In this document: in pieces, positions 1 through 64,000 of the stretch
Layout: each line of letters opens with the position of its first letter
Numbering within the stretch: position 1 is the first letter of the stretch
Position numbers and translations under genes: made by a program
Notes under the pieces: generated by a model
Databases searched by the model: none
Told to the model about the DNA's origin: nothing
What the model saw: only the letters and a program-made list of their open reading frames with translations
Assembly (NCBI RefSeq): GCF_900101435.1
Contig: NZ_FMZH01000001.1
Coordinates: 372,001-436,000 of the forward strand
Direction: 5' to 3'
Length of the DNA: 64,000 nt
Origin: Pedobacter soli
GTDB lineage: Bacteria; Bacteroidota; Bacteroidia; Sphingobacteriales; Sphingobacteriaceae

Positions 1-2
1 TT

Positions 3-53
3 CACTTGCTGATTACCGGTATGGATGTTACCGGCATAAATGCTTTTAAGTAA
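3..53 (+). CDS. C-terminal tail of an upstream gene (partial)
   Basis: An open frame enters from the left edge and ends at a TAA, giving the tail HLLITGMDVTGINAFK. It is followed by a clear terminator, which supports it being the end of a real plus-strand gene. Sixteen residues are too few to name a family, so the function is unknown. Confidence 0.4.
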   Translation, partial: HLLITGMDVTGINAFK

Positions 54-76
54 TTAGCAACACTACAAATAAGTTC

Positions 77-112
77 AGCCTTCGGTTATTCCAAAAACGA
101 AGGCTTTTTTTT
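77..112 (+). terminator. Intrinsic terminator after the left-edge gene
   Basis: The arms AGCCTTCG and CGAAGGCT form a perfect 8-bp stem around a 13-base loop and are followed by a run of seven T. It sits 24 bases after the stop of the left-edge gene. Confidence 0.85.
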
Positions 113-147
113 ACCCTGCCTTAAAATAACTTTAATATAAAATTTAG

Positions 148-176
148 TTGAAGACACTTTCGCTTTACTATCTTTG
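148..176 (+). promoter_or_regulatory. Bacteroidota-type promoter
   Basis: TATCTTTG at 169-176 matches the TAnnTTTG -7 element, with a TTG at 148-150 at about the right distance for the -33 element. The predicted start lies near 182, giving a leader of roughly 60 bases for the gene at 240. Confidence 0.6.
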
Positions 177-239
177 TATAATTTTGGATAAACCGTCAGA
201 ATAAATCAAAGACGAGCCAAAAGTAATTCATTAAACAAT

Positions 240-617
240 ATGGACTTTAAAAAATACACCTATATACCTGCCCCACCCGAAGAAGTTTATTTAGCGCTCA
301 CCAAAGAAACCAGCATTAAATTATGGACTGGCGCTGAAGTAGCGTTTGAAGAAGTGCCAGGCACCGAATTTTCTTTCTGGGATGGAGATATAACCGGCAA
401 AAACATCGAATTTGTTTATGGGAAACAAATTGTACAACAATGGTATTTTGGCGAAGAAAACGAAGCTTCGATTGTAACTATTAAACTTCACGAAGATAAA
501 AAAGGGACCTCATTAGAGTTTAAGCAAACCAACATCCCTGATGAAGACTACGCCGATTTTACCGAAGGAATACAAGAATATTTTTTGGGTGGATTGATTG
601 ATTTCTTTGACGAATAA
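240..617 (+). CDS. START-like (SRPBCC/AHSA1-type) domain protein
   Basis: The 125-residue protein has the layout of a single small START-like ligand-binding fold. It opens with a strand and the phrase YIPAPPEEVYLALT, which resembles the 'apPeeVwraLT' opening of Activator-of-Hsp90-like (AHSA1) domains. It continues with W/F-rich strands (FSFWDGDITG, IVQQWYFG) and ends in a long acidic helix. Such proteins bind a hydrophobic ligand or partner in the cytoplasm, but the ligand here cannot be read from the sequence. No signal peptide is visible. It has its own promoter, and the lipoprotein gene starts 14 bases downstream, so the two may be co-transcribed. Length is typical for a single-domain member. 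The fold call is fairly secure; the function is not. Confidence 0.75.
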   Translation: MDFKKYTYIPAPPEEVYLALTKETSIKLWTGAEVAFEEVPGTEFSFWDGDITGKNIEFVYGKQIVQQWYFGEENEASIVTIKLHEDKKGTSLEFKQTNIPDEDYADFTEGIQEYFLGGLIDFFDE

Positions 618-631
618 ACCCGGATAAAAAC

Positions 632-1441
632 ATGAAATCTAAAATTACCGCTCTAACTTCTTTAATTTTCCTTGCCGCCCTAAGTTCCTGCACATCTCTT
701 TTTACCCCAGCGATTATGGGTAATAACATGGGCTATATCCCAAAAGCAATGGGCACCGATTCGGTTAGAACTTTAACCACTGTTTCAGCAAGTTATGCCG
801 GAGCCGTCTCTCGAAATCCAGGCCCCAGTTTTGAATTTGGGATGGCCAATATCAGCAGATCAAATACCTTCAAAGTATGGAACATTTCTTACGGAATCTA
901 CGGATATGCAGGAAATGCTTCTTATAGAGAAAACAACAATACAGATGATTTAAAGGATTATCTCCCGGGTTTTAAAAAATCAGCAGCGGGGTTAGGCCTC
1001 AGATTTTCTACCGGACTTCAGCATACTTCTGCCAATCAAAATACCGATTTCAGATACCTTACCTTCGAAAATGCGATTAGTTTCGAAGGAGGGGATTATG
1101 CCCGCTTCAGGCAAGAGGTTTACAACGCCCCCCTTCCCGATTATGTTGCAGTTACAAATCGAAAAGTGCTCTGGACGACAGGATTGTCGACAGAAATAAT
1201 GTGGAGAGCAAGACGAAACCACGATATCAGACATGCCTTCAGGCTTTTTATTGGCGGTACACCTAATTTTGCCGACAGTTTCAGATCGGGTGTTAAAGCT
1301 TACGATGAGCTCCGCGGAAAAAATTCAATGGGCTGGGTTTTTAATTATTTCTTTTATATACATCGCTTTTCTCTTTCTTATGAAATGGCCGATAATGTGA
1401 ATTACGCGCAAAAAATAACTCTGGGTTATTCATTCAGGTAA
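632..1441 (+). CDS. Predicted outer-membrane lipoprotein of unknown function
   Basis: The 269-residue protein begins with a lipoprotein signal, LAALSSC, with the lipidated Cys at residue 20. The mature part is rich in aromatic and glycine-containing strands and ends in a strand with a terminal aromatic-basic pair (ITLGYSFR). That is the usual end of outer-membrane beta-barrel proteins in Bacteroidota. I recognise no named family. It lies close behind the START-like gene and ahead of a small membrane-protein gene on the same strand. A barrel with a lipid anchor is somewhat unusual, so it could instead be a periplasm-facing beta-sheet lipoprotein. Confidence 0.65.
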   Translation: MKSKITALTSLIFLAALSSCTSLFTPAIMGNNMGYIPKAMGTDSVRTLTTVSASYAGAVSRNPGPSFEFGMANISRSNTFKVWNISYGIYGYAGNASYRENNNTDDLKDYLPGFKKSAAGLGLRFSTGLQHTSANQNTDFRYLTFENAISFEGGDYARFRQEVYNAPLPDYVAVTNRKVLWTTGLSTEIMWRARRNHDIRHAFRLFIGGTPNFADSFRSGVKAYDELRGKNSMGWVFNYFFYIHRFSLSYEMADNVNYAQKITLGYSFR

Positions 1442-1481
1442 AACATAATTGATCTGCAGCTGTTCTGAAATAAAAAATACC

Positions 1482-1694
1482 ATGAACAAAACTGTAGGAC
1501 TTATTTTAATTGTATTAGGCGCTGCCATGCTGATATGGACGGGCTTTACTTATACCAAAAAAGAAAAAATAATCGATGCCGGCCCGATTCAGGTATCGGC
1601 CGATAAAGAAAAATCAGTTAACTGGCCACCTTATGCAGGTGGTATTATTTTAGTAGCCGGTGTTTTCGTATTTATTGCTTCGAAAAAGAGATAA
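1482..1694 (+). CDS. Small two-helix membrane protein
   Basis: I start this gene at the ATG at 1482 rather than at the longer in-frame opening at 1449, because the 11 extra residues (MICSCSEIKNT) look like untranslated spacer. The 70-residue product has a hydrophobic helix at about residues 5-22, a short charged stretch (KKEKIIDAGPIQVSADKEK), and a second helix at about residues 52-66, ending in KKR. This is a hairpin membrane topology with the charged loop between the helices. No catalytic motif is present and the role is unknown. The next 90 bases contain no gene and lead into the inverted repeat before the TonB operon. Confidence 0.6.
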   Translation: MNKTVGLILIVLGAAMLIWTGFTYTKKEKIIDAGPIQVSADKEKSVNWPPYAGGIILVAGVFVFIASKKR

Positions 1695-1737
1695 ACTCAT
1701 TAACAGTGGCAATTATCGGCTTTTATTAAAATATTTC

Positions 1738-1784
1738 CGCAACAAAGCTGCATTTATATTCTTTTTAAATGTAACTTTGTTGCG
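1738..1784 (+). promoter_or_regulatory. Inverted repeat over a TAnnTTTG promoter box
   Basis: CGCAACAAAG (1738-1747) and CTTTGTTGCG (1775-1784) form a perfect 10-bp inverted repeat with a 27-bp spacer. The right arm overlaps the -7-like box TAACTTTG (1772-1779) and ends one base before the proposed TTG start codon at 1785. The position suits a repressor operator controlling the ABC/TonB operon. The regulator is not identifiable. Confidence 0.55.
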
Positions 1785-2153
1785 TTGAAGTCGCTACAGC
1801 ATCCATACCGCAGCAAAATATTTTCCCGCATTTGGGCCACATTGCTGTTGGTTATATTTGTTAACGCCATCCTGATCGAATCACTCCATCACCATGGGGT
1901 AGAAAAAAGCACAACAGAAAATCAATGTATAAATGGAGGGCGGCTGGTAAAACAGCTGACTGCCGCAAAGGTAAAGTGTAAATTATGCGAGGTACTCAAA
2001 CATCAGTCGCATTTTTTCAATCTCCCTGCTCCTATTGCATTGGCATTGCCGGCTGCTAAACCTGCAGTTAAAATCCATAGCTATTTGCTGAAACATCCTG
2101 TTGCTTTTATCTTATCCTGCAGCAACAAAGGTCCACCTAATTTAGTTGCCTAA
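1785..2153 (+). CDS. Small secreted His/Cys-rich protein at the head of the TonB/ABC operon
   Basis: The frame gives 122 residues with a basic N-terminus, one hydrophobic segment (WATLLLVIFVNAILIESL, about residues 17-34), then LHHHG, an isolated Cys, and CKLCE. Clustered His followed by CxxC suggests binding of a soft metal such as copper or zinc in the periplasm. That is inference from residues only. The start must be a non-ATG codon: TTG at 1785 is the first usable one and no in-frame ATG exists. The promoter box lies only 5 bases upstream, so the mRNA may be leaderless. It precedes the ABC ATPase by 87 bases. A similar small Cys/His protein heads the copper locus at 13748, though I see no clear homology between them. 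Confidence 0.5.
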   Translation: MKSLQHPYRSKIFSRIWATLLLVIFVNAILIESLHHHGVEKSTTENQCINGGRLVKQLTAAKVKCKLCEVLKHQSHFFNLPAPIALALPAAKPAVKIHSYLLKHPVAFILSCSNKGPPNLVA

Positions 2154-2240
2154 ACAATCTCTATAGGCAGCAATTGCTTAATATTTAATTCATTTCTTTT
2201 AATGTGCGGTCGCATGACCTGCACCTATACCTTTATTTTT

Positions 2241-2936
2241 ATGCTTCAAGCTATTTCTTTATCCAAGAATTACCAATCTTTTCGTGCCCTTAACCAATTG
2301 AATTTAACCGTTAATCCAGGCGAAGTGTACTGCTTACTCGGTCAGAACGGCGCTGGAAAAACCACCACAATTAACCTGTTTTTAGGTTTTATTACGCCAA
2401 CTGAAGGAAAAATCCTGATCGATAATGTGGAGGTTTCGCCTTATGATAACGATCGCCGCAAACACCTGGCCTATATACCCGAAGTGGTGATGCTTTATGG
2501 TCATCTGTCGGCTTTAGAAAATCTCGATTATTTTTCGAAACTCGCAGGTTTCAGTTATGAAAAAGAATTGCTTACTCATTTCCTGAGCCAGTGCGGCTTA
2601 GCAACCAGCGCACACCACAAACATTTATCGGGCTTCAGTAAGGGCATGCGCCAGAAAGTGGGGATTGCCATCGCCCTGGCAAAAAATGCAAAGATCATTT
2701 TCATGGATGAACCTACCAGTGGCCTCGACCCTAAAGCAACTGAAGATTTTACGCAACTGGTAAAACAGCTGGCCGCAGAAGGCAAATCCATCCTAATGGC
2801 TACACACGACATTTTTAATGCCGTAAATGTGGGCTCACACATTGGCATTATGAAACAAGGCCAATTGATCCATACCCTCCAAGCAAGCGATATTAGCGCG
2901 GCTGATCTTCAAAAGTTGTACCTGCAAACCATTTAA
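2241..2936 (+). CDS. ABC transporter ATP-binding protein
   Basis: This is a single ABC ATPase domain of 231 residues. Walker A is GQNGAGKT (34-41), the signature is LSGFSKG (129-135), Walker B is IIFMDEP (about 152-158), and the H-loop is ATHD (about 186-189). The start at 2241 is preferred over the in-frame ATG at 2202 because ABC domains normally begin a few residues before the first strand, and the extra MCGRMTCTYTFIF is atypical. The subfamily resembles the CcmA/NosF-type ATPases that pair with ABC-2 membrane proteins, two of which follow after the TonB receptor. It most likely powers those two permeases at the inner membrane. Confidence 0.9.
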   Translation: MLQAISLSKNYQSFRALNQLNLTVNPGEVYCLLGQNGAGKTTTINLFLGFITPTEGKILIDNVEVSPYDNDRRKHLAYIPEVVMLYGHLSALENLDYFSKLAGFSYEKELLTHFLSQCGLATSAHHKHLSGFSKGMRQKVGIAIALAKNAKIIFMDEPTSGLDPKATEDFTQLVKQLAAEGKSILMATHDIFNAVNVGSHIGIMKQGQLIHTLQASDISAADLQKLYLQTI

Positions 2937-2946
2937 TTAACCCATC

Positions 2947-5439
2947 ATGAAATTGATATATCATATTTTTCGGATCAGCTTAATTTTCGTTTGTATCTTT
3001 TTAACCAGCCTCCAGATTAATGCGCAGGTTAAGGTAACAGGGAAAGTGCTCGATGCAAACCATCTTGCCATTTATAAGGCCAATATTAAATTAAAAAGCG
3101 GCAAAGACCTGCTGCATACCAGCACTGATTCGCTCGGTAACTTTGCCATAATTTTACCTCAAGCAGGCAGTTATACCTTTAATGCGAGTGCTGTAGGTTA
3201 CGCCGGTTTTAGTAAAACTTACCTTATCAGCAGTGATTTAGTTCTGGATCCTGTTATTTTGGCCGCCTCCAATGAAGAACTCCAGACTGTTGAAATTGTA
3301 GGAACCAATGCCAGAAAGTATTACGGAGATTATTCTTTTTCGGCCACTAAAACCGCTACGGCCAACAAAGATATTCCTCAAGCCATTTCATCCGTTTCTA
3401 AAGAATTAATGGCCGACAGGCAGGCTGCTGTGCTGGCTGATGCGGTTAAAAATGTAACCAGTGTATCGCAAAGCAGTTATTACAACCAATTCGCCATCAG
3501 GGGTATTAACCAAAACGAAGAAGGTGCAATTATTAATGGCATGCGTACACGCCAGTATTATTTTAATCAGCCCTTAACCAATAATCTCGAGCGTATTGAA
3601 GTGATAAAAGGTCCAGCAAGTGCTACATTTTCGAGTGTAGATCCCGGTGGTAGTATTAACCTGGTAACTAAAAAACCGCTGACCGAAGACCGTAAAGAAG
3701 TGAGCATTTCAGCCGGAAGTTTTAGCACTATTCGCGGTGCACTCGATTTTACCGGGCCATTAAACACAGCTAAAACCTTACTTTACCGCTTAAATATTGG
3801 TTACGAAGACAGTAAAAGCTTTAGAGATCTGCAATACCGGAAAGGATATATGATTGCACCTTCATTCTCCTACCGGCCATCAGATCGTACCAGTTTAAAT
3901 GTTGAGGTGGTAATGAACAACAGCAACTCACGGTTAGACCGGGGACAGGCTATATTTGGCGCCATTGCCGGACAGACAGATTTAAACAGCACGCCAATCA
4001 CTTTTAACATGGGGGCCAGCAACGATCGCTTTAACACGCAAGATTTGATGTTGATGACGAGTTTTTCGCATAAACTGACCGAAAATATTGTTTTCAATGC
4101 GGCCTACATGAAGCAGAACTGGAATGAAGATCTGCTGGAGCACAGAACAACCAATGCCTTTGGTGTAGATGAAAATAATCAGGCTATCCCCACTTTAGCC
4201 GCAATGCGCGCAGTACAGCGGCAGCAGAAATGGGCAACTGATAATCTCAGTACTTATTTCAGTATTAATGCCAATACATTCCATATTGGTCATAAACTGG
4301 TAATTGGTTATGATAGAATAAATACCCAAAAACTAAGAGGTGGCGGAGAAAATTCGGCTCAGGGTTACCGGTTAAAAGATGGCACCATCGCTACACGCTA
4401 CGATCCGGCAAAAAAAGACCTTTATCTTTTTAAAACCGTAAACGGAGTAAATGCACCAGTGCCTAATGTAGAGCATTTTAACCTGGCCAATCCGGCTTAT
4501 ACCCTGAAAAATCTAAGTGATTATACTTTTACCAAAACGGAGATCCCCCCATCTTACTACCTGGTTAATGGTGTGTATCTGCAAGATCAGCTTACCTATG
4601 GCAAAGTAACACTTACATTGGGATTAAGGCAGGAATGGTACGAAGATTACAGCAATTACAAATTGACTACAGAAAAGAAAATAGTCCAACACAAACTTTT
4701 ACCAAGAGCTGGGATTACCTACGCGGTTAATCCAAACATTAATATTTACGGCACCTATCTACAGGGCTACCAGCCACAAGGCAACACTTCGAGCCTGGTT
4801 ATAGTACCACCACCTGCAGGCAGTAATTTCAAACCTTTAGAAAGCGATCTTAAAGAAATTGGCGCCAAATCAGAATGGCTTAACAAGCGTTTAATGATCA
4901 ATTTGGCATTTTTTGAAATCAATCAGAAAAACCTGTTGATGAATGCCAATGATCCCTTAGATGTAAACCGTTTAATTGAACGTGGTGCGCAGCGAAGCAG
5001 GGGCTTCGAATTTGAAGCTTCTGGTTTTATCAGTGCTAACTGGCAATTTAATACAGGCTATAGCTATATCGATGCCATTATTCAAGACGATTTTAATCCG
5101 GCATTAATTGGTCAAAGGGTGCAAAACACCCCGAAACACAGCGCCAGCTTATGGACCCGTTACAATCTCGAAACCATAAAATTAAAAGGCATTGGTTTTG
5201 GCGCAGGCGTACAGTACAGTGGCACTAAACTTCCGCTTTACATCAGAGATTTTGAGCTACCGGCTTACACCCTTTTCGATGCAGCTATTTATTATTCGCC
5301 AGTGGGCAGCAAAGTGCAACTGGCCGCAAATCTGAATAATATCTTAAACAAAACCTATTGGGTTGGCGCGCAAAATTATTTAAGGCTTTTTCCGGGCACG
5401 CCCAGAAACATCATGTTTAACGTAACCTACCGCATATAA
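2947..5439 (+). CDS. TonB-dependent receptor, siderophore type
   Basis: The 830-residue outer-membrane receptor has a signal peptide ending near INAQ, then a carboxypeptidase-regulatory-like domain (about 28-105). A plug domain follows (about 125-240), with the typical phrases AISSVSKELM, FAIRGI and IEVIKGPAS, and then a beta-barrel ending in FNVTYRI. The plug reads like FhuA/FpvA-type siderophore receptors rather than SusC. It starts 10 bases after the ABC ATPase, and its stop codon shares a base with the next start, so it is translationally coupled to the first permease. No ligand can be assigned. The companion genes give no siderophore reductase or binding protein, so a metal chelate or a small peptide is as likely as an iron siderophore. 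Confidence 0.9.
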   Translation: MKLIYHIFRISLIFVCIFLTSLQINAQVKVTGKVLDANHLAIYKANIKLKSGKDLLHTSTDSLGNFAIILPQAGSYTFNASAVGYAGFSKTYLISSDLVLDPVILAASNEELQTVEIVGTNARKYYGDYSFSATKTATANKDIPQAISSVSKELMADRQAAVLADAVKNVTSVSQSSYYNQFAIRGINQNEEGAIINGMRTRQYYFNQPLTNNLERIEVIKGPASATFSSVDPGGSINLVTKKPLTEDRKEVSISAGSFSTIRGALDFTGPLNTAKTLLYRLNIGYEDSKSFRDLQYRKGYMIAPSFSYRPSDRTSLNVEVVMNNSNSRLDRGQAIFGAIAGQTDLNSTPITFNMGASNDRFNTQDLMLMTSFSHKLTENIVFNAAYMKQNWNEDLLEHRTTNAFGVDENNQAIPTLAAMRAVQRQQKWATDNLSTYFSINANTFHIGHKLVIGYDRINTQKLRGGGENSAQGYRLKDGTIATRYDPAKKDLYLFKTVNGVNAPVPNVEHFNLANPAYTLKNLSDYTFTKTEIPPSYYLVNGVYLQDQLTYGKVTLTLGLRQEWYEDYSNYKLTTEKKIVQHKLLPRAGITYAVNPNINIYGTYLQGYQPQGNTSSLVIVPPPAGSNFKPLESDLKEIGAKSEWLNKRLMINLAFFEINQKNLLMNANDPLDVNRLIERGAQRSRGFEFEASGFISANWQFNTGYSYIDAIIQDDFNPALIGQRVQNTPKHSASLWTRYNLETIKLKGIGFGAGVQYSGTKLPLYIRDFELPAYTLFDAAIYYSPVGSKVQLAANLNNILNKTYWVGAQNYLRLFPGTPRNIMFNVTYRI

Positions 5440-6896
5440 TGTCGAATATTATTACCACTATTGCCAGGCAAACCTTTAAAACCGCATTTAGCAACAAAGC
5501 CACCCTGGCGCTCCTGATTTTATTGGGCGTATCACTTTGTTTGGCCACTTATGTAGGTTGGCAAAATTACAAATCGCAGCAAAACCAAAGGCTGCATTAT
5601 AAAGCACTGGTTAGGGCAAAATGGCTGGCCAAACCCGATAAACACCCGCACCGGATGGCGCATTATGGATACCTGGCCTTCCGCGAAAAACACGAGCTCA
5701 GCTTTTTTGATTTCGGTATTGAAAGCTTTGCGGGGGTAAGTATCTTTTTAGAAGCTCATAAACAAAATACCGTTAATTTTAGCGAAGCCAGTTTTGCAAA
5801 CGGCATGTTACGTTTCGGCGAAATCAGCGTAGCTATGGTACTGCAGCTCTTGGTTCCGCTGCTCATTTTCTTTTTAGGCTATAACAGTATTTCTGCCGAG
5901 CGCGAATTGGGTACATTAAAGATCTTATTGTGCCAAAATGTGAGCTGGAAACAGCTGCTCTGGGGTAAAACACTGGGTATTATTAGTGTTTGCCTTGCTA
6001 TTTTCTTACCACTCATTTTGCTCACCATATTGTTGTGGGCTTCTTTAAGCAATTGGCAAATTAACCCCGATTCGAGTCTGCGGTTACTGATGCTGATTTT
6101 ATGTTACTCAGTATATTTCTTTATCGTTTCGGCCATTACTGTTTTGGTATCCGCTTATCAACAAAGTTCGAAAGCCGCATTAACGACCTTGCTGGCCTGC
6201 TGGATCTTCTTTATGGTAATTATGCCGCGGATTACACAAGCCATTGGCGATAAAATCCACCCCTCGCCTTCTAAAATAGAATTTGCTGATGCCATTGCAG
6301 CCGATATCAGCAGGCAAGGCGATAGTCACAACCCCAACGATGTGCACTACGCCTCCATTAAAGATTCGTTACTTAAAGCCTACAAAGTAGATGATGTAAA
6401 AAAACTGCCATTCAATTATGGAGGCTATATTATGGCCGAAGGTGAAAAAATCAGTTCGAAAATATACAGTAACCACCAGCGACACCTGAACGCGACTTTC
6501 GAAAAACAGAACCGCCTCACCCTGCTCTCTGGCTTTCTAAATCCTTATTTATCACTCAAAAACGTATCCATGGCGCTTACAGCTTCCGATTTTAAAACCT
6601 TTGTCGATTTTCAAAATCAGGCAGAAACCTATCGTTATGGTTTGGCACAAAAAATGAACAAGCTGCAGATCGATAAAATCAGCAACAACTCACCGGGTGA
6701 AACCGCTAAACCACTGGCTATAAGCCGGTCTAACTGGGCACAACAGCCCGATTTCAACTACCGGTTTAGCCACTTAGGTACCATACTCAAAAGCGAATTA
6801 CTGGCACTTGCTTCGCTATTATGCTGGTTAACATTAGTAATCATCATGATCCAATGCACGGCCCGGTGGGTTAAAACAATCCCAAACCAAAATTAA
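5439..6896 (+). CDS. ABC-2-type membrane protein, DUF3526-like (first of two)
   Basis: The 485-residue protein has one N-terminal membrane helix (about 20-40), a periplasmic region of about 90 residues, and a block of about five helices (about 130-265). A second soluble region of about 170 residues follows, then a last helix near the C-terminus. The phrase YNSISAERELGTLKILL is the amphipathic element that in ABC-2 permeases docks on the ATPase. The large extracytoplasmic domain fits the DUF3526 group of Bacteroidota ABC-2 proteins. Its ATG overlaps the TonB receptor stop (TAATG). With the next gene it probably forms a heterodimeric membrane unit served by the ATPase at 2241. Confidence 0.8.
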   Translation: MSNIITTIARQTFKTAFSNKATLALLILLGVSLCLATYVGWQNYKSQQNQRLHYKALVRAKWLAKPDKHPHRMAHYGYLAFREKHELSFFDFGIESFAGVSIFLEAHKQNTVNFSEASFANGMLRFGEISVAMVLQLLVPLLIFFLGYNSISAERELGTLKILLCQNVSWKQLLWGKTLGIISVCLAIFLPLILLTILLWASLSNWQINPDSSLRLLMLILCYSVYFFIVSAITVLVSAYQQSSKAALTTLLACWIFFMVIMPRITQAIGDKIHPSPSKIEFADAIAADISRQGDSHNPNDVHYASIKDSLLKAYKVDDVKKLPFNYGGYIMAEGEKISSKIYSNHQRHLNATFEKQNRLTLLSGFLNPYLSLKNVSMALTASDFKTFVDFQNQAETYRYGLAQKMNKLQIDKISNNSPGETAKPLAISRSNWAQQPDFNYRFSHLGTILKSELLALASLLCWLTLVIIMIQCTARWVKTIPNQN

Positions 6897-6909
6897 ACAC
6901 CTCCAACAC

Positions 6910-8268
6910 ATGAATAAAAGCATTTATATACTAGAGTTCAAGCTGTTTTTCAGAAACAGTGCTACCTGGATGGGCATAATCCTGTTAATTTTAATGGGTT
7001 TTGCAGGCTTGTATTTCGGCAAAACTTTTATCGAAAAACAAGAACAGGTAATTACAAAAGCTGCAAGTTTACAAAAGCAACAAACCAGGCAAAACATAGC
7101 ACATTTTGGTAATGATATTGGTTTGTTTTTCTATCACAACAAATTTTCTTTGGCCAATACACCAGGCGCATGGGCAGCTTTTGCCAACGGGCAGCGTGAT
7201 GTTAATCCTTACCTCATATCGGTAACTATGCTGGGACTGGAAGGTCAGCTGTACGATACCGATCTAAGTAACCCTTTAAGCCTGCTTTTGGGTAAAATGG
7301 ATCTCAGTTTTGTTTTTATTTTTCTATTTCCGCTGGTCATTATAGCCTTCAGTTATAACCTGCTCTCAGAACAAAAAGAAAGTGGTATCTGGCCCTTGTT
7401 AAAAGCGCAAACCGACAAAACATTCACAATCATCTGGCGAAAGATTTTGGTGAGGCTTGTGGTGATTTTTGTATTGGCACTCTTACTCATGCTTGTGGCT
7501 GGTATTTACCTGCAGCTTCCATTTGATGGCACCTTTGCAACCGTAATGACTTTAATTCTGCTTTACCTTGCATTCTGGTTTGCGGTTGCTTTTGTTGCTA
7601 TTTCACTCCATAAATCATCAAGCTTTAATGCATCAGCACTCATTGCTGTTTGGGTTTTGCTGTGTATTGTGGTACCTGCAAGTTTAAATCTCTTGCTTAC
7701 CAAAAAGTACCCGGTACCAGAGGCCTTACAAAATGTAATTAACCAGCGCGAAGGCTACCATGAAAAGTGGGACATGGATAAATCGGTAACCATGGCACCC
7801 TTTTTTAAGCATTATCCGCAACTGAAAAAATATCCTTTTCCCGAAGAAAAAACTTTTAGCTGGTACTGGTATTATGGCATGCAACAAATGGGCGACGATT
7901 CCGCTTTGGGAAGTCGTGTATTAATTGAAAAAAAGCTGGCTTCGAGACAAAACTTTACTGAAACAGTTGCGCTCTTTTTCCCAAGCATACAATTACAATT
8001 GGGCGTTAATGAGCTTGCTGGTACCGATCTGGATAGTCACCTTAATTTTCAGCAGGCCGTTAGGAAATATCATGAAACAATCAGACTGCACTTTTATCCG
8101 GCCATTTTTACCAATGGTGAACTTAAAAATACGGATATTGAAAATTATAAACTGGAAAAGTATGTTCCTAAAGATGTGCCTGTTATCTGGATTAACCTGC
8201 TATCCATAACCACCCTAACGGTGATTTTAGCCGGGGTTGGCTATTTTTCGCTTAGAAAGCGGATTTAA
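6910..8268 (+). CDS. ABC-2-type membrane protein, DUF3526-like (second of two)
   Basis: The 452-residue protein has the same plan as its upstream neighbour: one N-terminal helix, a soluble stretch, a central block of helices, a second long soluble stretch rich in aromatic residues (FSWYWYYGMQQMGDD), and a final helix. The coupling element reads YNLLSEQKESGIWPLLKAQ. The two copies are clearly related in architecture but diverged in sequence, as expected for the two halves of a heterodimeric transporter. It begins 13 bases after the first copy and is the last gene of the operon; a foldback repeat follows. There is no periplasmic binding protein, so the complex is more likely an exporter or an envelope remodelling machine than an importer. 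Confidence 0.8.
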   Translation: MNKSIYILEFKLFFRNSATWMGIILLILMGFAGLYFGKTFIEKQEQVITKAASLQKQQTRQNIAHFGNDIGLFFYHNKFSLANTPGAWAAFANGQRDVNPYLISVTMLGLEGQLYDTDLSNPLSLLLGKMDLSFVFIFLFPLVIIAFSYNLLSEQKESGIWPLLKAQTDKTFTIIWRKILVRLVVIFVLALLLMLVAGIYLQLPFDGTFATVMTLILLYLAFWFAVAFVAISLHKSSSFNASALIAVWVLLCIVVPASLNLLLTKKYPVPEALQNVINQREGYHEKWDMDKSVTMAPFFKHYPQLKKYPFPEEKTFSWYWYYGMQQMGDDSALGSRVLIEKKLASRQNFTETVALFFPSIQLQLGVNELAGTDLDSHLNFQQAVRKYHETIRLHFYPAIFTNGELKNTDIENYKLEKYVPKDVPVIWINLLSITTLTVILAGVGYFSLRKRI

Positions 8269-8283
8269 TCTAACCCTGGATTG

Positions 8284-8352
8284 GTCATCCTGAGCCTGTC
8301 GAAGGAGTAGCATAAACAAATGCAAAAAGCACCTCGACAAGCTCAGTGTGAC
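8284..8352. repeat. Foldback intergenic repeat, family A (full copy)
   Basis: The left arm starts GTCATCCTGAGCCTGTCGAA and the right arm (8332-8352) is its near-complement, ending CTCAGTGTGAC, so the unit can fold into one long hairpin. Half copies with the same left arm occur at 30925 and 55086. It separates the convergent TonB operon and lysA. Confidence 0.8.
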
Positions 8353-8363
8353 AAACTTATTTT

Positions 8364-9530
8364 TTATATCTCAGTACTGTAAACTGATCGGATGGCATCG
8401 CGCAAATTGTACTTCGAAGCCATAACCTCTCCATAAGCACCCGCACTGCGTATAGCAAAAATATCGCCTCTGAATGATTCTGGCTGTTCAACTTCCTTAC
8501 CAAAACAATCGGTGCTTTCGCAGATCGGGCCTACTATATCATACCTAATTGAGATTTGAGATTTGAGATTTGAGATTTGAGACAAATTTTCAATCTTATG
8601 ATACGCCTGATACAATGCCGGACGCATTAACTCAGTCATACCTGCATCCAATACTACAAAGTTCTTTTTCTTACCTTTTTTAATGTACAAAGCACGGGTG
8701 ATTAACGAAGCCGATTGTCCAACCAATGCTCTGCCCAATTCAAAATGTACTTCCTGACCGGCTTTTACTTCTAAAAACTCGTTAAAAATTTTAAAATAAG
8801 CTTCAAAATCAGGAATCTGGTTATCAGGATTATGATAATCAATGCCTAGACCACCGCCAACATTTAAAACCTTTAAATTAAAGCCCTTATCTTCAAACCA
8901 GGTTGCAAATTCGTTAACGCGCACGCAAAGGTTTTTGTAAACATCCAGGTTGGTAATTTGCGAGCCAATATGAAAGTGAATACCGATAAATTTCAGGTTT
9001 GCAGAAGCTTTTAAAGTTTCGGCACACTCAGGTAAATCCCATGAGTTGATCCCGAATTTATTTTCATCTAAACCTGTGGTAATGTTATGGTGTGTATGCG
9101 CATCCACATTGGGGTTAATGCGGATAGCAACCTGGGCAGTTTTACCTTTTTTGGCTGCCAGTTCGTTCAACACTTCTAATTCCTGTATCGATTCTACGTT
9201 AAAGCAGAAAATATCCAGGTCAAGTGCTTCATTTATCTCTTTATCTGATTTACCCACACCGGCAAATACAATTTTACCAGCATCAAAGCCTACTTCTACT
9301 GCCCTTCTCACCTCGCCTGCACTTACACAGTCGGCACCGAAACCAATTCCTTTAATCTGTTCTAACAAAACAGCATTGAAGTTGGCCTTCAGTGCGTAAT
9401 GGATATGAAACCCGTATGGAGCAGCAGCATCTGCGCAGGTGCGCAAAGTTTTCTGCAACAACTCAGTATCATAATAGTAAAAAGGTGTTTCTATATTGTT
9501 AAACTTTGATATATCTTTATCGGCGAACAT
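8364..9530 (-). CDS. lysA: Diaminopimelate decarboxylase
   Basis: The enzyme performs the last step of lysine synthesis, decarboxylating meso-diaminopimelate with pyridoxal phosphate. The 388-residue frame shows the PLP lysine in HYALKANFN (K48), the glycine loop NVGGGLGIDYH, and the catalytic Cys in GPICESTDCFG near the C-terminal end. I prefer the ATG at 9530 to the TTG two codons upstream. That places the start inside the sequence CATG, overlapping the start of the plus-strand gene at 9529. Between the conserved segments YQAYHKIENL and YDIVGPICE lies SQISNLKSQIS, encoded by a 7-base tandem repeat. lysC lies upstream on the same strand, consistent with a lysine/aspartate-family grouping. 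Confidence 0.95.
   Translation of the reverse strand: MFADKDISKFNNIETPFYYYDTELLQKTLRTCADAAAPYGFHIHYALKANFNAVLLEQIKGIGFGADCVSAGEVRRAVEVGFDAGKIVFAGVGKSDKEINEALDLDIFCFNVESIQELEVLNELAAKKGKTAQVAIRINPNVDAHTHHNITTGLDENKFGINSWDLPECAETLKASANLKFIGIHFHIGSQITNLDVYKNLCVRVNEFATWFEDKGFNLKVLNVGGGLGIDYHNPDNQIPDFEAYFKIFNEFLEVKAGQEVHFELGRALVGQSASLITRALYIKKGKKKNFVVLDAGMTELMRPALYQAYHKIENLSQISNLKSQISIRYDIVGPICESTDCFGKEVEQPESFRGDIFAIRSAGAYGEVMASKYNLRDAIRSVYSTEI
8551..8582. repeat. Heptanucleotide tandem repeat inside lysA
   Basis: Four perfect GAGATTT units plus a partial fifth lie inside the lysA coding sequence and encode SQISNLK-type heptapeptides at about residues 317-327. Because the unit is 7 bases, gaining or losing one unit would shift the lysA frame, while three units equal seven codons. 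Confidence 0.9.
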
Positions 9531-9699
9531 GTTCAAATTCCTTATTATAATTTTAATTCTATTCTTTGGGCTGGTATATATTGGTAACTACCTCGATTTA
9601 AAGCACGGAAGAATTACCCACAAACAATACAACGGCAAAATCCGGTTTTTTATCGTATTACTGCTGATTGTACTTTTCCTTTTATTTATCAGAAAATGA
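9529..9699 (+). CDS. Small membrane protein in the lysA-lysC gap (first)
   Basis: The 56-residue product has two strongly hydrophobic helices, FLIIILILFFGLVYIG (about 4-19) and FFIVLLLIVLFLLFI (about 40-54). They are joined by a basic, polar loop (NYLDLKHGRITHKQYNGKIR). I start at the ATG at 9529 rather than an earlier opening at 9496, which would read back into lysA. This ATG overlaps the lysA ATG head to head in CATG. Its stop overlaps the next start as ATGA, which supports it being translated with the following gene. No family is recognised. Confidence 0.6.
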   Translation: MFKFLIIILILFFGLVYIGNYLDLKHGRITHKQYNGKIRFFIVLLLIVLFLLFIRK

Positions 9700-9860
9700 A
9701 AATAGCAGCAGCCCTTTTTATTGTCCTTATCCTTTCGCTGGGTTTATTTAACTCCTACAAAAAGTATAAAAACGGATTATTACCAGCAGCTTTCTTAGCG
9801 GTTCACTGCCTCATCGGACTGCTGGTAATAACCGGCGCGTTTTTTCTGTTATTCGAATAA
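9696..9860 (+). CDS. Small membrane protein in the lysA-lysC gap (second)
   Basis: The frame gives 54 residues: an N-terminal hydrophobic helix (KIAAALFIVLILSLGLF), a short basic loop (NSYKKYKNG), and a second helix (about 30-52) ending in FE. The start overlaps the stop of the previous gene by ATGA, the usual sign of translational coupling, and the two have the same hairpin topology. The last 12 bases overlap the 3' end of lysC tail to tail. The gene is short and easily missed. Function is unknown; two coupled tiny membrane proteins might form one complex. Confidence 0.55.
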   Translation: MKIAAALFIVLILSLGLFNSYKKYKNGLLPAAFLAVHCLIGLLVITGAFFLLFE

Positions 9861-11162
9861 ACGGTTGTGCAAGCTTCTTAAAGCTTCGGTTTTATATTCG
9901 CTTAAAATTAAAAGCGAAACGTTGTAATTGCTACCACCGTAAGAAATCATGCGGATTGGAATGTGTTTTAAACCTTCTAAAACCCTGCTGGCAAAGCCAT
10001 GCTTTTCAGAGCCGAAGTCGCCTACAACACAAACGATACTATGGTCCCTATCTACTTCTACCGTTCCGAAACTTTCCAGTTCTTCGATAATTTGTGGTAA
10101 ATGAGCCGTTTCATCAATGGTTAACGATACGGCAACCTCCGAAGTGGTAATCATATCAATTGGTGTTTTATACCTTTCAAATACTTCGAAAACCCTGCGT
10201 AAGAAACCATAAGCCAATAGCATGCGACTGGATTGGATGCGGATTGCCGTAATACCATCTTTGGCTGCAATTGACTTGATTTTGCCTTTTTCGCTATCGT
10301 GCGTAATTAAAGTACCTGCAGCTGCCGGCTCCATGGTATTTAGCAAACGAACCGGAATTTTATATTTCTGAGCCGGGAAAACCGACTGCGGATGTAAAAT
10401 TTTAGCGCCGAAGTAAGCTAACTCAGCAGCCTCATCAAACGATAACTGTGCAATTGGTTTGGTACCTTTAACAATACGCGGATCGTTGTTGTGCATACCA
10501 TCAATATCCGTCCAGATTTGAACTTCTTCGGCCAGAATTGCTGCACCTAATAATGATGCAGTATAATCACTTCCGCCACGACGCAGGTTATCTACCTCGC
10601 CAAAACTGTTGCGGCAAATGTAACCTTGTGTTATAAACAGCTTGTTATCTTTATGCTGCTCCAATAAAGGCATTAAATGTTTGGTTGTAAAAGGAATATC
10701 TGGCTCGTTGTCCTCATCCGTTTTCATAAAATCTAAAGCAGGCAATAATACCGATGGTACACCGATCGATTTTAAATAGATGTGATATAAAGTAGTAGAT
10801 AACAATTCACCTTGTGCCAGAACAACCTTTTCTTCAATCGAAGTAAAGAGGTCGTTAGCCAGGCCAGCTAAAAAGCCAAAGTGATAATCAATCACCTCAT
10901 TTCCCTGCTCCTGAAATTCGGCAGCAGGCAAAAGTTCTATTACAAAGGTTTTATATTTTTGGTAAAGGTTTTCGACGCACTCGCTTCCCTTCTTCTTATC
11001 GCCAGCTAAAAAATGATTTGCAATTTCTACTAAACTGTTTGTGGTACCAGACACTGCTGATAAAACCACAATCTGCTCTTCATTTGGATTAATGATATCC
11101 AATAATTTCGTCATGCGCTCGGGACTACCTACAGAAGTACCCCCAAATTTTAATATTTTCAT
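9849..11162 (-). CDS. lysC: Aspartate kinase, monofunctional
   Basis: The enzyme phosphorylates aspartate as the first step towards lysine, threonine and methionine. The 437-residue protein opens with MKILKFGGTSVGSPERM, the nucleotide-binding start of the family. It carries the aspartate-site segment NLRRGGSDYTASLLGAA (about 194-210) and a C-terminal pair of ACT-type regulatory domains from about 300 on. There is no homoserine dehydrogenase domain, so it is not the fused ThrA/MetL type. It is upstream of lysA on the same strand with about 320 bases between them, occupied by two opposite-strand small genes. Feedback inhibition by lysine or threonine is expected from the ACT domains but cannot be chosen from sequence. 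Confidence 0.92.
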   Translation of the reverse strand: MKILKFGGTSVGSPERMTKLLDIINPNEEQIVVLSAVSGTTNSLVEIANHFLAGDKKKGSECVENLYQKYKTFVIELLPAAEFQEQGNEVIDYHFGFLAGLANDLFTSIEEKVVLAQGELLSTTLYHIYLKSIGVPSVLLPALDFMKTDEDNEPDIPFTTKHLMPLLEQHKDNKLFITQGYICRNSFGEVDNLRRGGSDYTASLLGAAILAEEVQIWTDIDGMHNNDPRIVKGTKPIAQLSFDEAAELAYFGAKILHPQSVFPAQKYKIPVRLLNTMEPAAAGTLITHDSEKGKIKSIAAKDGITAIRIQSSRMLLAYGFLRRVFEVFERYKTPIDMITTSEVAVSLTIDETAHLPQIIEELESFGTVEVDRDHSIVCVVGDFGSEKHGFASRVLEGLKHIPIRMISYGGSNYNVSLLILSEYKTEALRSLHNRLFE

Positions 11163-11425
11163 CTAGTTCTTTGTTGTTTTTTCCAGCGAAAAAAGGGCGA
11201 TAACTTTACAAATTTTAAAACTATTTTAAAAAAGTTACAGTCGGTCCACTTTAATACCGGAATTTCTTTATTATTGTATCGGGGCGTGAAAATAAGCAAA
11301 AGCAGCTTAAAAGCAACACCCTCAACAAAATAAAATTTGGATGGATGAAAATTAATTGGTTTTTAACCAAACTTCATGCATTGAAATTTGTTCAACACCA
11401 GATATTAAATTTAAAAAACAGCTCA

Positions 11426-13162
11426 ATGCAAGCAATTGATCAAGCAACGCAAGCCACAATTAATCAATGGTTAAGCGGAAATTATGATGAGAATACCAAG
11501 GCCGAAATTCAGGCGCTTGTTGATAACAATGCCACCACCGAATTAACAGATGCCTTTTATAAAAGTTTAGAGTTTGGTACAGGTGGTTTACGCGGTATTA
11601 TGGGTGCAGGCTCAAACCGCATTAATAAATATACGATTGGTACCGCTACACAAGGCTTAGCCAATTACCTAAACAATAAATATCCTAACGAGAAGATTAA
11701 AGTTGCCATTGCGCACGATAGCCGCAACAATTCTGACTATTTTGCCAAAATTACGGCTGATGTTTTCTCGGCTAACGGTATCCATGTTTATTTCTTTTCG
11801 GCATTAAGACCAACACCCGAATTATCGTTCGCAGTGCGCCATTTTGGTTGCAAAAGTGGTGTAATGTTAACGGCTTCACACAATCCTAAAGAATATAATG
11901 GTTATAAAGCTTACGGCGCAGATGGTGGTCAGTTTACCTCTCCTGATGATAAACTGGTTATTGATGAAGTAAACAAGATCAAAAGCATCGATGAGGTTAA
12001 ATTTGACCGTATAGATGCCAATATCCAGCTCATTGGCGAAGATGTAGATAAACTTTACCTGGATGGCATTACTGCTTTATCTATCTCGCCAGAGGCGATT
12101 AAGAGACAGCACGATTTAAAAATTGTGTTCTCTCCTATTCACGGTACAGGTATTACTCTGGTGCCTAAAGCGCTTGAGCAATTCGGTTTTACCAATGTTA
12201 CCATTGTTGAAGAACAAAGCAAACCGGATGGTAATTTCCCTACGGTAGTTTATCCAAACCCGGAAGAAAAAGAAGCGCTTACTTTAGCCATGAACAAGGC
12301 AAAAGAAATAGATGCTGATTTAGTTCTGGCAACCGATCCTGATGCCGACCGTGTGGGTATTGCAGTAAAAGACAATAATGGCGAGTGGGTATTATTAAAC
12401 GGTAACCAAACGGGATGTTTGTTAATTAATTATTTATTATCGGCCTGGCAGGAAAGCGGAAAACTAGATGGAAATCAGTTTATTGTGAAAACAATCGTTA
12501 CTTCTAACCTGATTGAAGAAATTGCCAAAAAGAAAAACGTAACCTACTACAATACCTTAACCGGCTTTAAATACATCGGCCAGTTAATGACCGAGCTGGA
12601 AGGTAAAAAATACTTTATTGGTGGTGGCGAAGAAAGCTATGGTTACCTGATCGGCGATTTGGTACGCGATAAAGATGCGGTGGTTTCTGCTGCGTTTATC
12701 GCCGAAATGACCGCTTATTACAAAGATAAAGGTGCCAGCTTGTATAACGCTTTACTGGATATGTATGTAGAATACGGCCTGTATAAAGAAGACCTGGTAT
12801 CGTTAACCAAAAAAGGTAAAACCGGTGCTGAAGAAATTAAAGCCATGATGGTGAAATTCAGGGAAAACCCACCTGCTAGTCTTGGCGGTTCACCTGTTTC
12901 AGTATTGAAAGATTACGAATTAAGTCAGGAAACAGATTTAGCTACCGGAAAGGTAACCAAACTGGATTATCCAACTTCTGATGTTTTACAGTTCATTACT
13001 GCTGATGGAAGCATTGTTTCTGCCCGTCCGAGTGGTACCGAACCCAAAATTAAGTTCTATTGCAGTGTTAATGCACCTTTAGCGGATAGAAAAGATTTCG
13101 AAGAAGTAAATGCAGCTTTGGGAGATAAAATCAAAGCAGTAATGACTGATTTACAGGCATAA
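11426..13162 (+). CDS. Phosphoglucomutase/phosphomannomutase family enzyme
   Basis: The enzyme moves phosphate between C1 and C6 (or C5) of a sugar. The 578-residue alpha-D-phosphohexomutase shows all four active-site loops in order: the phosphoserine loop TASHNPKEYNGYK, the metal loop ATDPDADRVG, the sugar loop GGEESYG, and the phosphate loop RPSGTEPKIKFY. Length and the N-terminal segment FGTGGLRGIMGAG match the long PgcA-like group that acts on glucose 1-phosphate. I start at the ATG at 11426, since the 27 residues before it (from 11345) are not conserved-looking. It stands alone and ends at a strong terminator. Substrate choice between glucose, mannose and pentose phosphates is not settled by sequence alone. 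Confidence 0.93.
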   Translation: MQAIDQATQATINQWLSGNYDENTKAEIQALVDNNATTELTDAFYKSLEFGTGGLRGIMGAGSNRINKYTIGTATQGLANYLNNKYPNEKIKVAIAHDSRNNSDYFAKITADVFSANGIHVYFFSALRPTPELSFAVRHFGCKSGVMLTASHNPKEYNGYKAYGADGGQFTSPDDKLVIDEVNKIKSIDEVKFDRIDANIQLIGEDVDKLYLDGITALSISPEAIKRQHDLKIVFSPIHGTGITLVPKALEQFGFTNVTIVEEQSKPDGNFPTVVYPNPEEKEALTLAMNKAKEIDADLVLATDPDADRVGIAVKDNNGEWVLLNGNQTGCLLINYLLSAWQESGKLDGNQFIVKTIVTSNLIEEIAKKKNVTYYNTLTGFKYIGQLMTELEGKKYFIGGGEESYGYLIGDLVRDKDAVVSAAFIAEMTAYYKDKGASLYNALLDMYVEYGLYKEDLVSLTKKGKTGAEEIKAMMVKFRENPPASLGGSPVSVLKDYELSQETDLATGKVTKLDYPTSDVLQFITADGSIVSARPSGTEPKIKFYCSVNAPLADRKDFEEVNAALGDKIKAVMTDLQA

Positions 13163-13185
13163 TTTAAACGCTTAATAAAAAATTG

Positions 13186-13222
13186 AAAAACACAGATGAA
13201 GGTCATTCATCTGTGTTTTTTT
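13186..13222 (+). terminator. Intrinsic terminator of the phosphosugar mutase gene
   Basis: A long perfect stem built on AACACAGATGAA and TTCATCTGTGTT with a 5-base loop is followed by a T-run. It begins 24 bases after the stop. Confidence 0.9.
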
Positions 13223-13250
13223 ATGCCTAATCCAATAATTTTATTTCAGC

Positions 13251-13325
13251 CACGGAAGCACGGATTAACACGGAAAATCACTTAAAAAATGACAGAGGGA
13301 TTTTCGGTGGTCTCTGTGAATCCGT
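13251..13325. repeat. Foldback intergenic repeat, family C
   Basis: The arms ACGGATTAACACGGAAAATC (13260-13279) and GATTTTCGGTGG...GAATCCGT (13299-13325) are near-complementary. The phrase 'CACGG...ACGGATT' recurs in degraded form near 18660 and 57275, so this looks like a dispersed repeat rather than a gene-specific signal. Confidence 0.65.
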
Positions 13326-13432
13326 AACAGAAAATAATTGCACCCTAACTGATATACAAACTATAGAATTACAAGAAGTCAACACACCATAAAAATAGAT
13401 TGCTTATATTTACAATTACAAAAAGGATCATC

Positions 13433-13642
13433 ATGACAGCGATAATTTTAAAAGATAATGTAGAGCAGCGCAAAATTGATGCGTTATTAAACTTTTTAAA
13501 GTCGTGGGATATTGATGCTGAGTTAAGGATAACTGACCCTGAAAAATCAGTCCGGACAGCTGAGTTCACCCTTTCTAAAGGGATATGGAGTGATTACGAT
13601 ATTAATTCAGAAGAACTTCATCAGAAAGCCTGGAATAGATAA
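13433..13642 (+). CDS. Orphan type II antitoxin-like protein
   Basis: The 69-residue acidic protein has a short N-terminal strand-helix segment (NVEQRKIDALLNFLKSWDID). Its C-terminal tail GIWSDYDINSEELHQKAWNR resembles the toxin-wrapping ends of VapB-like antitoxins ('...GIW..rdIt.eelr.kaWkR'). I start at the ATG at 13433; the longer opening at 13400 adds an implausible hydrophobic tail. No toxin gene follows, but the stop TAA overlaps an ATG (TAATG), as in intact vapBC pairs, and the next bases resemble a broken toxin start. It may be a relic, or it may act in trans against another toxin. Confidence 0.55.
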   Translation: MTAIILKDNVEQRKIDALLNFLKSWDIDAELRITDPEKSVRTAEFTLSKGIWSDYDINSEELHQKAWNR

Positions 13643-13677
13643 TGGTTATGTAGTTTAAAACAAACATTAAATCTTAG
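13642..13677 (+). pseudogene. Possible scar of a VapC/PIN toxin start
   Basis: Starting at the ATG that overlaps the antitoxin stop, the frame reads M-V-M-stop-F-K-T-N-I-K-S-stop. PIN toxins typically begin like M-V-Y-L-V-D-T-N-I-L-I. The TNI, the initial MV and the spacing fit a toxin start with two nonsense changes, after which similarity ends. The match is short, so this is a suggestion only. Confidence 0.25.
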
Positions 13678-13747
13678 CCCTTGCTATAGTTTCATATTTT
13701 TTCTTTGTGGCTTTCAATTTCGTTTGTACATTTGCAGCTCAATACCC

Positions 13748-14119
13748 ATGTTCAAAAGAATTCTGATATATCTTTTAGTTATCTGTACAATTTCCAATTG
13801 TTACATGCAGCTAGTGGTGTACTCGGGTTATCAGATGAATAAGGAATACATTACCAGTGTATTTTGTATCAACAAGGCTCATCCTGAGCTGCATTGCGAT
13901 GGGCAATGTTTCCTTGCTAAAAAACTGAAAGATTTAGACGGCAAGAACAAACAGGCACAGGAAAACCTGAAACGCGTTGTTGAAGCTGAACCGCAGTTTA
14001 AAATTGTGGTACTTAACCATACTATTCCTTTCTTTGTTATTAAAGCAGAAAGCGGTTATCTGGAAAAGCCAGCTAAAGATCTCTCCATCTCCATTTTTCA
14101 TCCGCCGAAAACGGTTTAA
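13748..14119 (+). CDS. Small Cys-rich secreted protein at the head of the copper/haem locus
   Basis: The 123-residue protein has an N-terminal hydrophobic segment (ILIYLLVICTISNCYMQLVVY) that could be a signal peptide or membrane anchor. A compact motif follows, CINKAHPELHCDGQCFLAKKL, with three Cys and two His inside about 18 residues, then a charged helix and a Pro-rich end (IFHPPKTV). The Cys/His spacing suggests metal or haem binding. I start at 13748, with the hydrophobic segment directly after MFKR. It precedes the MbnP-like gene by 160 bases, which hold a foldback repeat. I do not recognise a named family. Confidence 0.6.
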   Translation: MFKRILIYLLVICTISNCYMQLVVYSGYQMNKEYITSVFCINKAHPELHCDGQCFLAKKLKDLDGKNKQAQENLKRVVEAEPQFKIVVLNHTIPFFVIKAESGYLEKPAKDLSISIFHPPKTV

Positions 14120-14142
14120 GTAATTTTTAATTCAAGTACGTA

Positions 14143-14233
14143 CGTCACCCTGAATTTATTTCAGGGTCTCTCAATTAATTTATTTTTTTTTGAGACGTAG
14201 CATAAGTTCGATAGTTATCGGATCAGCATGACG
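14143..14233. repeat. Foldback intergenic repeat, family B
   Basis: Outer arms CGTCACCCTGA and TCAGCATGACG are near-complementary. An inner perfect stem ACCCTGAA/TTCAGGGT lies at 14147-14166. It separates the Cys-rich gene from the MbnP-like gene. Confidence 0.7.
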
Positions 14234-14279
14234 ATTACGTTCATAATTCCCCATTTTTTACTTATTCAATTTTCTTAAA

Positions 14280-15050
14280 ATGAAAATCACAACATACTTA
14301 TTGGCATTATTGTGCCCTGCCCTGCTTTTAACTTCCTGCAAAAAAAACAACAACGAAACCACTCCTGAAACCAAATCTACTTTCACAATCGAGTTCGACA
14401 ACCAGGTAAACGGAAGTCCTTTAACCTTAAATACAACCACATATAAAAACGCTAAAGGCGAAGATTTCAAAATCAATGTATTTAAATACTACGTGAGCAA
14501 CATTAAATTAAGTAAAGCCGATGGCAGCAGCTACCTGATTCCGGAAAGCTACTTTTTAATCGATGCTTCAAAAACCGAATCGACCAATATTACTTTAAAA
14601 GATGTACCAACCGGCGATTATACCAAAATCGAATATACCATTGGAGTAGACTATGCCCGTAACTTTGCCGGTGCCCAAACAGGTGCTTTAGATCCGGCAA
14701 ATGGCATGTTCTGGACCTGGAACAGTGGTTATATTTTTGTGAAACTGGAAGGTAGTTCGCCACAATCTACAGCGGCAAACAATGCACTAACTTTCCACAT
14801 TGGCGGCGTAGTTGATCCGAACAACACCATCAGAACCTTTGCTACAGAAATTAATGCGACTAACCCTTTGCGCATCAGAACTGACGGCAAACCCAATATG
14901 CACTTTATCGTCAATGCAGCTGCGTTATTTACAGGTAAAACCGATGTAAGTTTCGCTACGCTGAATTTTACAATGGGTGGGCCAAATTCGGTAATTGTGG
15001 CCAATAACTATGCTAACGGGTTGTTTCGTTTAGATCATATCCATAATTAA
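14280..15050 (+). CDS. MbnP-like copper-binding lipoprotein
   Basis: The 256-residue lipoprotein (LLTSC, Cys20) carries an MbnP-type domain: an opening strand TIEFDNQVNGSPL, then KINVFKYYVSNIKL, the acidic turn DVPTGDYTKIEYTIGVDYARN, and the hallmark GMFWTWNSGYIFVKLEG, with Trp145 and Trp147. It ends LDHIHN. In studied MbnP proteins a Trp is oxidised to kynurenine by the partner MbnH, and the kynurenine helps bind Cu(I). That chemistry is established for the family; which Trp is changed here is inference. The stop is directly followed by the ATG of the MbnH-like gene, so the two are translated as a unit. His residues in HIGGV, MHF and DHIH are candidate copper ligands. Confidence 0.85.
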   Translation: MKITTYLLALLCPALLLTSCKKNNNETTPETKSTFTIEFDNQVNGSPLTLNTTTYKNAKGEDFKINVFKYYVSNIKLSKADGSSYLIPESYFLIDASKTESTNITLKDVPTGDYTKIEYTIGVDYARNFAGAQTGALDPANGMFWTWNSGYIFVKLEGSSPQSTAANNALTFHIGGVVDPNNTIRTFATEINATNPLRIRTDGKPNMHFIVNAAALFTGKTDVSFATLNFTMGGPNSVIVANNYANGLFRLDHIHN

Positions 15051-16088
15051 ATGCTGAGGAAAATAGCAGTCTTCGCAATGCTTGCCTTAAGCATTGCGTT
15101 GATGTATGCCTGCAGTAAAAATGAGGATGAGGTTAGCCAGCAAGAAACAAAAATTGCCTTTACAGTTCCATCAAATTTTCCTGCACCAACATATAATTTC
15201 GAAGATAACAAGCTAAGTAATACTGGTTTTGCCCTGGGTAAAAAGCTGTTTTACGATGCCCGCTTATCGGCCGATAAAAGCGTTTCGTGTGGAAGTTGCC
15301 ATCAGCAATTTGCTGCTTTTACCCAGCTCGACCATAAGGTGAGTCATGGTGTAAACAACTGTCAGGGCAAGCGCAACACCCCGCCTTTGATTAATCTGGC
15401 CTGGCAAAAAGCTTTCTTTTGGGATGGTGGTGTAAAAAACATCGAAACTTCGCCCTTAAATGCCATTACCGATGCCTGCGAAATGGGTACCGATATTCAA
15501 GCCATCGTTACTTTTTTAAAAGCCACTGCACCATATCCAGATATGTTTAAACAGGCCTTTGGCTCAACCGAAATCAACTCGCAGCTGATACTGAAATCGA
15601 TTACGCAGTTTACTGCTATGCTGGTTTCGGCCAATTCGAAGTACGACCAGGTAATGCGCAAAGAAAATGGGGCTGTTTTTACAACAGCTGAGCAGGCTGG
15701 TTATACGCTTTTTAAAGAAAAGTGCAGTTCTTGCCATGCCGAGCCTTTTTTCACCGATTTTTCTTATCGCAGCAACGGTTTAGATTTATTGAGTGCAGAT
15801 GAAGGCCGGTCGCACATTACCAGTGTACAAACTGATTTCGGAAAGTTCCGCGTCCCCACATTGCGCAATATCGAATATACCAGCCCTTACATGCACGATG
15901 GTCGTTTTTACAGTCTGGATGAAGTGTTAAACCACTACGATTCGGGCGTAAAAGCAGCCGAAAACCTGGATGCTTCCTTAAAAAATGGCATCCCTTTAAA
16001 CAGCTCTCAGAAAGAGCAGATTAAAGCATTTTTAAAAACATTAACAGATCATGAGTTTATCAAAAATACATTATTTAGCGAATCGTAA
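15051..16088 (+). CDS. MbnH/MauG-family di-haem protein
   Basis: The 345-residue lipoprotein (LMYAC, Cys21) has two c-type haem sites, CGSCH at residues 80-84 and CSSCH at 225-229, in the layout of di-haem cytochrome c peroxidases and MauG. Other family marks are GKKLFYDARLSADKSVSC, KRNTPPLINLAW, FFWDGG and RVPTLRNIEYTSPYMHDG. Given the abutting MbnP-like gene, the most likely role is oxidation of a Trp on that protein rather than peroxide removal. It acts on the periplasmic side of the outer membrane. Its last 38 bases contain the start of the next gene, so the three genes are tightly coupled. A classical peroxidase role cannot be excluded. Confidence 0.88.
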   Translation: MLRKIAVFAMLALSIALMYACSKNEDEVSQQETKIAFTVPSNFPAPTYNFEDNKLSNTGFALGKKLFYDARLSADKSVSCGSCHQQFAAFTQLDHKVSHGVNNCQGKRNTPPLINLAWQKAFFWDGGVKNIETSPLNAITDACEMGTDIQAIVTFLKATAPYPDMFKQAFGSTEINSQLILKSITQFTAMLVSANSKYDQVMRKENGAVFTTAEQAGYTLFKEKCSSCHAEPFFTDFSYRSNGLDLLSADEGRSHITSVQTDFGKFRVPTLRNIEYTSPYMHDGRFYSLDEVLNHYDSGVKAAENLDASLKNGIPLNSSQKEQIKAFLKTLTDHEFIKNTLFSES

Positions 16089-17028
16089 ATTATTCATTTT
16101 GGCTTTCGTACTGCTCGGCAGTAAGGCTTTTGCCTGCGATATTTGCGGTTGTTTTATGGGCATTACCCCCTATTATAACCGCAACAGCATCAGCCTCTTG
16201 TACCGCTACCGCTCATTTAATGGTTACGAGGGGCAATCGCATTCCTTGTTTCCGAATGGCGGAAAATTCTTTATTCCGGCCAGAAGTCAGGGCGCGCCAA
16301 TTACCGGACATGCGGGCAATCCTGGTGATTATGAATTATATCGTTCACTTGAAATAAGAGGCAAGTATTTTATAGGCAACCGATTAGAGGTGAATGCCAT
16401 TTTGCCTTATGTTTCTAACAGCGAACGTTATAACGGCTACACCTCAACCATTGGTGGTGTGGGCGATATCAATGTGTATGCAGGTTATCATCTAATGCAA
16501 AAACTGGATGCTGATTTTAAACAGCAGCTTATTGCAGGCGCAGGAATTAAATTACCTACCGGAAAAAATGATTTCAAAAATACGGCCGGTATCCGTTATT
16601 CTTCGCTTATGCAGGCCGGAACCGGTAGTACCGATGGTTTTGTTTACATAAACTATCTGGTTGGATTGGGTAAATTTGGTGCAAGTTTAAATACCTCTTA
16701 TAAGGTAAATGGCACCAACAGCCGCGATGAGGGAATTGCCAACAGCACAACCAGTTTCCTGAATATTTTTTACAAACAAAGTATTGGCAAAGATTGGCAA
16801 TTCATGCCTTCGGCACAGTTTTTTTACGAATATTCGGCGGGTGAAAAATACAAAGGGCAAAAAACCGGCGAACATGTAATGAATAATTTAATGGGCGGTA
16901 TAGGTGCCGATATTTTCTATAAAAACATTGCCTTAAATGTTGGTGTACAGAAAAACATCTGGGAAGCTGAAACCGATCACCCGATGAGTGCAGGTAAAGC
17001 TTATGTTGGCATTACTTATAATTTTTAA
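16051..17028 (+). CDS. Outer-membrane beta-barrel protein with a CDICGC N-terminus
   Basis: The 325-residue protein has a signal peptide (LFILAFVLLGSKAFA) after which the mature chain would begin CDICGC (Cys29, Cys32, Cys34). The rest is a series of amphipathic strands ending in AYVGITYNF, typical of an outer-membrane barrel. The Cys cluster right at the mature N-terminus suggests metal capture next to the pore. The gene starts inside the MbnH-like gene (38-base overlap in another frame), which ties it to that system. A passage for copper or a copper chelate is plausible; a purely structural barrel is the alternative. Confidence 0.7.
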   Translation: MSLSKIHYLANRKLFILAFVLLGSKAFACDICGCFMGITPYYNRNSISLLYRYRSFNGYEGQSHSLFPNGGKFFIPARSQGAPITGHAGNPGDYELYRSLEIRGKYFIGNRLEVNAILPYVSNSERYNGYTSTIGGVGDINVYAGYHLMQKLDADFKQQLIAGAGIKLPTGKNDFKNTAGIRYSSLMQAGTGSTDGFVYINYLVGLGKFGASLNTSYKVNGTNSRDEGIANSTTSFLNIFYKQSIGKDWQFMPSAQFFYEYSAGEKYKGQKTGEHVMNNLMGGIGADIFYKNIALNVGVQKNIWEAETDHPMSAGKAYVGITYNF

Positions 17029-17032
17029 AAAT

Positions 17033-17464
17033 ATGAAAAGACAAATCACAACCGCAATCGGCGTTTTAGCTATCCTTTTCAGTTCCTGCAAAACGGAACC
17101 CAATGCAGAAGCCGTGCGTAAGGAAGTTTTAAACATTCACGATAAGTTAATGATTGACGGAGAAAAAGTTGTAAAAAACAAAATGAAGCTCGATACATTG
17201 TTGCTTTCCGGTCAACTAAAAAAATCGCCCGATTCTGCTGCTGCCAAACAGCAAGTAAGTGATGTAATTGCCCGGTTAAACGCTGCAGATGAAAAAATGA
17301 TGGATTGGATGCATTTTTTTAAAGATGATTTTAAAGGTAAAACCGAACAGGAAGACCTGGATTATTACAAATCGCAGATGATTAAAATCCGTGATGTAGA
17401 AGATGGTTACATTAAGGTTACCCGCGAATCAGATTCAGTTTTAAAAATTTACAAAATTAAATAG
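17033..17464 (+). CDS. Small alpha-helical lipoprotein of the copper/haem locus
   Basis: The 143-residue product has a lipoprotein signal (ILFSSC, Cys19) followed by an almost wholly helical, charged sequence with repeated Met (KLMIDGEKVVKNKMKLD, ADEKMMDWMHFFKDDF). Helical Met-rich lipoproteins often bind Cu(I) or act as periplasmic chaperones, but no named family is recognised. The ATG at 17033 starts 4 bases after the barrel stop, so it belongs to the same operon; the longer opening at 16988 would overlap the barrel gene and is rejected. A foldback repeat follows. Confidence 0.6.
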   Translation: MKRQITTAIGVLAILFSSCKTEPNAEAVRKEVLNIHDKLMIDGEKVVKNKMKLDTLLLSGQLKKSPDSAAAKQQVSDVIARLNAADEKMMDWMHFFKDDFKGKTEQEDLDYYKSQMIKIRDVEDGYIKVTRESDSVLKIYKIK

Positions 17465-17570
17465 TCAGAGTTCGGGAGACCGGAGACAGAAGATATGGTG
17501 TAAGCTGGTAAGCAAGCATATGCAGATTTACTTCGGTCTTTTGACTTCAGAGCCCGGACTTTCCATAAAA
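17465..17570. repeat. Foldback repeat, family D (copy 1)
   Basis: The sequence carries GGAGACCGGAGACAGAAGA near its left end and a partly complementary GACTTCAGAGCCCGGACTTT near its right end. A related copy lies at 17840, so the pair brackets the YHS gene. Confidence 0.6.
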
Positions 17571-17578
17571 CAATAGAT

Positions 17579-17839
17579 ATGAAAAAATTAAGCACAGCAA
17601 TTATCCTGATGGGATTAAGCACATTCGCATTGAAATTAAACGCGAACCCAATTATCACTAAACAAGAAGCAAATGTGGTTGATTCTACTAAAAAAGTAGT
17701 GATCGATCCTGTTTGTAAAATGAAGATAAAAGCCGCCACAGCAAAAACTACGGTTTACAATAAAGAAACTTACTATTTCTGTTCAGAAAGCTGTAAGCAG
17801 AAGTTTATTGCCGAACCGGCCAAGTTTTTAAAGAAATAA
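17579..17839 (+). CDS. Secreted YHS-domain protein, probable metal binder
   Basis: The 86-residue protein has a signal peptide (about 1-22, ending LNANP) and one YHS domain: DPVCKMKI, then TTVYNKETYYFCSESCKQKFIAEPAKFLKK. YHS domains carry paired Cys and are common beside copper transporters and chaperones, where they bind Cu or other soft metals. The Cys set here is one in DPVCKM and two in FCSESC. It lies between the MbnP/MbnH block and the SCO gene, which supports copper. Two related repeats flank it closely, so it may be transcribed separately from its neighbours. Confidence 0.85.
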   Translation: MKKLSTAIILMGLSTFALKLNANPIITKQEANVVDSTKKVVIDPVCKMKIKAATAKTTVYNKETYYFCSESCKQKFIAEPAKFLKK

Positions 17840-17935
17840 GTCGGAAGTCCGGAGACAGATGTCAGAAGACATGAAGTTAGCAAGTTTAAACATTCAGGCT
17901 TCGGACTTTCCGACATCTGACCCCGGACTTTTCTA
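17840..17935. repeat. Foldback repeat, family D (copy 2)
   Basis: GTCGGAAGTCCGG at the left is nearly complementary to CGGACTTTCCGAC at the right (about 17900), with CCGGAGACAGATGTCAGAAG shared in form with copy 1. It starts directly after the YHS stop codon. Confidence 0.65.
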
Positions 17936-17993
17936 AAACAATTAACACCCTAGACCGAATTACCTTGTATATTTACATTTTTAAATTCACAAC

Positions 17994-18644
17994 ATGAATA
18001 AAATCATTTCTTACGCAGCAGCCAGCCTGTTGCTCGCTTCTATATTTACCGCATGCAAGCAAGAAAAAAAACTACCGTTTTATGGCGAGCGCCATGCAGA
18101 AATAGTTAAAGATGCTGCCGGAGTAGAAAAAATTGATACGGTTTACCAAACCATTCCGAACTGGGCTTTCTTAAATCAGGATAGTGTTTTAACAACCAAC
18201 AAAGCAACAGACGGAAAAATATATGTGGCCGATTTCTTTTTCACTTCCTGCACCACCATCTGCCCTACCATGCACCGCAACTTAATGACGGTTTACAACG
18301 ATTTTAAAACCAACCCGGATGTGATGTTTGTTTCGCACACCATTGATTTTAAATACGATAAACCTTCAGCTTTAAAAAAATACGCTAAAAAACTAGGCGT
18401 TGATGGCCCGAAATGGCAGTTTCTCTATGGTACCAAAGACAGTGTTTATACTTTGGCCGAAAAAAATTACCTGGTGGCGGTTGGCGAAGACAGCACTGCT
18501 AAAGATGGCTACATTCACCAGGGGTATCTGGTTTTAATCGACAAAGACCGCAGGATTCGTGGCGCTTACGATGGCACCAAAGAGGATCAGGTTGAGCAAT
18601 TAAAAAAAGACATCCCGGTTTTACTGGCAGAATACAAAAAGTAG
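17994..18644 (+). CDS. SCO1/SenC-family copper protein
   Basis: The 216-residue lipoprotein (IFTAC, Cys21) has the thioredoxin-like SCO fold with the copper site CTTICP (Cys86, Cys90) and the distal His175 in YIHQGYLVLID. SCO proteins deliver copper to the CuA centre of cytochrome oxidase or act as thiol reductants for that site. All three ligands are present, so it should bind copper. No cytochrome oxidase genes are in the window; the neighbours are the MbnP/MbnH block and a lipoprotein cytochrome c, so it may instead serve that system. Confidence 0.92.
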   Translation: MNKIISYAAASLLLASIFTACKQEKKLPFYGERHAEIVKDAAGVEKIDTVYQTIPNWAFLNQDSVLTTNKATDGKIYVADFFFTSCTTICPTMHRNLMTVYNDFKTNPDVMFVSHTIDFKYDKPSALKKYAKKLGVDGPKWQFLYGTKDSVYTLAEKNYLVAVGEDSTAKDGYIHQGYLVLIDKDRRIRGAYDGTKEDQVEQLKKDIPVLLAEYKK

Positions 18645-18721
18645 AACATTGACTTTAGGCACGGATTAGCAAGAAAATGTTATTTTTTTGACTACAAGTG
18701 TAAATACAAACCTTATTTTTC

Positions 18722-18790
18722 AACCACAGATATACAGAATAAACACAGATAATTATTTAAATCGGTGTTCATCTGTTCTTATCTGTGGTT
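18722..18790. repeat. Foldback intergenic repeat, family E
   Basis: AACCACAGATA and TATCTGTGGTT form a perfect 11-bp outer stem, and the interior repeats ACACAGAT and ATCTGT pair as well. It lies between the SCO and cytochrome c genes. The phrase resembles the ACACAGATGAA terminator stem at 13186. Confidence 0.7.
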
Positions 18791-18804
18791 AATAACTAAA
18801 ATAC

Positions 18805-19227
18805 ATGCGCAAGTACATCATTAACTCCATTTTTTTATTTGCTGTTATCGCCATCATCGTATCCTGCCAAAACCAGGAAACCATCGATCTGCAAAATTAC
18901 ATGTCAAACGGAAAAGACATTTACAAAAGCAGGTGCCAGAACTGCCATGGCGAAAATGGCGAAGGATTAGGTGAGCTTGCCCCTCCTTTAACCGACTCGG
19001 TTTTCTTAAAAACCAACAAAAGCCGTTTAGCTTGTTTCATTAAAAACGGCGCCAACGAAACTTTGGTTATTCATGGCAAGGAATACAAAGAAAAAATGCC
19101 TGCCTTCCCCGAACTGGCCGATATTGATGTGGCTCAGGTAATGGTTTACATCACCAATTCTTTCGGTAACAAGCAAGGATTTGTACCTTATACTGAAGTT
19201 TCGAAGCAATTGCAGAATTGCAAGTAG
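18805..19227 (+). CDS. Lipoprotein cytochrome c, single haem
   Basis: The 140-residue lipoprotein (AIIVSC, Cys21) has one c-type haem site, CQNCH at residues 44-48, and a distal Met in KEKMPAFPEL (Met98), the layout of a small class I cytochrome c. Phrases such as GEGLGELAPPLT and VMVYITNSFGN are standard for the fold. It would shuttle electrons on the periplasmic face. It could pass electrons to or from the MbnH-like protein or a terminal oxidase; the sequence does not decide. A repeat separates it from the SCO gene, so it may have its own promoter. Confidence 0.88.
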   Translation: MRKYIINSIFLFAVIAIIVSCQNQETIDLQNYMSNGKDIYKSRCQNCHGENGEGLGELAPPLTDSVFLKTNKSRLACFIKNGANETLVIHGKEYKEKMPAFPELADIDVAQVMVYITNSFGNKQGFVPYTEVSKQLQNCK

Positions 19228-19250
19228 ATAATATTTCGTATATTTAAATC

Positions 19251-19478
19251 ATGACAACAATAACGCTGCAAGTTCCGGATAGCCTGGGTGAGCATGAACA
19301 CGATACCGTACGTTTCATTGCTGCAAAGCTATTTGAATCGGGAAAATTATCAATTGGGCAAGCAGCAGCCATGGCAGGTTTATCAAAACGTACATTCTCA
19401 GAATTACTTGCTGATTATGGTGTTTCCCTATTGAACTATCCTGCTTCTGAAATGTTAAGTGATGCAGAAAAAATATGA
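19251..19478 (+). CDS. UPF0175-family antitoxin
   Basis: The 75-residue protein matches the UPF0175 pattern: a short strand (TITLQVPDSL), then AAKLFESGKLSIGQAAAMAGLSKRTFSELLADYGVSLLNYP. The latter is a helix-turn-helix-like core that binds the operator of its own operon. UPF0175 proteins are antitoxins paired with DUF3368 PIN toxins, exactly what follows. The two genes overlap by 17 bases in different frames, as usual for such pairs. Confidence 0.85.
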   Translation: MTTITLQVPDSLGEHEHDTVRFIAAKLFESGKLSIGQAAAMAGLSKRTFSELLADYGVSLLNYPASEMLSDAEKI

Positions 19479-19920
19479 AATAGTTATTGCTGATACGAGC
19501 TGCTTCATTTTGCTTGAAAAAATCGGAGAATTAGATCTTTTAAGATTACTTTTCACTAAAATCACAACAACAGCCACTATTGCGGCAGAATTTGGTTCTC
19601 CTTTACCCGATTGGGTTGAAATCAAATCACCTAAAAACACCACCTTTCAAAATTCTTTAGATATTGATGCCGGAGAAGCAAGTGCCATTACTTTAGCAAC
19701 CGAATCAGCCCCATCACTTCTTATTCTCGACGACAACAAAGGACGAAAGTTGGCAAAAAAGTTAAATCTGCTGTTCACAGGTACATTGGGTATTATTTTA
19801 AAAGCAAAAAACCTGGGACTCATTACTTCTATAAAACCAATTTTTGAGAAAATACAGGAGACAAATTTTAGATTTTCTGATAAGGTATTGAAGGAAATAT
19901 ATGACAATGCTAATGAATGA
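19462..19920 (+). CDS. DUF3368 PIN-domain toxin
   Basis: The 152-residue protein begins with the PIN signature IVIADTSCFILLEKIGELDLL, whose Asp is the first metal ligand. It continues with IAAEFGSPLPDWVEI, LDIDAGEASAITLATE (second acidic cluster) and LLILDDNKGRKLAKKL (third acidic cluster), then GTLGIILKAKNLGLI. This is the DUF3368 layout, a VapC-like RNase. All the acidic positions expected of an active nuclease seem to be present. I start at the ATG at 19462; a GTG one codon earlier is possible. Confidence 0.85.
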   Translation: MQKKYEIVIADTSCFILLEKIGELDLLRLLFTKITTTATIAAEFGSPLPDWVEIKSPKNTTFQNSLDIDAGEASAITLATESAPSLLILDDNKGRKLAKKLNLLFTGTLGIILKAKNLGLITSIKPIFEKIQETNFRFSDKVLKEIYDNANE

Positions 19921-20028
19921 ATATTGCATAGCAATGTGAGAATTAAAACAGCTTAAAAGCATTAGTAAACACAAAAACTTCTGGTTTTTTATGCCTTTCT
20001 GCCTAAAAAACCACATCTTTGTGCAAAA

Positions 20029-20407
20029 TGCAGGTTGTTCTATCGCTGTCCCGATTTATCGGGAGAGAGGAAAGTCCGGGCAACGCAGGGCATCTCGCTT
20101 TCTAACGGAAAGGGGTTCAGGAATGAAAACCTGAATTACGGAATAGTGCAACAGAGAATATACCGCCCCGGCTTATGTCGGAGTAAGGGTGAAAACGTGC
20201 GGTAAGAGCGCACGAGCGCTGCAGGCGACTGCAGCGGATTGTAAACCCCGGGAGTTGAAAGACCAAATAGGCTAACGTACGTAGGGCTGCCCGTCCGATG
20301 TTAGTGGGTAGGTCGTTAGAGATAAACGGCAACGTTTATAGTGGATAAATGATAGAAATCTTGGGCAACCGAGACACAGAACCCGGCTTATAGACCTGCA
20401 TTTTTTT
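20029..20407 (+). ncRNA. rnpB: RNase P RNA (bacterial type A)
   Basis: The conserved 5' core GAGGAAAGTCCGGGC is at 20067-20081 and the conserved 3' core AACCCGGCTTATAGACC ends at 20396. The ends pair as P1, TGCAGGT (20029-20035) with ACCTGCA (20394-20400), followed by seven T as a terminator. A -7-like box CATCTTTG (20014-20021) lies the right distance upstream of the first paired base. The product is the catalytic RNA that trims the 5' ends of tRNA precursors. Open frames here on either strand are chance. The T-run stops only a few bases from the 3' end of the convergent PPK2 gene. Confidence 0.96.
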
Positions 20408-20410
20408 ATT

Positions 20411-21289
20411 TTATTCTGCTAGTAAAGCATTTTTCGTTTCAGTAAGTTTTAAGGTTTCATCCGCACCCAATACCGGAAATTTTAAGTCCAGGTTCTTCAG
20501 TCTGTCTTCAATAATTTCACTGATGGCCAAACGTGCAAACCATTTTTTATCGGCGGGAATAACATGCCATGGCGATTCAGCCGTACTGGTTTCATTTATG
20601 GCATCCTCGTAAGCTTCCATGTACTTATCCCACAATGCCCTTTCTTTAATATCGCCCGAAGAGAATTTCCAGTTTTTGGTAGGGTCTTCTATCCGATCCA
20701 AAAAGCGCTGCTTCTGCTCATCCTTGCTTACATTTAAAAAGAATTTCAGAATCACGGTACCGTTGGCCGTTAAATGTTGTTCAAAATTTCTGATGCTTTG
20801 ATAGCGTTGTTTCCAAAAATCTTTATTGATCTTTTTTACATCGGTAATCCCCGGAATATCCTCGCTTAAAACATATTCTGGGTGTACCTTACATACCAGT
20901 ACATTTTCGTAATGCGAACGGTTATGAATCCCGATACGGCCACGTTCTGGTAAAGCCTTATAATGCCGCCACAAAAAATCGTGCTGGTATTCTTCTGAGG
21001 TTGGCACCTTAAAACTGTACACCTGACAACCCTGAGGGTTTAATCCACTCATTACGTGTTCTATGGCGCTGTCTTTTCCGGCAGCATCCATGGCTTGAAA
21101 AATAATCAGTACCGAATGTTTTCCTGCAGCATATAATTTTTCCTGTAAATGGCTTAATTCTATTTTCGAATTTACCAATGCATCTTTTGCTTTTTCCTTA
21201 TTGTAGCCTCCGGTGAAGTCGGTTTTATGGTTTTTTAATGAAAATTTCTTGTCGCCTTGTACAATTAATCCCTTAAATTCGTTTTTCAT
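20411..21289 (-). CDS. ppk2: PPK2-family polyphosphate:nucleotide phosphotransferase
   Basis: PPK2 enzymes move phosphate from polyphosphate to ADP, GDP or AMP. The 292-residue single-domain protein shows the P-loop FQAMDAAGKDSAIEHVMSGLNP (about 64-85), the lid/Walker B segment IHNRSHYENVLVCKVHPEY, and the downstream RFLDRIEDPTKNWKFSSGDIKER. It is one domain, not the duplicated two-domain class II form, so it is class I or III. Whether AMP or ADP is the acceptor cannot be read safely. It stands alone, convergent with rnpB. It adds to the polyphosphate genes further right (ppk1, ppx, glucokinase). Confidence 0.9.
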   Translation of the reverse strand: MKNEFKGLIVQGDKKFSLKNHKTDFTGGYNKEKAKDALVNSKIELSHLQEKLYAAGKHSVLIIFQAMDAAGKDSAIEHVMSGLNPQGCQVYSFKVPTSEEYQHDFLWRHYKALPERGRIGIHNRSHYENVLVCKVHPEYVLSEDIPGITDVKKINKDFWKQRYQSIRNFEQHLTANGTVILKFFLNVSKDEQKQRFLDRIEDPTKNWKFSSGDIKERALWDKYMEAYEDAINETSTAESPWHVIPADKKWFARLAISEIIEDRLKNLDLKFPVLGADETLKLTETKNALLAE

Positions 21290-21432
21290 ACCTATACGTA
21301 TTTTAAATAAACAGGTGAATCAATAATTTAAATATAGAACTAAAAAATAAGTAAATTAAATACGTTAATTTGCATACAGAGTTTTTTTATATTTAACGCC
21401 TCAGCATTTACTATAAGATCATCTTAACCAAT

Positions 21433-23886
21433 ATGTTTAAAGAGATAAAAAACAAGTACTTACGTTATTTTTCCATTGTTTTATTTTTTGTAATAATTTT
21501 CTTTTCTGCGCTTCAACTTAATTTTTTGTGGCTGTTTGGCTATTCTCCCAGCGTACGCGACATTAAAGCGCCTACCCTACGTGTGGGTTCAGAGCTTTAT
21601 ACTGCCGACGGAAAATTAATTGGCAGATACTTTAAAGAGAACAGAACCCCGGTAAATTACGAAGAAATTGCACCAGGTGTAATACATGCACTCGTGGCAA
21701 CAGAAGATGTACGTTTTTACAAACATTGGGGAATTGATGTGCAGGCCGTAGGGCGTGCAGTTGTCGGTTTAGGTAAAGATGGCGGAGCCAGCACCATTAC
21801 ACAACAGCTGGCCAAAAACCTGTACCGTACGCGTTACAACAAATCGCAGGGCTTATTGGTAAAAATACCGCTGGTGCGTACCTTAATTGTAAAATTAAAG
21901 GAATGGATGACAGCTGTAAAGCTCGAATCTAATTATTCGAAGAACGACATCATTACAATGTACCTCAATACCGTTTCTTTCGGTAACAATACTTATGGCA
22001 TAAAAACAGCCAGCAGGATTTATTTCGATAAAGAAGCTAAAGACCTAAGCACAACTGATGCGGCGATGCTGGTTGGTATGCTAAAAGGAACTACGCTATA
22101 CAATCCAACTAAAAACCCGGCAAAAGCACTGGAGAGAAGAAATGTGGTACTGGCTCAGATGAACAAATACAATTACCTGAGCAAAGACAGTTTAACCCAG
22201 CTGGCTAAAGAGCCCATTAAACTCAAAGAAGGTAAAATGCAGGATGGCAGCGATGGCGATTCTTATTTAAGGGCTGCCGTAGCTAAATATCTCGAAAAAT
22301 GGTGTACCGATAACGGCTACGATTTATATGAAGATGGTTTAAAAATCTATACTACTATCGATTCTAAGCTTCAAAAATATGCTGAAGAAGCTGTTGCAGA
22401 CCAAATGCGGATTTTACAGCGCAGGTTTTACAGCGTGTGGGGTAACGAAGATCCGTGGTACGATTCTGAAAAGCAAAAAGTAGATTATCCGGACAGGGCT
22501 ATGAAAAATCTTCCGGTTTACGCCATTTTGCAAAAGAAATTCCCGAATAATCCCGATTCTGTACTGGCCTATTTCAATAAAAAGAAAAGAATGCAGATTT
22601 TCACCTACAAAGGCGACCGTGACACCCTGTTTTCTACTTTAGATTCGATCCGCTATTATGGAAAAATCATGAATACCGGTATGATGACCATGGAACCTGC
22701 AAGTGGTAAAATTAAAGTTTGGGTAGGTGGCATCGATCATAAATTTTTCAAATACGATCACGTAAACCAGGCCAAACGTCAGGCAGGATCAACTTTTAAA
22801 CCTTTCGCCTACCTTACAGCTTTAGAACAAGGTATGAGCCCTTGCGACAAGTTTACCGATAAACCAGTTAAAATTGCCTACCAGGACAAAGGACAAACCA
22901 AATACTGGGAGCCTAAAAATGCCGATTACAGCATTACTTACCGCGAAATGAGTTTAAGATGGGCCATGGCCAGATCGGTAAATACCATTACCGCACAGGT
23001 TACGGAAAAAGTAGGTTGGGATAATGTGGTAAAATATGCGCACGAATGCGGTATCGATAGTCATTTAGAATCTGTTCCATCGGTTAGTTTAGGCTCAAAC
23101 GATGTAACCGTTTATGAAATGGTGAAAGCTTATGCCACTTTTATGAATAAAGGTGTAAGAACCGAGCCAATTTTGGTAGAAAAAATTACCGATCAGGATA
23201 ACAATTTAATTGACGAATTTAAGCCAAAAACCAAAAGGGTTTTAAGTGAAGAAATAGCCTGGTTAATGACCTACATGTTCCGTGGAGGGATGGAAGAGCC
23301 CGGAGGAACTTCTCAGGCCCTTTGGGAATGGCCAAACCTGTTCAAGAAAAACAACCAGATTGGTGGTAAAACCGGAACTTCGTCTGATTATGTTGATGCC
23401 TGGTATATGGGCTTAACCAAAGATTTGGTAACAGGCGTTTGGGTAGGTTGTGATGAGCGGACGGCACACTTTAAAAATGGCGAACAGGGAGAAGGTTCGA
23501 GAACGGCCTTACCTATTTTTGCCAAATTTATGGAAAAAGTTTACCTCGATCCATCCACTGGATATACGTATGGTGCTTTCCCTAAAGCCACAGTTGATAT
23601 TACCCGCACCTACAACTGCCCTAGTCCGCAAATTGTTAGAGACACTACTTCAACCGACAGCGTAGTGGTTGATTCGACTGATTTTGCAGTTCCTGAGACG
23701 CCGGAAACGGCAACCCCTGTGGTAGTTGAACCTGAGGTGAAGAAAGAGGAAAAGAAACAAGAACCGGTTCAAACCCCACCTGCCGCAACCGTACCCTTAA
23801 CCAAAAAGGAAGAACGCGAACTGAGAAGAAAACAACGCCAGGAAGAGCGTGAAAAGAAAAAAAACGAGAATAATAACAACAATTAA
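21433..23886 (+). CDS. Class A penicillin-binding protein (PBP1a type)
   Basis: The 817-residue enzyme polymerises and cross-links peptidoglycan. It has one N-terminal membrane anchor (about 12-35). The glycosyltransferase domain carries the catalytic Glu in ATEDVRFYKHWGID (near residue 89) and GASTITQQLAKNL. The transpeptidase domain has the SxxK motif STFK (Ser453), the SxN motif in ARSVNTITA, and KTGTS. A low-complexity Pro/Glu/Lys tail of about 60 residues ends in NNNNN. All active residues are present. The charged tail is unusual in composition and may bind a partner or the wall. It is monocistronic and ends at a strong hairpin. Confidence 0.94.
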   Translation: MFKEIKNKYLRYFSIVLFFVIIFFSALQLNFLWLFGYSPSVRDIKAPTLRVGSELYTADGKLIGRYFKENRTPVNYEEIAPGVIHALVATEDVRFYKHWGIDVQAVGRAVVGLGKDGGASTITQQLAKNLYRTRYNKSQGLLVKIPLVRTLIVKLKEWMTAVKLESNYSKNDIITMYLNTVSFGNNTYGIKTASRIYFDKEAKDLSTTDAAMLVGMLKGTTLYNPTKNPAKALERRNVVLAQMNKYNYLSKDSLTQLAKEPIKLKEGKMQDGSDGDSYLRAAVAKYLEKWCTDNGYDLYEDGLKIYTTIDSKLQKYAEEAVADQMRILQRRFYSVWGNEDPWYDSEKQKVDYPDRAMKNLPVYAILQKKFPNNPDSVLAYFNKKKRMQIFTYKGDRDTLFSTLDSIRYYGKIMNTGMMTMEPASGKIKVWVGGIDHKFFKYDHVNQAKRQAGSTFKPFAYLTALEQGMSPCDKFTDKPVKIAYQDKGQTKYWEPKNADYSITYREMSLRWAMARSVNTITAQVTEKVGWDNVVKYAHECGIDSHLESVPSVSLGSNDVTVYEMVKAYATFMNKGVRTEPILVEKITDQDNNLIDEFKPKTKRVLSEEIAWLMTYMFRGGMEEPGGTSQALWEWPNLFKKNNQIGGKTGTSSDYVDAWYMGLTKDLVTGVWVGCDERTAHFKNGEQGEGSRTALPIFAKFMEKVYLDPSTGYTYGAFPKATVDITRTYNCPSPQIVRDTTSTDSVVVDSTDFAVPETPETATPVVVEPEVKKEEKKQEPVQTPPAATVPLTKKEERELRRKQRQEEREKKKNENNNNN

Positions 23887-23905
23887 GGGAATTTCCCTGC
23901 ATAAA

Positions 23906-23941
23906 TTTTCGGCTAACCAATTGCTTTTGGTTAGCCGAAAA
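23906..23941 (+). terminator. Hairpin terminator of the PBP gene
   Basis: TTTTCGGCTAACCAA pairs with TTGGTTAGCCGAAAA around a 6-base loop, 20 bases after the stop. The T-run after it is weak, so it may also act as an mRNA-stabilising hairpin. Confidence 0.7.
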
Positions 23942-24058
23942 AGTTTAAAAAAATGTTAAAATTTAAATAGTCTTTTAAACAATTGCTATTTTTATTTTTC
24001 AAATCTCATACCATTCCATTTTCGTAAATTACTGAACATCGATACTAAAACTACACGT

Positions 24059-27000
24059 ATGAAAATAGGCTCTACTTTATTAAAGCGATATGCTGTACTA
24101 TCGCTCCTGCTTATTCTTTCACTTTCTGTTAAAGCCCAGTATTTTGGCCAAAATAAGGTCAGATATAAAAAACTGGATTTTGAGGTTTTGCAAACCCCAC
24201 ACTTCGAAATTTACTACTACATTAAAAACCCAAAACTCCTGAAACGCTTTTCGCAGGATGCTGAAACCTGGTATAAAATGCATCAGGAGGTTTTCAGGGA
24301 TACTTTTTTAAAGAAAAACCCAATCATTCTTTACAACAACCACCCTGATTTTCAACAAACTACCGCACTAAACGGAGAAATTGGAATTGGTACCGGCGGG
24401 GTTACAGAAGCTTTAAAAAACCGTGTAATTATGCCGGTTATGGAGCTTAACAGCCAAACCAGACACGTTTTAGGTCACGAGTTGGTGCATGCATTCCAAT
24501 ATCATATTTTATTAGAAAAAGATTCAATCAGCCTGGAAAATGTAGGTCAAACGCCACTTTGGATGGTTGAAGGTATGGCCGAGTATCTTTCTATCGGTAA
24601 AAAGGATGCCTTTACTTCAATGTGGATGCGCGATGCCATGTTAAACCGTGATATTCCATCATTAAAAGATTTAACCAACTCCAATAAATATTTTCCGTAT
24701 CGTTATGGCCAGGCTTTCTGGACCTACATTGGTTCGCAGTATGGCGACACCACAATTGTTCCGCTATTTAAGAACACGGCAAAATATGGTTACGAGAACG
24801 CCATTAAATATACTTTTGGTTACGATGACAAAACTTTATCAGGCCTGTGGAAAAACTCAATTGACGCACACTACAAGCCAATGCTAAAGGCAGACAGCTC
24901 GCAGATTAAAATTACCGGAACAAAAATTATCGATAACAAGAATGCCGGGAACATGAACGTTGCTCCTGCCCTGAGCCCTGATGGTAAATACCTGGCTTTT
25001 ATGTCGGAAAAAGATCTTTTTGGTATCGATTTATTCCTTGCAGATGCCAAAACCGGCAGGATTATCAGAAAATTAACCAGCCAGATTTCTAATGGCCATA
25101 TTGATGATTTCAACTTTATAGAATCGGCCGGAGCATGGTCGCCAGACAGTAAACAGTTTGCCTTTAGTATTTTCAGTCATGGTAAAAACCAGATGATGGT
25201 TGTCGATGTAGCAACCGGCTCTACCGTATCGCAAACAGCCATGGGCAAAGTACAGCAATTTGGCAATTTAACCTGGGCGCCTAATGGAAAAGACGTGGCA
25301 TTCTCGGGTATGGTTGAAGGCCAGAGCGACATCTTCTCTTATAATCTGGATACAAAAGTAGTAACCCAGATTACCGATGATGTTTATTCTGATTACGCAC
25401 CGAGCTACTCTCCTGACGGTAAAAAACTGGTATTTTCATCAGACCGCGCTGCCATTCAGGCCAATACCGTTAATGCAGTGCTTCCAATCAATCTGGCTGT
25501 TTACGATATTGCAGCAAAAACAGTTACCAATCTGAATGTATTTCCGGGCGCTAATAACCTGAATGCACAATTCTCTTCGAACAGCCAGAACATCTATTTC
25601 TTATCAAACAGAGATGGTTTCAGGAATTTATACAAATACAATTTCGCCGATAATACTGTAGATCAGTTAACCGATTACTTTACCGGGATCAGCGGTATCA
25701 CCGAATTTTCGCCAGCCATTTCGGTATCAGCAACTGATGATATTGTTTACAGTTACTACCGTTACCAACGCTACACGCTTTATAATGCGAAGTTGAGCAG
25801 CTTTAAAGCTAAGCGTATTGGTAATCAGGACGAAAATTTCGATGCTGCAATTTTACCACCGATGGAAAATATTGGAGTAAATATCATTAATTCGAACCTG
25901 AACAATTTCGACCGTTTCGAAAAAACGGTGGCCGACTCAATGAAAGTAGTGCCTTACAGACCAAAATTCAGGTTAGATTATCTGGCAAACAGCGGCGTTG
26001 GCGTATCTACCAGCCGTTTCGGCACAGGTGTTTCGGGCGGTATTGTAGGTATGTTTAGCGATATTTTAGGTACCAACCAGATTATTGCCAACCTTTCGGT
26101 AAACGGAGAAATTTACGATTTCGGTGGCTTGGTAGGTTATATTAACCAAAAAAGCAGAATTAACTGGGGGGTTGCTGTTTCGCACATCCCTTACGTTTCG
26201 GGATTTAGTTCTTACGGTTTTGAAAAAGTACCGGTAAGCAATAACCAAACAACTGATGCCATTAATTATCGTACCGATATCATCAGAACATTTGAAGATC
26301 AGATACAGGTTTTTGGTGCATATCCTTTTAGTAAAATACACCGTTTTGAACTTGGAGGTGCCTTTTCGCATTATAGCTACCGTGTAGACCGTTATAGCAA
26401 TTACTACAACCCGAACGGATTTTTTGTAGGTTCTGACCGTACAAAAATATCAAATGAGCAAGCTTCACTAGATTATGGTATTCCTTTTAATGCCTTTACC
26501 CTATTTCAGTTAAACGCAGGTTTTGTAGGCGACAATTCCATTTTTGGATTAACAGCCCCGCTTGATGGTTTCAGGTACCGCGTAAGTGGCGAGAAATTTT
26601 TAGGTACTTACAATTTTGCTGGTGTAACTGCCGATTTACGCAAATACTGGAGAGCTAAACCGGTTACCTTTGCCGTAAGAAGTTATAATACTTTAAGAAT
26701 TGGTAAAGATGCTGATAAACTTTACCCAATGTACCTGGGGTATCCGTACCTGATCAGGGGTTACGAATCTAATTCGATTTACAAAACAACATCGGCAAGG
26801 GCTTCAGAATCTTTTGATATTAACCAGTTAAGCGGAAGTAAAATTGCCGTAGTTAACTTCGAAGTACGTCTACCTTTTACCGGACCTAAAAAGCTGGCAG
26901 CAGTTCCTTCTAAATTTTTATTCTCTGATTTGAACCTTTTCTTCGATGCGGGTGTAGCCTGGACAAACGATACTAAAGTGGTTTTCAAAAGTGAGCCAAC

Positions 27001-27211
27001 TTATACCGATGTTCCTGTAAAAGATGACAATGGAGCTGTTATTGGTTCTTACCAATCCACAAACGAGCGTGTGCCGGCTTTAAGTGTTGGTGTATCACTA
27101 CGGGTAAATGTTTTTGGCTACTTTGTATTGGAGCCTTATTATGCCATTCCTTTTCAGCGTAAAGATGTTAAAGCTGGTGTATTTGGTTTAACCTTTGCAC
27201 CAGGCTGGTAA
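24059..27211 (+). CDS. Fusion of gluzincin-like protease, WD40-like propeller and outer-membrane barrel
   Basis: The 1050-residue secreted protein (signal peptide ending VKAQ) shows three parts. Residues about 30-290 form a metallopeptidase-like domain with HELVH (140-144) and a downstream WMVEGMAEYL whose Glu could be the third zinc ligand. Residues about 295-590 are TolB-like propeller repeats (NVAPALSPDGKYLAFMSEKD, GAWSPDSKQFAFSIF, YAPSYSPDGKKLVFSSDR). The last part, about 640-1050, resembles the Omp85/surface-antigen barrel, ending GVFGLTFAPGW. Comparable proteins are known in Bacteroidota without a firm role. The intact motif suggests a real protease held at the outer membrane, with the propeller as substrate or partner platform. 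It is transcribed alone and ends at a strong terminator. Confidence 0.82.
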   Translation: MKIGSTLLKRYAVLSLLLILSLSVKAQYFGQNKVRYKKLDFEVLQTPHFEIYYYIKNPKLLKRFSQDAETWYKMHQEVFRDTFLKKNPIILYNNHPDFQQTTALNGEIGIGTGGVTEALKNRVIMPVMELNSQTRHVLGHELVHAFQYHILLEKDSISLENVGQTPLWMVEGMAEYLSIGKKDAFTSMWMRDAMLNRDIPSLKDLTNSNKYFPYRYGQAFWTYIGSQYGDTTIVPLFKNTAKYGYENAIKYTFGYDDKTLSGLWKNSIDAHYKPMLKADSSQIKITGTKIIDNKNAGNMNVAPALSPDGKYLAFMSEKDLFGIDLFLADAKTGRIIRKLTSQISNGHIDDFNFIESAGAWSPDSKQFAFSIFSHGKNQMMVVDVATGSTVSQTAMGKVQQFGNLTWAPNGKDVAFSGMVEGQSDIFSYNLDTKVVTQITDDVYSDYAPSYSPDGKKLVFSSDRAAIQANTVNAVLPINLAVYDIAAKTVTNLNVFPGANNLNAQFSSNSQNIYFLSNRDGFRNLYKYNFADNTVDQLTDYFTGISGITEFSPAISVSATDDIVYSYYRYQRYTLYNAKLSSFKAKRIGNQDENFDAAILPPMENIGVNIINSNLNNFDRFEKTVADSMKVVPYRPKFRLDYLANSGVGVSTSRFGTGVSGGIVGMFSDILGTNQIIANLSVNGEIYDFGGLVGYINQKSRINWGVAVSHIPYVSGFSSYGFEKVPVSNNQTTDAINYRTDIIRTFEDQIQVFGAYPFSKIHRFELGGAFSHYSYRVDRYSNYYNPNGFFVGSDRTKISNEQASLDYGIPFNAFTLFQLNAGFVGDNSIFGLTAPLDGFRYRVSGEKFLGTYNFAGVTADLRKYWRAKPVTFAVRSYNTLRIGKDADKLYPMYLGYPYLIRGYESNSIYKTTSARASESFDINQLSGSKIAVVNFEVRLPFTGPKKLAAVPSKFLFSDLNLFFDAGVAWTNDTKVVFKSEPTYTDVPVKDDNGAVIGSYQSTNERVPALSVGVSLRVNVFGYFVLEPYYAIPFQRKDVKAGVFGLTFAPGW

Positions 27212-27234
27212 TTATAGTCAAAAATTATTGGCAT

Positions 27235-27269
27235 AAAAAAAAGCGATCGGGTAACTGATCGCTTTTTTT
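27235..27269. terminator. Bidirectional terminator
   Basis: AAAAAAGCGATC and GATCGCTTTTTT form a stem with an 8-base loop and A/T runs on both sides. It serves the barrel-protease gene on the plus strand and the GIY-YIG gene on the minus strand. Confidence 0.9.
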
Positions 27270-27285
27270 GTAGGGTATGTTTTTG

Positions 27286-27636
27286 TTAAGATAGGCTATT
27301 GAATGATAACTTCACCTGATTGGTGATGTTGCGGTGCAAAAGGATGTTTTCAAAATCCAATCCGATGGTTAAATCAATCCAATCGGGGTTACATGAGCGC
27401 ACCAAACGTTCTTTTTGCATGCGGGTAAACCTGCTAATGGTTTTAAAACGGGCCAAAGCCTGGGCTTCAGATTTAAACTCTTCAAAATAAACTAAACGGG
27501 TTAATTGCATTCCATTATCAAAGAATAAGTTTGGCATCTGTTTGTAGAAATCCAATGTCTTAATCAAATCAGAACTCATGCCTACGTGCATGCTGGTGCG
27601 ATTTCTGTCGGTAACGATATAAACAAACTTTTTCAT
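27286..27636 (-). CDS. GIY-YIG nuclease-superfamily protein
   Basis: The 116-residue protein begins MKKFVYIVTDRNRTSMHVGMSSDLIKTL. This fits the GIY-YIG core in its compact form: strand YIV, strand HVGMSSDL, then an Arg/Lys-rich helix. It ends with WIDLTIGLDF, similar to small UPF0213-like members. The first motif is degenerate (Y-I-V instead of G-I-Y), so nuclease activity is not assured. I start at the ATG at 27636, leaving the AT-rich divergent promoter region free. It is head to head with the XRE/S24 repressor, and the space between holds three operator-like sites. Confidence 0.75.
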   Translation of the reverse strand: MKKFVYIVTDRNRTSMHVGMSSDLIKTLDFYKQMPNLFFDNGMQLTRLVYFEEFKSEAQALARFKTISRFTRMQKERLVRSCNPDWIDLTIGLDFENILLHRNITNQVKLSFNSLS

Positions 27637-27658
27637 GATCTTGTGTTTAAAAATTAAA

Positions 27659-27743
27659 ACTAAACTATTTAGTATATCTTCTTGCAATTCAAAATAATAT
27701 TACTAACTTTATGAGCATAAAATTACTAACTATTTTAGTAATT
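27659..27743. promoter_or_regulatory. Operator-like palindromes between the GIY-YIG and S24-repressor genes
   Basis: Three related sites share an ACTAA core. ACTAAA/TTTAGT with a 3-bp spacer lies at 27659-27673. ATTACTAAC lies at 27699-27707. A perfect palindrome with arms AATTACTAA and TTAGTAATT and a 5-bp spacer lies at 27721-27743. The last two share the same 9-mer exactly 23 bp apart. They sit between divergent genes, one of which encodes a helix-turn-helix repressor, so autoregulation is likely. Confidence 0.6.
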
Positions 27744-27769
27744 CCAAATTTATTTTAAAATTTATTTTT

Positions 27770-28546
27770 ATGTCAAATATTTCAAATAATTTAAAGTACC
27801 TCAGGAAGAAAAAAGGCCATACACAGCAGAATTTCGCTGATATTATGGAAATTAAAAGATCTTTAATCGGCGCCTACGAGGAAGACCGTGCTGAGCCTAA
27901 ATATGAATTACTAAAAAAAATAGCAGAATATTTTGACTTAACCATTGATGAATTCATCAATGAGAAAATATCAGACAGCTGGAAACCGAAACCAAAAAGC
28001 CAAGGTTCGAACCTGAGGGTACTGAGTATTTCTGTCGATCAGCACGACCGCGAGAATATAGAATTAGTTCCCGTTAAAGCAAGCGCTGGTTACCTGAATG
28101 GTTTTTCAGATCCACAATATATAAGCGACCTGCCTAAATTCCAGTTGCCTATACCTGCTTTAAGACAAGGTACTTTCCGTGCTTTCGAAATTATGGGCGA
28201 TAGTATGTTACCTGTTCAGCCGGGCAGCGTAATTATCGGCGAATATTTAGATAACTGGAACGAAGTAAAAACCGGCGAAACCTATGTCATTATCAGCAAA
28301 AATGAAGGCGTAGTATATAAAAGAGCTGGTAACCGTTTTAAAGAAAACAAAGACCTGAAATTAATTTCAGACAATAAGGTGTACGATGCCTATACTATTG
28401 CCGCCGAAGATATTTTAGAAATCTGGAAAGCAAAAGCCTATATTTCAACTGCATTACCAGAACCTGCACCAGATCCAACCATGGAAACCCTGACTCAAAT
28501 GATGGCCCAAATGCAGAAATCAATCTCACAGTTAAATAAAAATTAA
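27770..28546 (+). CDS. XRE-family regulator with S24 (LexA-like) autocleavage domain
   Basis: The 258-residue protein joins an XRE helix-turn-helix (residues 1-65: NLKYLRKKKGHTQQNFADIM, RSLIGAYEEDRAEPKYELLKKIAEYF) to a linker. An S24 peptidase fold follows, with the catalytic Ser145 in MGDSMLP and Lys184 in VVYKRAG. A short helical tail (MMAQMQKSISQLNKN) may oligomerise. S24 repressors such as LexA and phage CI cut themselves on DNA damage or another signal. Here the full catalytic pair is present. The gene is single and not next to phage genes, so it looks like a resident regulator. Its most probable targets are the ACTAA palindromes just upstream, hence itself and the GIY-YIG gene. Confidence 0.9.
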   Translation: MSNISNNLKYLRKKKGHTQQNFADIMEIKRSLIGAYEEDRAEPKYELLKKIAEYFDLTIDEFINEKISDSWKPKPKSQGSNLRVLSISVDQHDRENIELVPVKASAGYLNGFSDPQYISDLPKFQLPIPALRQGTFRAFEIMGDSMLPVQPGSVIIGEYLDNWNEVKTGETYVIISKNEGVVYKRAGNRFKENKDLKLISDNKVYDAYTIAAEDILEIWKAKAYISTALPEPAPDPTMETLTQMMAQMQKSISQLNKN

Positions 28547-28625
28547 CATTTTTTAACAGGCTCCGATTAAACCGTTTACCTTTTTTTATATCTATTGATT
28601 TAACAAACACATAAAAAAATTAAAC

Positions 28626-29078
28626 ATGAAAAGAGCAATTTTAACAATAGCAATTGCAGTGATGGGTCTAACAGCTGCATTTGCTCAACAAGACACTACA
28701 AAAAGAGCCAGAAGGCAAATGCCTAAAATGACCGCTGAACAGCGCGCAGAAAAAGTAACAGCCAAAATGGAAAAAGAACTGAGCTTAACTGCCGATCAGA
28801 AGTCGAAAATTTATGCCATCCAACTGGAAAATGCAAAAACCATGGATACCTGGAGAAATGCAGACAAGGGTGATATGAAAGGTAAAATGAAAGACCGTAA
28901 AGCAGCTATGGATGCGCAAAAAGCTAAAATAGATGCAGTATTAACAGCCGAGCAAAAAACCAAAATGGATGCTTTCCGTGCAGAAGCCAAAGAAAAAGCA
29001 GGAAAAATGAGAAAAGGAATGGGTCAGCACAGAAAAGATAAAGCTCCGGTGGTTTCTAACCCACCAACACAAGGCTAA
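28626..29078 (+). CDS. Secreted Spy/LTXXQ-like helical protein
   Basis: The 150-residue protein has a signal peptide (LTAAFAQQ) and a basic helical mature part. That part contains two LTADQKSK/LTAEQKTK repeats, reminiscent of the LTxxQ motifs of Spy/CpxP periplasmic chaperones. It is rich in Lys and Met (GDMKGKMKDRKAAMDAQKAK). A role in protecting or sensing envelope proteins is possible but not proven. The two repeats are about 70 residues apart, as in the symmetric Spy fold. It is likely its own transcription unit, ending at a hairpin. Confidence 0.7.
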   Translation: MKRAILTIAIAVMGLTAAFAQQDTTKRARRQMPKMTAEQRAEKVTAKMEKELSLTADQKSKIYAIQLENAKTMDTWRNADKGDMKGKMKDRKAAMDAQKAKIDAVLTAEQKTKMDAFRAEAKEKAGKMRKGMGQHRKDKAPVVSNPPTQG

Positions 29079-29121
29079 TTCATTACATTGGCTTTAACAA
29101 TAAGCTAATTCGTCATATTTT

Positions 29122-29153
29122 AGAAAGCGTTCTGATTATTCAGCACGCTTTCT
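29122..29153 (+). terminator. Hairpin after the Spy-like gene
   Basis: AGAAAGCGT and ACGCTTTCT form a perfect 9-bp stem with a 14-base loop, followed by GTATTTTT. It lies just before the bioF start at 29167. Confidence 0.6.
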
Positions 29154-29166
29154 GTATTTTTGGCCA

Positions 29167-30297
29167 ATGCGTAAAATTGAGCAATTCCTTAACAGCAAAC
29201 TCCAGGAACGGAAAGATAACCTTTCGATCAGAAACTTGTCTACCAACCTCCCTCCTGTCGATTTTTGTTCAAATGATTACCTGGGTTTTGCCCAATCAGC
29301 GGAATTGCGACAACTCGTTTCAGCTTTAACACAGCAAGTACCTCTCTATAAAAATGGTTCAGGAGGCTCTCGCCTACTAAGTGGCAACACGACCTATATA
29401 GAAGAAACCGAACAATTCATTGCCAGCTTCCACGGTGTAGCAAGCGGCTTAATCTTTAATTCGGGTTACGATGCCAATGTTGGTCTTTTATCAAGTATCC
29501 CACAGCGTGGCGATACCATTATTACGGATGAACTGGTTCATGCCAGTATTATAGATGGTTGCCGCCTAAGCCACGCTACCCGCTACAAATTTGCGCATAA
29601 CGATGTAAATGCATTAGAAACAAAGCTTAAAACCGCACAGGGAAACATATTTGTGGTTGTAGAAAGTGTTTATTCAATGGATGGCGATACTGCCCCCTTA
29701 ACGGCAATAGCGACATTATGCGAACAATATGGTGCTAATTTAATTGTTGATGAAGCACACGCTACCGGCATTTTTGGCGAAACGGGTAAAGGTTTAGTGC
29801 ATCAACTCAACCTTACCAATCAGGTATTTGCAACTGTTGTTACTTTCGGTAAAGCTATAGGTGCGCATGGCGCAATAGTACTGGGCAGCCAAAACCTGCG
29901 CCATTACCTGATCAATTTTGCACGGTCGTTTATTTATACTACCGCAGCACCGATTCATAACATCATAACCGTAAATGCGGCTTACCAGTTATTGCGTAAA
30001 ACAGACCTAAGTATAATCCATCAGAAAATTGCACTTTTCAGAAAGCTAATTAAAGCTAAGCACATACAGGCTTTAGATAGCGAAAGTGCTATACAGGGCA
30101 TTTTATTTCCATCAAACGAGCGAGCTAAACAGGCTGCAACAACTTTACAACAAGCAGGATTTGATGTAAGGGCAATTTTAAGCCCAACTGTGGCGTTGGG
30201 TAAAGAGCGGTTGCGCATCTGCCTCCACACTTTTAATGCTGATGAGGAAATTACCTCATTGGTTAATCACTTAAACGAATTTCAATTGAATGGCTAA
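29167..30297 (+). CDS. bioF: 8-amino-7-oxononanoate synthase
   Basis: The PLP enzyme joins pimeloyl thioester with alanine in biotin synthesis. The 376-residue protein has the family start VDFCSNDYLGFAQS, the substrate segment NGSGGSRLLSGNTTYIEETE, DEAHATGIFGETGKG, and the Schiff-base Lys229 in TFGKAIGAHGA. A slightly short C-terminus is within the family range. It overlaps bioD by 8 bases. Other biotin genes (bioA, bioB, bioC) are not in the window. Confidence 0.92.
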   Translation: MRKIEQFLNSKLQERKDNLSIRNLSTNLPPVDFCSNDYLGFAQSAELRQLVSALTQQVPLYKNGSGGSRLLSGNTTYIEETEQFIASFHGVASGLIFNSGYDANVGLLSSIPQRGDTIITDELVHASIIDGCRLSHATRYKFAHNDVNALETKLKTAQGNIFVVVESVYSMDGDTAPLTAIATLCEQYGANLIVDEAHATGIFGETGKGLVHQLNLTNQVFATVVTFGKAIGAHGAIVLGSQNLRHYLINFARSFIYTTAAPIHNIITVNAAYQLLRKTDLSIIHQKIALFRKLIKAKHIQALDSESAIQGILFPSNERAKQAATTLQQAGFDVRAILSPTVALGKERLRICLHTFNADEEITSLVNHLNEFQLNG

Positions 30298-30898
30298 ATA
30301 CTTTATTACCGGCATTGGAACCGGCATTGGCAAAACACTGATTAGTGCTATTGTAACCGAAAAACTCCAGGCTGATTATTGGAAACCTATCCAGTCTGGA
30401 GATCTTGATACAAGCGACAGTTTAACCATTGGCAGCTTAATTACCAATACTAAAACCGTTATCCATACCGAAAGTTACCGCTTAACACAGCCCCTTTCGC
30501 CGCATTTATCGGCCAGACTGGATGGAATTGAAATTAACCTTAACCATATTAACACGCCTGAAACTGCGAATAACCTGATTATTGAAGGCGCAGGCGGTTT
30601 AATGGTTCCTTTAAACGAAACCGAGCTGATTATAGATTTAATTAAAAAACTGAATGTTGAAGTGATACTGGTTTCGCAAAATTACCTGGGTAGCATCAAC
30701 CATACCTTATTATCGCTCAATCTGCTAAAACAGTACGATATTCCGGTTAAAGGGATCATTTTTAATGGCGATGAAAATGCCGAAACGGAAAGATATATTT
30801 TGCAGTATAGCCAGGTAAAAAAACTAGGCTATGTACCTCACTTAAGCGAGATTAACCAGGAACAGGTAGCCATGGCTGGCGAATATATTTCGATTTAA
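30290..30898 (+). CDS. bioD: Dethiobiotin synthetase
   Basis: The enzyme closes the ureido ring of biotin using CO2 and ATP. The 202-residue protein starts MAKYFITGIGTGIGKTLIS, carrying the P-loop, then DYWKPIQSGD (substrate Lys), LSPHLSARLDG, and LIIEGAGGLMVPLNE. Its start lies inside the end of bioF, so translation is coupled. The operon ends with a half repeat and a strong bidirectional terminator. Confidence 0.92.
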   Translation: MAKYFITGIGTGIGKTLISAIVTEKLQADYWKPIQSGDLDTSDSLTIGSLITNTKTVIHTESYRLTQPLSPHLSARLDGIEINLNHINTPETANNLIIEGAGGLMVPLNETELIIDLIKKLNVEVILVSQNYLGSINHTLLSLNLLKQYDIPVKGIIFNGDENAETERYILQYSQVKKLGYVPHLSEINQEQVAMAGEYISI

Positions 30899-30924
30899 AA
30901 GCTTAAAAAACTAAACACAAATTT

Positions 30925-30947
30925 GTCATCCTGAGCCTGTCGAAGGA
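30925..30947. repeat. Foldback repeat family A (left half)
   Basis: This is an exact copy of the left arm of the unit at 8284, without the right arm. It lies between bioD and its terminator. Confidence 0.75.
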
Positions 30948-30973
30948 CCTCATTAAGCTATTTTGAAGAACAA

Positions 30974-31006
30974 AGACCTCGCAGGTTTTAAAAACCTGCG
31001 AGGTCT
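30974..31006. terminator. Bidirectional terminator between bioD and the SGNH gene
   Basis: AGACCTCGCAGGTTTT pairs with AAAACCTGCGAGGTCT in an almost perfect 16-bp palindrome. A run of A follows on the plus strand, so the T-run serves the minus strand best. Both flanking genes end here. Confidence 0.8.
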
Positions 31007-31012
31007 AAAAAA

Positions 31013-31711
31013 TTAACGTTCAGTTAAAAAACCACTCTTTTTAAGAAAATCGGCCCAAACCTGATAGCCGGCGGGAATAAGATGTAAACCGTCTTTAGTC
31101 AGTTCAGCCTTTAAATGCTTATCCTGATCGGTAAAATTCGGATAAAGATCGATAACAGTTACATTTTTTGCAGCAAATTTCCTGATCTCCTCATTCAGCC
31201 ACAAAATGTGCTCATCTTTACCATAATGGTTTTTAAACTTTTCGAAGGCACTGTTTACCGGTAAAAGGGTATTGAAATAGATGTGCGTTTTCTTTGAGCC
31301 CTTTCTGATTCTGCTGATGATGGTTTTATAATTCCTTAAAATAATACTGTCGGGAATATTCCGCGAAATATCGTTAATGCCAATCAGCACAAAAACCTTA
31401 GCAGGTTTACCATCAATTACATCCTGCAAACGTTCCAATACACCAAAAGTAATATCGCCCGAAATACCCCTGTTTTTTGCCTGTGGCAAATCCAATAATT
31501 TGGCCCAATCGGTACCAGCTGTAATGCTGTTGCCCAGAAAAACAAAATCCTTTTTCGATTTAGGGTCAGCCTTAAATTTCGCTACCAACTCTACATATTT
31601 ACCCGGGCGATAAGTGCTGTCCCATTTTACTACCTGCGCCTGTACCGCTTTGAAATTTAGCAGTACTAGTGCAAAAGCAAAAGCCAGTAACCTGTTTAAA
31701 AATGTTCTCAT
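31013..31711 (-). CDS. Secreted SGNH/GDSL-family hydrolase
   Basis: The 232-residue protein has a signal peptide (LLNFKAVQAQ) and the four SGNH blocks: FLGNSITAG (nucleophile Ser), NRGISGDITFGV (Gly), LIGINDIS (Asn), and LTKDGLHLIPAGYQVW (Asp/His). It would hydrolyse an ester or acyl group in the periplasm. It is the last gene of the SusC/SusD locus and 25 bases after the glycerophosphodiesterase. A phospholipid- or acyl-ester-removing role fits the neighbours, for example lysophospholipase-type action, but acetyl-glycan esterases look similar. Confidence 0.85.
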   Translation of the reverse strand: MRTFLNRLLAFAFALVLLNFKAVQAQVVKWDSTYRPGKYVELVAKFKADPKSKKDFVFLGNSITAGTDWAKLLDLPQAKNRGISGDITFGVLERLQDVIDGKPAKVFVLIGINDISRNIPDSIILRNYKTIISRIRKGSKKTHIYFNTLLPVNSAFEKFKNHYGKDEHILWLNEEIRKFAAKNVTVIDLYPNFTDQDKHLKAELTKDGLHLIPAGYQVWADFLKKSGFLTER

Positions 31712-31736
31712 GCTATGATTATAAAAGCCTAAAATA

Positions 31737-32642
31737 CTATTTTGCCTGTACTAAAACATCTGGATAATCAGAAATAATACCATCTACCTTTAAAGCTTTC
31801 AGTTTCTGTACATCGGCTAAAGTATTGGCAGTCCATGGAATAATTTTAACCCCATCGGCATGCGCTTTTGTTACCAGCTCTTCGGTAACCATTTGCCACA
31901 CCGGACTTAAAATAAATGGCTTAAAACCTAAATCGGCAATATTTTCTTCGTAAGTTTTTTTATTGGCTACAAGGAAAGAAGTTTTAACTGCAGGATATTT
32001 CTGGTGTATAAGCTGAATGGTGCGTTTATCAAACGATTGGATCACCACAAAAGGGGTAATTTTCTTATTGTTAATGACCTCCATTAGCAACTTAACAAAA
32101 GTTTCGGGATCTGGATTGGTTACCCCATCTCCTTTTTCGCTGCATTTGGTTTCGATGTTGTAAAAGAACTGTTTGCGTTTATTGGCTTTGATATCACGCT
32201 GAACAGCATCAATTAAATCGCCAAGCAAAGGCAGCTGTGCTTTTTCTTTTTTCTGTTGCGGAAAAAGACCGTAATATTTACTTCCGATATCGAACTTCTT
32301 AATTTCATCGTAATTCATACTAAAAATCGGGTATTTACGCGCATCTGCTTCCGGAATTTCTTTTCCTTCAGGGCTAAGCATAAATGCCGGACTTAAATAA
32401 TCATCATGCGTTACTACTACTTTCCCATCTTTTGAGATGTGGGTGTCCATTTCCAGGGTAGTTATGCCTTCAATCTTCATGGCGTTCAGCATGGCCGCGA
32501 TGGTGTTCTCCGGCATTAAACCACGTCCGCCGCGATGTGCTTCTGCACTGAATGCAGGAAATTTAACTTCTTGACCATTCGACTTTACCGCGAATGCAGA
32601 TAAAAGAATAAAGATTGCTGTTTTTTTAAGTTTCATATCCAA
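31737..32642 (-). CDS. Secreted glycerophosphodiester phosphodiesterase
   Basis: The enzyme splits glycerophosphodiesters into glycerol 3-phosphate and an alcohol. The 301-residue protein has a signal peptide (ILLSAFAVKSNG) and the GDPD signature: AHRGGRGLMPENTIAAM (catalytic His, Arg, Glu), LEMDTHISKDGKVVVTHDD (metal Glu/Asp and second His), and a C-terminal WTANTLADVQKLKALKVDGIISDYPD. All catalytic residues are present. Its position after a calcineurin-like phosphoesterase and in a SusC/SusD operon points to phosphate or glycerol release from extracellular phosphodiesters. Confidence 0.92.
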   Translation of the reverse strand: MDMKLKKTAIFILLSAFAVKSNGQEVKFPAFSAEAHRGGRGLMPENTIAAMLNAMKIEGITTLEMDTHISKDGKVVVTHDDYLSPAFMLSPEGKEIPEADARKYPIFSMNYDEIKKFDIGSKYYGLFPQQKKEKAQLPLLGDLIDAVQRDIKANKRKQFFYNIETKCSEKGDGVTNPDPETFVKLLMEVINNKKITPFVVIQSFDKRTIQLIHQKYPAVKTSFLVANKKTYEENIADLGFKPFILSPVWQMVTEELVTKAHADGVKIIPWTANTLADVQKLKALKVDGIISDYPDVLVQAK

Positions 32643-32766
32643 AAAGGGATTTTATAGTGGCGTTGGATGAATAACATTCCGACGCTGTTAATTTAATCTA
32701 CAAGATAATGGTATCAGGTCTTACCATTTAACACGCTTAATTAAATCTACATTAATTTTTCAATCA

Positions 32767-32790
32767 CTATCAGATGGCAACATCAGATAG
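32767..32790 (-). other. Intercistronic hairpin
   Basis: CTATCAGATG and CATCAGATAG form a stem with one mismatch and a 4-base loop (GCAA). It lies in the 162-base gap between the phosphoesterase and GDPD genes. No T-run follows, so it is more likely an mRNA-processing or stability element than a terminator. Confidence 0.5.
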
Positions 32791-32804
32791 CACACCAAAC
32801 CTGT

Positions 32805-34214
32805 TTAAGCATTAATTTCTGCTTCAAATTTTTCGCCAAAGCGATCGGTAGCTACTACTTTCACATTTTTAACACTGGGTTCAAAATGGGCTAAAAACAG
32901 GTGATCGGTTGAACGGGGTTCTACAAATGGCCTTGGATTAGGCAATTTATCACCTTTATATAATTTTACTGCTAAGGGATCAAATCCATCTTGCTGCGCC
33001 ATTGCGCCCATAGCTTTTCCATCCAAAAAATATTCTACTTTCCACTCGGGATCATAATTCCAAACATTGGCAATCAATCTTTTCTGGTTGGTCAAAGTAT
33101 CTACATAAATATCCAATTGCTCTTTTCGGTCCCTGCCTGTTGATTTGTAATACCATTTCAGATCTGTTCCGTCAACTTCGTAAACGCCATAACCGCGCGG
33201 GGTTCCATCTTCACAAATCGGACCGGTCCACCAGCCGCCACAAACTGTACCATGGTTATGTTCAAAAATGCCGTTTTTAATCACATTTTTATTAAAGTGG
33301 GTATGGCCCGACATGATGTGAATGTTCTTGAAATCTTTTAGAACGGCGTAAAAATCTTCATTATTTTTTACCGCATTATGTACCGGAATATGCAGACAAA
33401 TGATCAACAAGGCGTCCTTAGGTACAAATTGCAAATCCTTGGCCAGCCAATCTAATTGTGTTGGGGTAATATAACCATCGTAAGTACGCTCAACACCTAA
33501 ATAGCGTACATCATCTAAAACCACATAATGTGCCTTACCCCTATTAAACGAGTAATAAGTTGGCCCGTAATGTGCCTGAAAAGTCCTGTCGGAAGTATCA
33601 TCACCACCCTGCCGGTAATCCTGATCATGATTACCTAATGCCTGAAAAAACGGAATGCCAATTTTAGCTATGGCCTCATCATATGCAGGAAAAAGATCAA
33701 AATTATCCCAAACCAGATCACCTACCCCAATTCCATGTACCGGAGTTTTACCCATACTTTTTACTACCTCGCGGGTATCTGGAACCGAGGTTTCCATCAT
33801 TTGCGCTACGTCTTTTTTGTTTTTTACCTGTGGATCGGCCCAAATAATAAAATTGTGTTTATCATCATTCTGTTTTAAGGGTTTAAGATCGAAATTTAAC
33901 TTTCCGGCCGTATCTGGCTTGTAATAATGGCGAGCAATGCTGCTTTCGGTTTTAAATTCATATCCGGATGGTGTGCTGATCCATACAAAACGTGCCAGTT
34001 CGTTAAGTTTAATTTCGTAATTACCGTTTTTATCGGTTTGCACTACACTATATCCATCAGATATAACCACTCCTGCAACAGTTTTGCTTTTACTGGTTAC
34101 TGTTCCGCTTACCACACCATCAATAGCAAACAGCGATGACGGAAATGATTTTAAGCTAATAAATAAACTCGTGGTTAATATGCCTGATTTTTGGATAAAG
34201 GATCTTCTGTTCAT
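32805..34214 (-). CDS. Secreted calcineurin-like phosphoesterase
   Basis: The 469-residue protein starts with MNRRSFIQKSGILTTSLF, a signal with a twin-Arg-like RRSFIQK motif. It continues with a beta-sandwich domain (about 35-110), then a metallophosphoesterase domain with IIWADPQ, GVGDLVWDN, ALGNHDQDY, CLHIPVHN and SGHTHFNK, which supply the two-metal site. The C-terminal domain (about 370-469) is a second beta-sandwich. A Tat-type export would fit a metalloenzyme folded in the cytoplasm. It would cut phosphoester bonds outside the inner membrane. It lies between the SusC/SusD/DUF5689 block and GDPD, so its substrate is probably what the SusC/SusD pair imports. Confidence 0.9.
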   Translation of the reverse strand: MNRRSFIQKSGILTTSLFISLKSFPSSLFAIDGVVSGTVTSKSKTVAGVVISDGYSVVQTDKNGNYEIKLNELARFVWISTPSGYEFKTESSIARHYYKPDTAGKLNFDLKPLKQNDDKHNFIIWADPQVKNKKDVAQMMETSVPDTREVVKSMGKTPVHGIGVGDLVWDNFDLFPAYDEAIAKIGIPFFQALGNHDQDYRQGGDDTSDRTFQAHYGPTYYSFNRGKAHYVVLDDVRYLGVERTYDGYITPTQLDWLAKDLQFVPKDALLIICLHIPVHNAVKNNEDFYAVLKDFKNIHIMSGHTHFNKNVIKNGIFEHNHGTVCGGWWTGPICEDGTPRGYGVYEVDGTDLKWYYKSTGRDRKEQLDIYVDTLTNQKRLIANVWNYDPEWKVEYFLDGKAMGAMAQQDGFDPLAVKLYKGDKLPNPRPFVEPRSTDHLFLAHFEPSVKNVKVVATDRFGEKFEAEINA

Positions 34215-34266
34215 GATTTTTATTGATATTAAACCAGTGGCTTAATTTTTATTATATAATATGAAG

Positions 34267-34287
34267 AGGGCCAGTAAAACTGGCCCT
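34267..34287 (-). other. Hairpin between DUF5689 and phosphoesterase genes
   Basis: AGGGCCAG and CTGGCCCT form a perfect 8-bp stem with a 5-base loop. It divides the uptake genes from the enzyme genes and may set unequal expression, either as a weak terminator or by protecting the upstream mRNA. It has no strong T-run. Confidence 0.6.
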
Positions 34288-34300
34288 GCTTATTTCTTTT

Positions 34301-35842
34301 TTACTTATCGATTAAAGCTGTAACACTTCCGGTTTCGATTTCGCTAAGCACCGAAGTATTGGTTAATGTAACGCTTATCATTGTCCGGGCCGACTCCCAT
34401 CCACCTTTCTTAGCTTTATATACACCTCCTAATCTGGCAAAGCTAACCGCAGCAGGAAAACCAGCAAAGCGTTTGTCATTTGAATTGGTTCCTTTTCCAT
34501 AATACTCTTGAGCAGCTGTACCAGCGTAAGTGCTAAATTTATCAGTTATGGTAATTCTAAATCCATATTCAGGTGGACCTGGAGTGTAATAGCTGCCATT
34601 TGGTCCGCCATAGAAGATTACATCTAATGGAATGGAATTTGGCGTAACATCAGTACCTTCAAATATTGCAATACCTGCCACGTTTCCGCTATTGGCTAAT
34701 AAGTTGCCGGTTACGTCACCCACACCATTTGCACCTTTTACGGTTGTATAATTTACACTGGCTATCCATTTGGATGCTGGTATAACTGTTGATGCTGAAC
34801 CATTAATGCGCTGACCTGCACCTCCAACGTAGAAAAACTCTCCTTTTTTTACAGTGCCCGAGGTAAGATTAAATTTATAGGTTCTAAGCGCTCCGGTATT
34901 CCATCCTAAGGTTGGAAAAGCCGTTGCACCTGCATTGTTATTGGTATACACTGAAAATGGAGTTACAGCAAAATCTATATCCTTGGTAGCTAAAAACTGA
35001 ATGTACTCGTAATTTCCGTCTGTACCATTCGGATCTACGTGAAATCCTGAAATAATTGCAGGAGAAAGTTTTGGCATCGCAACATAAAAGAAATCATCTA
35101 TTGTTCTCATCCTATATTCGATCTTTTTTGCAGCTCCTGTTCCCGTAACATAAACTACTCCCGTAAAATTACCCGATGGCTGAACGGCAGTATTGGCAAA
35201 AGTAGCATTGGCACTGGTACGCAACGTTGCCTGCCCGAAACCATCGTTAAGAATTTTATCTCCTGAATATACAGTACCACTAGTGGGCTCAGGATCATAC
35301 ACAGCGCTGTTAATGGCTACCAAGGTACTTTCATAACGATCAGGATTGGCTAAAATAGTACTCGTACTTGCCGCCTGCAATTTGATAATCCTTCCGGAAG
35401 CCACTTTAGTTATAGCAGCAGTTGTTAAACCGGTAATTTGTAAAATCCCATCTACCCTTTTTAATACGCCACCATCCAGTTTAATATGCAAGGAATCGCC
35501 GGGGGTAAAATTTGCTGCAGCCGCCCCGATGTTGAATGAGATTCCCCTTAACGAATCTGCCGAACCATTAATGCGGCTATTTTGCAAGGCAATTAATCCT
35601 GCTACCGAATTACCCGATCTGAAATCTGAAACCACTACTCCTCTAATACTTGTAGCTCCTCCTATGGCATCGGCATTAAGTGCAAGATCTGATCCTTTAT
35701 AGTATCTTCTTAAATCGAAGTTAGAAATGAAACCACTTTCTGAAAACTTATAACGATAGTCTTCATCCCGCTTACAGCTCGAGTAAATAGCAACAACAAC
35801 TGCCAGCAAAAGAAAATATTTTAAATTATTTTTCATCATCAA
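34301..35842 (-). CDS. DUF5689-like surface lipoprotein
   Basis: The 513-residue lipoprotein (AIYSSC, Cys23) has an OB-like N-terminal half. This half contains the phrases IRGVVVSDFRSGNSVAGLIALQNS, NFTPGDSLHIKLDGGVLKRVDGILQITGL and RYESTLVAINSAVYDPEP, typical of DUF5689. The C-terminal half is a lamin-tail-like beta-sandwich (PAIISGFHVDPNGTDGNYEYIQFLATKDIDF). Such lipoproteins sit beside SusD and probably bind the ligand at the cell surface. It starts 6 bases after the SusD stop, clearly in the same operon. Confidence 0.82.
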   Translation of the reverse strand: MMMKNNLKYFLLLAVVVAIYSSCKRDEDYRYKFSESGFISNFDLRRYYKGSDLALNADAIGGATSIRGVVVSDFRSGNSVAGLIALQNSRINGSADSLRGISFNIGAAAANFTPGDSLHIKLDGGVLKRVDGILQITGLTTAAITKVASGRIIKLQAASTSTILANPDRYESTLVAINSAVYDPEPTSGTVYSGDKILNDGFGQATLRTSANATFANTAVQPSGNFTGVVYVTGTGAAKKIEYRMRTIDDFFYVAMPKLSPAIISGFHVDPNGTDGNYEYIQFLATKDIDFAVTPFSVYTNNNAGATAFPTLGWNTGALRTYKFNLTSGTVKKGEFFYVGGAGQRINGSASTVIPASKWIASVNYTTVKGANGVGDVTGNLLANSGNVAGIAIFEGTDVTPNSIPLDVIFYGGPNGSYYTPGPPEYGFRITITDKFSTYAGTAAQEYYGKGTNSNDKRFAGFPAAVSFARLGGVYKAKKGGWESARTMISVTLTNTSVLSEIETGSVTALIDK

Positions 35843-35848
35843 TAGTAT

Positions 35849-37429
35849 TTAAGGTTTTTGCCACCACATAAGTGTATTTACATCGTCTGGTCCTTGTGCA
35901 GCCAGAACATTTTTATAATTCGTTGGATTTGTAGATTGGGCAAGTATTGGGTAGTACAAACGAACCGGCATTTTGCCTCCATTTAATAAACTTGCTCCTT
36001 GTGGAAGCAGCGGATGCCCGGTTCTGCGATATTCAAACCATTGTTGAAAATCGACTAAAAACAAGGCATAGTATTTTTGCAGATGAATCTGCTCTAATTT
36101 ACTGTCGGCACCTGCAACTTTACTATCCAAAGGCAATGCATTATTCCAGCTAAAATCGCCTTTTAAAGCGTAGTCTCTTACCAATGCATCATCTCCCTTT
36201 GTGTATAATGTCGGAATCCAATAATTAATTCCATCAGCAATACCTTTGTAATAATAGCTCTCACCAGTTCCATTAATAAAGCCTCTTGCAGCCGCCTCTG
36301 CCAAAATAAAATCAACTTCGGCAACATTCATGATAACACCTGTTGAAGCATCTGTTTGTAAGCTGAATGGATTGCCCGACTGTGCATCAGAATAAAAATA
36401 AGCTTGTTTTGTTGGTGCTCCGCTACCGATAGGATAAGCACTTGGCACACCAACATATCCTGCAGGTCCGGCGGCAATACCCCATCTGTTTACTCCATTC
36501 TTTCCATAAGCCGGATTTATTCTCGGATCGGCCCAGGTTGTTAAATTATTGATAAAAAAATCTACAATAGCAGATGCCCTGAAATCGGCAGGTCTCACAC
36601 TAACCATAAATGGTGAAGAGTAAACTGCTGTACTGCTGTTTGTTCCATTCCACAGAATTTTAGCGGTATGCGTATTATCCGTCATAATCGGATACTTGGC
36701 CGGGTTAGTATCCACTATTTCTTTAATTTTAGCTATAGCCTGCGCACTTGCTTCGGCTTTGCCCGAAATACGGAGCAACAATCTTAGATACAATGAGTTT
36801 CCAAACCTGCGCCATTTAGTAACGTCCCCATTAAATACCGGATCGCTGCTCGCTGTAATTGTCTGCCCTGCTGTTAACAATGTATTTGCTTCTTCCAGTT
36901 TATTCAATAGTGACATATAAATATCTTTTTGCTTATCGAATGCTGGCTCCAACACGCCAAACTTACCCTGATTTGCCTCTGTGTAGGGTACATCCCCATA
37001 AGTATCGGTAAGCAATTGCATAGTCCAGGCCTCTGCAATTTTTGAAATTCCCTGATATGAAGTGTTAACTGTACCAGTTGTGCTCGCAATCGCATTGATA
37101 TCCTTAATATTGGTCAATTCAGTATACCATGAATTCCACATGGCATCAGATAATTGTCTTCTGATATCATATCTGTAAATTCTACCTTCCAATACCTCAT
37201 CCAGAGTAGAAACAGTAACCTGCATTAATTCATTGTTAATGCTTCGGTTACGTATTAAATTTGCACTTAATACGTTTGTTAAAGTAGGTGCCAGCAATTT
37301 ATCGGCAGTAACACTTGGCACACCTATTGGATCTATATTGATTTTATCGAAATCTTTCTTGCAGGAGAACAACGAAGTCCCTATCACCAGTAAGAAAGCA
37401 TAACCTGTAATATTTTTAATCTTTTTCAT
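35849..37429 (-). CDS. SusD/RagB-family surface lipoprotein
   Basis: The 526-residue lipoprotein (SLFSC, Cys23) is a SusD-like protein of the SusD_2 type. Marks are the acidic start CKKDFDKINIDPIGVP, a helical TPR-like core (WNSWYTELTNIKDINAIAS, AWTMQLLTDTYGDVPYTEA), and the C-terminal VDFQQWFEYRRTGHPLLP. SusD proteins form a lid over the SusC channel and hand over the ligand. The partner SusC ends 7 bases upstream. The ligand is not a clear glycan: no glycoside hydrolase is nearby, only phosphoesterases and an SGNH hydrolase. Confidence 0.93.
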   Translation of the reverse strand: MKKIKNITGYAFLLVIGTSLFSCKKDFDKINIDPIGVPSVTADKLLAPTLTNVLSANLIRNRSINNELMQVTVSTLDEVLEGRIYRYDIRRQLSDAMWNSWYTELTNIKDINAIASTTGTVNTSYQGISKIAEAWTMQLLTDTYGDVPYTEANQGKFGVLEPAFDKQKDIYMSLLNKLEEANTLLTAGQTITASSDPVFNGDVTKWRRFGNSLYLRLLLRISGKAEASAQAIAKIKEIVDTNPAKYPIMTDNTHTAKILWNGTNSSTAVYSSPFMVSVRPADFRASAIVDFFINNLTTWADPRINPAYGKNGVNRWGIAAGPAGYVGVPSAYPIGSGAPTKQAYFYSDAQSGNPFSLQTDASTGVIMNVAEVDFILAEAAARGFINGTGESYYYKGIADGINYWIPTLYTKGDDALVRDYALKGDFSWNNALPLDSKVAGADSKLEQIHLQKYYALFLVDFQQWFEYRRTGHPLLPQGASLLNGGKMPVRLYYPILAQSTNPTNYKNVLAAQGPDDVNTLMWWQKP

Positions 37430-37436
37430 TTTCTTA

Positions 37437-40400
37437 TTAGTTTATACCTACTACTAAACGTGCACCAAAAGTTCGGGTCGATGGCAATTGCCCCACTTCG
37501 AAACCCTGTACAATATCACTTCCCGACAATGTACCAAACTCAGGATCGAAGGCAGGCCATGGCGACCAGGTATACAGGTTACGGCCATACACACCAATGG
37601 TAATTCTGCTCAAACCTAAACTAGAAACCAGTCTTTTTGAGAAAGTATAATTAATATTTGCTTCTCTGAATTTTAAGTAATCAGTTCTGAAAGTACTTCC
37701 CTCAGCATTGGTAGAACCATACATTGCTTCATAAAAGGCACCAATATCGGTAGCTACTGTAGTGTTAGGACTGTAGGTAACTCCATCTGGATTTAACATC
37801 ACACCTTCTCCAATTAAGCCACCGTATCTTCCTGGTAAGGTTAGTTTTAATTTACCCAAACCTGCCATCCGTGCAAAGGTTAACGAATGTGCAACGGCAC
37901 CAAGTTGTGCATCAAATAACACATTGGCTGCAAAACCTTTATAGGTTACACCAGTACCAAAACTAAATCTAAATTTAGGCATGGTATTTCCAAGATATTT
38001 TAGTTGTGTCTGATCTGGAATAGCTTTACCTGTATTATCGAAAATAACTTGTCCATCAGGTGAACGTTTCAAGCCAAAGCCGTAAATATCGCCCAAACTT
38101 CCACCAACATTGGCTACAATTTGGGTACCACCAAGCGGGCCGGTACGCAGAATTACCGAACTATCTGCCAGCTCTTTAATGGTATTTCTGTTTGCCGAAA
38201 ATGTTCCGTTAACCGTCCATTTAAATGATTTGGTTTGTAACGGCGTAGCATTTACCGACATTTCCAAACCTTTATTATCTACACGTCCGGCATTAAATAT
38301 CGCAATAGAATAACCTGTAGCCCGATCAATTGAGCGGCTTAATATCTGATTTTTAGTATTTCCGGTATATGCAGCAAAATCAAAATTCAATCTGCTTTTA
38401 AATAATTTCAACTCAGCACCGACCTCAATTGTAGTAGTAGAGAGGGGCTTTAAGTTAATATTTGGAAGTATCGTCGGGTTTGTCATTGCCTCTCCCGGAT
38501 AAATTCCGTTTGCAGCTAAAGTATAGTTATATGCAGTACGATATGGCGTAGTGCCTCCGCTTCCAACCTGAGCAATTGATCCGCGTAATTTGAAATAGCT
38601 AATTTGAGCCGGCATCTTCCAAAAATCTGAAGCGATGAACGACAAACTTGCCGATGGGTAGAAAAAACCAACATTATCAGTACGTAGCGGTGATGCTAAA
38701 GTACTGTTCCAATCCTGTCTTCCAGTTAAATCTAAAAACAAATAATTTTTTAACGACACAGACATAGTACCATACAAACTGTTAATATTATAACGGGCTG
38801 TATCAGGTACAGAAATCAGCGGATTTTGATTGTTTTCTAAGCTGTAATCGCCCGGGACAATCAATCCATCGGCACGAAGCTCTGATTTGTAGTACCTGTT
38901 TCTCAATTGACTACCTCCTGCGGTTGCAGAAAGCTTTATATCTTTTGTAAGCTGCTTGTTGTATCTTAATAAAAAGTCGGCATTAAATTCGTAAGAATTG
39001 ATGTCTTGAACACGATAAGATCCCTGTGCAAATTTTGCACCTGCAGCATCCCAAGGACGGCGGGTTTCGCGGATATCGTGATTAAAGTCTATAGAAGAAC
39101 GCACAAGTAAACTCAAATCATTGGTAAAATTGTAGGTAGCCTGAACATTTCCCAGAATACCGTTTCTTCTTTGTCCGTTTAAGTATTGCTCTGAAATTGC
39201 GTAAGGACCTTCCGGAAAACTGGAAGTTAAATCCACAAATTTTCGTTGCTCCTGCCCGGCAACCCAATAGTTTTTAAACCAATCCAAATTCATATTCGGA
39301 TGTGCAAACATAAACCAATACATTAACGACTGGTTACCATAACCTGTGGCGGGTAAGTTATCGCTATGTCTGTTATTGTAATTTGCTTTAAAAGAAATGT
39401 TTAATTTTTTGGTAACCCTGCTATTTCCAGAGATAGCAACCGATGTACGCTCTAAATTGGTATTAGGAACAATCCAGTCATTACTACCGTGATTTGCAGT
39501 GAAACGCAAGCCCGTTTTTCCAACATTTCCGTCTAAACTAACTGAGTTTGTTGTTTCTACACCTGTTTTGAAAAATGCATCCAAAGCATTTGGATAGGCA
39601 ACCCATGGCGTACGGGTTGTTCCGCCTTTTTGTGTGGTCGGATCATATTGAAAAAACATGCTGGTACCATCAAACCTTGGTCCGTAAGTTGAGCTCGTTG
39701 CATGGTTATCTGCGCCATCGGCGTTGGTTCCAAAACTATAATAACTTGCGCCACTTACACCTGCTCCATACTCTTGCTGAATATCAGGCCCCCTGTTAAT
39801 TTGCTCAAAGGCTGTATTAGAAGTAAATGTAATGTTAAACTTTTTCTTACTGCTGCCAGCAGATTTTGTGGTAATTACAATCGCACCGTTTGCACCTCTT
39901 TGACCATAAAGGGCTGATGCAGCTGGTCCTTTCAACACCGTAACATTCTCAATATCATCAGGACTTAAGTCACTCAATGCACTTCCAAAATCTGTAGGCA
40001 AAATATCTCCCGATGTACCATAAACACCTCCACCGGTTCCCGCAGTACGTCTGGCACTACTACTGGCAACAACTCCATCAATAACGATTAAAGCTTCATT
40101 ATCTCCGGTGAGGTTATTTTCACCACGTAGAATAATCTTATTCGATCCAGCTAAACCACTGTTTCGCACCAGATTCAAACCAGCAACTTTTCCGGATAAG
40201 GCATCTGTCCAGTTAGTAGCCACCGCATTTGTGAAAGCAGAACTATCTAAAGTTGTGATTGCATATCCCAGCGCTCTTTCTGAACGTTTTATCCCTAAAG
40301 CGGTAACAACAACTTCATTTAATTCGCTGGTTGAAGACTGAAGTCTGATTACTTCGTTACTTTCATTATTATTAAAAACTTTTGTGAGCGTTTTATAGCC

Positions 40401-40757
40401 TACCATGTTATATAAAACAGTGGTTCCTTTAGCAATAGTGATGGTATAATTTCCTTTTTCGTTGGTTACGCCCAAAAACTTCTTTTTACTATCGGTTATG
40501 GTGGTGCCAATCAATACCTGTCCATCCTGATCATCTAAAACGGTACCTTTAATTACAATATTTTGTGCGGGTGCCTGCGCTAAACTCTCATTGATGCAAA
40601 CAAACTGAACCATCAATACACAAACCAAAAAACTAAAGCGTTTTAGCCTACCTATAAAAAAAGCGCTACTTTTCTTTTGGCCACAATCGGGGCTGCTTTT
40701 CTTCTCATGCAAAACGCATTGGTGCCACGAAATTTGTTGAGTAAAATTTTTAATCAT
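37437..40757 (-). CDS. SusC/RagA-family TonB-dependent outer-membrane transporter
   Basis: The 1106-residue transporter has a carboxypeptidase-regulatory domain (about 65-150), a plug with LNEVVVTALGIKRSERALGYAI, IDGVVASS and VTVLKGPAASALYGQRGANGAI, and a barrel ending FGARLVVGIN. It is SusC-like and pairs with the SusD immediately downstream. The N-terminus is odd: about 60 residues precede the signal cleavage site (INESLAQ), including the basic, Cys-containing stretch HEKKSSPDCGQKK, so the true start may be inside. It is first in a six-gene operon. A tandem 11-bp-spaced half-site array lies about 85-115 bases upstream of the start. Confidence 0.93.
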   Translation of the reverse strand: MIKNFTQQISWHQCVLHEKKSSPDCGQKKSSAFFIGRLKRFSFLVCVLMVQFVCINESLAQAPAQNIVIKGTVLDDQDGQVLIGTTITDSKKKFLGVTNEKGNYTITIAKGTTVLYNMVGYKTLTKVFNNNESNEVIRLQSSTSELNEVVVTALGIKRSERALGYAITTLDSSAFTNAVATNWTDALSGKVAGLNLVRNSGLAGSNKIILRGENNLTGDNEALIVIDGVVASSSARRTAGTGGGVYGTSGDILPTDFGSALSDLSPDDIENVTVLKGPAASALYGQRGANGAIVITTKSAGSSKKKFNITFTSNTAFEQINRGPDIQQEYGAGVSGASYYSFGTNADGADNHATSSTYGPRFDGTSMFFQYDPTTQKGGTTRTPWVAYPNALDAFFKTGVETTNSVSLDGNVGKTGLRFTANHGSNDWIVPNTNLERTSVAISGNSRVTKKLNISFKANYNNRHSDNLPATGYGNQSLMYWFMFAHPNMNLDWFKNYWVAGQEQRKFVDLTSSFPEGPYAISEQYLNGQRRNGILGNVQATYNFTNDLSLLVRSSIDFNHDIRETRRPWDAAGAKFAQGSYRVQDINSYEFNADFLLRYNKQLTKDIKLSATAGGSQLRNRYYKSELRADGLIVPGDYSLENNQNPLISVPDTARYNINSLYGTMSVSLKNYLFLDLTGRQDWNSTLASPLRTDNVGFFYPSASLSFIASDFWKMPAQISYFKLRGSIAQVGSGGTTPYRTAYNYTLAANGIYPGEAMTNPTILPNINLKPLSTTTIEVGAELKLFKSRLNFDFAAYTGNTKNQILSRSIDRATGYSIAIFNAGRVDNKGLEMSVNATPLQTKSFKWTVNGTFSANRNTIKELADSSVILRTGPLGGTQIVANVGGSLGDIYGFGLKRSPDGQVIFDNTGKAIPDQTQLKYLGNTMPKFRFSFGTGVTYKGFAANVLFDAQLGAVAHSLTFARMAGLGKLKLTLPGRYGGLIGEGVMLNPDGVTYSPNTTVATDIGAFYEAMYGSTNAEGSTFRTDYLKFREANINYTFSKRLVSSLGLSRITIGVYGRNLYTWSPWPAFDPEFGTLSGSDIVQGFEVGQLPSTRTFGARLVVGIN

Positions 40758-40825
40758 AATTATTATAGTATATCCGGTTAGTAATAGGGTCCATAATTTC
40801 GATTTATTTCGTCCGGATTTGCGGG

Positions 40826-40870
40826 CAAAGTAAGTCCGTTTATGTTAAGCGTATGTTAAGCAAGTATTAA
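40826..40870 (-). promoter_or_regulatory. Pho-box-like tandem half-sites and promoter box for the SusC operon
   Basis: On the minus strand TTAACA occurs at 40848-40843 and 40859-40854, and TTAATA at 40870-40865. All are exactly 11 bp apart. The -7-like box TTACTTTG (40833-40826) follows after 9 bases. Tandem TTAACA-like half-sites at 11-bp period are the known form of PhoP/PhoB sites in Bacillus and cyanobacteria. A further off-phase TTAATA is at 40878-40873. The assignment to a Pho regulator is inference. Confidence 0.6.
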
Positions 40871-40879
40871 CGTATTAAA

Positions 40880-41265
40880 GACAGCACAAAATATTGCGTT
40901 TTACTTTCATTTAACTTACTTTATATTTCATTAAATAAAATTATAAAAACAAATCGAAACTAAAAACAATAAAACGCAGCAATAGAAAAATTTTCTATAT
41001 GAATGTTTAAAAAGACAGATATTTACAGTTTTTACAAAAGAAGGTCCAAATCAATTTCTATTGAAACCAATTAAAAAAGTCTGTTTCAATTAAAACAGAG
41101 AGGAAAATGAAACTTTTGTACCGGATAATCCAACCGTAATGTTTTGTCACGTAATAATTTTATTACAAGCCCAATCCAAAAGAAAAATCAGACGACAACA
41201 AAACGAAAGATTTGCTTGTAACAATTATATACCAATTAAAATCGAAAGCTAAAGAAACGTCATTT
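40880..41265. other. AT-rich non-coding region with short palindromes
   Basis: No convincing gene is present. Three perfect small palindromes are visible: TCAAT/ATTGA at 41051-41064, CTGTTT/AAACAG at 41081-41098, and GTAATAA/TTATTAC at 41151-41166. The last lies about 100 bases downstream of the hydroxylase stop and could help end that transcript. The others have no assigned role. Confidence 0.5.
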
Positions 41266-42483
41266 TTAAACCTTTATGTACTCAAAAACATGTTTCATGT
41301 AAAGTTTACGTAAAGAGAATGTCCGCTCCAGTGCGATTAAGATAATTACCGGAAATATTAACAAACCAAGTAAATTATAAGTATAGAAAAAGAATCCAAA
41401 AATTAATATCAACCTGAAACACTCGAGGTAATAAATCCATTTCCGCTGCTCCAAAAGTGCTCCAATGTTAATCAGTGTAATCAAAATAAAGATCAGTATG
41501 GCTATTTTATTAAGCATGGTTAACGAACTATAAAATAATGTTGTAGCTGTAAGCATAGCCACTACTATGGTAAGCTGAAGATTTAAATAGATCTTAAATT
41601 TTGGTCTGGCTGTATCCTGCTTTTTATCCTGAAAGTAACGCTTTTCCAGTACCGGTCTGATAGTCTGATCCATTAAAGCAGGGCTACCGAAAACAGCATT
41701 CCATTTGGCCTTAAAACCATTTGCCCGGCGATAAGCCTCTCCTATTTCTAAATAATAGTGAAAGTGCTGCCACAAAAAGCTATAACTTTTGATGGGATGT
41801 GTTAATCCATACTTAGGTGGTTCTTCTTCTTTTTGGAAAGTCCCGAAAAGCTTATCCCAAAACACAAAAACATCGCCATAATTTTTATCCAGGTACTTCT
41901 CGTCAGAAGCGTGATGCACGCCATGTAAAGAAGGGGTTATCAATACATTTTCTAACCAGCCAATCTTACCTATGAGCTGGGTATGCGTAAAGAAAGAATA
42001 AGCTCCATGAGCCAGTAATATGGTAATAATCATATTGGGATGAAAACCAACTAATGGCAATACACACCAGAAAACATTCCGGAAAACGGCCTGAATGGTG
42101 GTAATCCGTGCTGCGGCCGAAAGATTAAATTCTTCGCTTTGATGATGTACAATGTGCGCTGCCCACAAAAAATTAATTTCGTGCCCCAGCCTGTGGTACC
42201 AGTACCAAACCAGATCGGTAGAAAGTAGTAATAAAACCCATACATACCAGGCCGTAGAAATATTAAAAATGGCATAATTAGTATATACCCACTCGTAAAC
42301 CTGATAAAAACTGGCTGCAATAAATAAATTCAATAAGCGCTCGGCAATACCTACACTAAAATTTGCAACGGTACTTTCGTATTTAAAAACCTTTGCCTTT
42401 TTTTGATGTTGGGCAATTTTAAATTCAATGAAAACGAAAATAAAAAACGCAGGAATAGCAAATGCAAGGTAGTTTACCGTCAT
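41266..42483 (-). CDS. Sterol desaturase/fatty-acid hydroxylase superfamily membrane protein
   Basis: The 405-residue integral membrane protein has the three His clusters of the di-iron family: HRLGH, HIVHH and, further on, HGVHH. These lie between membrane helices at the N-terminus, and about four more helices lie at the C-terminus. Similar proteins include alkylglycerol mono-oxygenases and beta-carotene- or sphingolipid-type hydroxylases; the sequence does not choose. I start at the ATG at 42483; the upstream 20 residues are not membrane-like. The gene is divergent from the glucokinase-like gene. Confidence 0.88.
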   Translation of the reverse strand: MTVNYLAFAIPAFFIFVFIEFKIAQHQKKAKVFKYESTVANFSVGIAERLLNLFIAASFYQVYEWVYTNYAIFNISTAWYVWVLLLLSTDLVWYWYHRLGHEINFLWAAHIVHHQSEEFNLSAAARITTIQAVFRNVFWCVLPLVGFHPNMIITILLAHGAYSFFTHTQLIGKIGWLENVLITPSLHGVHHASDEKYLDKNYGDVFVFWDKLFGTFQKEEEPPKYGLTHPIKSYSFLWQHFHYYLEIGEAYRRANGFKAKWNAVFGSPALMDQTIRPVLEKRYFQDKKQDTARPKFKIYLNLQLTIVVAMLTATTLFYSSLTMLNKIAILIFILITLINIGALLEQRKWIYYLECFRLILIFGFFFYTYNLLGLLIFPVIILIALERTFSLRKLYMKHVFEYIKV

Positions 42484-42646
42484 AACAGTTTTAATATTTT
42501 TAAGTTTAACGTTGCAAACATAATTATATTCTACTAAATACATAGATTTAATAGTTTTATTTTATTACATACCGATTACCACTATATCTATTTATAGTTT
42601 GCCGTTTTAAAATATTTGCAGAACTTCGATCCCATAAATACATATT

Positions 42647-43405
42647 ATGGCTACACAGAAAAAAGTTGACAACAACAATATATTATCAATCGATATTGGC
42701 GGCACCAGCATCAAATCGGTGCTTTTAGATGAAAATGGCAACATGCTTAATGAATATGTAAAAAGCAAAACGCCACCCGAAGCTACACCTAAGGATATTG
42801 TTAACGGCATAGCAGAACTGGTTAAGACTTTCCCACAAACCTACAATCGCATTTCGATTGGTTTTCCGGGTTACGTTAAAAATGGTGTAGTTAAAACTGC
42901 CCCTAACCTGGCCAAAAACAAGTGGGAAGATATAGATCTGGCCCAACGTGTAGCCAATACTCTGGGACATCCGGTACGTTTGGTTAACGATGCCGATCAG
43001 CAAGGTTTAGGCGTGGTAGCAGGCAAAGGCTTTGAAATTGTTTTTACCGTAGGTACAGGCTTTGGTACATCTTTATTATTTGACGGCGAGCTGCTCCCTC
43101 ACTTAGAACTGGCCCACTTTCCTATTAACAAGGAAGAAGATTACGACGATTACATTGGCAACAAGGCTTTCGAAAAAATTGGTGCCGAGCGCTGGAATAA
43201 AAGGCTTAAAAAAGTAATTGAAACCTATAAAACAGTATTTAATTACGATACACTATACATTGGTGGTGGTAATTCGAAACAAATCGACTTTAAACTCGAA
43301 AGCAACATTAAAATTGTAACCAATCGCGATGGTATTAAAGGTGGTGCAAAACTCTGGAAACTGGCCGATAAGTATAACATTTTCACCGTTTCACCTAAGA
43401 AATAA
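42647..43405 (+). CDS. ROK-family kinase, polyphosphate-glucokinase type
   Basis: The 252-residue enzyme should phosphorylate glucose. It has the ROK/ASKHA phosphate motif LSIDIGGTSIKSVLLD, the catalytic segment LVNDADQQGLG, and the second motif FTVGTGFGTSL. The ending KRLKKVIETYKTVFNYDTLYIGGGNSKQI is like polyphosphate glucokinases of actinobacteria. The CxCGxxGC zinc site of ordinary ROK kinases is absent, as in those enzymes, and it is short, as they are. It is followed by gnd, zwf and pgl, so its product glucose 6-phosphate enters the oxidative pentose phosphate pathway at once. Polyphosphate as donor is inferred, not proven. Confidence 0.82.
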   Translation: MATQKKVDNNNILSIDIGGTSIKSVLLDENGNMLNEYVKSKTPPEATPKDIVNGIAELVKTFPQTYNRISIGFPGYVKNGVVKTAPNLAKNKWEDIDLAQRVANTLGHPVRLVNDADQQGLGVVAGKGFEIVFTVGTGFGTSLLFDGELLPHLELAHFPINKEEDYDDYIGNKAFEKIGAERWNKRLKKVIETYKTVFNYDTLYIGGGNSKQIDFKLESNIKIVTNRDGIKGGAKLWKLADKYNIFTVSPKK

Positions 43406-43506
43406 TACGATTTTAAAAATTCACCGTTTATTACAATCTTTTAACAACAAAATCTGCAATATTAATTTGTAAACCCTATTTTTGGGTGCATTCAAAAAAA
43501 TAAAAC

Positions 43507-44922
43507 ATGGCAAATAACGATTCAAAAAAATATAAATTGGGAATGATTGGTTTAGGCACCATGGGCCGCAACCTTTTATTAAACATGGCTGATAAAGGCT
43601 TCTCGGTAACTGGTTACGATAAAGACACCAAAATGATTGCCAAGCTTGAGGAAGAGGGCAAAGCACATCAATTAGAGGGCTTTAACGACATTGAAAGCTT
43701 TATTTCGAGCTTACAAACGCCACGTACCCTGATTTTATTGGTACCTGCCGGCCCGATTGTAGATAGCGTTATTGCCGAATTGAAACCACTTTTAAGCAAA
43801 GGCGATATCATTATCGATAGCGGAAATTCGCATTTTACCGATACAAACCGTCGTGTTGATGAACTGGAAAAAGATGGTTTACATTTCTTTGGCATGGGTA
43901 TTTCTGGTGGCGAAGAAGGTGCACGTTTCGGTCCGAGTATGATGCCTGGTGGCGATAAACAGGCTTACAACGTAGTTAAAGATGTTTTTGATGCCGTAGC
44001 AGCTAAAGTAGGTACTGATCCTTGTGTAACTTATATTGGCCCGGGTGCTTCAGGTCACTTTGTTAAAATGGTACACAATGGTATCGAGTATGCCATTATG
44101 CAACTTATTGCCGAAGTATATGGCATTCTTAAAAATGGTTTAGGCTACTCGAACGAAGAGATTTATAAAGTTTTCAAAAAATGGAATGAAGGCAGATTGC
44201 AGTCATTCTTATTAGAAATCACAGCCGAAATCTTCCTGTTTAAAGATACCGAAACCCAAAACGATCTTTTAGATCAGATCAAAGACGAAGCACGTTCAAA
44301 AGGAACAGGAAAATGGACCTCAGAAGTTTCTATGGAACTTCAGTTACCGGTACCAACCATTAACGAAGCTGTTTCGAACCGCGATTTATCTAAATTTAAA
44401 AAATTAAGGGTATCGCTTGAAGAAGCATTTGGTAAAAAAGACACTAAAATTGAAGTTACTGTTGATGAATTAGAAGATGCTTTCTACTTCGCCATGATAA
44501 GCGCCTACGCACAAGGTATGCACTTATTGGTACAAGCTTCAAAAGAATACCAGTACGATTTGCAGTTACAGGAAATTGCCAAAATCTGGCGCGGTGGCTG
44601 TATCATCAGAGCAACTTTCTTAGCTGATATTTATAAAGCTTACGATAACAACAATGCTTTAGAACACCTTTTTGGTGATGCAGGCATCCAGCAGATCATT
44701 AAAGGTAGTTTAGCCGGAACGCGCAAAACTATTGCCGCTTGTATTAACTCAGGCTTAGGTATCCCGGCATTTGCTTCTACCCTTACTTATTTCGATACCA
44801 TTACCACAGGCCGTATGCCTTCTAACTTGATACAGGCACAAAGAGATTTCTTTGGTGCACACACTTTCGAACGTATTGATAAAGATGGTGTTTTCCACGC
44901 CGACTGGAACAAATTATCATAA
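43507..44922 (+). CDS. gnd: 6-phosphogluconate dehydrogenase (decarboxylating)
   Basis: The enzyme converts 6-phosphogluconate to ribulose 5-phosphate with NADP. The 471-residue protein has the dinucleotide fold GLGTMGRNLLLNMADKGF, then FGMGISGGEEGARFGPSMMPGG, the catalytic Lys in GHFVKMVHNGIEYA, and the C-terminal GIPAFASTLTYFDTITTGRMPSNLIQAQRDFFGAHTFERID. This is the long homodimeric form. It is second in a glucokinase-gnd-zwf-pgl series. Confidence 0.95.
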   Translation: MANNDSKKYKLGMIGLGTMGRNLLLNMADKGFSVTGYDKDTKMIAKLEEEGKAHQLEGFNDIESFISSLQTPRTLILLVPAGPIVDSVIAELKPLLSKGDIIIDSGNSHFTDTNRRVDELEKDGLHFFGMGISGGEEGARFGPSMMPGGDKQAYNVVKDVFDAVAAKVGTDPCVTYIGPGASGHFVKMVHNGIEYAIMQLIAEVYGILKNGLGYSNEEIYKVFKKWNEGRLQSFLLEITAEIFLFKDTETQNDLLDQIKDEARSKGTGKWTSEVSMELQLPVPTINEAVSNRDLSKFKKLRVSLEEAFGKKDTKIEVTVDELEDAFYFAMISAYAQGMHLLVQASKEYQYDLQLQEIAKIWRGGCIIRATFLADIYKAYDNNNALEHLFGDAGIQQIIKGSLAGTRKTIAACINSGLGIPAFASTLTYFDTITTGRMPSNLIQAQRDFFGAHTFERIDKDGVFHADWNKLS

Positions 44923-44951
44923 CCTAGTACACTCACGAACAAAGACAAAAA

Positions 44952-46466
44952 ATGAAAACCAAAACCGCATTAAACCCGACCATATTTGTAATATTTGGCG
45001 GAACAGGTGATTTAAACAAAAGAAAATTAGCACCTGCCCTATACAATTTATTTATGGAGGGTTACATGCCAGAGAAGTTTGCCATTATTGGTACTGGTAG
45101 AACCGAATTTACCGACGATAGCTACAAGGCTGCCTTAGAAGATGCTGTAAACCAATTTTCGCGTAGCGGAAAGGTAAAAAAGGAAAAATGGGATGCTTTT
45201 GGAAATACCATCCACTATTGCCCTACCGATTTTGCACAGCCTAAAACCTTCGAAAACCTGAAAGATGCGGTAGAAAAATACCAGAAAGAATATGGTCCGA
45301 ACACACAGGTAATTTTCTACCTTGCTGTAGCACCAAATTTCTTCCCGATTATTGCTGAGTGTTTACAAAAATATAAACTTACACAAGACGAAGATAACAG
45401 CCGTATTGTAATTGAGAAACCTTTCGGTCATGATTTAGAGTCGGCAAAGGAGCTGAATACTTTATTGAGCACCATTTTTACCGAAAAGCAGATCTATCGT
45501 ATCGATCATTACCTGGGTAAAGAAACCGTACAAAACATGATGGCTTTCCGTTTTGCCAATGCTTTGTTTGAGCCGCTTTGGAACAGGTCTTACATCGACC
45601 ACGTACAGATTTCGGTAACCGAACAATTGGGTGTAGGCGATCGTGGGGGTTATTACGAAGGTTCTGGTGCTTTGAGAGATATGATCCAGAATCACCTTTT
45701 GCAGCTGCTTTGTTTGGTTGGAATGGAAGCGCCAATTAATTTTGATGCTGATGAAATCAGGAACCGTAAAGTGGAGGTTTTAAGGGCTATGCGTCCATTT
45801 TCTGCAGAAGATATCCGTTTTCATACCGTTCGTGGCCAATACAGTAAAGGTTGGGTTGAAGGGAAGGAAGTTCCAGGCTACCGTCAGGAAAAAGGTGTTG
45901 ATGCACACTCTAATACCGAAACTTTTGCAGCAGTTAAATTCCATATCGATAACTGGAGATGGCAGGGCATTCCTTTCTATTTAAGAACAGGAAAGCGCTT
46001 GAACCAAACTTCATCGTTAATTACTATTCAGTTCAGAGATGTACCACATCAGATTTTCTCATCGGGTGTAACCGAAAACTGGCAACAAAACCGTTTGGTA
46101 ATCAGTATTCAGCCAGAAATGAGTATCCGCATGCAGGTACAGGCTAAACGTCCTGGACTGGATATGGTGCTTAACCCGGTTGATATGGTTTTCGATTACA
46201 AAGGAACTTACGAAGGTGATACCCCTGAGGCTTACGAAACTTTATTGCTTGATGCCATGATGGGCGATCAAACCCTGTTTATGCGCGGCGATCAGGTAGA
46301 GGCTGCATGGGAACTGGTAATGCCTATCTTAAATACGTGGGAGAGCAAAAAATCAATCAACTTCCCGAACTACCCTGCCGATAGCTGGGGCCCTGAGGAA
46401 GCTGAAGCATTAATTGCCAGAGATGGTTTCCACTGGTTTAACCTGCCATTAAAGAATAAGGATTAA
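44952..46466 (+). CDS. zwf: Glucose-6-phosphate 1-dehydrogenase
   Basis: The enzyme oxidises glucose 6-phosphate to 6-phosphogluconolactone, making NADPH. The 504-residue protein has the nucleotide motif IFGGTGDLNKRKLAPALYNL, the EKPFGHD segment, and the active-site IDHYLGKETVQNMMAFRFAN. It is 29 bases after gnd. A hairpin separates it from pgl, whose product acts next in the pathway. Confidence 0.95.
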   Translation: MKTKTALNPTIFVIFGGTGDLNKRKLAPALYNLFMEGYMPEKFAIIGTGRTEFTDDSYKAALEDAVNQFSRSGKVKKEKWDAFGNTIHYCPTDFAQPKTFENLKDAVEKYQKEYGPNTQVIFYLAVAPNFFPIIAECLQKYKLTQDEDNSRIVIEKPFGHDLESAKELNTLLSTIFTEKQIYRIDHYLGKETVQNMMAFRFANALFEPLWNRSYIDHVQISVTEQLGVGDRGGYYEGSGALRDMIQNHLLQLLCLVGMEAPINFDADEIRNRKVEVLRAMRPFSAEDIRFHTVRGQYSKGWVEGKEVPGYRQEKGVDAHSNTETFAAVKFHIDNWRWQGIPFYLRTGKRLNQTSSLITIQFRDVPHQIFSSGVTENWQQNRLVISIQPEMSIRMQVQAKRPGLDMVLNPVDMVFDYKGTYEGDTPEAYETLLLDAMMGDQTLFMRGDQVEAAWELVMPILNTWESKKSINFPNYPADSWGPEEAEALIARDGFHWFNLPLKNKD

Positions 46467-46474
46467 ATAAGTTG

Positions 46475-46512
46475 ATGGTTCATAGTCAAATAGTTTAATA
46501 GCTATGAACCAT
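46475..46512 (+). other. Intercistronic hairpin between zwf and pgl
   Basis: ATGGTTCATAG and CTATGAACCAT pair perfectly over 11 bp with a 16-base loop. The surrounding sequence ('gttcat', 'aaccat') belongs to a low-complexity repeat also seen near 52073 and 57085, so it may be an inserted repeat rather than a dedicated regulator. Confidence 0.6.
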
Positions 46513-46531
46513 TAACTATCAACCATTACAC

Positions 46532-47257
46532 ATGAATTTATTAATATACAAAACCCTCGAAGAATTAAACCAGGATTTAGCCGACTACGTGATCAAGATC
46601 GCAGAAATGTCGATCGAAGAAAACGACCGCTTTAACTTCGTTTTAACCGGAGGAAGCTCACCGAAAGCTTTGTACCATTTTTTGGCTACCGAGTGCCAGC
46701 ACAGAATTGACTGGGAAAAGGTTTATTTCTTTTTTGGCGATGAGCGCAATGTACCAGCCACCGATGATAATTACAACGGATTAATGGCTAAAAAAACGAT
46801 CTTAGATCCGCTGGGTATTAAAGAAGATCACATTTTTTATGTTGATACTACTTTGGCACCAGAAAAGGCAGCTATAGAATATAAAAAAGCAATTGACAAT
46901 CATTTTAACGGCGATGATATTGCGTTCGATCTGATATTGCTGGGTATGGGTGATGATGCACATACCGCTTCTATTTTCCCGCACACTACTTTGGTTAAAG
47001 ATGAAGAAGTAAATGTAGCTTCGGTATTTGTAGAGAAATTAAATACTTACCGGATCAGTTTTACTGCGCCATTAATTAATAAAGCCGATAATGTAGCCTT
47101 TTTAGTTTTTGGAGAGAACAAAGCAGAGGCTTTAAAGCATGTAATTGGCGACGAGCAGAAAGATGTAGACACTTACCCTTCTCAACTGATTAATCCAATT
47201 GAGGGTAAATTAACCTGGTTTACAGACGAGGCAGCTACCAAATTATTAGAAGATTAA
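46532..47257 (+). CDS. pgl: 6-phosphogluconolactonase
   Basis: The enzyme hydrolyses 6-phosphogluconolactone, the step between Zwf and Gnd. The 241-residue protein is of the DevB/SOL type: FVLTGGSSPKALYHFLA, VYFFFGDERNVPATDDNYN, and LILLGMGDDAHTASIFPHT, then a C-terminal VAFLVFGENKAEALKHVI. All three oxidative pentose phosphate enzymes are therefore together here. Confidence 0.93.
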   Translation: MNLLIYKTLEELNQDLADYVIKIAEMSIEENDRFNFVLTGGSSPKALYHFLATECQHRIDWEKVYFFFGDERNVPATDDNYNGLMAKKTILDPLGIKEDHIFYVDTTLAPEKAAIEYKKAIDNHFNGDDIAFDLILLGMGDDAHTASIFPHTTLVKDEEVNVASVFVEKLNTYRISFTAPLINKADNVAFLVFGENKAEALKHVIGDEQKDVDTYPSQLINPIEGKLTWFTDEAATKLLED

Positions 47258-47263
47258 ATTACC

Positions 47264-47614
47264 ATGTCTGACGAGCAACAATTATCAGACTTTTTAAACG
47301 GAAAAACGGAATATACCTTAGGGTTATTCCGTTTTTTTATAGCTCAACTGAGCGAATTGGGGCCGATTAACCTACGGCCAACCAAATCAATGATTGCCAT
47401 TGAAAATCAAAAGAGTTTTGCCTACATTACTCAGCTCGGTAAAAACTTTATGCACGTGGTTATTCCATTTAGCCAGCCCTTTACAGATAATCTGTGTTTT
47501 ACCAAAATTGCCCAAGTACCCGGCACCAATCAGTTTAACCATCATTTAAGAATCTATTTTGAAGCAGATGTAAATGATGAAGTGAAAGGATTTTTGAAAA
47601 TGGCGATTATATAG
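47264..47614 (+). CDS. DUF5655-like small protein
   Basis: The 116-residue cytoplasmic protein begins with an acidic helix and contains FRFFIAQLSELGPINLRPTKSMIAIE and KSFAYITQLGKNFMHVVIPFSQPFTDNLCFTKIAQVPG, phrases typical of the DUF5655 fold. No catalytic motif is recognisable. It starts 6 bases after pgl, so it is co-transcribed with the pentose phosphate genes, but a metabolic link is not evident. It is followed by a cluster of hairpin repeats. Confidence 0.6.
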   Translation: MSDEQQLSDFLNGKTEYTLGLFRFFIAQLSELGPINLRPTKSMIAIENQKSFAYITQLGKNFMHVVIPFSQPFTDNLCFTKIAQVPGTNQFNHHLRIYFEADVNDEVKGFLKMAII

Positions 47615-47630
47615 CTAAGTTCTCAGCCCT

Positions 47631-47834
47631 GGTTCGTGTCTGCACGAACCAACTATCCCAACTTAATCTAACTCCTACCCCTTAGTTGGTTACACATCAA
47701 CCAATTAATTCGTAAGCCCTATAAAAAAAGTGTTTGGTGAATCACCAAACACTCGAAAGTGTCAGATGGTAACACCTAACACCACGTTAATGAGAAAGCC
47801 TTAGTAAACCTTGTTTCGTGTCTGCACGAAACAA
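47631..47834. repeat. Cluster of hairpin repeats between convergent operons
   Basis: Two copies of a TTCGTGTCTGCACGAA-centred hairpin (47631-47650, arms GGTTCGTG/CACGAACC; 47811-47834, arms TTGTTTCGTG/CACGAAACAA) flank a third hairpin with arms GTGTTTGGTG/CACCAAACAC (47730-47752). They lie between the convergent pentose phosphate and ppx-ppk operons, where one or more probably ends transcription. Confidence 0.75.
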
Positions 47835-47849
47835 GAATTAACAACCCGC

Positions 47850-48731
47850 TTAATCCAGTTTCTCTTCAATCAAAAGCTTAATAATACCATCTGCCAACCC
47901 TACCTTAGGCACATAAATTTGTTTAATCCCCGTCCATTTCATTAAGGTTAAATAAATTTCGCAGGCCGGAATAATTACGTCGGCACGATCGGGATTTAAA
48001 CCCAGCGTGTTTATCCGCTCTTTTAATGAGTAGCTGGTTAGCTTATTGTACATCGCATTAAGCTTTTGCAACGATAAGGGTGCATTTTCCTTCTCGTCAG
48101 ACATTCGGAAAAGCTTATTGATGTTTCCACCCGTTCCAATACCAGCCAAATGTTTGTATGCTTTGGTATGTTCTTTTACCCAGTCTTTCATTTCATCCCA
48201 GGTTTCTTCTTTATCCTGGTTATCAAGCATCCTGATCGTACCAATATTGAAAGACCTCGAAGCCTCGGGCACACCTTTTACAAAGACAGATAATTCAGTA
48301 CTACCTCCACCCACATCAATGTACAGGTAAGTTTTATTCTCATCCAGCTCTTCTTCAATGTGGTTAGCATAAATAATATTGGCTTCGCGCTGCCCCTCAA
48401 TAATTTCAAGGGTAACATCAGTTTGTTCTTTAATCAGCTTTACAATATCCTGTCCGTTGTTGGCTTCTCGCATAGCCGAAGTAGCACAAGCCAGGTATTC
48501 GGAAACATGATAAACATCCATCAGATTTTTAAAAGCCGTCATGGTTTTTACCAGATCTGTTGATTTTTTCTCTGAAATATGCTGATCCAGAAAGGCATCG
48601 TCGCCCAACCTTAACGGCACACGGATGAGTGTATTTTTCTTGTATTTGTATTTTCCGTCCTGTTTGCTGATATCGGCAATGAGTAACCTCACGGCGTTCG
48701 AGCCAATATCTATAGCTGCGTATCTTAACAT
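47850..48731 (-). CDS. ppx: Exopolyphosphatase (Ppx/GppA family)
   Basis: The enzyme removes phosphate from the ends of polyphosphate, or from pppGpp. The 293-residue protein has the ASKHA start YAAIDIGSNAVRLLIADI, CATSAMREANNG, and the second phosphate motif LYIDVGGGSTELSVF. It lacks the C-terminal HD-type domain of long E. coli Ppx, so it is the short form. Its ATG overlaps the ppk stop by one base, so synthesis and breakdown of polyphosphate are coupled in one operon. Confidence 0.92.
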   Translation of the reverse strand: MLRYAAIDIGSNAVRLLIADISKQDGKYKYKKNTLIRVPLRLGDDAFLDQHISEKKSTDLVKTMTAFKNLMDVYHVSEYLACATSAMREANNGQDIVKLIKEQTDVTLEIIEGQREANIIYANHIEEELDENKTYLYIDVGGGSTELSVFVKGVPEASRSFNIGTIRMLDNQDKEETWDEMKDWVKEHTKAYKHLAGIGTGGNINKLFRMSDEKENAPLSLQKLNAMYNKLTSYSLKERINTLGLNPDRADVIIPACEIYLTLMKWTGIKQIYVPKVGLADGIIKLLIEEKLD

Positions 48732-50791
48732 TATGATTGATGCTTGGTTTTTAAATAGTTGTAGATGTCTACCTGCGCTCTTATTTTTTTACTTAATCTG
48801 TTTTTATGGTATTTATTGTTGTTCAGGGCATTAATCTGTCTCGATTTGGTATTATCCTGCAGTTGCAGGTCAATAATATCCTGTATTTCCTGCTTAACAT
48901 CGTGATCTAAAACAGGGAAACCCACCTCTACCCGGTGCTCAAAATTCCGGCTCATCAAATCGGCCGACGATAAATACATATCATTTTTACCGTTGTTACC
49001 GAAAATGTAAACACGGGCGTGCTCTAAAAACTTATCGATAATGCTGATAGCCGTAATGTTTTCACTAAACCCCTTAACACCAGGAATTAAACAGCAAATA
49101 CCCCTAACAATCAGCTGAATTTTAACACCTGCATTGCTGGCATCGTAAAGCTTGGCAATAATGCCTTCATCGGCCAAACTATTTACTTTCAATAAGATAT
49201 AAGCCATTTTACCGGCCTTGGCGTTTCTAATTTCGCGGTTAATGAAATTCACCAGCTTCGACCGGCTTTCTAAAGGCGAAACAATTAAATGCTTAAAACC
49301 ACCTGTTACCGTTCTTTTGTTCAGCGCATCAAAAAGCTTCACCAAATCGTTGGTAATTTCTTTCCTGGCGGTAAAAATACTGTGGTCGCAATATAAGCCT
49401 GCTGTCTTTTCGTTAAAGTTACCGGTGGCCAGATTGGCGTAATACACGGGTTTATCTTTTTCAATACGCTTTATTAAACAGATTTTAGAGTGTACTTTAT
49501 AATCGGTAAGACCATAATTTACCTTCACACCTTCTTCCATTAAACGAGTGGTCCAGAAAATATTGGCCTGCTCATCAAAACGGGCTTTTAACTCCAACAC
49601 AACTGAAACAGCTTTGCCATTTTTGGCTGCATTGATTAAAGCATTAATCACCTTTGAGTTTTCGGCCAAGCGATAGAGCGTAATCTGTATTTCGGTTACT
49701 TTCGGATCGATAGCCGCTTCACGAAGAAACAAAATGATATAATCGTACGATTGATATGGCAGGTTAACCAGATAATCTTTTTGCGCCACTTTAGCGAAAA
49801 CACTTTGGGTACGGTGCAAATCGTGCACCTTTAGCGGCACGTTAGGCGTATACTCCAATTCCTTTTTACCCACATTCGGGAAAGCAATAAAATCTCCGAA
49901 TTTGTGGTAACGGTTACCCGGAATTAAACTCTCAGCCTCCAGTTTAAGTTTATTTACCAAAACAGTAAGCATATTTAAAGGCATGGCCGAATCGTATAAC
50001 AAACGCATTGGCTTGCCTTTTTTACGTTTCTCGAGGCTGTTTTTAAGATCTTCGATAAACTTATCGCTCACATTATTATCAATATCCAGCTCGGCATCGC
50101 GGGTTAGCTGAATGGAGTAAGCTTCTAAACTATCGTAAGTAAAAATATAGAAGATATCATCCAGGCAGTAGCGGATAATATCCTCAGCCATGATGATAAA
50201 TTTTAAATCATTCGTTTCAGGCAGTACGAGGAAACGTGGTAAACTGGGTGGAATTTCGATCAGGGCATACTTCTCCCTCATCTTGGTGTCTTTTTTCGAT
50301 AATTTTACGAAGAAATACAAAAACCTGTCCTTCAGTTCCGGGAAAGGTTTATCCATATCCAGCATAATGGGCACCAGATTGGATAAGATTTTATCCCTGA
50401 AATGATTTTTAACGAACTCGCCACGACTTACGTTGAGCTGGGTATCATTTAAAATGAAAATCCGGTTTTGTGCCAGTTCGTTAATTAAGGTAGCCTGAAA
50501 AAGCTGATCGAATTTACGTTCCTGTTTTACTACAATATTTTTAATCTCATTCAGGATTTTCTTTGGGTTAAACCCTAAAAGAGCTTTGGCTTTATCGTTC
50601 AGATTGGTTAAGCGCGTCATGGTAGCTACACGAACGCGGTAAAACTCTTCTAAATTTGACGAAAAGATCGATAAAAACTTAATGCGTTCAATTAGTGGCA
50701 CAGTTTCATCGGCTGCTTCCTGCAGCACGCGCTCATTAAAATAAAGCCAGCTAATTTCGCGGTTAAAAAATGGGATCTTCTTCTTACTCAT
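48731..50791 (-). CDS. ppk: Polyphosphate kinase 1
   Basis: The enzyme makes polyphosphate from ATP. The 686-residue protein has the four-domain PPK1 layout: an N-terminal helical domain (FNREISWLYFNERVLQEAAD), a head domain, and two phospholipase-D-like C-terminal domains. The autophosphorylated His434 sits in YKVHSKICLI, and the partner segments are LKARFDEQANIFW and YLSSADLMSRNFEHRVEVGFPV. It is first in the ppk-ppx operon. Upstream lie a hairpin with a T-run and an array of TTAACA half-sites. Confidence 0.95.
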   Translation of the reverse strand: MSKKKIPFFNREISWLYFNERVLQEAADETVPLIERIKFLSIFSSNLEEFYRVRVATMTRLTNLNDKAKALLGFNPKKILNEIKNIVVKQERKFDQLFQATLINELAQNRIFILNDTQLNVSRGEFVKNHFRDKILSNLVPIMLDMDKPFPELKDRFLYFFVKLSKKDTKMREKYALIEIPPSLPRFLVLPETNDLKFIIMAEDIIRYCLDDIFYIFTYDSLEAYSIQLTRDAELDIDNNVSDKFIEDLKNSLEKRKKGKPMRLLYDSAMPLNMLTVLVNKLKLEAESLIPGNRYHKFGDFIAFPNVGKKELEYTPNVPLKVHDLHRTQSVFAKVAQKDYLVNLPYQSYDYIILFLREAAIDPKVTEIQITLYRLAENSKVINALINAAKNGKAVSVVLELKARFDEQANIFWTTRLMEEGVKVNYGLTDYKVHSKICLIKRIEKDKPVYYANLATGNFNEKTAGLYCDHSIFTARKEITNDLVKLFDALNKRTVTGGFKHLIVSPLESRSKLVNFINREIRNAKAGKMAYILLKVNSLADEGIIAKLYDASNAGVKIQLIVRGICCLIPGVKGFSENITAISIIDKFLEHARVYIFGNNGKNDMYLSSADLMSRNFEHRVEVGFPVLDHDVKQEIQDIIDLQLQDNTKSRQINALNNNKYHKNRLSKKIRAQVDIYNYLKTKHQS

Positions 50792-50792
50792 T

Positions 50793-50826
50793 AAAAAAAA
50801 TAAAAAATCCCTGCCAAAACAGGGAT
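50793..50826 (-). terminator. Hairpin and T-run just before ppk
   Basis: On the minus strand ATCCCTG pairs with CAGGGAT around TTTTGG, followed by a run of T broken by one A. It looks like the terminator of the histone-like gene, but it ends only a base or two from the ppk start codon. By the promoter box at 50830 it would be at the very start of the ppk mRNA. It may therefore act as an attenuator. Confidence 0.7.
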
Positions 50827-50829
50827 GTT

Positions 50830-50886
50830 CAAAACTGCATATTAATTTGTTAAATCGATGTTAATTAATTGACGTATTAACGTTAA
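50830..50886 (-). promoter_or_regulatory. Pho-box-like tandem half-sites and promoter box for ppk-ppx
   Basis: On the minus strand TTAACA is at 50853-50848 and again at 50864-50859, exactly 11 bp apart. The in-phase position 50886-50881 reads TTAACG, with one poor unit (ACGTCA) between. A -7-like box CAGTTTTG (50837-50830) follows after 10 bases. The arrangement matches the one upstream of susC at 40826 almost base for base in spacing. Confidence 0.55.
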
Positions 50887-50891
50887 CAAAT

Positions 50892-51491
50892 TTATTTTTT
50901 GACTAGTGTTTTAGCTGTTTTCTTAACTGGTGCGGCCGCTTTTGTTGTTGTTTTCTTAACCGGATCAGCTTTTTCGGCTTTAGGCGCGGTTACCGTTTTT
51001 GCAGGCACTTTACTTGCAGGCACAGCCTTTTTAACCGCTGGTGCTGCCTTAGCAACCACCTCTTTAACAGCTTCTGTTGGTTTTGCGAGTACTTTTTCGG
51101 CCTTTTCTTCGGTAGCAATGGCAGCTACTTTAACACTCTGTACCACCGGTTTTGCTTTAGATACAGCCTTTTTCACTACTTTTTCGGCTGTTTTTTCCGA
51201 TTTACTCAATGTTTTAGCTACCGGTTTTTTAACCTCTTTGGCCTTCTCTTTCGATGCATGTACCAAATCATCTATTTTTTGCCCAACCTCAGCCTTTACA
51301 ATGGTAAATTTCTTGGTTAGCTTTTTCGCAACGCGTTTACTGGCCTTCCCCACTTCCACACTAATTTCTGATACATCATGGCCTAAACTTTTGATTACTT
51401 CCAAAAATTTGTCAGTTATAGATTGCTCCAGCTGTTTCTTAACTTCCTTTTTGGTGATCTTTTTTTGAGACTTCGGCTTAGTGGTTTTCAT
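50892..51491 (-). CDS. Histone-H1-like Lys/Ala/Pro-rich protein
   Basis: The 199-residue protein is extremely rich in Lys, Ala, Val and Thr. It has a possible folded N-terminal part of about 75 residues (EQSITDKFLEVIKSLGHDVSEISVEVGKASKRVAKKL) and a disordered tail with repeated KK, PAK and APVKK units, ending LVKK. It resembles bacterial H1-like DNA-binding proteins (Hc1/AlgP-like). Such proteins bind DNA or RNA without sequence specificity. It lies directly upstream of ppk on the same strand; its stop is next to the half-site array. The biased composition also leaves a long open frame on the other strand. Confidence 0.75.
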   Translation of the reverse strand: MKTTKPKSQKKITKKEVKKQLEQSITDKFLEVIKSLGHDVSEISVEVGKASKRVAKKLTKKFTIVKAEVGQKIDDLVHASKEKAKEVKKPVAKTLSKSEKTAEKVVKKAVSKAKPVVQSVKVAAIATEEKAEKVLAKPTEAVKEVVAKAAPAVKKAVPASKVPAKTVTAPKAEKADPVKKTTTKAAAPVKKTAKTLVKK

Positions 51492-51567
51492 ATTATTTTT
51501 CGTTTTTTTGTGAGGACAGAATAATTTCTACTAAATCTACTTATTTTTTTACTTTAAAGCTAAAACT

Positions 51568-52059
51568 ATGCCTTCTTTTGATATCGTAAGTAAAGTTGAT
51601 GCGCAAACGCTCGACAATGCCATTAACAATGCAAAAAAAGAAATCCTTAACCGATACGATTTTAACGGTTCGAAAAGCACCATCGATCTGGATAAAAAAA
51701 CTAATGTGATAACGATTGTTACCGAGGACGACATGCGTTTAAAAGCGATTGAGGGCTCGATTATCTCGCGCATGATGAAACAAAACCTCGATCCTAAAAG
51801 TCTTGATTTCGGCGACGAACAAGCGGCATCGGGCAATATGATCAGAAAAGAAATCAGCATAAAAGAAGGTTTGGATAAAGAGGCGGCCAAGAAAGTAGTT
51901 GCTAAAATCAAAGCTAGTGGCTTAAAAGTGCAACCCGCCATCATGGACGATCAGGTTAGGGTTACAGCAAAGAAAATCGACGATTTGCAGGCGGTAATCA
52001 GCTTATGCAGAGGCGAAGACTTCGGCCAGCCATTGCAGTACATTAACATGCGTAATTAA
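51568..52059 (+). CDS. YajQ-family nucleotide-binding protein
   Basis: The 163-residue protein matches the YajQ family end to end: PSFDIVSKVDAQTLDNAINNAKKEI, RYDFNGSKSTIDLDKK, DDMRLKAIEGSII, IKASGLKVQPAIMDDQVRVTAKKIDDLQ, and a tail DFGQPLQYINMRN. YajQ proteins are two-domain ferredoxin-like folds reported to bind cyclic di-GMP or other nucleotides and to act as regulators or chaperones. It is divergent from the histone-like gene. Confidence 0.93.
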   Translation: MPSFDIVSKVDAQTLDNAINNAKKEILNRYDFNGSKSTIDLDKKTNVITIVTEDDMRLKAIEGSIISRMMKQNLDPKSLDFGDEQAASGNMIRKEISIKEGLDKEAAKKVVAKIKASGLKVQPAIMDDQVRVTAKKIDDLQAVISLCRGEDFGQPLQYINMRN

Positions 52060-52072
52060 GGTTAACCGTTTA

Positions 52073-52177
52073 AACTGGTTAATTGGTTAACAGTTTTAGT
52101 AAATCCTTACGAATGAACTAATTACAACTGAACCAATGAACAATATACAGTTAACCAATTTAAACAATTAACCAGTT
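52073..52177. repeat. Inverted repeat of GTTAAC/AACCA low-complexity type
   Basis: AACTGGTTAATTG (52073-52085) pairs perfectly with CAATTAACCAGTT (52165-52177). Inside, GGTTAAC (52085-52091) pairs with GTTAACC (52150-52156). The same kind of GGTTCAT/AACCAT wording recurs at 46475 and 57085. It lies between yajQ and the GNAT gene and does not look coding. Confidence 0.65.
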
Positions 52178-52205
52178 AACCTACACTTACGATTAAGCAA
52201 TAAAA

Positions 52206-52649
52206 ATGGAAATCAGCGAAAACGGATTCATATTTTCAGATAAAAAGGAGCTTTTAGATATTGATGCCATCCATCATTATTTAAGTACCGAGTCGTACTG
52301 GGCTAAAAACATTCCTTTCGAAACGGTAAAACGTTCGATTGAAAATTCGCTTTGTTTTGGTATTTACAAAAACCAGGAACAAGTGGGTTTTGCCCGCTGG
52401 GTAACCGACAAGGCTACCTTTGCCTGGCTTTGTGATGTTTACATCGGGGAAAATTATCGGGGACAGGGATTATCTAAAAAGCTCATGTCATTTATGATCT
52501 TCCACCCCGATTTGCAGGGATTGCGCCGTTACCAGCTGGCAACTTTAGATGCGCATGGTTTATACGAACAGTTTGGATTTGCGGCAATCGAAAATCCTGA
52601 AAGACAAATGGGTATCGTCATCCCCAATATTTACAGCGACCCCAAATAG
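52206..52649 (+). CDS. GNAT-family acetyltransferase
   Basis: The 147-residue protein has the GNAT core: QVGFARWVTDKATFAWLCDVYIGENYRGQGLSKKLMSFMI, in which YRGQGLSKKL is the acetyl-CoA pyrophosphate loop (R/Q-x-x-G-x-G/A). The terminal segment is LATLDAHGLYEQFGFAAIENPERQM. Substrate is unknown. Confidence 0.9.
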   Translation: MEISENGFIFSDKKELLDIDAIHHYLSTESYWAKNIPFETVKRSIENSLCFGIYKNQEQVGFARWVTDKATFAWLCDVYIGENYRGQGLSKKLMSFMIFHPDLQGLRRYQLATLDAHGLYEQFGFAAIENPERQMGIVIPNIYSDPK

Positions 52650-52708
52650 ATTTAAAAAAACCTTTTCAAAATGCTCTTGTTTTCAATAGATACCAATATT
52701 GAAAAACA

Positions 52709-53305
52709 ATGAAAAAGATCTTTCTAGTACCAGCCATTATTGCTATGATGCTCAGTTATCAGGCTTGCCAAACGGCCGATAAAAAATCATCAACCACCAA
52801 AGACAGTGTTGCTGGCGACACCAGCATGGTTAACGGCACGCACGTAACCGGATCTGAAAGCACCGAATCGGCAATAAACGAAGAAGGAGCCACATTTTTA
52901 AGAAAGGCAGCAATTGGTGGAATTATGGAAGTTGAAGCAGCTAAAATTGCCGAAACCAATGCGAAAAGTCAGCAGGTAAAAGATTTTGCAGCAAAGATGC
53001 TAACTGACCATACTAAAGCTAATGCCTCATTAAAAGCTCTGGCGATTGATAAAAAGGTAATTACCCCTGATGGTTTACCCGCTGAAGATGAGATGCATTT
53101 GGCCGAGATGAAAAAAATGACCGGTGATGCATTTGATAAACACTACATGAATATGATGGTTACCGACCATGATAAAACGGTAGCCCTGTTTAAGCAGGGA
53201 ATGGAAAACACCGATGCCGCTTTAAAAACCTGGGCAACCGAAAATTTAGCGATTATCGAATCGCATACAGAAATGGCAAAAAAAATTGTTTCAAAGATGA
53301 AGTAA
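52709..53305 (+). CDS. DUF4142 lipoprotein
   Basis: The 198-residue lipoprotein (YQACQT, Cys20) has a Ser/Thr-rich linker and a four-helix, ferritin-like DUF4142 domain: AAIGGIMEVEAAKIAETNAKS, KDFAAKMLTDHTKANASLKAL, and MMVTDHDKTVALFKQGMENTDAALKTWA. DUF4142 proteins are periplasmic and have no settled function, although His/Glu/Asp patterns such as TDH repeat twice here. It is upstream of the subtilase by 155 bases. Confidence 0.88.
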   Translation: MKKIFLVPAIIAMMLSYQACQTADKKSSTTKDSVAGDTSMVNGTHVTGSESTESAINEEGATFLRKAAIGGIMEVEAAKIAETNAKSQQVKDFAAKMLTDHTKANASLKALAIDKKVITPDGLPAEDEMHLAEMKKMTGDAFDKHYMNMMVTDHDKTVALFKQGMENTDAALKTWATENLAIIESHTEMAKKIVSKMK

Positions 53306-53460
53306 TCTATCGTCTTAAACTTCCATTCAAAACATAAATCCTGATGAAATTCTTCAGGATTTTTTCTTTAAAGAATGTGCTGAAAACATCATTTTTTAAT
53401 ACATTTTCTTCTAATAGAAAAATTAAAATTAACTTTCGCCGTTTAATTCAAAAATACAGA

Positions 53461-55074
53461 ATGAATAAAAGTAGAATTTTCAGCGCGCTTGTAAGTGCAG
53501 CGCTCCTAAGTGCAGTGCCGGCTTTGGTACATGCTCAAAAGGCAAACTGGCAAAATCTTGATCTTAAAAGTGATAGTACATTCGGCATTAGCACTGAAAA
53601 AGCATATAAAGAGCTTTTAAAAGGCAAAAAATCGGTTAAGGTAATTGTTGCTGTTAACGATGGCGGTGTAGAAGCTACCCATGAAGACTTAAAACGCATC
53701 ATGTGGGTAAACAAAAAGGAAATTGCCGGCAATGGCAAAGACGACGACAAAAACGGTTATGCAGACGATATTAACGGCTGGAACTTTATTGGCGGCCCTA
53801 AAGGATCAGTAAACTTTGAAACTTTAGAGTTAACCCGTTTAGTGCGTCGTGATATGGCCCGTTTTGCCAACACAACTGATGCAAATGTTGCAGAAAAAGA
53901 TAAAAAAGATTGGGAAGCGTTTAAAGCTGCAAGAACCGACCTGGAAAAACAATTAGGTGAGGCTAAAGCTAACTTAGCGGGCATTAGTGGCTTTAAAAAT
54001 GCGCTTGATGCTGTAGTAAAAAAAATCGGTAAAGAAAATCCAACAGCAGAAGACTTTAAAAACTTTAAACCAAGTACACCAATTGAAGGCCGCATACAGA
54101 GCGTATTGGTTAAACAACTGGAAGAAGGCAGTTTCAAAGATTTTTACGAAGACCAGATTAAAGAAGGTTTTGATTATTACACCCGTCAGGCCGAATATAA
54201 CCTGAACCTTGATTATAACCCACGTGATATTGTTGGCGATAATCCGGATGATGTAAACGAGAAATTTTACGGAAATAATGATGTAGCTGGCCCTGATGCC
54301 ATGCACGGATCGCACGTTGCTGGTATTATTGCTGCCGACAGAACCAATAAAATTGGTATCTGGGGTGTTGCTGATAATGTTGCCATTATGGGCGTGCGTT
54401 GTACACCAAATGGCGATGAGCGCGATAAAGATGTAGCAAACGGCATCCGTTATGCCGTTGATAATGGTGCCAAGGTAATTAACATGAGCTTTGGTAAAGC
54501 TTACAGCTGGAATAAGGCCATTGTTAACGAAGCGATGAAATATGCAGCTTCAAAAGATGTATTAATTGTACAGGCTGCCGGAAATGAAAACAAGGATATC
54601 GATGTAGAAAATAACTATCCTAACCACAAAGATCTGGATGAAAAAACAATTGCATCATGGATTACAGTAGGTGCTTCAGGTCCGACTGATGACGAGACGT
54701 TAAAAGCAAGTTTCTCTAACTTTGGTAAAACCCAGGTTGATGTTTTTGCGCCAGGTGTGCACATTTACTCAACTGTACCGGGATCTAAATACAAAAACTT
54801 AGATGGTACCAGTATGGCTTCGCCGGTGGTTGCAGGTTTAGCGGGGTTAATCCGTTCTTACTATCCAAAATTAACTGCTGCACAGGTAAAAGAAATCATT
54901 GTTAAATCGGTTACCAAAGTAAATCACAATGTATCTTACGCTAAAGGCGACGAGCCCGGTGCCGAGCAGGTATCAGTTCCTTTCTCTGATCTTTGCATCA
55001 GCGGCGGTATTGTTAACGCATATAATGCATTAAAATTAGCAGCTACTTATTCAGGTAAAGCTACTGCAAAATAA
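53461..55074 (+). CDS. Subtilisin-like (S8) serine protease with a large insert
   Basis: The 537-residue secreted protease (signal ending LVHAQ) has the catalytic triad Asp67 (VNDGGVEATHEDL), His282 (HGSHVAGIIAA) and Ser451 (GTSMASPVVAGLAG), plus the oxyanion Asn in QAAGNEN. The 215 residues between Asp and His are far more than in subtilisin; the insert is helical and charged (about 120-260). The start at 53461 is chosen because the signal peptide begins there; a longer opening from 53344 is AT-rich and unlikely. Its target is unknown. It lies between DUF4142 and a terminator shared with the alcohol dehydrogenase. Confidence 0.93.
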   Translation: MNKSRIFSALVSAALLSAVPALVHAQKANWQNLDLKSDSTFGISTEKAYKELLKGKKSVKVIVAVNDGGVEATHEDLKRIMWVNKKEIAGNGKDDDKNGYADDINGWNFIGGPKGSVNFETLELTRLVRRDMARFANTTDANVAEKDKKDWEAFKAARTDLEKQLGEAKANLAGISGFKNALDAVVKKIGKENPTAEDFKNFKPSTPIEGRIQSVLVKQLEEGSFKDFYEDQIKEGFDYYTRQAEYNLNLDYNPRDIVGDNPDDVNEKFYGNNDVAGPDAMHGSHVAGIIAADRTNKIGIWGVADNVAIMGVRCTPNGDERDKDVANGIRYAVDNGAKVINMSFGKAYSWNKAIVNEAMKYAASKDVLIVQAAGNENKDIDVENNYPNHKDLDEKTIASWITVGASGPTDDETLKASFSNFGKTQVDVFAPGVHIYSTVPGSKYKNLDGTSMASPVVAGLAGLIRSYYPKLTAAQVKEIIVKSVTKVNHNVSYAKGDEPGAEQVSVPFSDLCISGGIVNAYNALKLAATYSGKATAK

Positions 55075-55085
55075 TATTGGAGTTT

Positions 55086-55108
55086 GTCATCCTGAGCCTG
55101 TCGAAGGA
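55086..55108. repeat. Foldback repeat family A (left half, second)
   Basis: This is the same left arm as at 8284 and 30925, again without the right arm, and placed just before a terminator as at 30925. Confidence 0.75.
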
Positions 55109-55143
55109 CCTTCTAACAGCTAAATGATAAGACAACTCATTGC

Positions 55144-55178
55144 AAAAAAAAAAGCGGATCAAACGATCCGCTTTTTTT
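55144..55178. terminator. Bidirectional terminator between the subtilase and alcohol dehydrogenase
   Basis: AAAGCGGATC pairs with GATCCGCTTT around AAAC, flanked by A-run and T-run. Both genes converge on it. Confidence 0.9.
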
Positions 55179-55189
55179 GTTTTTAACTA

Positions 55190-56236
55190 TTATAATGTAT
55201 CCATATCAATTACAAAGCGATACTTCACATCGCTGTTCAATACCCGCTCGTAAGCTTCGTTTACGTAATTGATGTTAATCACCTCTACCTCTGAAACGAT
55301 ATCGTGGGCAGCACAGAAATCGAGCATTTCCTGTGTTTCTTCAATACCACCAATGCTCGAAGCCGTTAAAGCCCTGTTGCCATGCATTAAGGCCGACCCC
55401 GGAAATTTAATTGGCTCAGCGGGTAAACCTACACAAATGTGCACGCCATTAACCTTTAATAGTTTGAAGTACATCTCGTAATTGTGTGGTGCCGAAACCG
55501 AATCGATAATAAAATCGAAATGTTTGGTGTATTGGGCCAATTGCTCAGCATCTTTAGTTACCACGAAATTATGGGCGCCTAGTTTCCTTGCATCAGCTTC
55601 TTTTGAAGGCGAAGTACTTAAAACAGTAACTTCGGCACCAAAAGCAACGGCAAATTTAACCGCCATGTGCCCTAAACCACCCAGCCCTAAAATAGCTACT
55701 TGATGCCCTTTGGTAATGCCCCATCTTTTAATTGGCGAATAGGTTGTAATTCCGGCACAAAGTAAAGGTGCTACTCCTGCCAGTGGGAGTTTATCTGACA
55801 CATGCGCCACAAATTCTTCGGTACAAACAATTTTGTTTGAGTAACCACCGTAAGTTGGCGTAGTTTTATCGCGTTCTACACTGTTGTAGGTCCAAACGGT
55901 TTCTCCTTTTTCGCAAAACTGCTGCTGACCACCTTTGCAGGTAGGACACTCTTTGCAGCTATCAACCATACAGCCAATACCTGCCAAATCGCCTACTTTA
56001 AATTTAGAAACCTCTGCACCTACTTCGGTTATACGGCCAACAATTTCGTGCCCCGGAACCATTGGGTAACGTGCAGGCCCCCACTCGCTCCTTACCTGAT
56101 GAATATCGGAATGGCAAATTCCGCTGAATAAAATTTCGATTAACACATCTTTTGGTCCAACGTTTCTTCTTTCGAAATTCCATGGAGCCAGTTTATCAGT
56201 TTGGCTGTGAACAGCGTATCCTTTTGCAGCTATCAT
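55190..56236 (-). CDS. Zinc alcohol/aldehyde dehydrogenase (YahK/CAD type)
   Basis: The 348-residue enzyme reduces aldehydes with NADPH. It has the catalytic zinc residues in GICHSDIHQV and GHEIVGRITEVG, the structural zinc Cys set CMVDSCKECPTCKGGQQQFCE, and the dinucleotide fold ILGLGGLGHMAVKFAVAFGAEV. This is the cinnamyl-alcohol-dehydrogenase-like group. I start at the ATG at 56236 (MIAAKGYAVHSQT), because the extra 14 residues upstream are not conserved in character. No neighbour identifies its substrate. Confidence 0.92.
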   Translation of the reverse strand: MIAAKGYAVHSQTDKLAPWNFERRNVGPKDVLIEILFSGICHSDIHQVRSEWGPARYPMVPGHEIVGRITEVGAEVSKFKVGDLAGIGCMVDSCKECPTCKGGQQQFCEKGETVWTYNSVERDKTTPTYGGYSNKIVCTEEFVAHVSDKLPLAGVAPLLCAGITTYSPIKRWGITKGHQVAILGLGGLGHMAVKFAVAFGAEVTVLSTSPSKEADARKLGAHNFVVTKDAEQLAQYTKHFDFIIDSVSAPHNYEMYFKLLKVNGVHICVGLPAEPIKFPGSALMHGNRALTASSIGGIEETQEMLDFCAAHDIVSEVEVININYVNEAYERVLNSDVKYRFVIDMDTL

Positions 56237-56429
56237 ATGTTTTATTTTTTTCAAAGCTAGAAGATTAAGCTTTAGCATTCGTCATGCCGGCCTCATTTCA
56301 GGATATGCCATAATGTTGCATTTCTATTTCAGCCATGCTAAAAAACAGCCTTCCATCCCCTAATCACCTATAAATTAAGCTATAGCAAAATAATTTTCAA
56401 AATATTCATTCAATTTATATTTTTATAAC

Positions 56430-57080
56430 ATGGACAACGTAAAACCACTACCCGATTTATCTGCAGAAGAGCAACGTGTTTTAGGCGCATTGATTGAAAA
56501 AAGCCGGACCACCCCCGATTATTATCCTATGACGCTGAACAGTTTAACAGCGGCCTGTAATCAAAAAAGCTCCAGAAATCCGGTAGTTAATTACGATGAA
56601 GAAACAGTTACCTTAACACTGAACCAGCTTAAAATTAAGGGTTTAATATCGACAGCAACAGGTGGCTCCAGTCGTGCGACTAAATATAAACACAACCTGG
56701 CCATCGTTTACCCATTGTTACCTTCCGAACTGGCCATTATTTGCCTTTTATTGTTACGTGGCCCTTTAACCCCGGGTGAAATAAACAGCAATTCAGGCAG
56801 GTTATACGAATTTGAAAGCATTGAAGAAGTTTTAACACAGCTGCAAAAACTATCAGATGAAGAACCGGCTTTTGTAAAACAACTGCCCAAAAGAACAGGA
56901 CAAAAAGAAGCCCGTTTTGTTCACCTCCTTGGAGAACAGGCAGAAACCACTACGGAACCGGAAACCGAAGCAACTATTGTAACACAATTTGATTCGACTG
57001 AGTTGGAAAACCGCATAGAGAAACTGGAAAAAGAAGTTGAAGAACTGAAAGAACTGGTTAATTTGTTGATGGATAAATAG
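56430..57080 (+). CDS. YceH/UPF0502-family protein
   Basis: The 216-residue protein has the family start LSAEEQRVLGALIEKSRTTPDYYPMTLNSLTAACNQKSSRNPVV, a double winged-helix layout, and GGSSRATKYKHNL and LLLRGPLTPGEINSNSGRLYEF. A coiled-coil tail follows (ENRIEKLEKEVEELKELVNLLMDK). The role is unknown, though winged-helix domains suggest nucleic-acid or protein binding. Confidence 0.9.
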   Translation: MDNVKPLPDLSAEEQRVLGALIEKSRTTPDYYPMTLNSLTAACNQKSSRNPVVNYDEETVTLTLNQLKIKGLISTATGGSSRATKYKHNLAIVYPLLPSELAIICLLLLRGPLTPGEINSNSGRLYEFESIEEVLTQLQKLSDEEPAFVKQLPKRTGQKEARFVHLLGEQAETTTEPETEATIVTQFDSTELENRIEKLEKEVEELKELVNLLMDK

Positions 57081-57130
57081 TTTATTGGTTCATTGGTCAA
57101 TGGTTCATTAGTAAAAACCCATAGCCTATC

Positions 57131-57170
57131 CGTCATTGCGAGAAGGCTTTTTCAGCCGACGAAGCAATCT
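57131..57170. repeat. CGTCATTGC-type repeat (copy 1)
   Basis: It starts CGTCATTGCGAG and ends GAAGCAATCT, the same wording as the perfect hairpin at 62648. Before it, at 57081-57115, lies the GGTTCATTGG low-complexity repeat. After it, to about 57300, lies sequence with 'CCGTGTCTCCGTGG', related to repeat family C. Nothing in this 286-base gap looks coding. Confidence 0.7.
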
Positions 57171-57316
57171 TACAACGATAGCTATTTGCATACGCTTTGA
57201 GATTAGCAGAGCAAAGTGAAGCAGAGAACCCGAAGGCTCAGCGCAGCTAAATCTACCAGGAATATCATAAAGTCCTCCCTGTTTTTCCGTGTCTCCGTGG
57301 CAGAGCACTAAGTAAC

Positions 57317-57346
57317 AAAAATGCCCGGCAATTAACCAGGCATTTT
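57317..57346 (-). terminator. Terminator of fabF
   Basis: AAAATGCC and GGCATTTT form the stem and a short T-run follows on the minus strand. It lies 21 bases past the fabF stop. Confidence 0.75.
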
Positions 57347-57366
57347 ACTCTATAATCGAAAAGCCA

Positions 57367-58617
57367 TTAAGCTTTATACTTTTTAAATATGGTACTGGCG
57401 GTATGGCCTCCGAAACCAAATGTGTTATTTAACACATAATTGATTTCCTTTTTAATTGGCTCGCCCAATACAATATTTAAACCTTTAGGAATGTTTTCAT
57501 CCAGGTTTTTCGTATTGATGGTTGGCGGAATAATGCCATCTCTAATGGCCAAAATGCTAATTACACTTTCGATCGCACCAGCAGCACCTAACAAGTGACC
57601 AGTCATCGATTTAGTTGCTCCAATTACCACCGGCAAATCCTTAAAAACACGGTTTATCGCCTGCAGCTCACTCAAATCGCCCAAACCGGTTGAAGTGGCA
57701 TGTGCATTAATGTAATCAATCTGATCAGCAGCAATACCAGCATCTTTTAAAGCGCTGGTCATACCCAGGCCAGCTCCAACCCCATCAGGAGGAGTTCCGG
57801 TTAAGTGATAGGCGTCTCCAGCCATACCACCACCAACAATTTCAGCATAAATATGTGCACCACGGCTAACAGCATGCTCCAGTTCTTCTAAAATCAGGGC
57901 TCCGGCACCTTCTCCCATCACAAATCCATCACGATCTACGTCGAAAGGTCGTGAAGCGCCTTGCGGATCATCATTATTCTTTGATAAAGCCTGCGCAGCA
58001 TTAAATCCGCCAACTGATGATTTGGTTATGGCGGCTTCAGAACCACCGGCAATCATAATGGCTGCCTTACCCAAACGAATGGTATCAAAAGCATTAATAA
58101 TAGCCGTATTAGAAGATGCACAAGCCGAAACGGTACAATAATTCGGACCACGCAAACGATGCCTGATCGAAATTACCCCTGCGGCAATATCAACAATCAT
58201 TTTAGGAATAAAAAACGGGCTAAATCTTGGTGTACCATCGCCGGCGTGAAATTCTTCCAGCTGCGCTTCAAAAGTACCGATACCTCCATTTCCAGTGGCC
58301 CAGATTACACCAACTTCGGCCAACTGATCATCGGTCATGGTACTAAAATCCAATCCCGAATCGGTTATGGCCTGATCGCTTGATGCAATGGCATACTGCG
58401 TAAAAACGTCGTATTTTTTAATTTCCTTTTTATCCAGAAAGGTTTCAGCATTAAAGTCTTTTACTTCGCTGGCAAACTGCGTTTTAAACTTCGAAGCATC
58501 GAATTTTGTAATCGGACCAACACCACTTTTACCAGCCAGTATCTGCTGCCAAAAGCTTTCAACGGTATTTCCAAGTGGGGTTATTGCACCCAAACCTGTT
58601 ACTACTACTCTTTTCAT
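57367..58617 (-). CDS. fabF: Beta-ketoacyl-ACP synthase II
   Basis: The enzyme extends fatty acids by condensing acyl-ACP with malonyl-ACP. The 416-residue protein has the nucleophile Cys in NYCTVSACASSNTAI, the two active His in NAHATSTGLGD and TKSMTGHLLGAAGAIE, and the start VVVTGLGAITPLGN. No acpP or other fatty-acid gene is adjacent, so this is a single gene. A hairpin and a promoter box are in its leader. Confidence 0.95.
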   Translation of the reverse strand: MKRVVVTGLGAITPLGNTVESFWQQILAGKSGVGPITKFDASKFKTQFASEVKDFNAETFLDKKEIKKYDVFTQYAIASSDQAITDSGLDFSTMTDDQLAEVGVIWATGNGGIGTFEAQLEEFHAGDGTPRFSPFFIPKMIVDIAAGVISIRHRLRGPNYCTVSACASSNTAIINAFDTIRLGKAAIMIAGGSEAAITKSSVGGFNAAQALSKNNDDPQGASRPFDVDRDGFVMGEGAGALILEELEHAVSRGAHIYAEIVGGGMAGDAYHLTGTPPDGVGAGLGMTSALKDAGIAADQIDYINAHATSTGLGDLSELQAINRVFKDLPVVIGATKSMTGHLLGAAGAIESVISILAIRDGIIPPTINTKNLDENIPKGLNIVLGEPIKKEINYVLNNTFGFGGHTASTIFKKYKA

Positions 58618-58636
58618 GTTAATTATTTTTAGTCAA

Positions 58637-58682
58637 TGCCTTTAAATCGGCTTATGCACCATTAAAGGCAAGCACAAATCTG
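58637..58682 (-). promoter_or_regulatory. Hairpin and promoter box upstream of fabF
   Basis: TGCCTTTAA (58637-58645) and TTAAAGGCA (58662-58670) form a perfect 9-bp inverted repeat. The minus-strand -7-like box CAGATTTG at 58682-58675 places the mRNA start near 58668, so the hairpin would be the first part of the transcript or an operator covering the start. Confidence 0.5.
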
Positions 58683-58783
58683 TGTTTTACACTTATCGCG
58701 GCAAAAGTACTATTCCTGCAGCTAAAATTGATACGATAAATGTAAAGCCCGAATCCTTTTTGTTTCCCGTTACCTCCTGTCAA

Positions 58784-59548
58784 CTAAACAGATTCAATCC
58801 AGGCTTTTCTATTGGCATTCATCACATTTAAGGCATCGGCCGGCGATTGTCTAAACAATTCATATATTTTCGCGGTATCGCCTACCCTGATCTCAAATTC
58901 ATCATTGGCCAAAGCAGCTAACAATTCGTCGGCTACAACACCTGGTTTTATACCGTTATGGCCACCAATTTCTTTTGAAAATTCGGTATCAACGAGCGGT
59001 GGCATCAATTCAAACACCTTAACCGGCGACCCTTCCAAACTTAACCTTAACGAGGTAGAGTACGAATGCAACGCTGCTTTACTGGCCGCATAAGTTGGCA
59101 AAGTAACCCCTGGTACATAAGCCACAATAGAAGAAACATTTACAATAGCTGCCGATTCTTGTTTGGTAAGTACAGGCAATAATTTCTGGTTAACCCTTAT
59201 GATGGATAAATAATTGGTCAGCATTTCATCGGCTGCATTGGCATAAGCATCTTCATTATCATCGGCCAGATTGTATAGAATGGCCCTGCCAGCATTATTA
59301 ATTACGATGTTTAACTGTGGAAAATCTGCTTTAATACGTGCAACCAAAGCATCTACATCTTCAGCCTTGCTTACATCCGATAATATGGTGGTAACATTGT
59401 TTAACGATGCAGCAACTGCATCTAAACGCTCCTGGTTTCTTCCGGTAACAATTACATGGTTATTTAAGGCGGTTAATTGTTTTGCAATTTCTAAACCGAT
59501 TCCGGCAGTACCGCCGATTAATAAAACAGTATTTTGTGAAGTTTTCAT
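58784..59548 (-). CDS. Short-chain dehydrogenase (DltE-like)
   Basis: The 254-residue enzyme has the cofactor motif LIGGTAGIGLEIAKQL, NVVINNAGR-type sequence, the catalytic Ser in VNVSSIVAYVPG, and YAASKAAL. It ends in a helical tail with EIRVGDTAKIYELFRQSPADALNVM, similar to the DltE group of oxidoreductases. Substrate is unknown. A TetR-type palindrome lies about 115 bases upstream of its start. Confidence 0.88.
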   Translation of the reverse strand: MKTSQNTVLLIGGTAGIGLEIAKQLTALNNHVIVTGRNQERLDAVAASLNNVTTILSDVSKAEDVDALVARIKADFPQLNIVINNAGRAILYNLADDNEDAYANAADEMLTNYLSIIRVNQKLLPVLTKQESAAIVNVSSIVAYVPGVTLPTYAASKAALHSYSTSLRLSLEGSPVKVFELMPPLVDTEFSKEIGGHNGIKPGVVADELLAALANDEFEIRVGDTAKIYELFRQSPADALNVMNANRKAWIESV

Positions 59549-59659
59549 TTTATATTTTTTTAAGATTTTAAGATTAAATCAATGCTCATCACGTGAGCGT
59601 AATGCTATTATTTTATCAATTAACTGGCTTCAATCAAGTTAGTCTTCCATTTTCCTATT

Positions 59660-59807
59660 AATATACCAATCGGTATATTTCAGGTCAAAAAAAAATGACT
59701 CACTAAGATTTAATAATTGCATTAAATGAGTCAATTCCCTCTCATTTGCAAAAACTATTATCAATCCCTTTCAATTGACACGACAAATATATACCGATTG
59801 GTATATT
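59660..59807. promoter_or_regulatory. Two inverted TetR-type operator palindromes
   Basis: Site 1 (59660-59679) has the arms AATATACC and GGTATATT around AATC. Site 2 (59788-59807) has TATATACC and GGTATATT around GATT, so it is the reverse complement of site 1. The centres are 128 bp apart. Between them TGACTCA (about 59696) and TGAGTCA (about 59727) are also mirror images. This 374-base gap between the divergent SDR and AraC genes has no gene. Confidence 0.65.
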
Positions 59808-59897
59808 TATTTGTCAGCGAAAAATCTTTTTTTTAAAATCAAAGCCAATCCATCAAAAAACGTTGCATCAATCAGAACACTCAATTTCCATTTTAAC

Positions 59898-59917
59898 GTT
59901 TGAATTTTGTAACTTTG
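59898..59917 (+). promoter_or_regulatory. AraC-type half-site overlapping the araC promoter box
   Basis: GTTTGAATTTTGTAAC (59898-59913) matches the repeats at 60829 and 60850 and runs into TAACTTTG (59910-59917), a perfect TAnnTTTG box. The start codon at 59923 is only 5 bases later. Confidence 0.65.
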
Positions 59918-59922
59918 ATTTT

Positions 59923-60834
59923 ATGAGCAAACCAGAAAGTATTGAAGATTTTTATAAAAATAAATTTAGTTTCCTACCCGAAAACCTGCAGAACGGCGTG
60001 GGGCATTTTAATGTTTTTAAACTGGAAGACTGCCTGAAAGAAGACGCCAGGCCGATGAGCTATAACCGCCGAGATTACTACAAAGTCTCACTCATCCGCG
60101 GTCACAACGTATACCACTACGCCGATAAAAGCGTAGAAATAAACGGTACCGCACTGATATTTTTCAATCCGCTTGTTCCCTATACCTGGGAGCTGGCCAG
60201 CGGCCAGAAAAGTGATGTTACAGGCTTCTTCTGCATTTTTACCGAATCTTTTTTTAAGGAAAAAATCCGCGGGAACATTGGCGATTTACCCATGTTTATC
60301 CCCGGAGGCAAACCCGCTTACATTTTAAACGAAGCACAGGAAGCGCATGTAGAAGGCATTTTTGCAAAAATGCTTGAAGAGATCAATACGGATTATGTGT
60401 ATAAATATGATCTGTTGAGGAACTATATTACCGAGATCACGCATTTTGCTTTAAAAACACAGCCTTCAGAAGCTTTATTCAGGCATGTAGACGCGAACAG
60501 CCGGATTACCTCAGTATTTACGGAGCTGCTCGAACGCCAGTTCCCAATCGAAAATACGACACAAAGATTCACCATGCGCTCGGCAAAAGATTATGCTTCG
60601 CAACTTTCTGTACATGTTAACCACCTTAACCGTGCCATCAAAGAAACTACCGGTAAAACCACCACCCATTACATCACCGAACGCTTACTGAGCGAGGCCA
60701 AAGCTTTATTAAAGCATACCGACTGGAACATTTCTGAGATTGGCTACTGCCTGGGCTTTGAAGAACCTACCCATTTCAATAACTTTTTCAAAAAATTAAC
60801 CAACCACACCCCTACTTCTTACCGAATTGTTTGA
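59923..60834 (+). CDS. AraC-family transcriptional regulator
   Basis: The 303-residue regulator has an N-terminal cupin-like sensor (about 50-150: KVSLIRGHNVYHYADKSVEINGTALIFFNPLVPYTWE) and a C-terminal pair of helix-turn-helix motifs. These are AKDYASQLSVHVNHLNRAIKETTGKTTTHYI and LKHTDWNISEIGYCLGFEEPTHFNNFFKKLTNHTPTSYR, the AraC signature. I start at the ATG at 59923; the longer opening at 59863 would begin before the promoter box. The transcript is probably leaderless. Two 21-bp-spaced copies of its own half-site lie just downstream, before the two SDR genes, which it therefore likely controls together with itself. Confidence 0.92.
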   Translation: MSKPESIEDFYKNKFSFLPENLQNGVGHFNVFKLEDCLKEDARPMSYNRRDYYKVSLIRGHNVYHYADKSVEINGTALIFFNPLVPYTWELASGQKSDVTGFFCIFTESFFKEKIRGNIGDLPMFIPGGKPAYILNEAQEAHVEGIFAKMLEEINTDYVYKYDLLRNYITEITHFALKTQPSEALFRHVDANSRITSVFTELLERQFPIENTTQRFTMRSAKDYASQLSVHVNHLNRAIKETTGKTTTHYITERLLSEAKALLKHTDWNISEIGYCLGFEEPTHFNNFFKKLTNHTPTSYRIV

Positions 60835-60894
60835 ATTTCGTAATCATCGGTTTGAATCATGTAATAAGTAGCGTGCCTCTTGTCTGTAACTTTG
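60829..60894 (+). promoter_or_regulatory. Tandem AraC-type direct repeats and promoter for the two SDR genes
   Basis: GTTTGAATTTCGTAAT (60829-60844) and GTTTGAATCATGTAAT (60850-60865) are direct repeats exactly 21 bp apart, two helical turns. The box TAACTTTG at 60887-60894 follows 21 bases after the second repeat and 23 bases before the first SDR start. The first repeat overlaps the AraC stop codon. Confidence 0.75.
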
Positions 60895-60917
60895 TCTAAA
60901 CAAAAAAAGATAAAATT

Positions 60918-61757
60918 ATGGACAAGAAAAAAGTTTGGTTTATTACCGGAGCTTCTAAAGGCTTAGGATTAAGTTTGGTTCATCAATTGTTAAAAGCTGG
61001 CCAGTATGTTGCCGCTACCTCGAGAAATATTGACGAACTTAAGCGGGCAGTAGCTACAGATTCGAAAAAATTTCTTCCTCTTGCGGTTAATCTCTCAGAC
61101 GAACAAAGCGTAGAAAAAGCGATCAAAGAAACCATTACCCAATTCGAACGCATTGATGTGATTATCAACAATGCAGGTTACGGTATTGGTGGCAGCATAG
61201 AAGAACTTAGCGATGCTGAAACTCGCAACAGTTTTGATGTAAATGTTTTTGGCACCTTAAATGTAATCAGAAAGGTTTCGCCTTATTTAAGGGCGCAACG
61301 CTCCGGACATATCATCAATATTTCTTCAATTGCCGGCATTACCGGTGCATCGGGCTGGGCAATTTATGCTGCTGCGAAAGCTGCAGTAATTTCCCTCTCA
61401 GAAATATTAGCTGAAGACCTGAAAGATTTTGGCATAAAAGTTACAGTAGTTGCTCCGGGAGCATTTAGAACAAGTTTCTTAACCGCCGATTCACTTAACC
61501 TGGCAGCTAACCCTATTGCCGATTATGAAGGCGTAAGGGAAATTCATGCCCGTTATTTAAAAATGGACGGTCAGCAAATTGGCGACCCCGAAAAAGCAGC
61601 TGCAGCCATGATTTCGCTGGCCAGCATGCCTAACCCACCATTGCATTTACTCTTGGGCAAAGATGCATTTGACCGTGCTACGACCAAACTTGAAGCACTA
61701 AGCAAAGAAATTAATGACTGGAAACCAATTTCGATCTCAACTGATTTTGACCAGTAA
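60918..61757 (+). CDS. Short-chain dehydrogenase (first of a tandem pair)
   Basis: The 279-residue enzyme has the cofactor motif WFITGASKGLGLSLV, IIINNAGYGIGG-type sequence, the catalytic Ser in INISSIAGITG, and the Tyr/Lys pair YAAAK. It has an extended C-terminus (LLLGKDAFDRATTKLEAL) typical of the 'classical' SDRs related to YusZ. It follows the AraC gene and is 24 bases before its paralogue. The second gene has the same layout but differs throughout. Confidence 0.9.
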   Translation: MDKKKVWFITGASKGLGLSLVHQLLKAGQYVAATSRNIDELKRAVATDSKKFLPLAVNLSDEQSVEKAIKETITQFERIDVIINNAGYGIGGSIEELSDAETRNSFDVNVFGTLNVIRKVSPYLRAQRSGHIINISSIAGITGASGWAIYAAAKAAVISLSEILAEDLKDFGIKVTVVAPGAFRTSFLTADSLNLAANPIADYEGVREIHARYLKMDGQQIGDPEKAAAAMISLASMPNPPLHLLLGKDAFDRATTKLEALSKEINDWKPISISTDFDQ

Positions 61758-61781
61758 ACCACATTTAAAATTTAGAAAAAG

Positions 61782-62636
61782 ATGATGAACAACCAAAAAG
61801 TATGGTTTGTAACAGGCGCATCAAAAGGTCTGGGACTAACCTTAGTAAAAAAATTATTAGGCAGCGGATACCAGGTTGCAGCAACCTCCCGCAATTTAGG
61901 CGATTTAGCCAATGCCGTAGGTGAACACGAAAACTTTTTACCCTTAGCCGTAGATTTAATAAACGAAAGCAGTGTAGAAGCGGCCATTAGCCAAACCATC
62001 ACCAAATTTGGCCGTGTAGATGTGGTGGTTAACAATGCAGGTTATGGGATGCTGGGCGCATTGGAAGAGTTAAGCGACAAAGAATCACGTGAGAATTTCG
62101 ACATCAATGTTTTCGGTTCGCTCAATGTGATCAGAAAAGTATTGCCACAAATGCGCAAACAACAATCAGGACATATTTTCAATATCTCCTCTATTGGTGG
62201 TTTCTCCGGAAACTTCCCGGGTTTCGGGATTTATTGCGCTACGAAGTTTGCAGTAGCCGGTTTTACCGAATCGCTTGCAGCTGAAGTAAAATCGCATGGC
62301 ATTAAAGCAACAGTAGTAGAACCGGGTTATTTCAGGACAGCATTTCTAAATGCAAGCTCACTGGCTGTTCCAGCCTCACCCATTGATGCTTATAAAGAAG
62401 TACGCGATTCGCAGGCTATGCACCAGAACGACATCAATAACCAACAGCCCGGCGACCCGGCTAAAGCTGCTGAAGTAATGATTGAAGCTTCAAAAAGCGA
62501 AAACCCGCCATTACATTTATTCCTCGGACCGGATGCCTATCAGGTTGCGGAAGCCAAAATAGCTGATGTACAGCGAGACATGGCCAACTGGAAGTTTTTG
62601 GCTACAGCTACGAATTTTGAAGAGGTGAATGCTTAA
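61782..62636 (+). CDS. Short-chain dehydrogenase (second of a tandem pair)
   Basis: The 284-residue enzyme has WFVTGASKGLGLTLV, VVVNNAGYGMLG, FNISSIGGFSG and the Tyr/Lys pair YCATK. It is clearly a paralogue of the preceding gene: VNVFGTLNVIRKV in one is INVFGSLNVIRKV in the other, and GKDAF aligns with GPDAY. The substrate pocket segments differ, so they may act on different substrates. Two ATGs in a row (61782, 61785) could serve as the start. It is the last gene of the AraC-controlled group. Confidence 0.9.
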   Translation: MMNNQKVWFVTGASKGLGLTLVKKLLGSGYQVAATSRNLGDLANAVGEHENFLPLAVDLINESSVEAAISQTITKFGRVDVVVNNAGYGMLGALEELSDKESRENFDINVFGSLNVIRKVLPQMRKQQSGHIFNISSIGGFSGNFPGFGIYCATKFAVAGFTESLAAEVKSHGIKATVVEPGYFRTAFLNASSLAVPASPIDAYKEVRDSQAMHQNDINNQQPGDPAKAAEVMIEASKSENPPLHLFLGPDAYQVAEAKIADVQRDMANWKFLATATNFEEVNA

Positions 62637-62647
62637 TATTTACAAGT

Positions 62648-62693
62648 GTCGTCATTGCGGAAAGGCTTTTCCAGTCAATGAAGCAATGACGAC
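62648..62693. repeat. CGTCATTGC-type hairpin repeat (copy 2)
   Basis: GTCGTCATTGC (62648-62658) pairs perfectly with GCAATGACGAC (62683-62693). It starts 12 bases after the SDR stop and may end that transcript. A diverged copy is at 57131. Confidence 0.8.
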
Positions 62694-62843
62694 CTTTCTT
62701 ACCATTGTTTCTCTACATGAGTAGCTTTTTTTGACTTGTTAAATAAAGTAGTAGTTTATCAAACAAATTTCCAGCTACCGGGTTGATACAACATTGGATA
62801 ATTTATGTATGCTAAGCATATTTACAATTAACACCCGTAAATT

Positions 62844-63257
62844 ATGTGGAAATTTTACGCTATACTATCGGCCCTATTCGCAGCAGCAACAGCTATACTG
62901 GCCAAAATTGGTCTTAAAGGAGTGAATGGAAATGTTGCAACAGCCATCAGAACAATCGTAATTCTATTCATTGCCTGGGGAATTGTTCTGGCTACCGGCG
63001 AAATTACCCAACTCAAAACCCTGAGCAAAAACAACCTTATATTCTTAGGATTATCCGGACTGGCCACCGGGCTATCCTGGATTTTCTATTTCAAAGCACT
63101 CGAAACCGGAGATGTTTCTAAAGTAGCACCGATTGACAAGCTTAGCGTAGCTATCGCCATGGGACTTGCTTTTTTAATTTTAAAAGAGCCTATTGATGCC
63201 AAAACACTTATTGGCGGCGGACTTATCGTTGCGGGAAGTATGGTGATTTTACTGTAA
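62844..63257 (+). CDS. Half-size EamA/DMT-family transporter
   Basis: The 137-residue protein has about five membrane helices. It matches one EamA repeat: YAILSALFAAATAILAKIGLKG, IFLGLSGLATGLSWIFYFKALETGDVSKVAPIDKLSVAIAMGLAFLILKEP. Most EamA transporters have two such repeats in one chain, so this one probably works as a dimer, like EmrE-type members. Substrate is unknown. It stands alone. Confidence 0.85.
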   Translation: MWKFYAILSALFAAATAILAKIGLKGVNGNVATAIRTIVILFIAWGIVLATGEITQLKTLSKNNLIFLGLSGLATGLSWIFYFKALETGDVSKVAPIDKLSVAIAMGLAFLILKEPIDAKTLIGGGLIVAGSMVILL

Positions 63258-63307
63258 ATCTATTTTACGATTGCATCGGTAAAACCACTTACATTGAATA
63301 TAGATAA

Positions 63308-64000
63308 CTAGTTCTTTACAGGATATTTCTGTTCAAATTTAGCGCCGCCACTTGTTTCTCCCTTAATCCAATCATAATATCCATCTAAAATAATTCCGGA
63401 TACACCATCAGGTTCAGAAAAACCTCTCTGTCCGAAGTAGACTTGTAACCTGGACCCACCCCATAAACCCCAATTATTCCTGATCCACATGCCTAGTCCA
63501 TGGTGTAGCCCTAACATCTCTCCGCTGCTCTTGTAATTTTTAATCGTCTCTTTATCAATCGGTTTCAAGATCTTATCCAATTGCAAAAAACAATCATTAA
63601 GATTAACCGGGATGTAAATATGATTGATTGAATCTAATGTTAACCGCCTGACACGTTCTTTTTTTTGCGCTTCCTTTTCTACTAAAAGTTCTTGTTTAGC
63701 TAAAGAATCAACCGGATTCCGGAAACCGCCCGAAAAGAATTTGAAATATTGTTTCTCCGTTTTTTCAGACAGGAAACTGGCATCAAAAATATTAGCCGTC
63801 ATTATTTTTCTGATTTTATCCTCATCAATATCTTTCGGACAGCTTAATGTATCAATTTCAAAATTTCCATTTTTATTTAAATAGCCTGCTAATGTGATCC
63901 GATATATTTTATAGTCAAAAAAATCAGGAGTATTGATTCCTACATATTTCAACCCGATCTTCTCTTCCATCTCGAGTGCAAGATTTTTTTGAGTCTTCAG
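63308..64000 (-). CDS. DUF6794-like protein (cut by the window edge)
   Basis: From the ATG at 63970 the protein has 220 residues, but the frame stays open through the last 30 bases of the window (LKTQKNLALE before MEEK), so the true start may be outside. The C-terminal half contains INHIYIPVNLNDCFLQLDKIL and GEMLGLHHGLGMWIRNNWGLWGGSRLQVYF, which match the DUF6794 pattern. This domain is often C-terminal in secreted or immunity-like proteins, with no known function. It ends 50 bases from the convergent EamA gene. Confidence 0.65.
   Translation of the reverse strand: MKTQKNLALEMEEKIGLKYVGINTPDFFDYKIYRITLAGYLNKNGNFEIDTLSCPKDIDEDKIRKIMTANIFDASFLSEKTEKQYFKFFSGGFRNPVDSLAKQELLVEKEAQKKERVRRLTLDSINHIYIPVNLNDCFLQLDKILKPIDKETIKNYKSSGEMLGLHHGLGMWIRNNWGLWGGSRLQVYFGQRGFSEPDGVSGIILDGYYDWIKGETSGGAKFEQKYPVKN

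Follow-up and report, generated by a model that had tools for sequence, protein, structure and literature searches.

Two tandem repeat arrays in the 64,000-nucleotide window of Pedobacter soli DNA analyzed here, one upstream of a susC-like operon and one upstream of ppk, are very probably PHO boxes through which phosphorylated PhoB would turn on, at low phosphate, both the scavenging of organic phosphate and the metabolism of polyphosphate, with a small RNA (sRNA) that would also be induced and would damp susC. Their assignment as predicted binding sites of an autoregulated PhoB/PhoR system is by far the best reading; predicted PhoB binding and joint activation follow from the tandem repeats, their spacing, their conservation, and the like arrays at PhoB-like, PhoR-like, and pitA genes. 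The element class is known, and PhoB dependence is already documented in the Bacteroidota. What is new is the spacing to the −7 box, the split regulator genes, the lack of PhoU, and a predicted sRNA arm on the co-regulated susC. The prediction places the uptake of organic phosphate across the outer membrane and polyphosphate metabolism under a single predicted regulator, which is useful for work on soil phosphorus. It also brings in a multicopy family of candidate sRNAs, linked to phosphate, for which a specific target is predicted.

The susC and ppk operons and their promoter arrays

The features of the two operons are collected in Table 1. The run from susC to the GDSL-like hydrolase gene is probably co-transcribed, as judged from gene order and strand. 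It combines SusCD with phosphodiesterases/phosphatases (SusC, SusD, MetallophosC, and GDPD), as does a phosphate utilization system (PUS) locus, and the Pfam assignments bear out the preliminary description of the two operons as an organophosphate SusC/SusD locus and a ppk-ppx pair. The ppx-like gene and ppk have one base in common, and the closest named ppk loci are those of Pedobacter kyungheensis (100% protein identity) and P. ghigonis (99%).

Table 1. Positions in the window of the genes, predicted promoter elements, and predicted leader site of the two operons
Feature	Position	Strand	Basis or details
Predicted PHO-box array of susC operon	40843-40870	-	TTAATA 40865-40870, TTAACA 40854-40859, TTAACA 40843-40848; 11-bp period
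-7-like box of susC, TTACTTTG	40826-40833	-	TTTG 13 bases past array
Predicted sRNA pairing site in susC leader, TACTAACCGGAT	40772-40783	-	12-bp complementarity (including G-U pairs) to near-invariant sRNA loop
susC-like TonB-dependent transporter	37437-40757	-	TIGR04056, 519.9 bits; Plug and CarbopepD domains
susD-like lipoprotein	35849-37429	-	SusD-like_2
DUF5689 protein of susC operon	34301-35842	-	Pfam
Calcineurin-like phosphoesterase	32805-34214	-	MetallophosN/C
Glycerophosphodiester phosphodiesterase	31737-32642	-	GDPD
GDSL-like hydrolase, last gene of susC run	31013-31711	-	Pfam
Predicted PHO-box array of ppk	50848-50886	-	TTAACG 50881-50886, TTAACA 50859-50864, TTAACA 50848-50853
-7-like box of ppk, CAGTTTTG	50830-50837	-	TTTG 14 bases past array
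ppk, polyphosphate kinase 1	48731-50791	-	TIGR03705, 763.6 bits (cut-off, 465.85)
ppx-like gene, Ppx-GppA family	47850-48731	-	Ppx-GppA; TIGR03706, 219.7 of 307 bits

The TTAACA-type half-sites at 11-bp spacing that had been noted upstream of susC and ppk were all found at their positions on the minus strand; direct reading of the window places the TTAACG of the ppk array two periods from the nearest TTAACA. The TAnnTTTG-like boxes said to follow after 9 and 10 bases are likewise present, but these two distances depend on the register, because TTACTTTG and CAGTTTTG are near-matches to TAnnTTTG rather than exact ones: for susC, the reading TACTTTG puts the box 10 bases past the array, and the ppk box likewise follows at a distance of 10 bases. 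Measured from the last TTAACA, the distance to TTTG is 13 bases at susC and 14 at ppk. This gives a scannable PHO-box definition for the Pedobacter group, TTAAYA-N5-TTAACA-N13-TTTG. TTAACA is also the consensus of PhoP in Bacillus subtilis.

The PHO box of Escherichia coli is described as two 11-nt direct repeat units to which an OmpR-type regulator is bound head to tail (PMC4415409). The Pedobacter arrays, in which phosphate genes are preceded by at least two 11-nt direct repeat units, resemble it in having such repeats near the core promoter and in occurring at the regulator genes as well. They differ in a unit of TTAACA-N5 rather than one based on CTGTCAT and in a TAnnTTTG-type −7 box as the partner, and the Pedobacter genome differs in that its phoB- and phoR-like genes are unlinked and PhoU is missing.

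Genome-wide occurrence and conservation of the arrays

Relaxed motif counts were excluded as support because they are not enriched: the pattern with up to two mismatches was found 25 times in the window (19.8 ± 4.0 expected), and a single TTAACA with TAnnTTTG was found 25 times genome-wide, with 26 in the reversed control. The exact TTAACA-N5-TTAACA pair occurs 12 times in the 6.0-Mb genome versus 4 times for the reversed pattern, and at up to one mismatch there are 162 occurrences versus 88. The full architecture, TTAA-N7-TTAACA-N12..14-TTTG, occurs four times versus zero when reversed; this pattern was fitted post hoc to known sites, and the independent part of the evidence lies in the reversed control and in conservation. 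The four sites are those of susC, ppk, DUF47-pitA, and an intergenic small-RNA-like site on contig 4. For comparison among loci we used a tandem score, defined as the number of matches out of 12 to two TTAACA units at 11 bp. In 2,130 tests covering the TAnnTTTG and TAnTTTG sites of the window and 23 stretches of the same genome at three offsets, a pattern outside which the ppk box falls, scores of 11 to 12 were reached at susC, pitA, and the sRNA only.

Whether such sites lie at phosphate genes across the genome had been suggested as a check. This is so for 4 of the 12 exact pairs, which lie directly upstream of susC, ppk-ppx, the PhoR-like kinase gene, and DUF47-pitA. A fifth lies upstream of a lipoprotein gene adjoining a TonB receptor gene on contig 20. 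The other seven, on contigs 18 (three pairs), 24 (two), 26, and 9, show no clear connection to phosphate in the adjoining scanned genes and are regarded as chance occurrences or as sites of unassigned role; the bare pair is therefore not specific. The genes scanned next to exact pairs include no pst or phoA/phoX gene.

The arrays are conserved among relatives. Of 80 ppk loci, one was cut at a contig edge, and 75 of the 79 usable ones score at least 11 (63 score 12 and 12 score 11; three score 10 and one 9), whereas among the 575 other genes that make up the background from these 80 loci, 2 reach 11 and none reaches 12. Over 78 aligned ppk promoters the half-site columns are 89 to 100% conserved, and most of the intervening bases drift. 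A second set gave scores of 11 to 12 in 22 of 24 genus loci, the remainder being one locus at a contig edge and one with a score of 10. DUF47-pitA scores 12 in 24 of 25 genus loci, the exception beginning near a contig edge, and phoB scores 11 to 12 in all 24 genus loci fetched (a fragment in genome G021 is not included). At phoR, 13 of 25 genus loci score 11 to 12 and 12 of 25 score below 11. The closest orthologues of susC all carry the tandem (14/14; scores of 9 to 12) with TTTG at 13 to 14 bases, and five more distant SusC matches have tandems of 8 to 10.

In other families, the ppk array was found in none of six fetched loci; three of five DUF47-pitA loci score 11 to 12, and six phoB loci gave one score of 11, one of 10, and four of 9. 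The predicted regulon is clade specific, since the ppk array is missing in those six loci and phoR falls below 11 in 12 of 25 genus loci. Two paralogues served as internal controls. The second ppk of the genome starts on the last base of the stop codon of its upstream neighbor and has a best upstream tandem of 7, and the closest SusC paralogue (59% identity), located beside a sigma factor and FecR, has a best tandem of 9 (TGAACA, TTAGGA).

Two further loci with like spacing are candidates. A SusCD operon on contig 16 carries TTAATA-N5-TTTATA-N13-TTTG, with a score of 9; its products, presumably SusC, SusD, and, from the third gene, an endonuclease/exonuclease/phosphatase-like protein, were named from their first residues, and SusC also from a table of protein matches. 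On contig 20, the TonB receptor gene has CTAACA-N5-CTAACA (score, 10) and is followed by the lipoprotein gene with its own exact pair, for which a protein search gave named matches that are hypothetical or uncharacterized (best 120 of 7,991).

A probable split PhoB-PhoR pair and alternative readings

None of the 11 OmpR-type DNA-binding (Trans_reg_C) matches in the genome lies in the window, in agreement with the earlier observation that no regulator is encoded there. On contig 14 we found a response regulator gene whose best NCBIfam model is PhoB (TIGR02154; 228.2 bits versus a curated cut-off of 296.2), and on contig 10 a histidine kinase gene whose best model is PnpS (257.6 of 400), with 235.3 of 334.2 for PhoR (TIGR02966); because the curated family scores lie below the cut-offs, we call them PhoB-like and PhoR-like. 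The PhoB-like gene is preceded by TTAACA-N5-TTAACT-N5-TTAACT. The PhoR-like gene has an exact pair and lies just before DUF47-pitA. Arrays are therefore present upstream of both regulator genes, but their spacing to the −7 region differs: the phoB array has TACTTTCG 20 bases past its last half-site and the phoR array a TAAATTGC-like box, and neither has TTTG at 13 to 14 bases. The two genes are unlinked here, and in 12 of 16 genomes from the class but outside the genus their best hits lie side by side, so they are likely a cognate pair. We infer that they encode an autoregulated PhoB and PhoR. PhoU (PF01895) was not found in the genome and was found in 13 of 14 control genomes; the usual Pst/PhoU signaling cannot therefore be assumed.

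When phosphate is scarce, phosphorylated PhoB would bind the arrays at susC and ppk and switch on the organic-phosphate uptake operon and the polyphosphate operon together, and the PhoB-like and PhoR-like genes would be autoregulated through their own arrays. Joint phosphate control of the susC operon and ppk-ppx, as proposed in the preliminary description, thus gains support from the genome-wide and comparative evidence. It also agrees with what is reported for other Bacteroidota. In Bacteroides fragilis, ppk and ppx rise 24.4- and 42.1-fold in a PhoB-dependent manner (PMC3547664), and in Flavobacterium johnsoniae, loci of SusCD with calcineurin-like phosphodiesterases, as well as phoB, rise in low phosphate (PMC8115612). 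The PhoB regulon listed for B. fragilis includes pst and phoU genes, in contrast to the PhoU-less Pedobacter genome, and the passages on that regulon mention no sRNA arm, unlike the Pedobacter candidate (PMC3547664). The PUSI locus of F. johnsoniae includes an ECF sigma gene (PMC8115612); the Pedobacter susC has a predicted PHO box, with no sigma/anti-sigma pair among its scanned neighbors. The string TTAAC does not occur in the text of PMC3547664, nor do "promoter" and "pho box" in that of PMC8115612. Among the literature matches listed, none announced a Bacteroidota PHO box or phosphate sRNA in its title or the opening of its abstract.

It is hardly conceivable that the arrays are chance AT-rich repeats; the lack of enrichment of the relaxed motif in the window and of the single half-site genome-wide would fit such a view, but the half-sites of the ppk promoters are kept while the bases between them mostly drift, background genes almost never reach such scores, and the full architecture is absent in reverse. 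A different OmpR-family regulator, responding to another stress and counting the phosphate genes as only part of its regulon, is unlikely. OmpR-type regulators commonly use direct repeats of 10 to 11 bp, the genome offers 11 Trans_reg_C matches, and the seven exact pairs away from evident phosphate genes would suit such a regulator. Against it, the PhoB-like gene is the only one of the 11 OmpR-type genes with a tandem of at least 11 in the 150 bp upstream (the other ten score 8 to 10), this tandem is kept in every genus locus fetched, and the neighbor of the PhoB-like gene in most other-genus genomes is the very kinase whose gene carries an array here. The sign of control is not readable from sequence, and PhoB might bind but repress ppk or susC, giving phosphate control of the opposite sense; we consider this quite improbable, as the end of the array 13 to 14 bases before TTTG resembles an activator site near the core promoter, and ppk/ppx and SusCD-esterase loci rise in low phosphate in the other Bacteroidota (PMC3547664, PMC8115612).

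A candidate multicopy small-RNA family and the susC leader

A hairpin terminator lies no more than some 50 bases beyond the full site on contig 4, and no open reading frame of 80 amino acids overlaps the element. The two copies in the genome (99.6 and 89.9 bits with the covariance model) have no open reading frame of at least 8 codons closed inside the transcript-like stretch. A DNA search of 41 genomes recovered the contig 4 site in synteny, together with extra copies that match only from about the box to the terminator. Each genome gave 1 to 5 matches, several at different places; these copy numbers are lower bounds, as scoring was limited to 16 candidates in any one genome. From 55 loci we compared 50 copies, three loci having no sRNA match and two fragments (L362 and L364) being dropped, and the alignment comprises 49 copies, L310 being near-identical to L309 and left out.

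A PHO-box-like tandem precedes every compared copy, and 49 of 50 have TTTG with a tandem of 8 to 12, one having TTTA for TTTG. In 46 of 49 copies TTTG lies at exactly 13 bases. The tandems are looser than those above (13 of 49 score 8 to 9, and the second copy of the P. soli genome scores 9). In register, all 49 reach 8 and 20 reach 11, versus 135 and 3 of 833 tests in shifted registers, where those reaching 8 are due in part to a third half-site. We interpret the element as an sRNA gene probably also induced by PhoB.

The predicted sRNA begins with a 5′ hairpin whose loop, UUUGGUUAG, is near-invariant; a conserved linker, single stranded, connects it to a terminator hairpin. RNAalifold predicted the terminator alone, where double changes are seen in all 11 of its 11 pairs; the 5′ hairpin was added by hand and then counted, with 93.4% of cells pairing and 2 of 7 pairs showing double changes. 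Taken as a whole, the structure has 93.2% of its cells paired versus 83.2% in shuffled alignments (0/500) and at most 51.2% in slid versions, and the covariation score is 0.343 versus 0.173 when shuffled (0/500). Six loci were searched against Rfam without any family attaining its gathering score, those of five other copies giving no match; the contig 4 copy gave 27 matches up to an E value of 10, the highest being MicC (31.1 of 90 bits), with no FopS or GibS model among them. A pattern scan of IMG/VR for the sRNA core found none. The sRNA match in the window (28.5 bits) is a plain terminator-like hairpin and was rejected, as was the one match in the 80 ppk loci (27.9 bits).

The contig 4 copy and an OlsF-like gene (NF052615; 440.4 bits, cut-off 620) are convergently oriented, OlsF being the enzyme type for phosphorus-free ornithine lipids, and both might use the hairpin that separates them. 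The upstream region of the OlsF-like gene itself scores 7. The end of the OlsF-like gene was found in 24 genus genomes, and 23 of these keep the sRNA copy in its place; it is missing in G008, which carries other sRNA copies, and none was found in the incomplete G021 (78% complete). Because a promoter-hairpin-terminator unit found up to several times per genome, and at different places, could also be a mobile or decaying repeat rather than a regulatory RNA, this origin was weighed as well. We think it rather improbable given the covariation of the terminator, the near-invariance of loop and linker, and the fixed position beside the OlsF-like gene.

The sRNA loop likely pairs with the susC leader, and the sRNA likely represses susC. 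The complementary site has 14 bases between it and the susC AUG, and the loop:leader energy of −14.0 kcal/mol ranks 2 of 254 start regions of the genome, behind an unrelated 676-amino-acid gene at −14.1 kcal/mol; the best of 20 shuffled loops reached −12.7 kcal/mol, and 0 of 2,000 shuffled susC leaders reached −14.0. A duplex scan with the conserved linker gave no signal over shuffles. CTAACC is present in the leader of 10 of the 14 susC orthologues, some of them otherwise diverged, and two more have remnants; L138, in which CTAACC lies in the promoter and not the leader, is excluded from this count. The orthologues without it belong to G008 and G021, which are also the two genomes that yielded no OlsF-linked sRNA copy. 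Including susC, 4 of 253 genes of the genome have CTAACC in their leaders, as do 7 of 975 Pedobacter genes. At least one more distant SusC (L155) carries it in the leader too, and part of the signal could therefore reflect a broader habit of SusC leaders.

With PhoB inducing the sRNA as well as susC, and the sRNA loop pairing ahead of the AUG and damping translation, the uptake operon would be under the control of an incoherent feed-forward loop. A wider picture, which we offer tentatively as a little less than an even prospect, is that of a PhoU-less Pedobacter regulon in which a split, autoregulated PhoB and PhoR drive the pitA, ppk-ppx, and SusCD-phosphoesterase operons together with multicopy PHO-box sRNAs, the loop binding the leader of the PHO-box susC so that one signal yields both transporter and brake, and one sRNA gene being locked face to face with an ornithine-type lipid gene.

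Because the pairing site lies ahead of the AUG, repression by the sRNA is likely, as FopS exerts on susC in Bacteroides (PMC11697453). FopS of B. thetaiotaomicron is described as a set of multicopy paralogous sRNAs pairing near the start codon of susC mRNAs, with a single-stranded 5′ seed stretch and a terminator (PMC11697453). In the Pedobacter family there are two hairpins, the complementary stretch is located in a loop, and the promoters, unlike those of FopS, are PHO-box-like.

Further PHO-box-like sites

Beyond the window, PHO-box-like sites (tandem TTAACA-like units with an 11-bp period, predicted to bind PhoB) precede a receptor/lipoprotein pair and a structured sRNA-like element, of which one copy lies on contig 4 of the genome and another on contig 5. 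Going by their description in PMC8115612, phosphate-induced receptor/lipoprotein pairs in Flavobacterium johnsoniae are similar to this pair. The sRNA-like element, compared across 50 copies in the genus, had no Rfam match among the six loci searched, and the OlsF-like gene facing copy 1 has no PHO box of its own within the 160 bp scanned (top score, 7 of 12 matches to the two units).

Features of the window and of stretches (L numbers) from other contigs, numbered within each stretch
Feature	Location	Strand	Remark
TonB-dependent receptor and lipoprotein pair	L018:508-4863, contig 20	-	two PHO-box-like sites
sRNA-like element, copy 1	L047:3081-3165, contig 4	+	PHO-box-like promoter
sRNA-like element, copy 2	L336:2677-2757, contig 5	+	PHO-box-like promoter
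OlsF-like bifunctional acyltransferase gene	L047:3174-4925	-	convergent with sRNA gene
Lysine/alanine-rich H1-like protein gene	window 50892-51491	-	Pfam match sub-threshold only
RNase P RNA, class A	window 20027-20406	+	RF00010, 266.2 bits
Close SusC/SusD/DUF5689 paralogue	L304:457-8995, contig 19	-	sigma factor and FecR genes present
Second ppk1-type kinase gene	L303:3826-5868, contig 19	+	array absent

Paralogues and phosphate sensing

In the SusC/SusD/DUF5689 paralogue, the sigma factor and FecR genes take the place of the PHO box; its outer-membrane module is the same as that of the window, but the wiring is different. The second ppk1-type gene lacks an array upstream, and its start overlaps an HD/PycTM-domain gene at that gene's stop codon. 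Because PhoU (PF01895) had zero matches in the whole genome, the PhoR-like kinase would need another route to sense phosphate.

The H1-like neighbor of ppk

The H1-like gene ends directly ahead of the ppk array, and its product possibly binds polyphosphate or the nucleoid.
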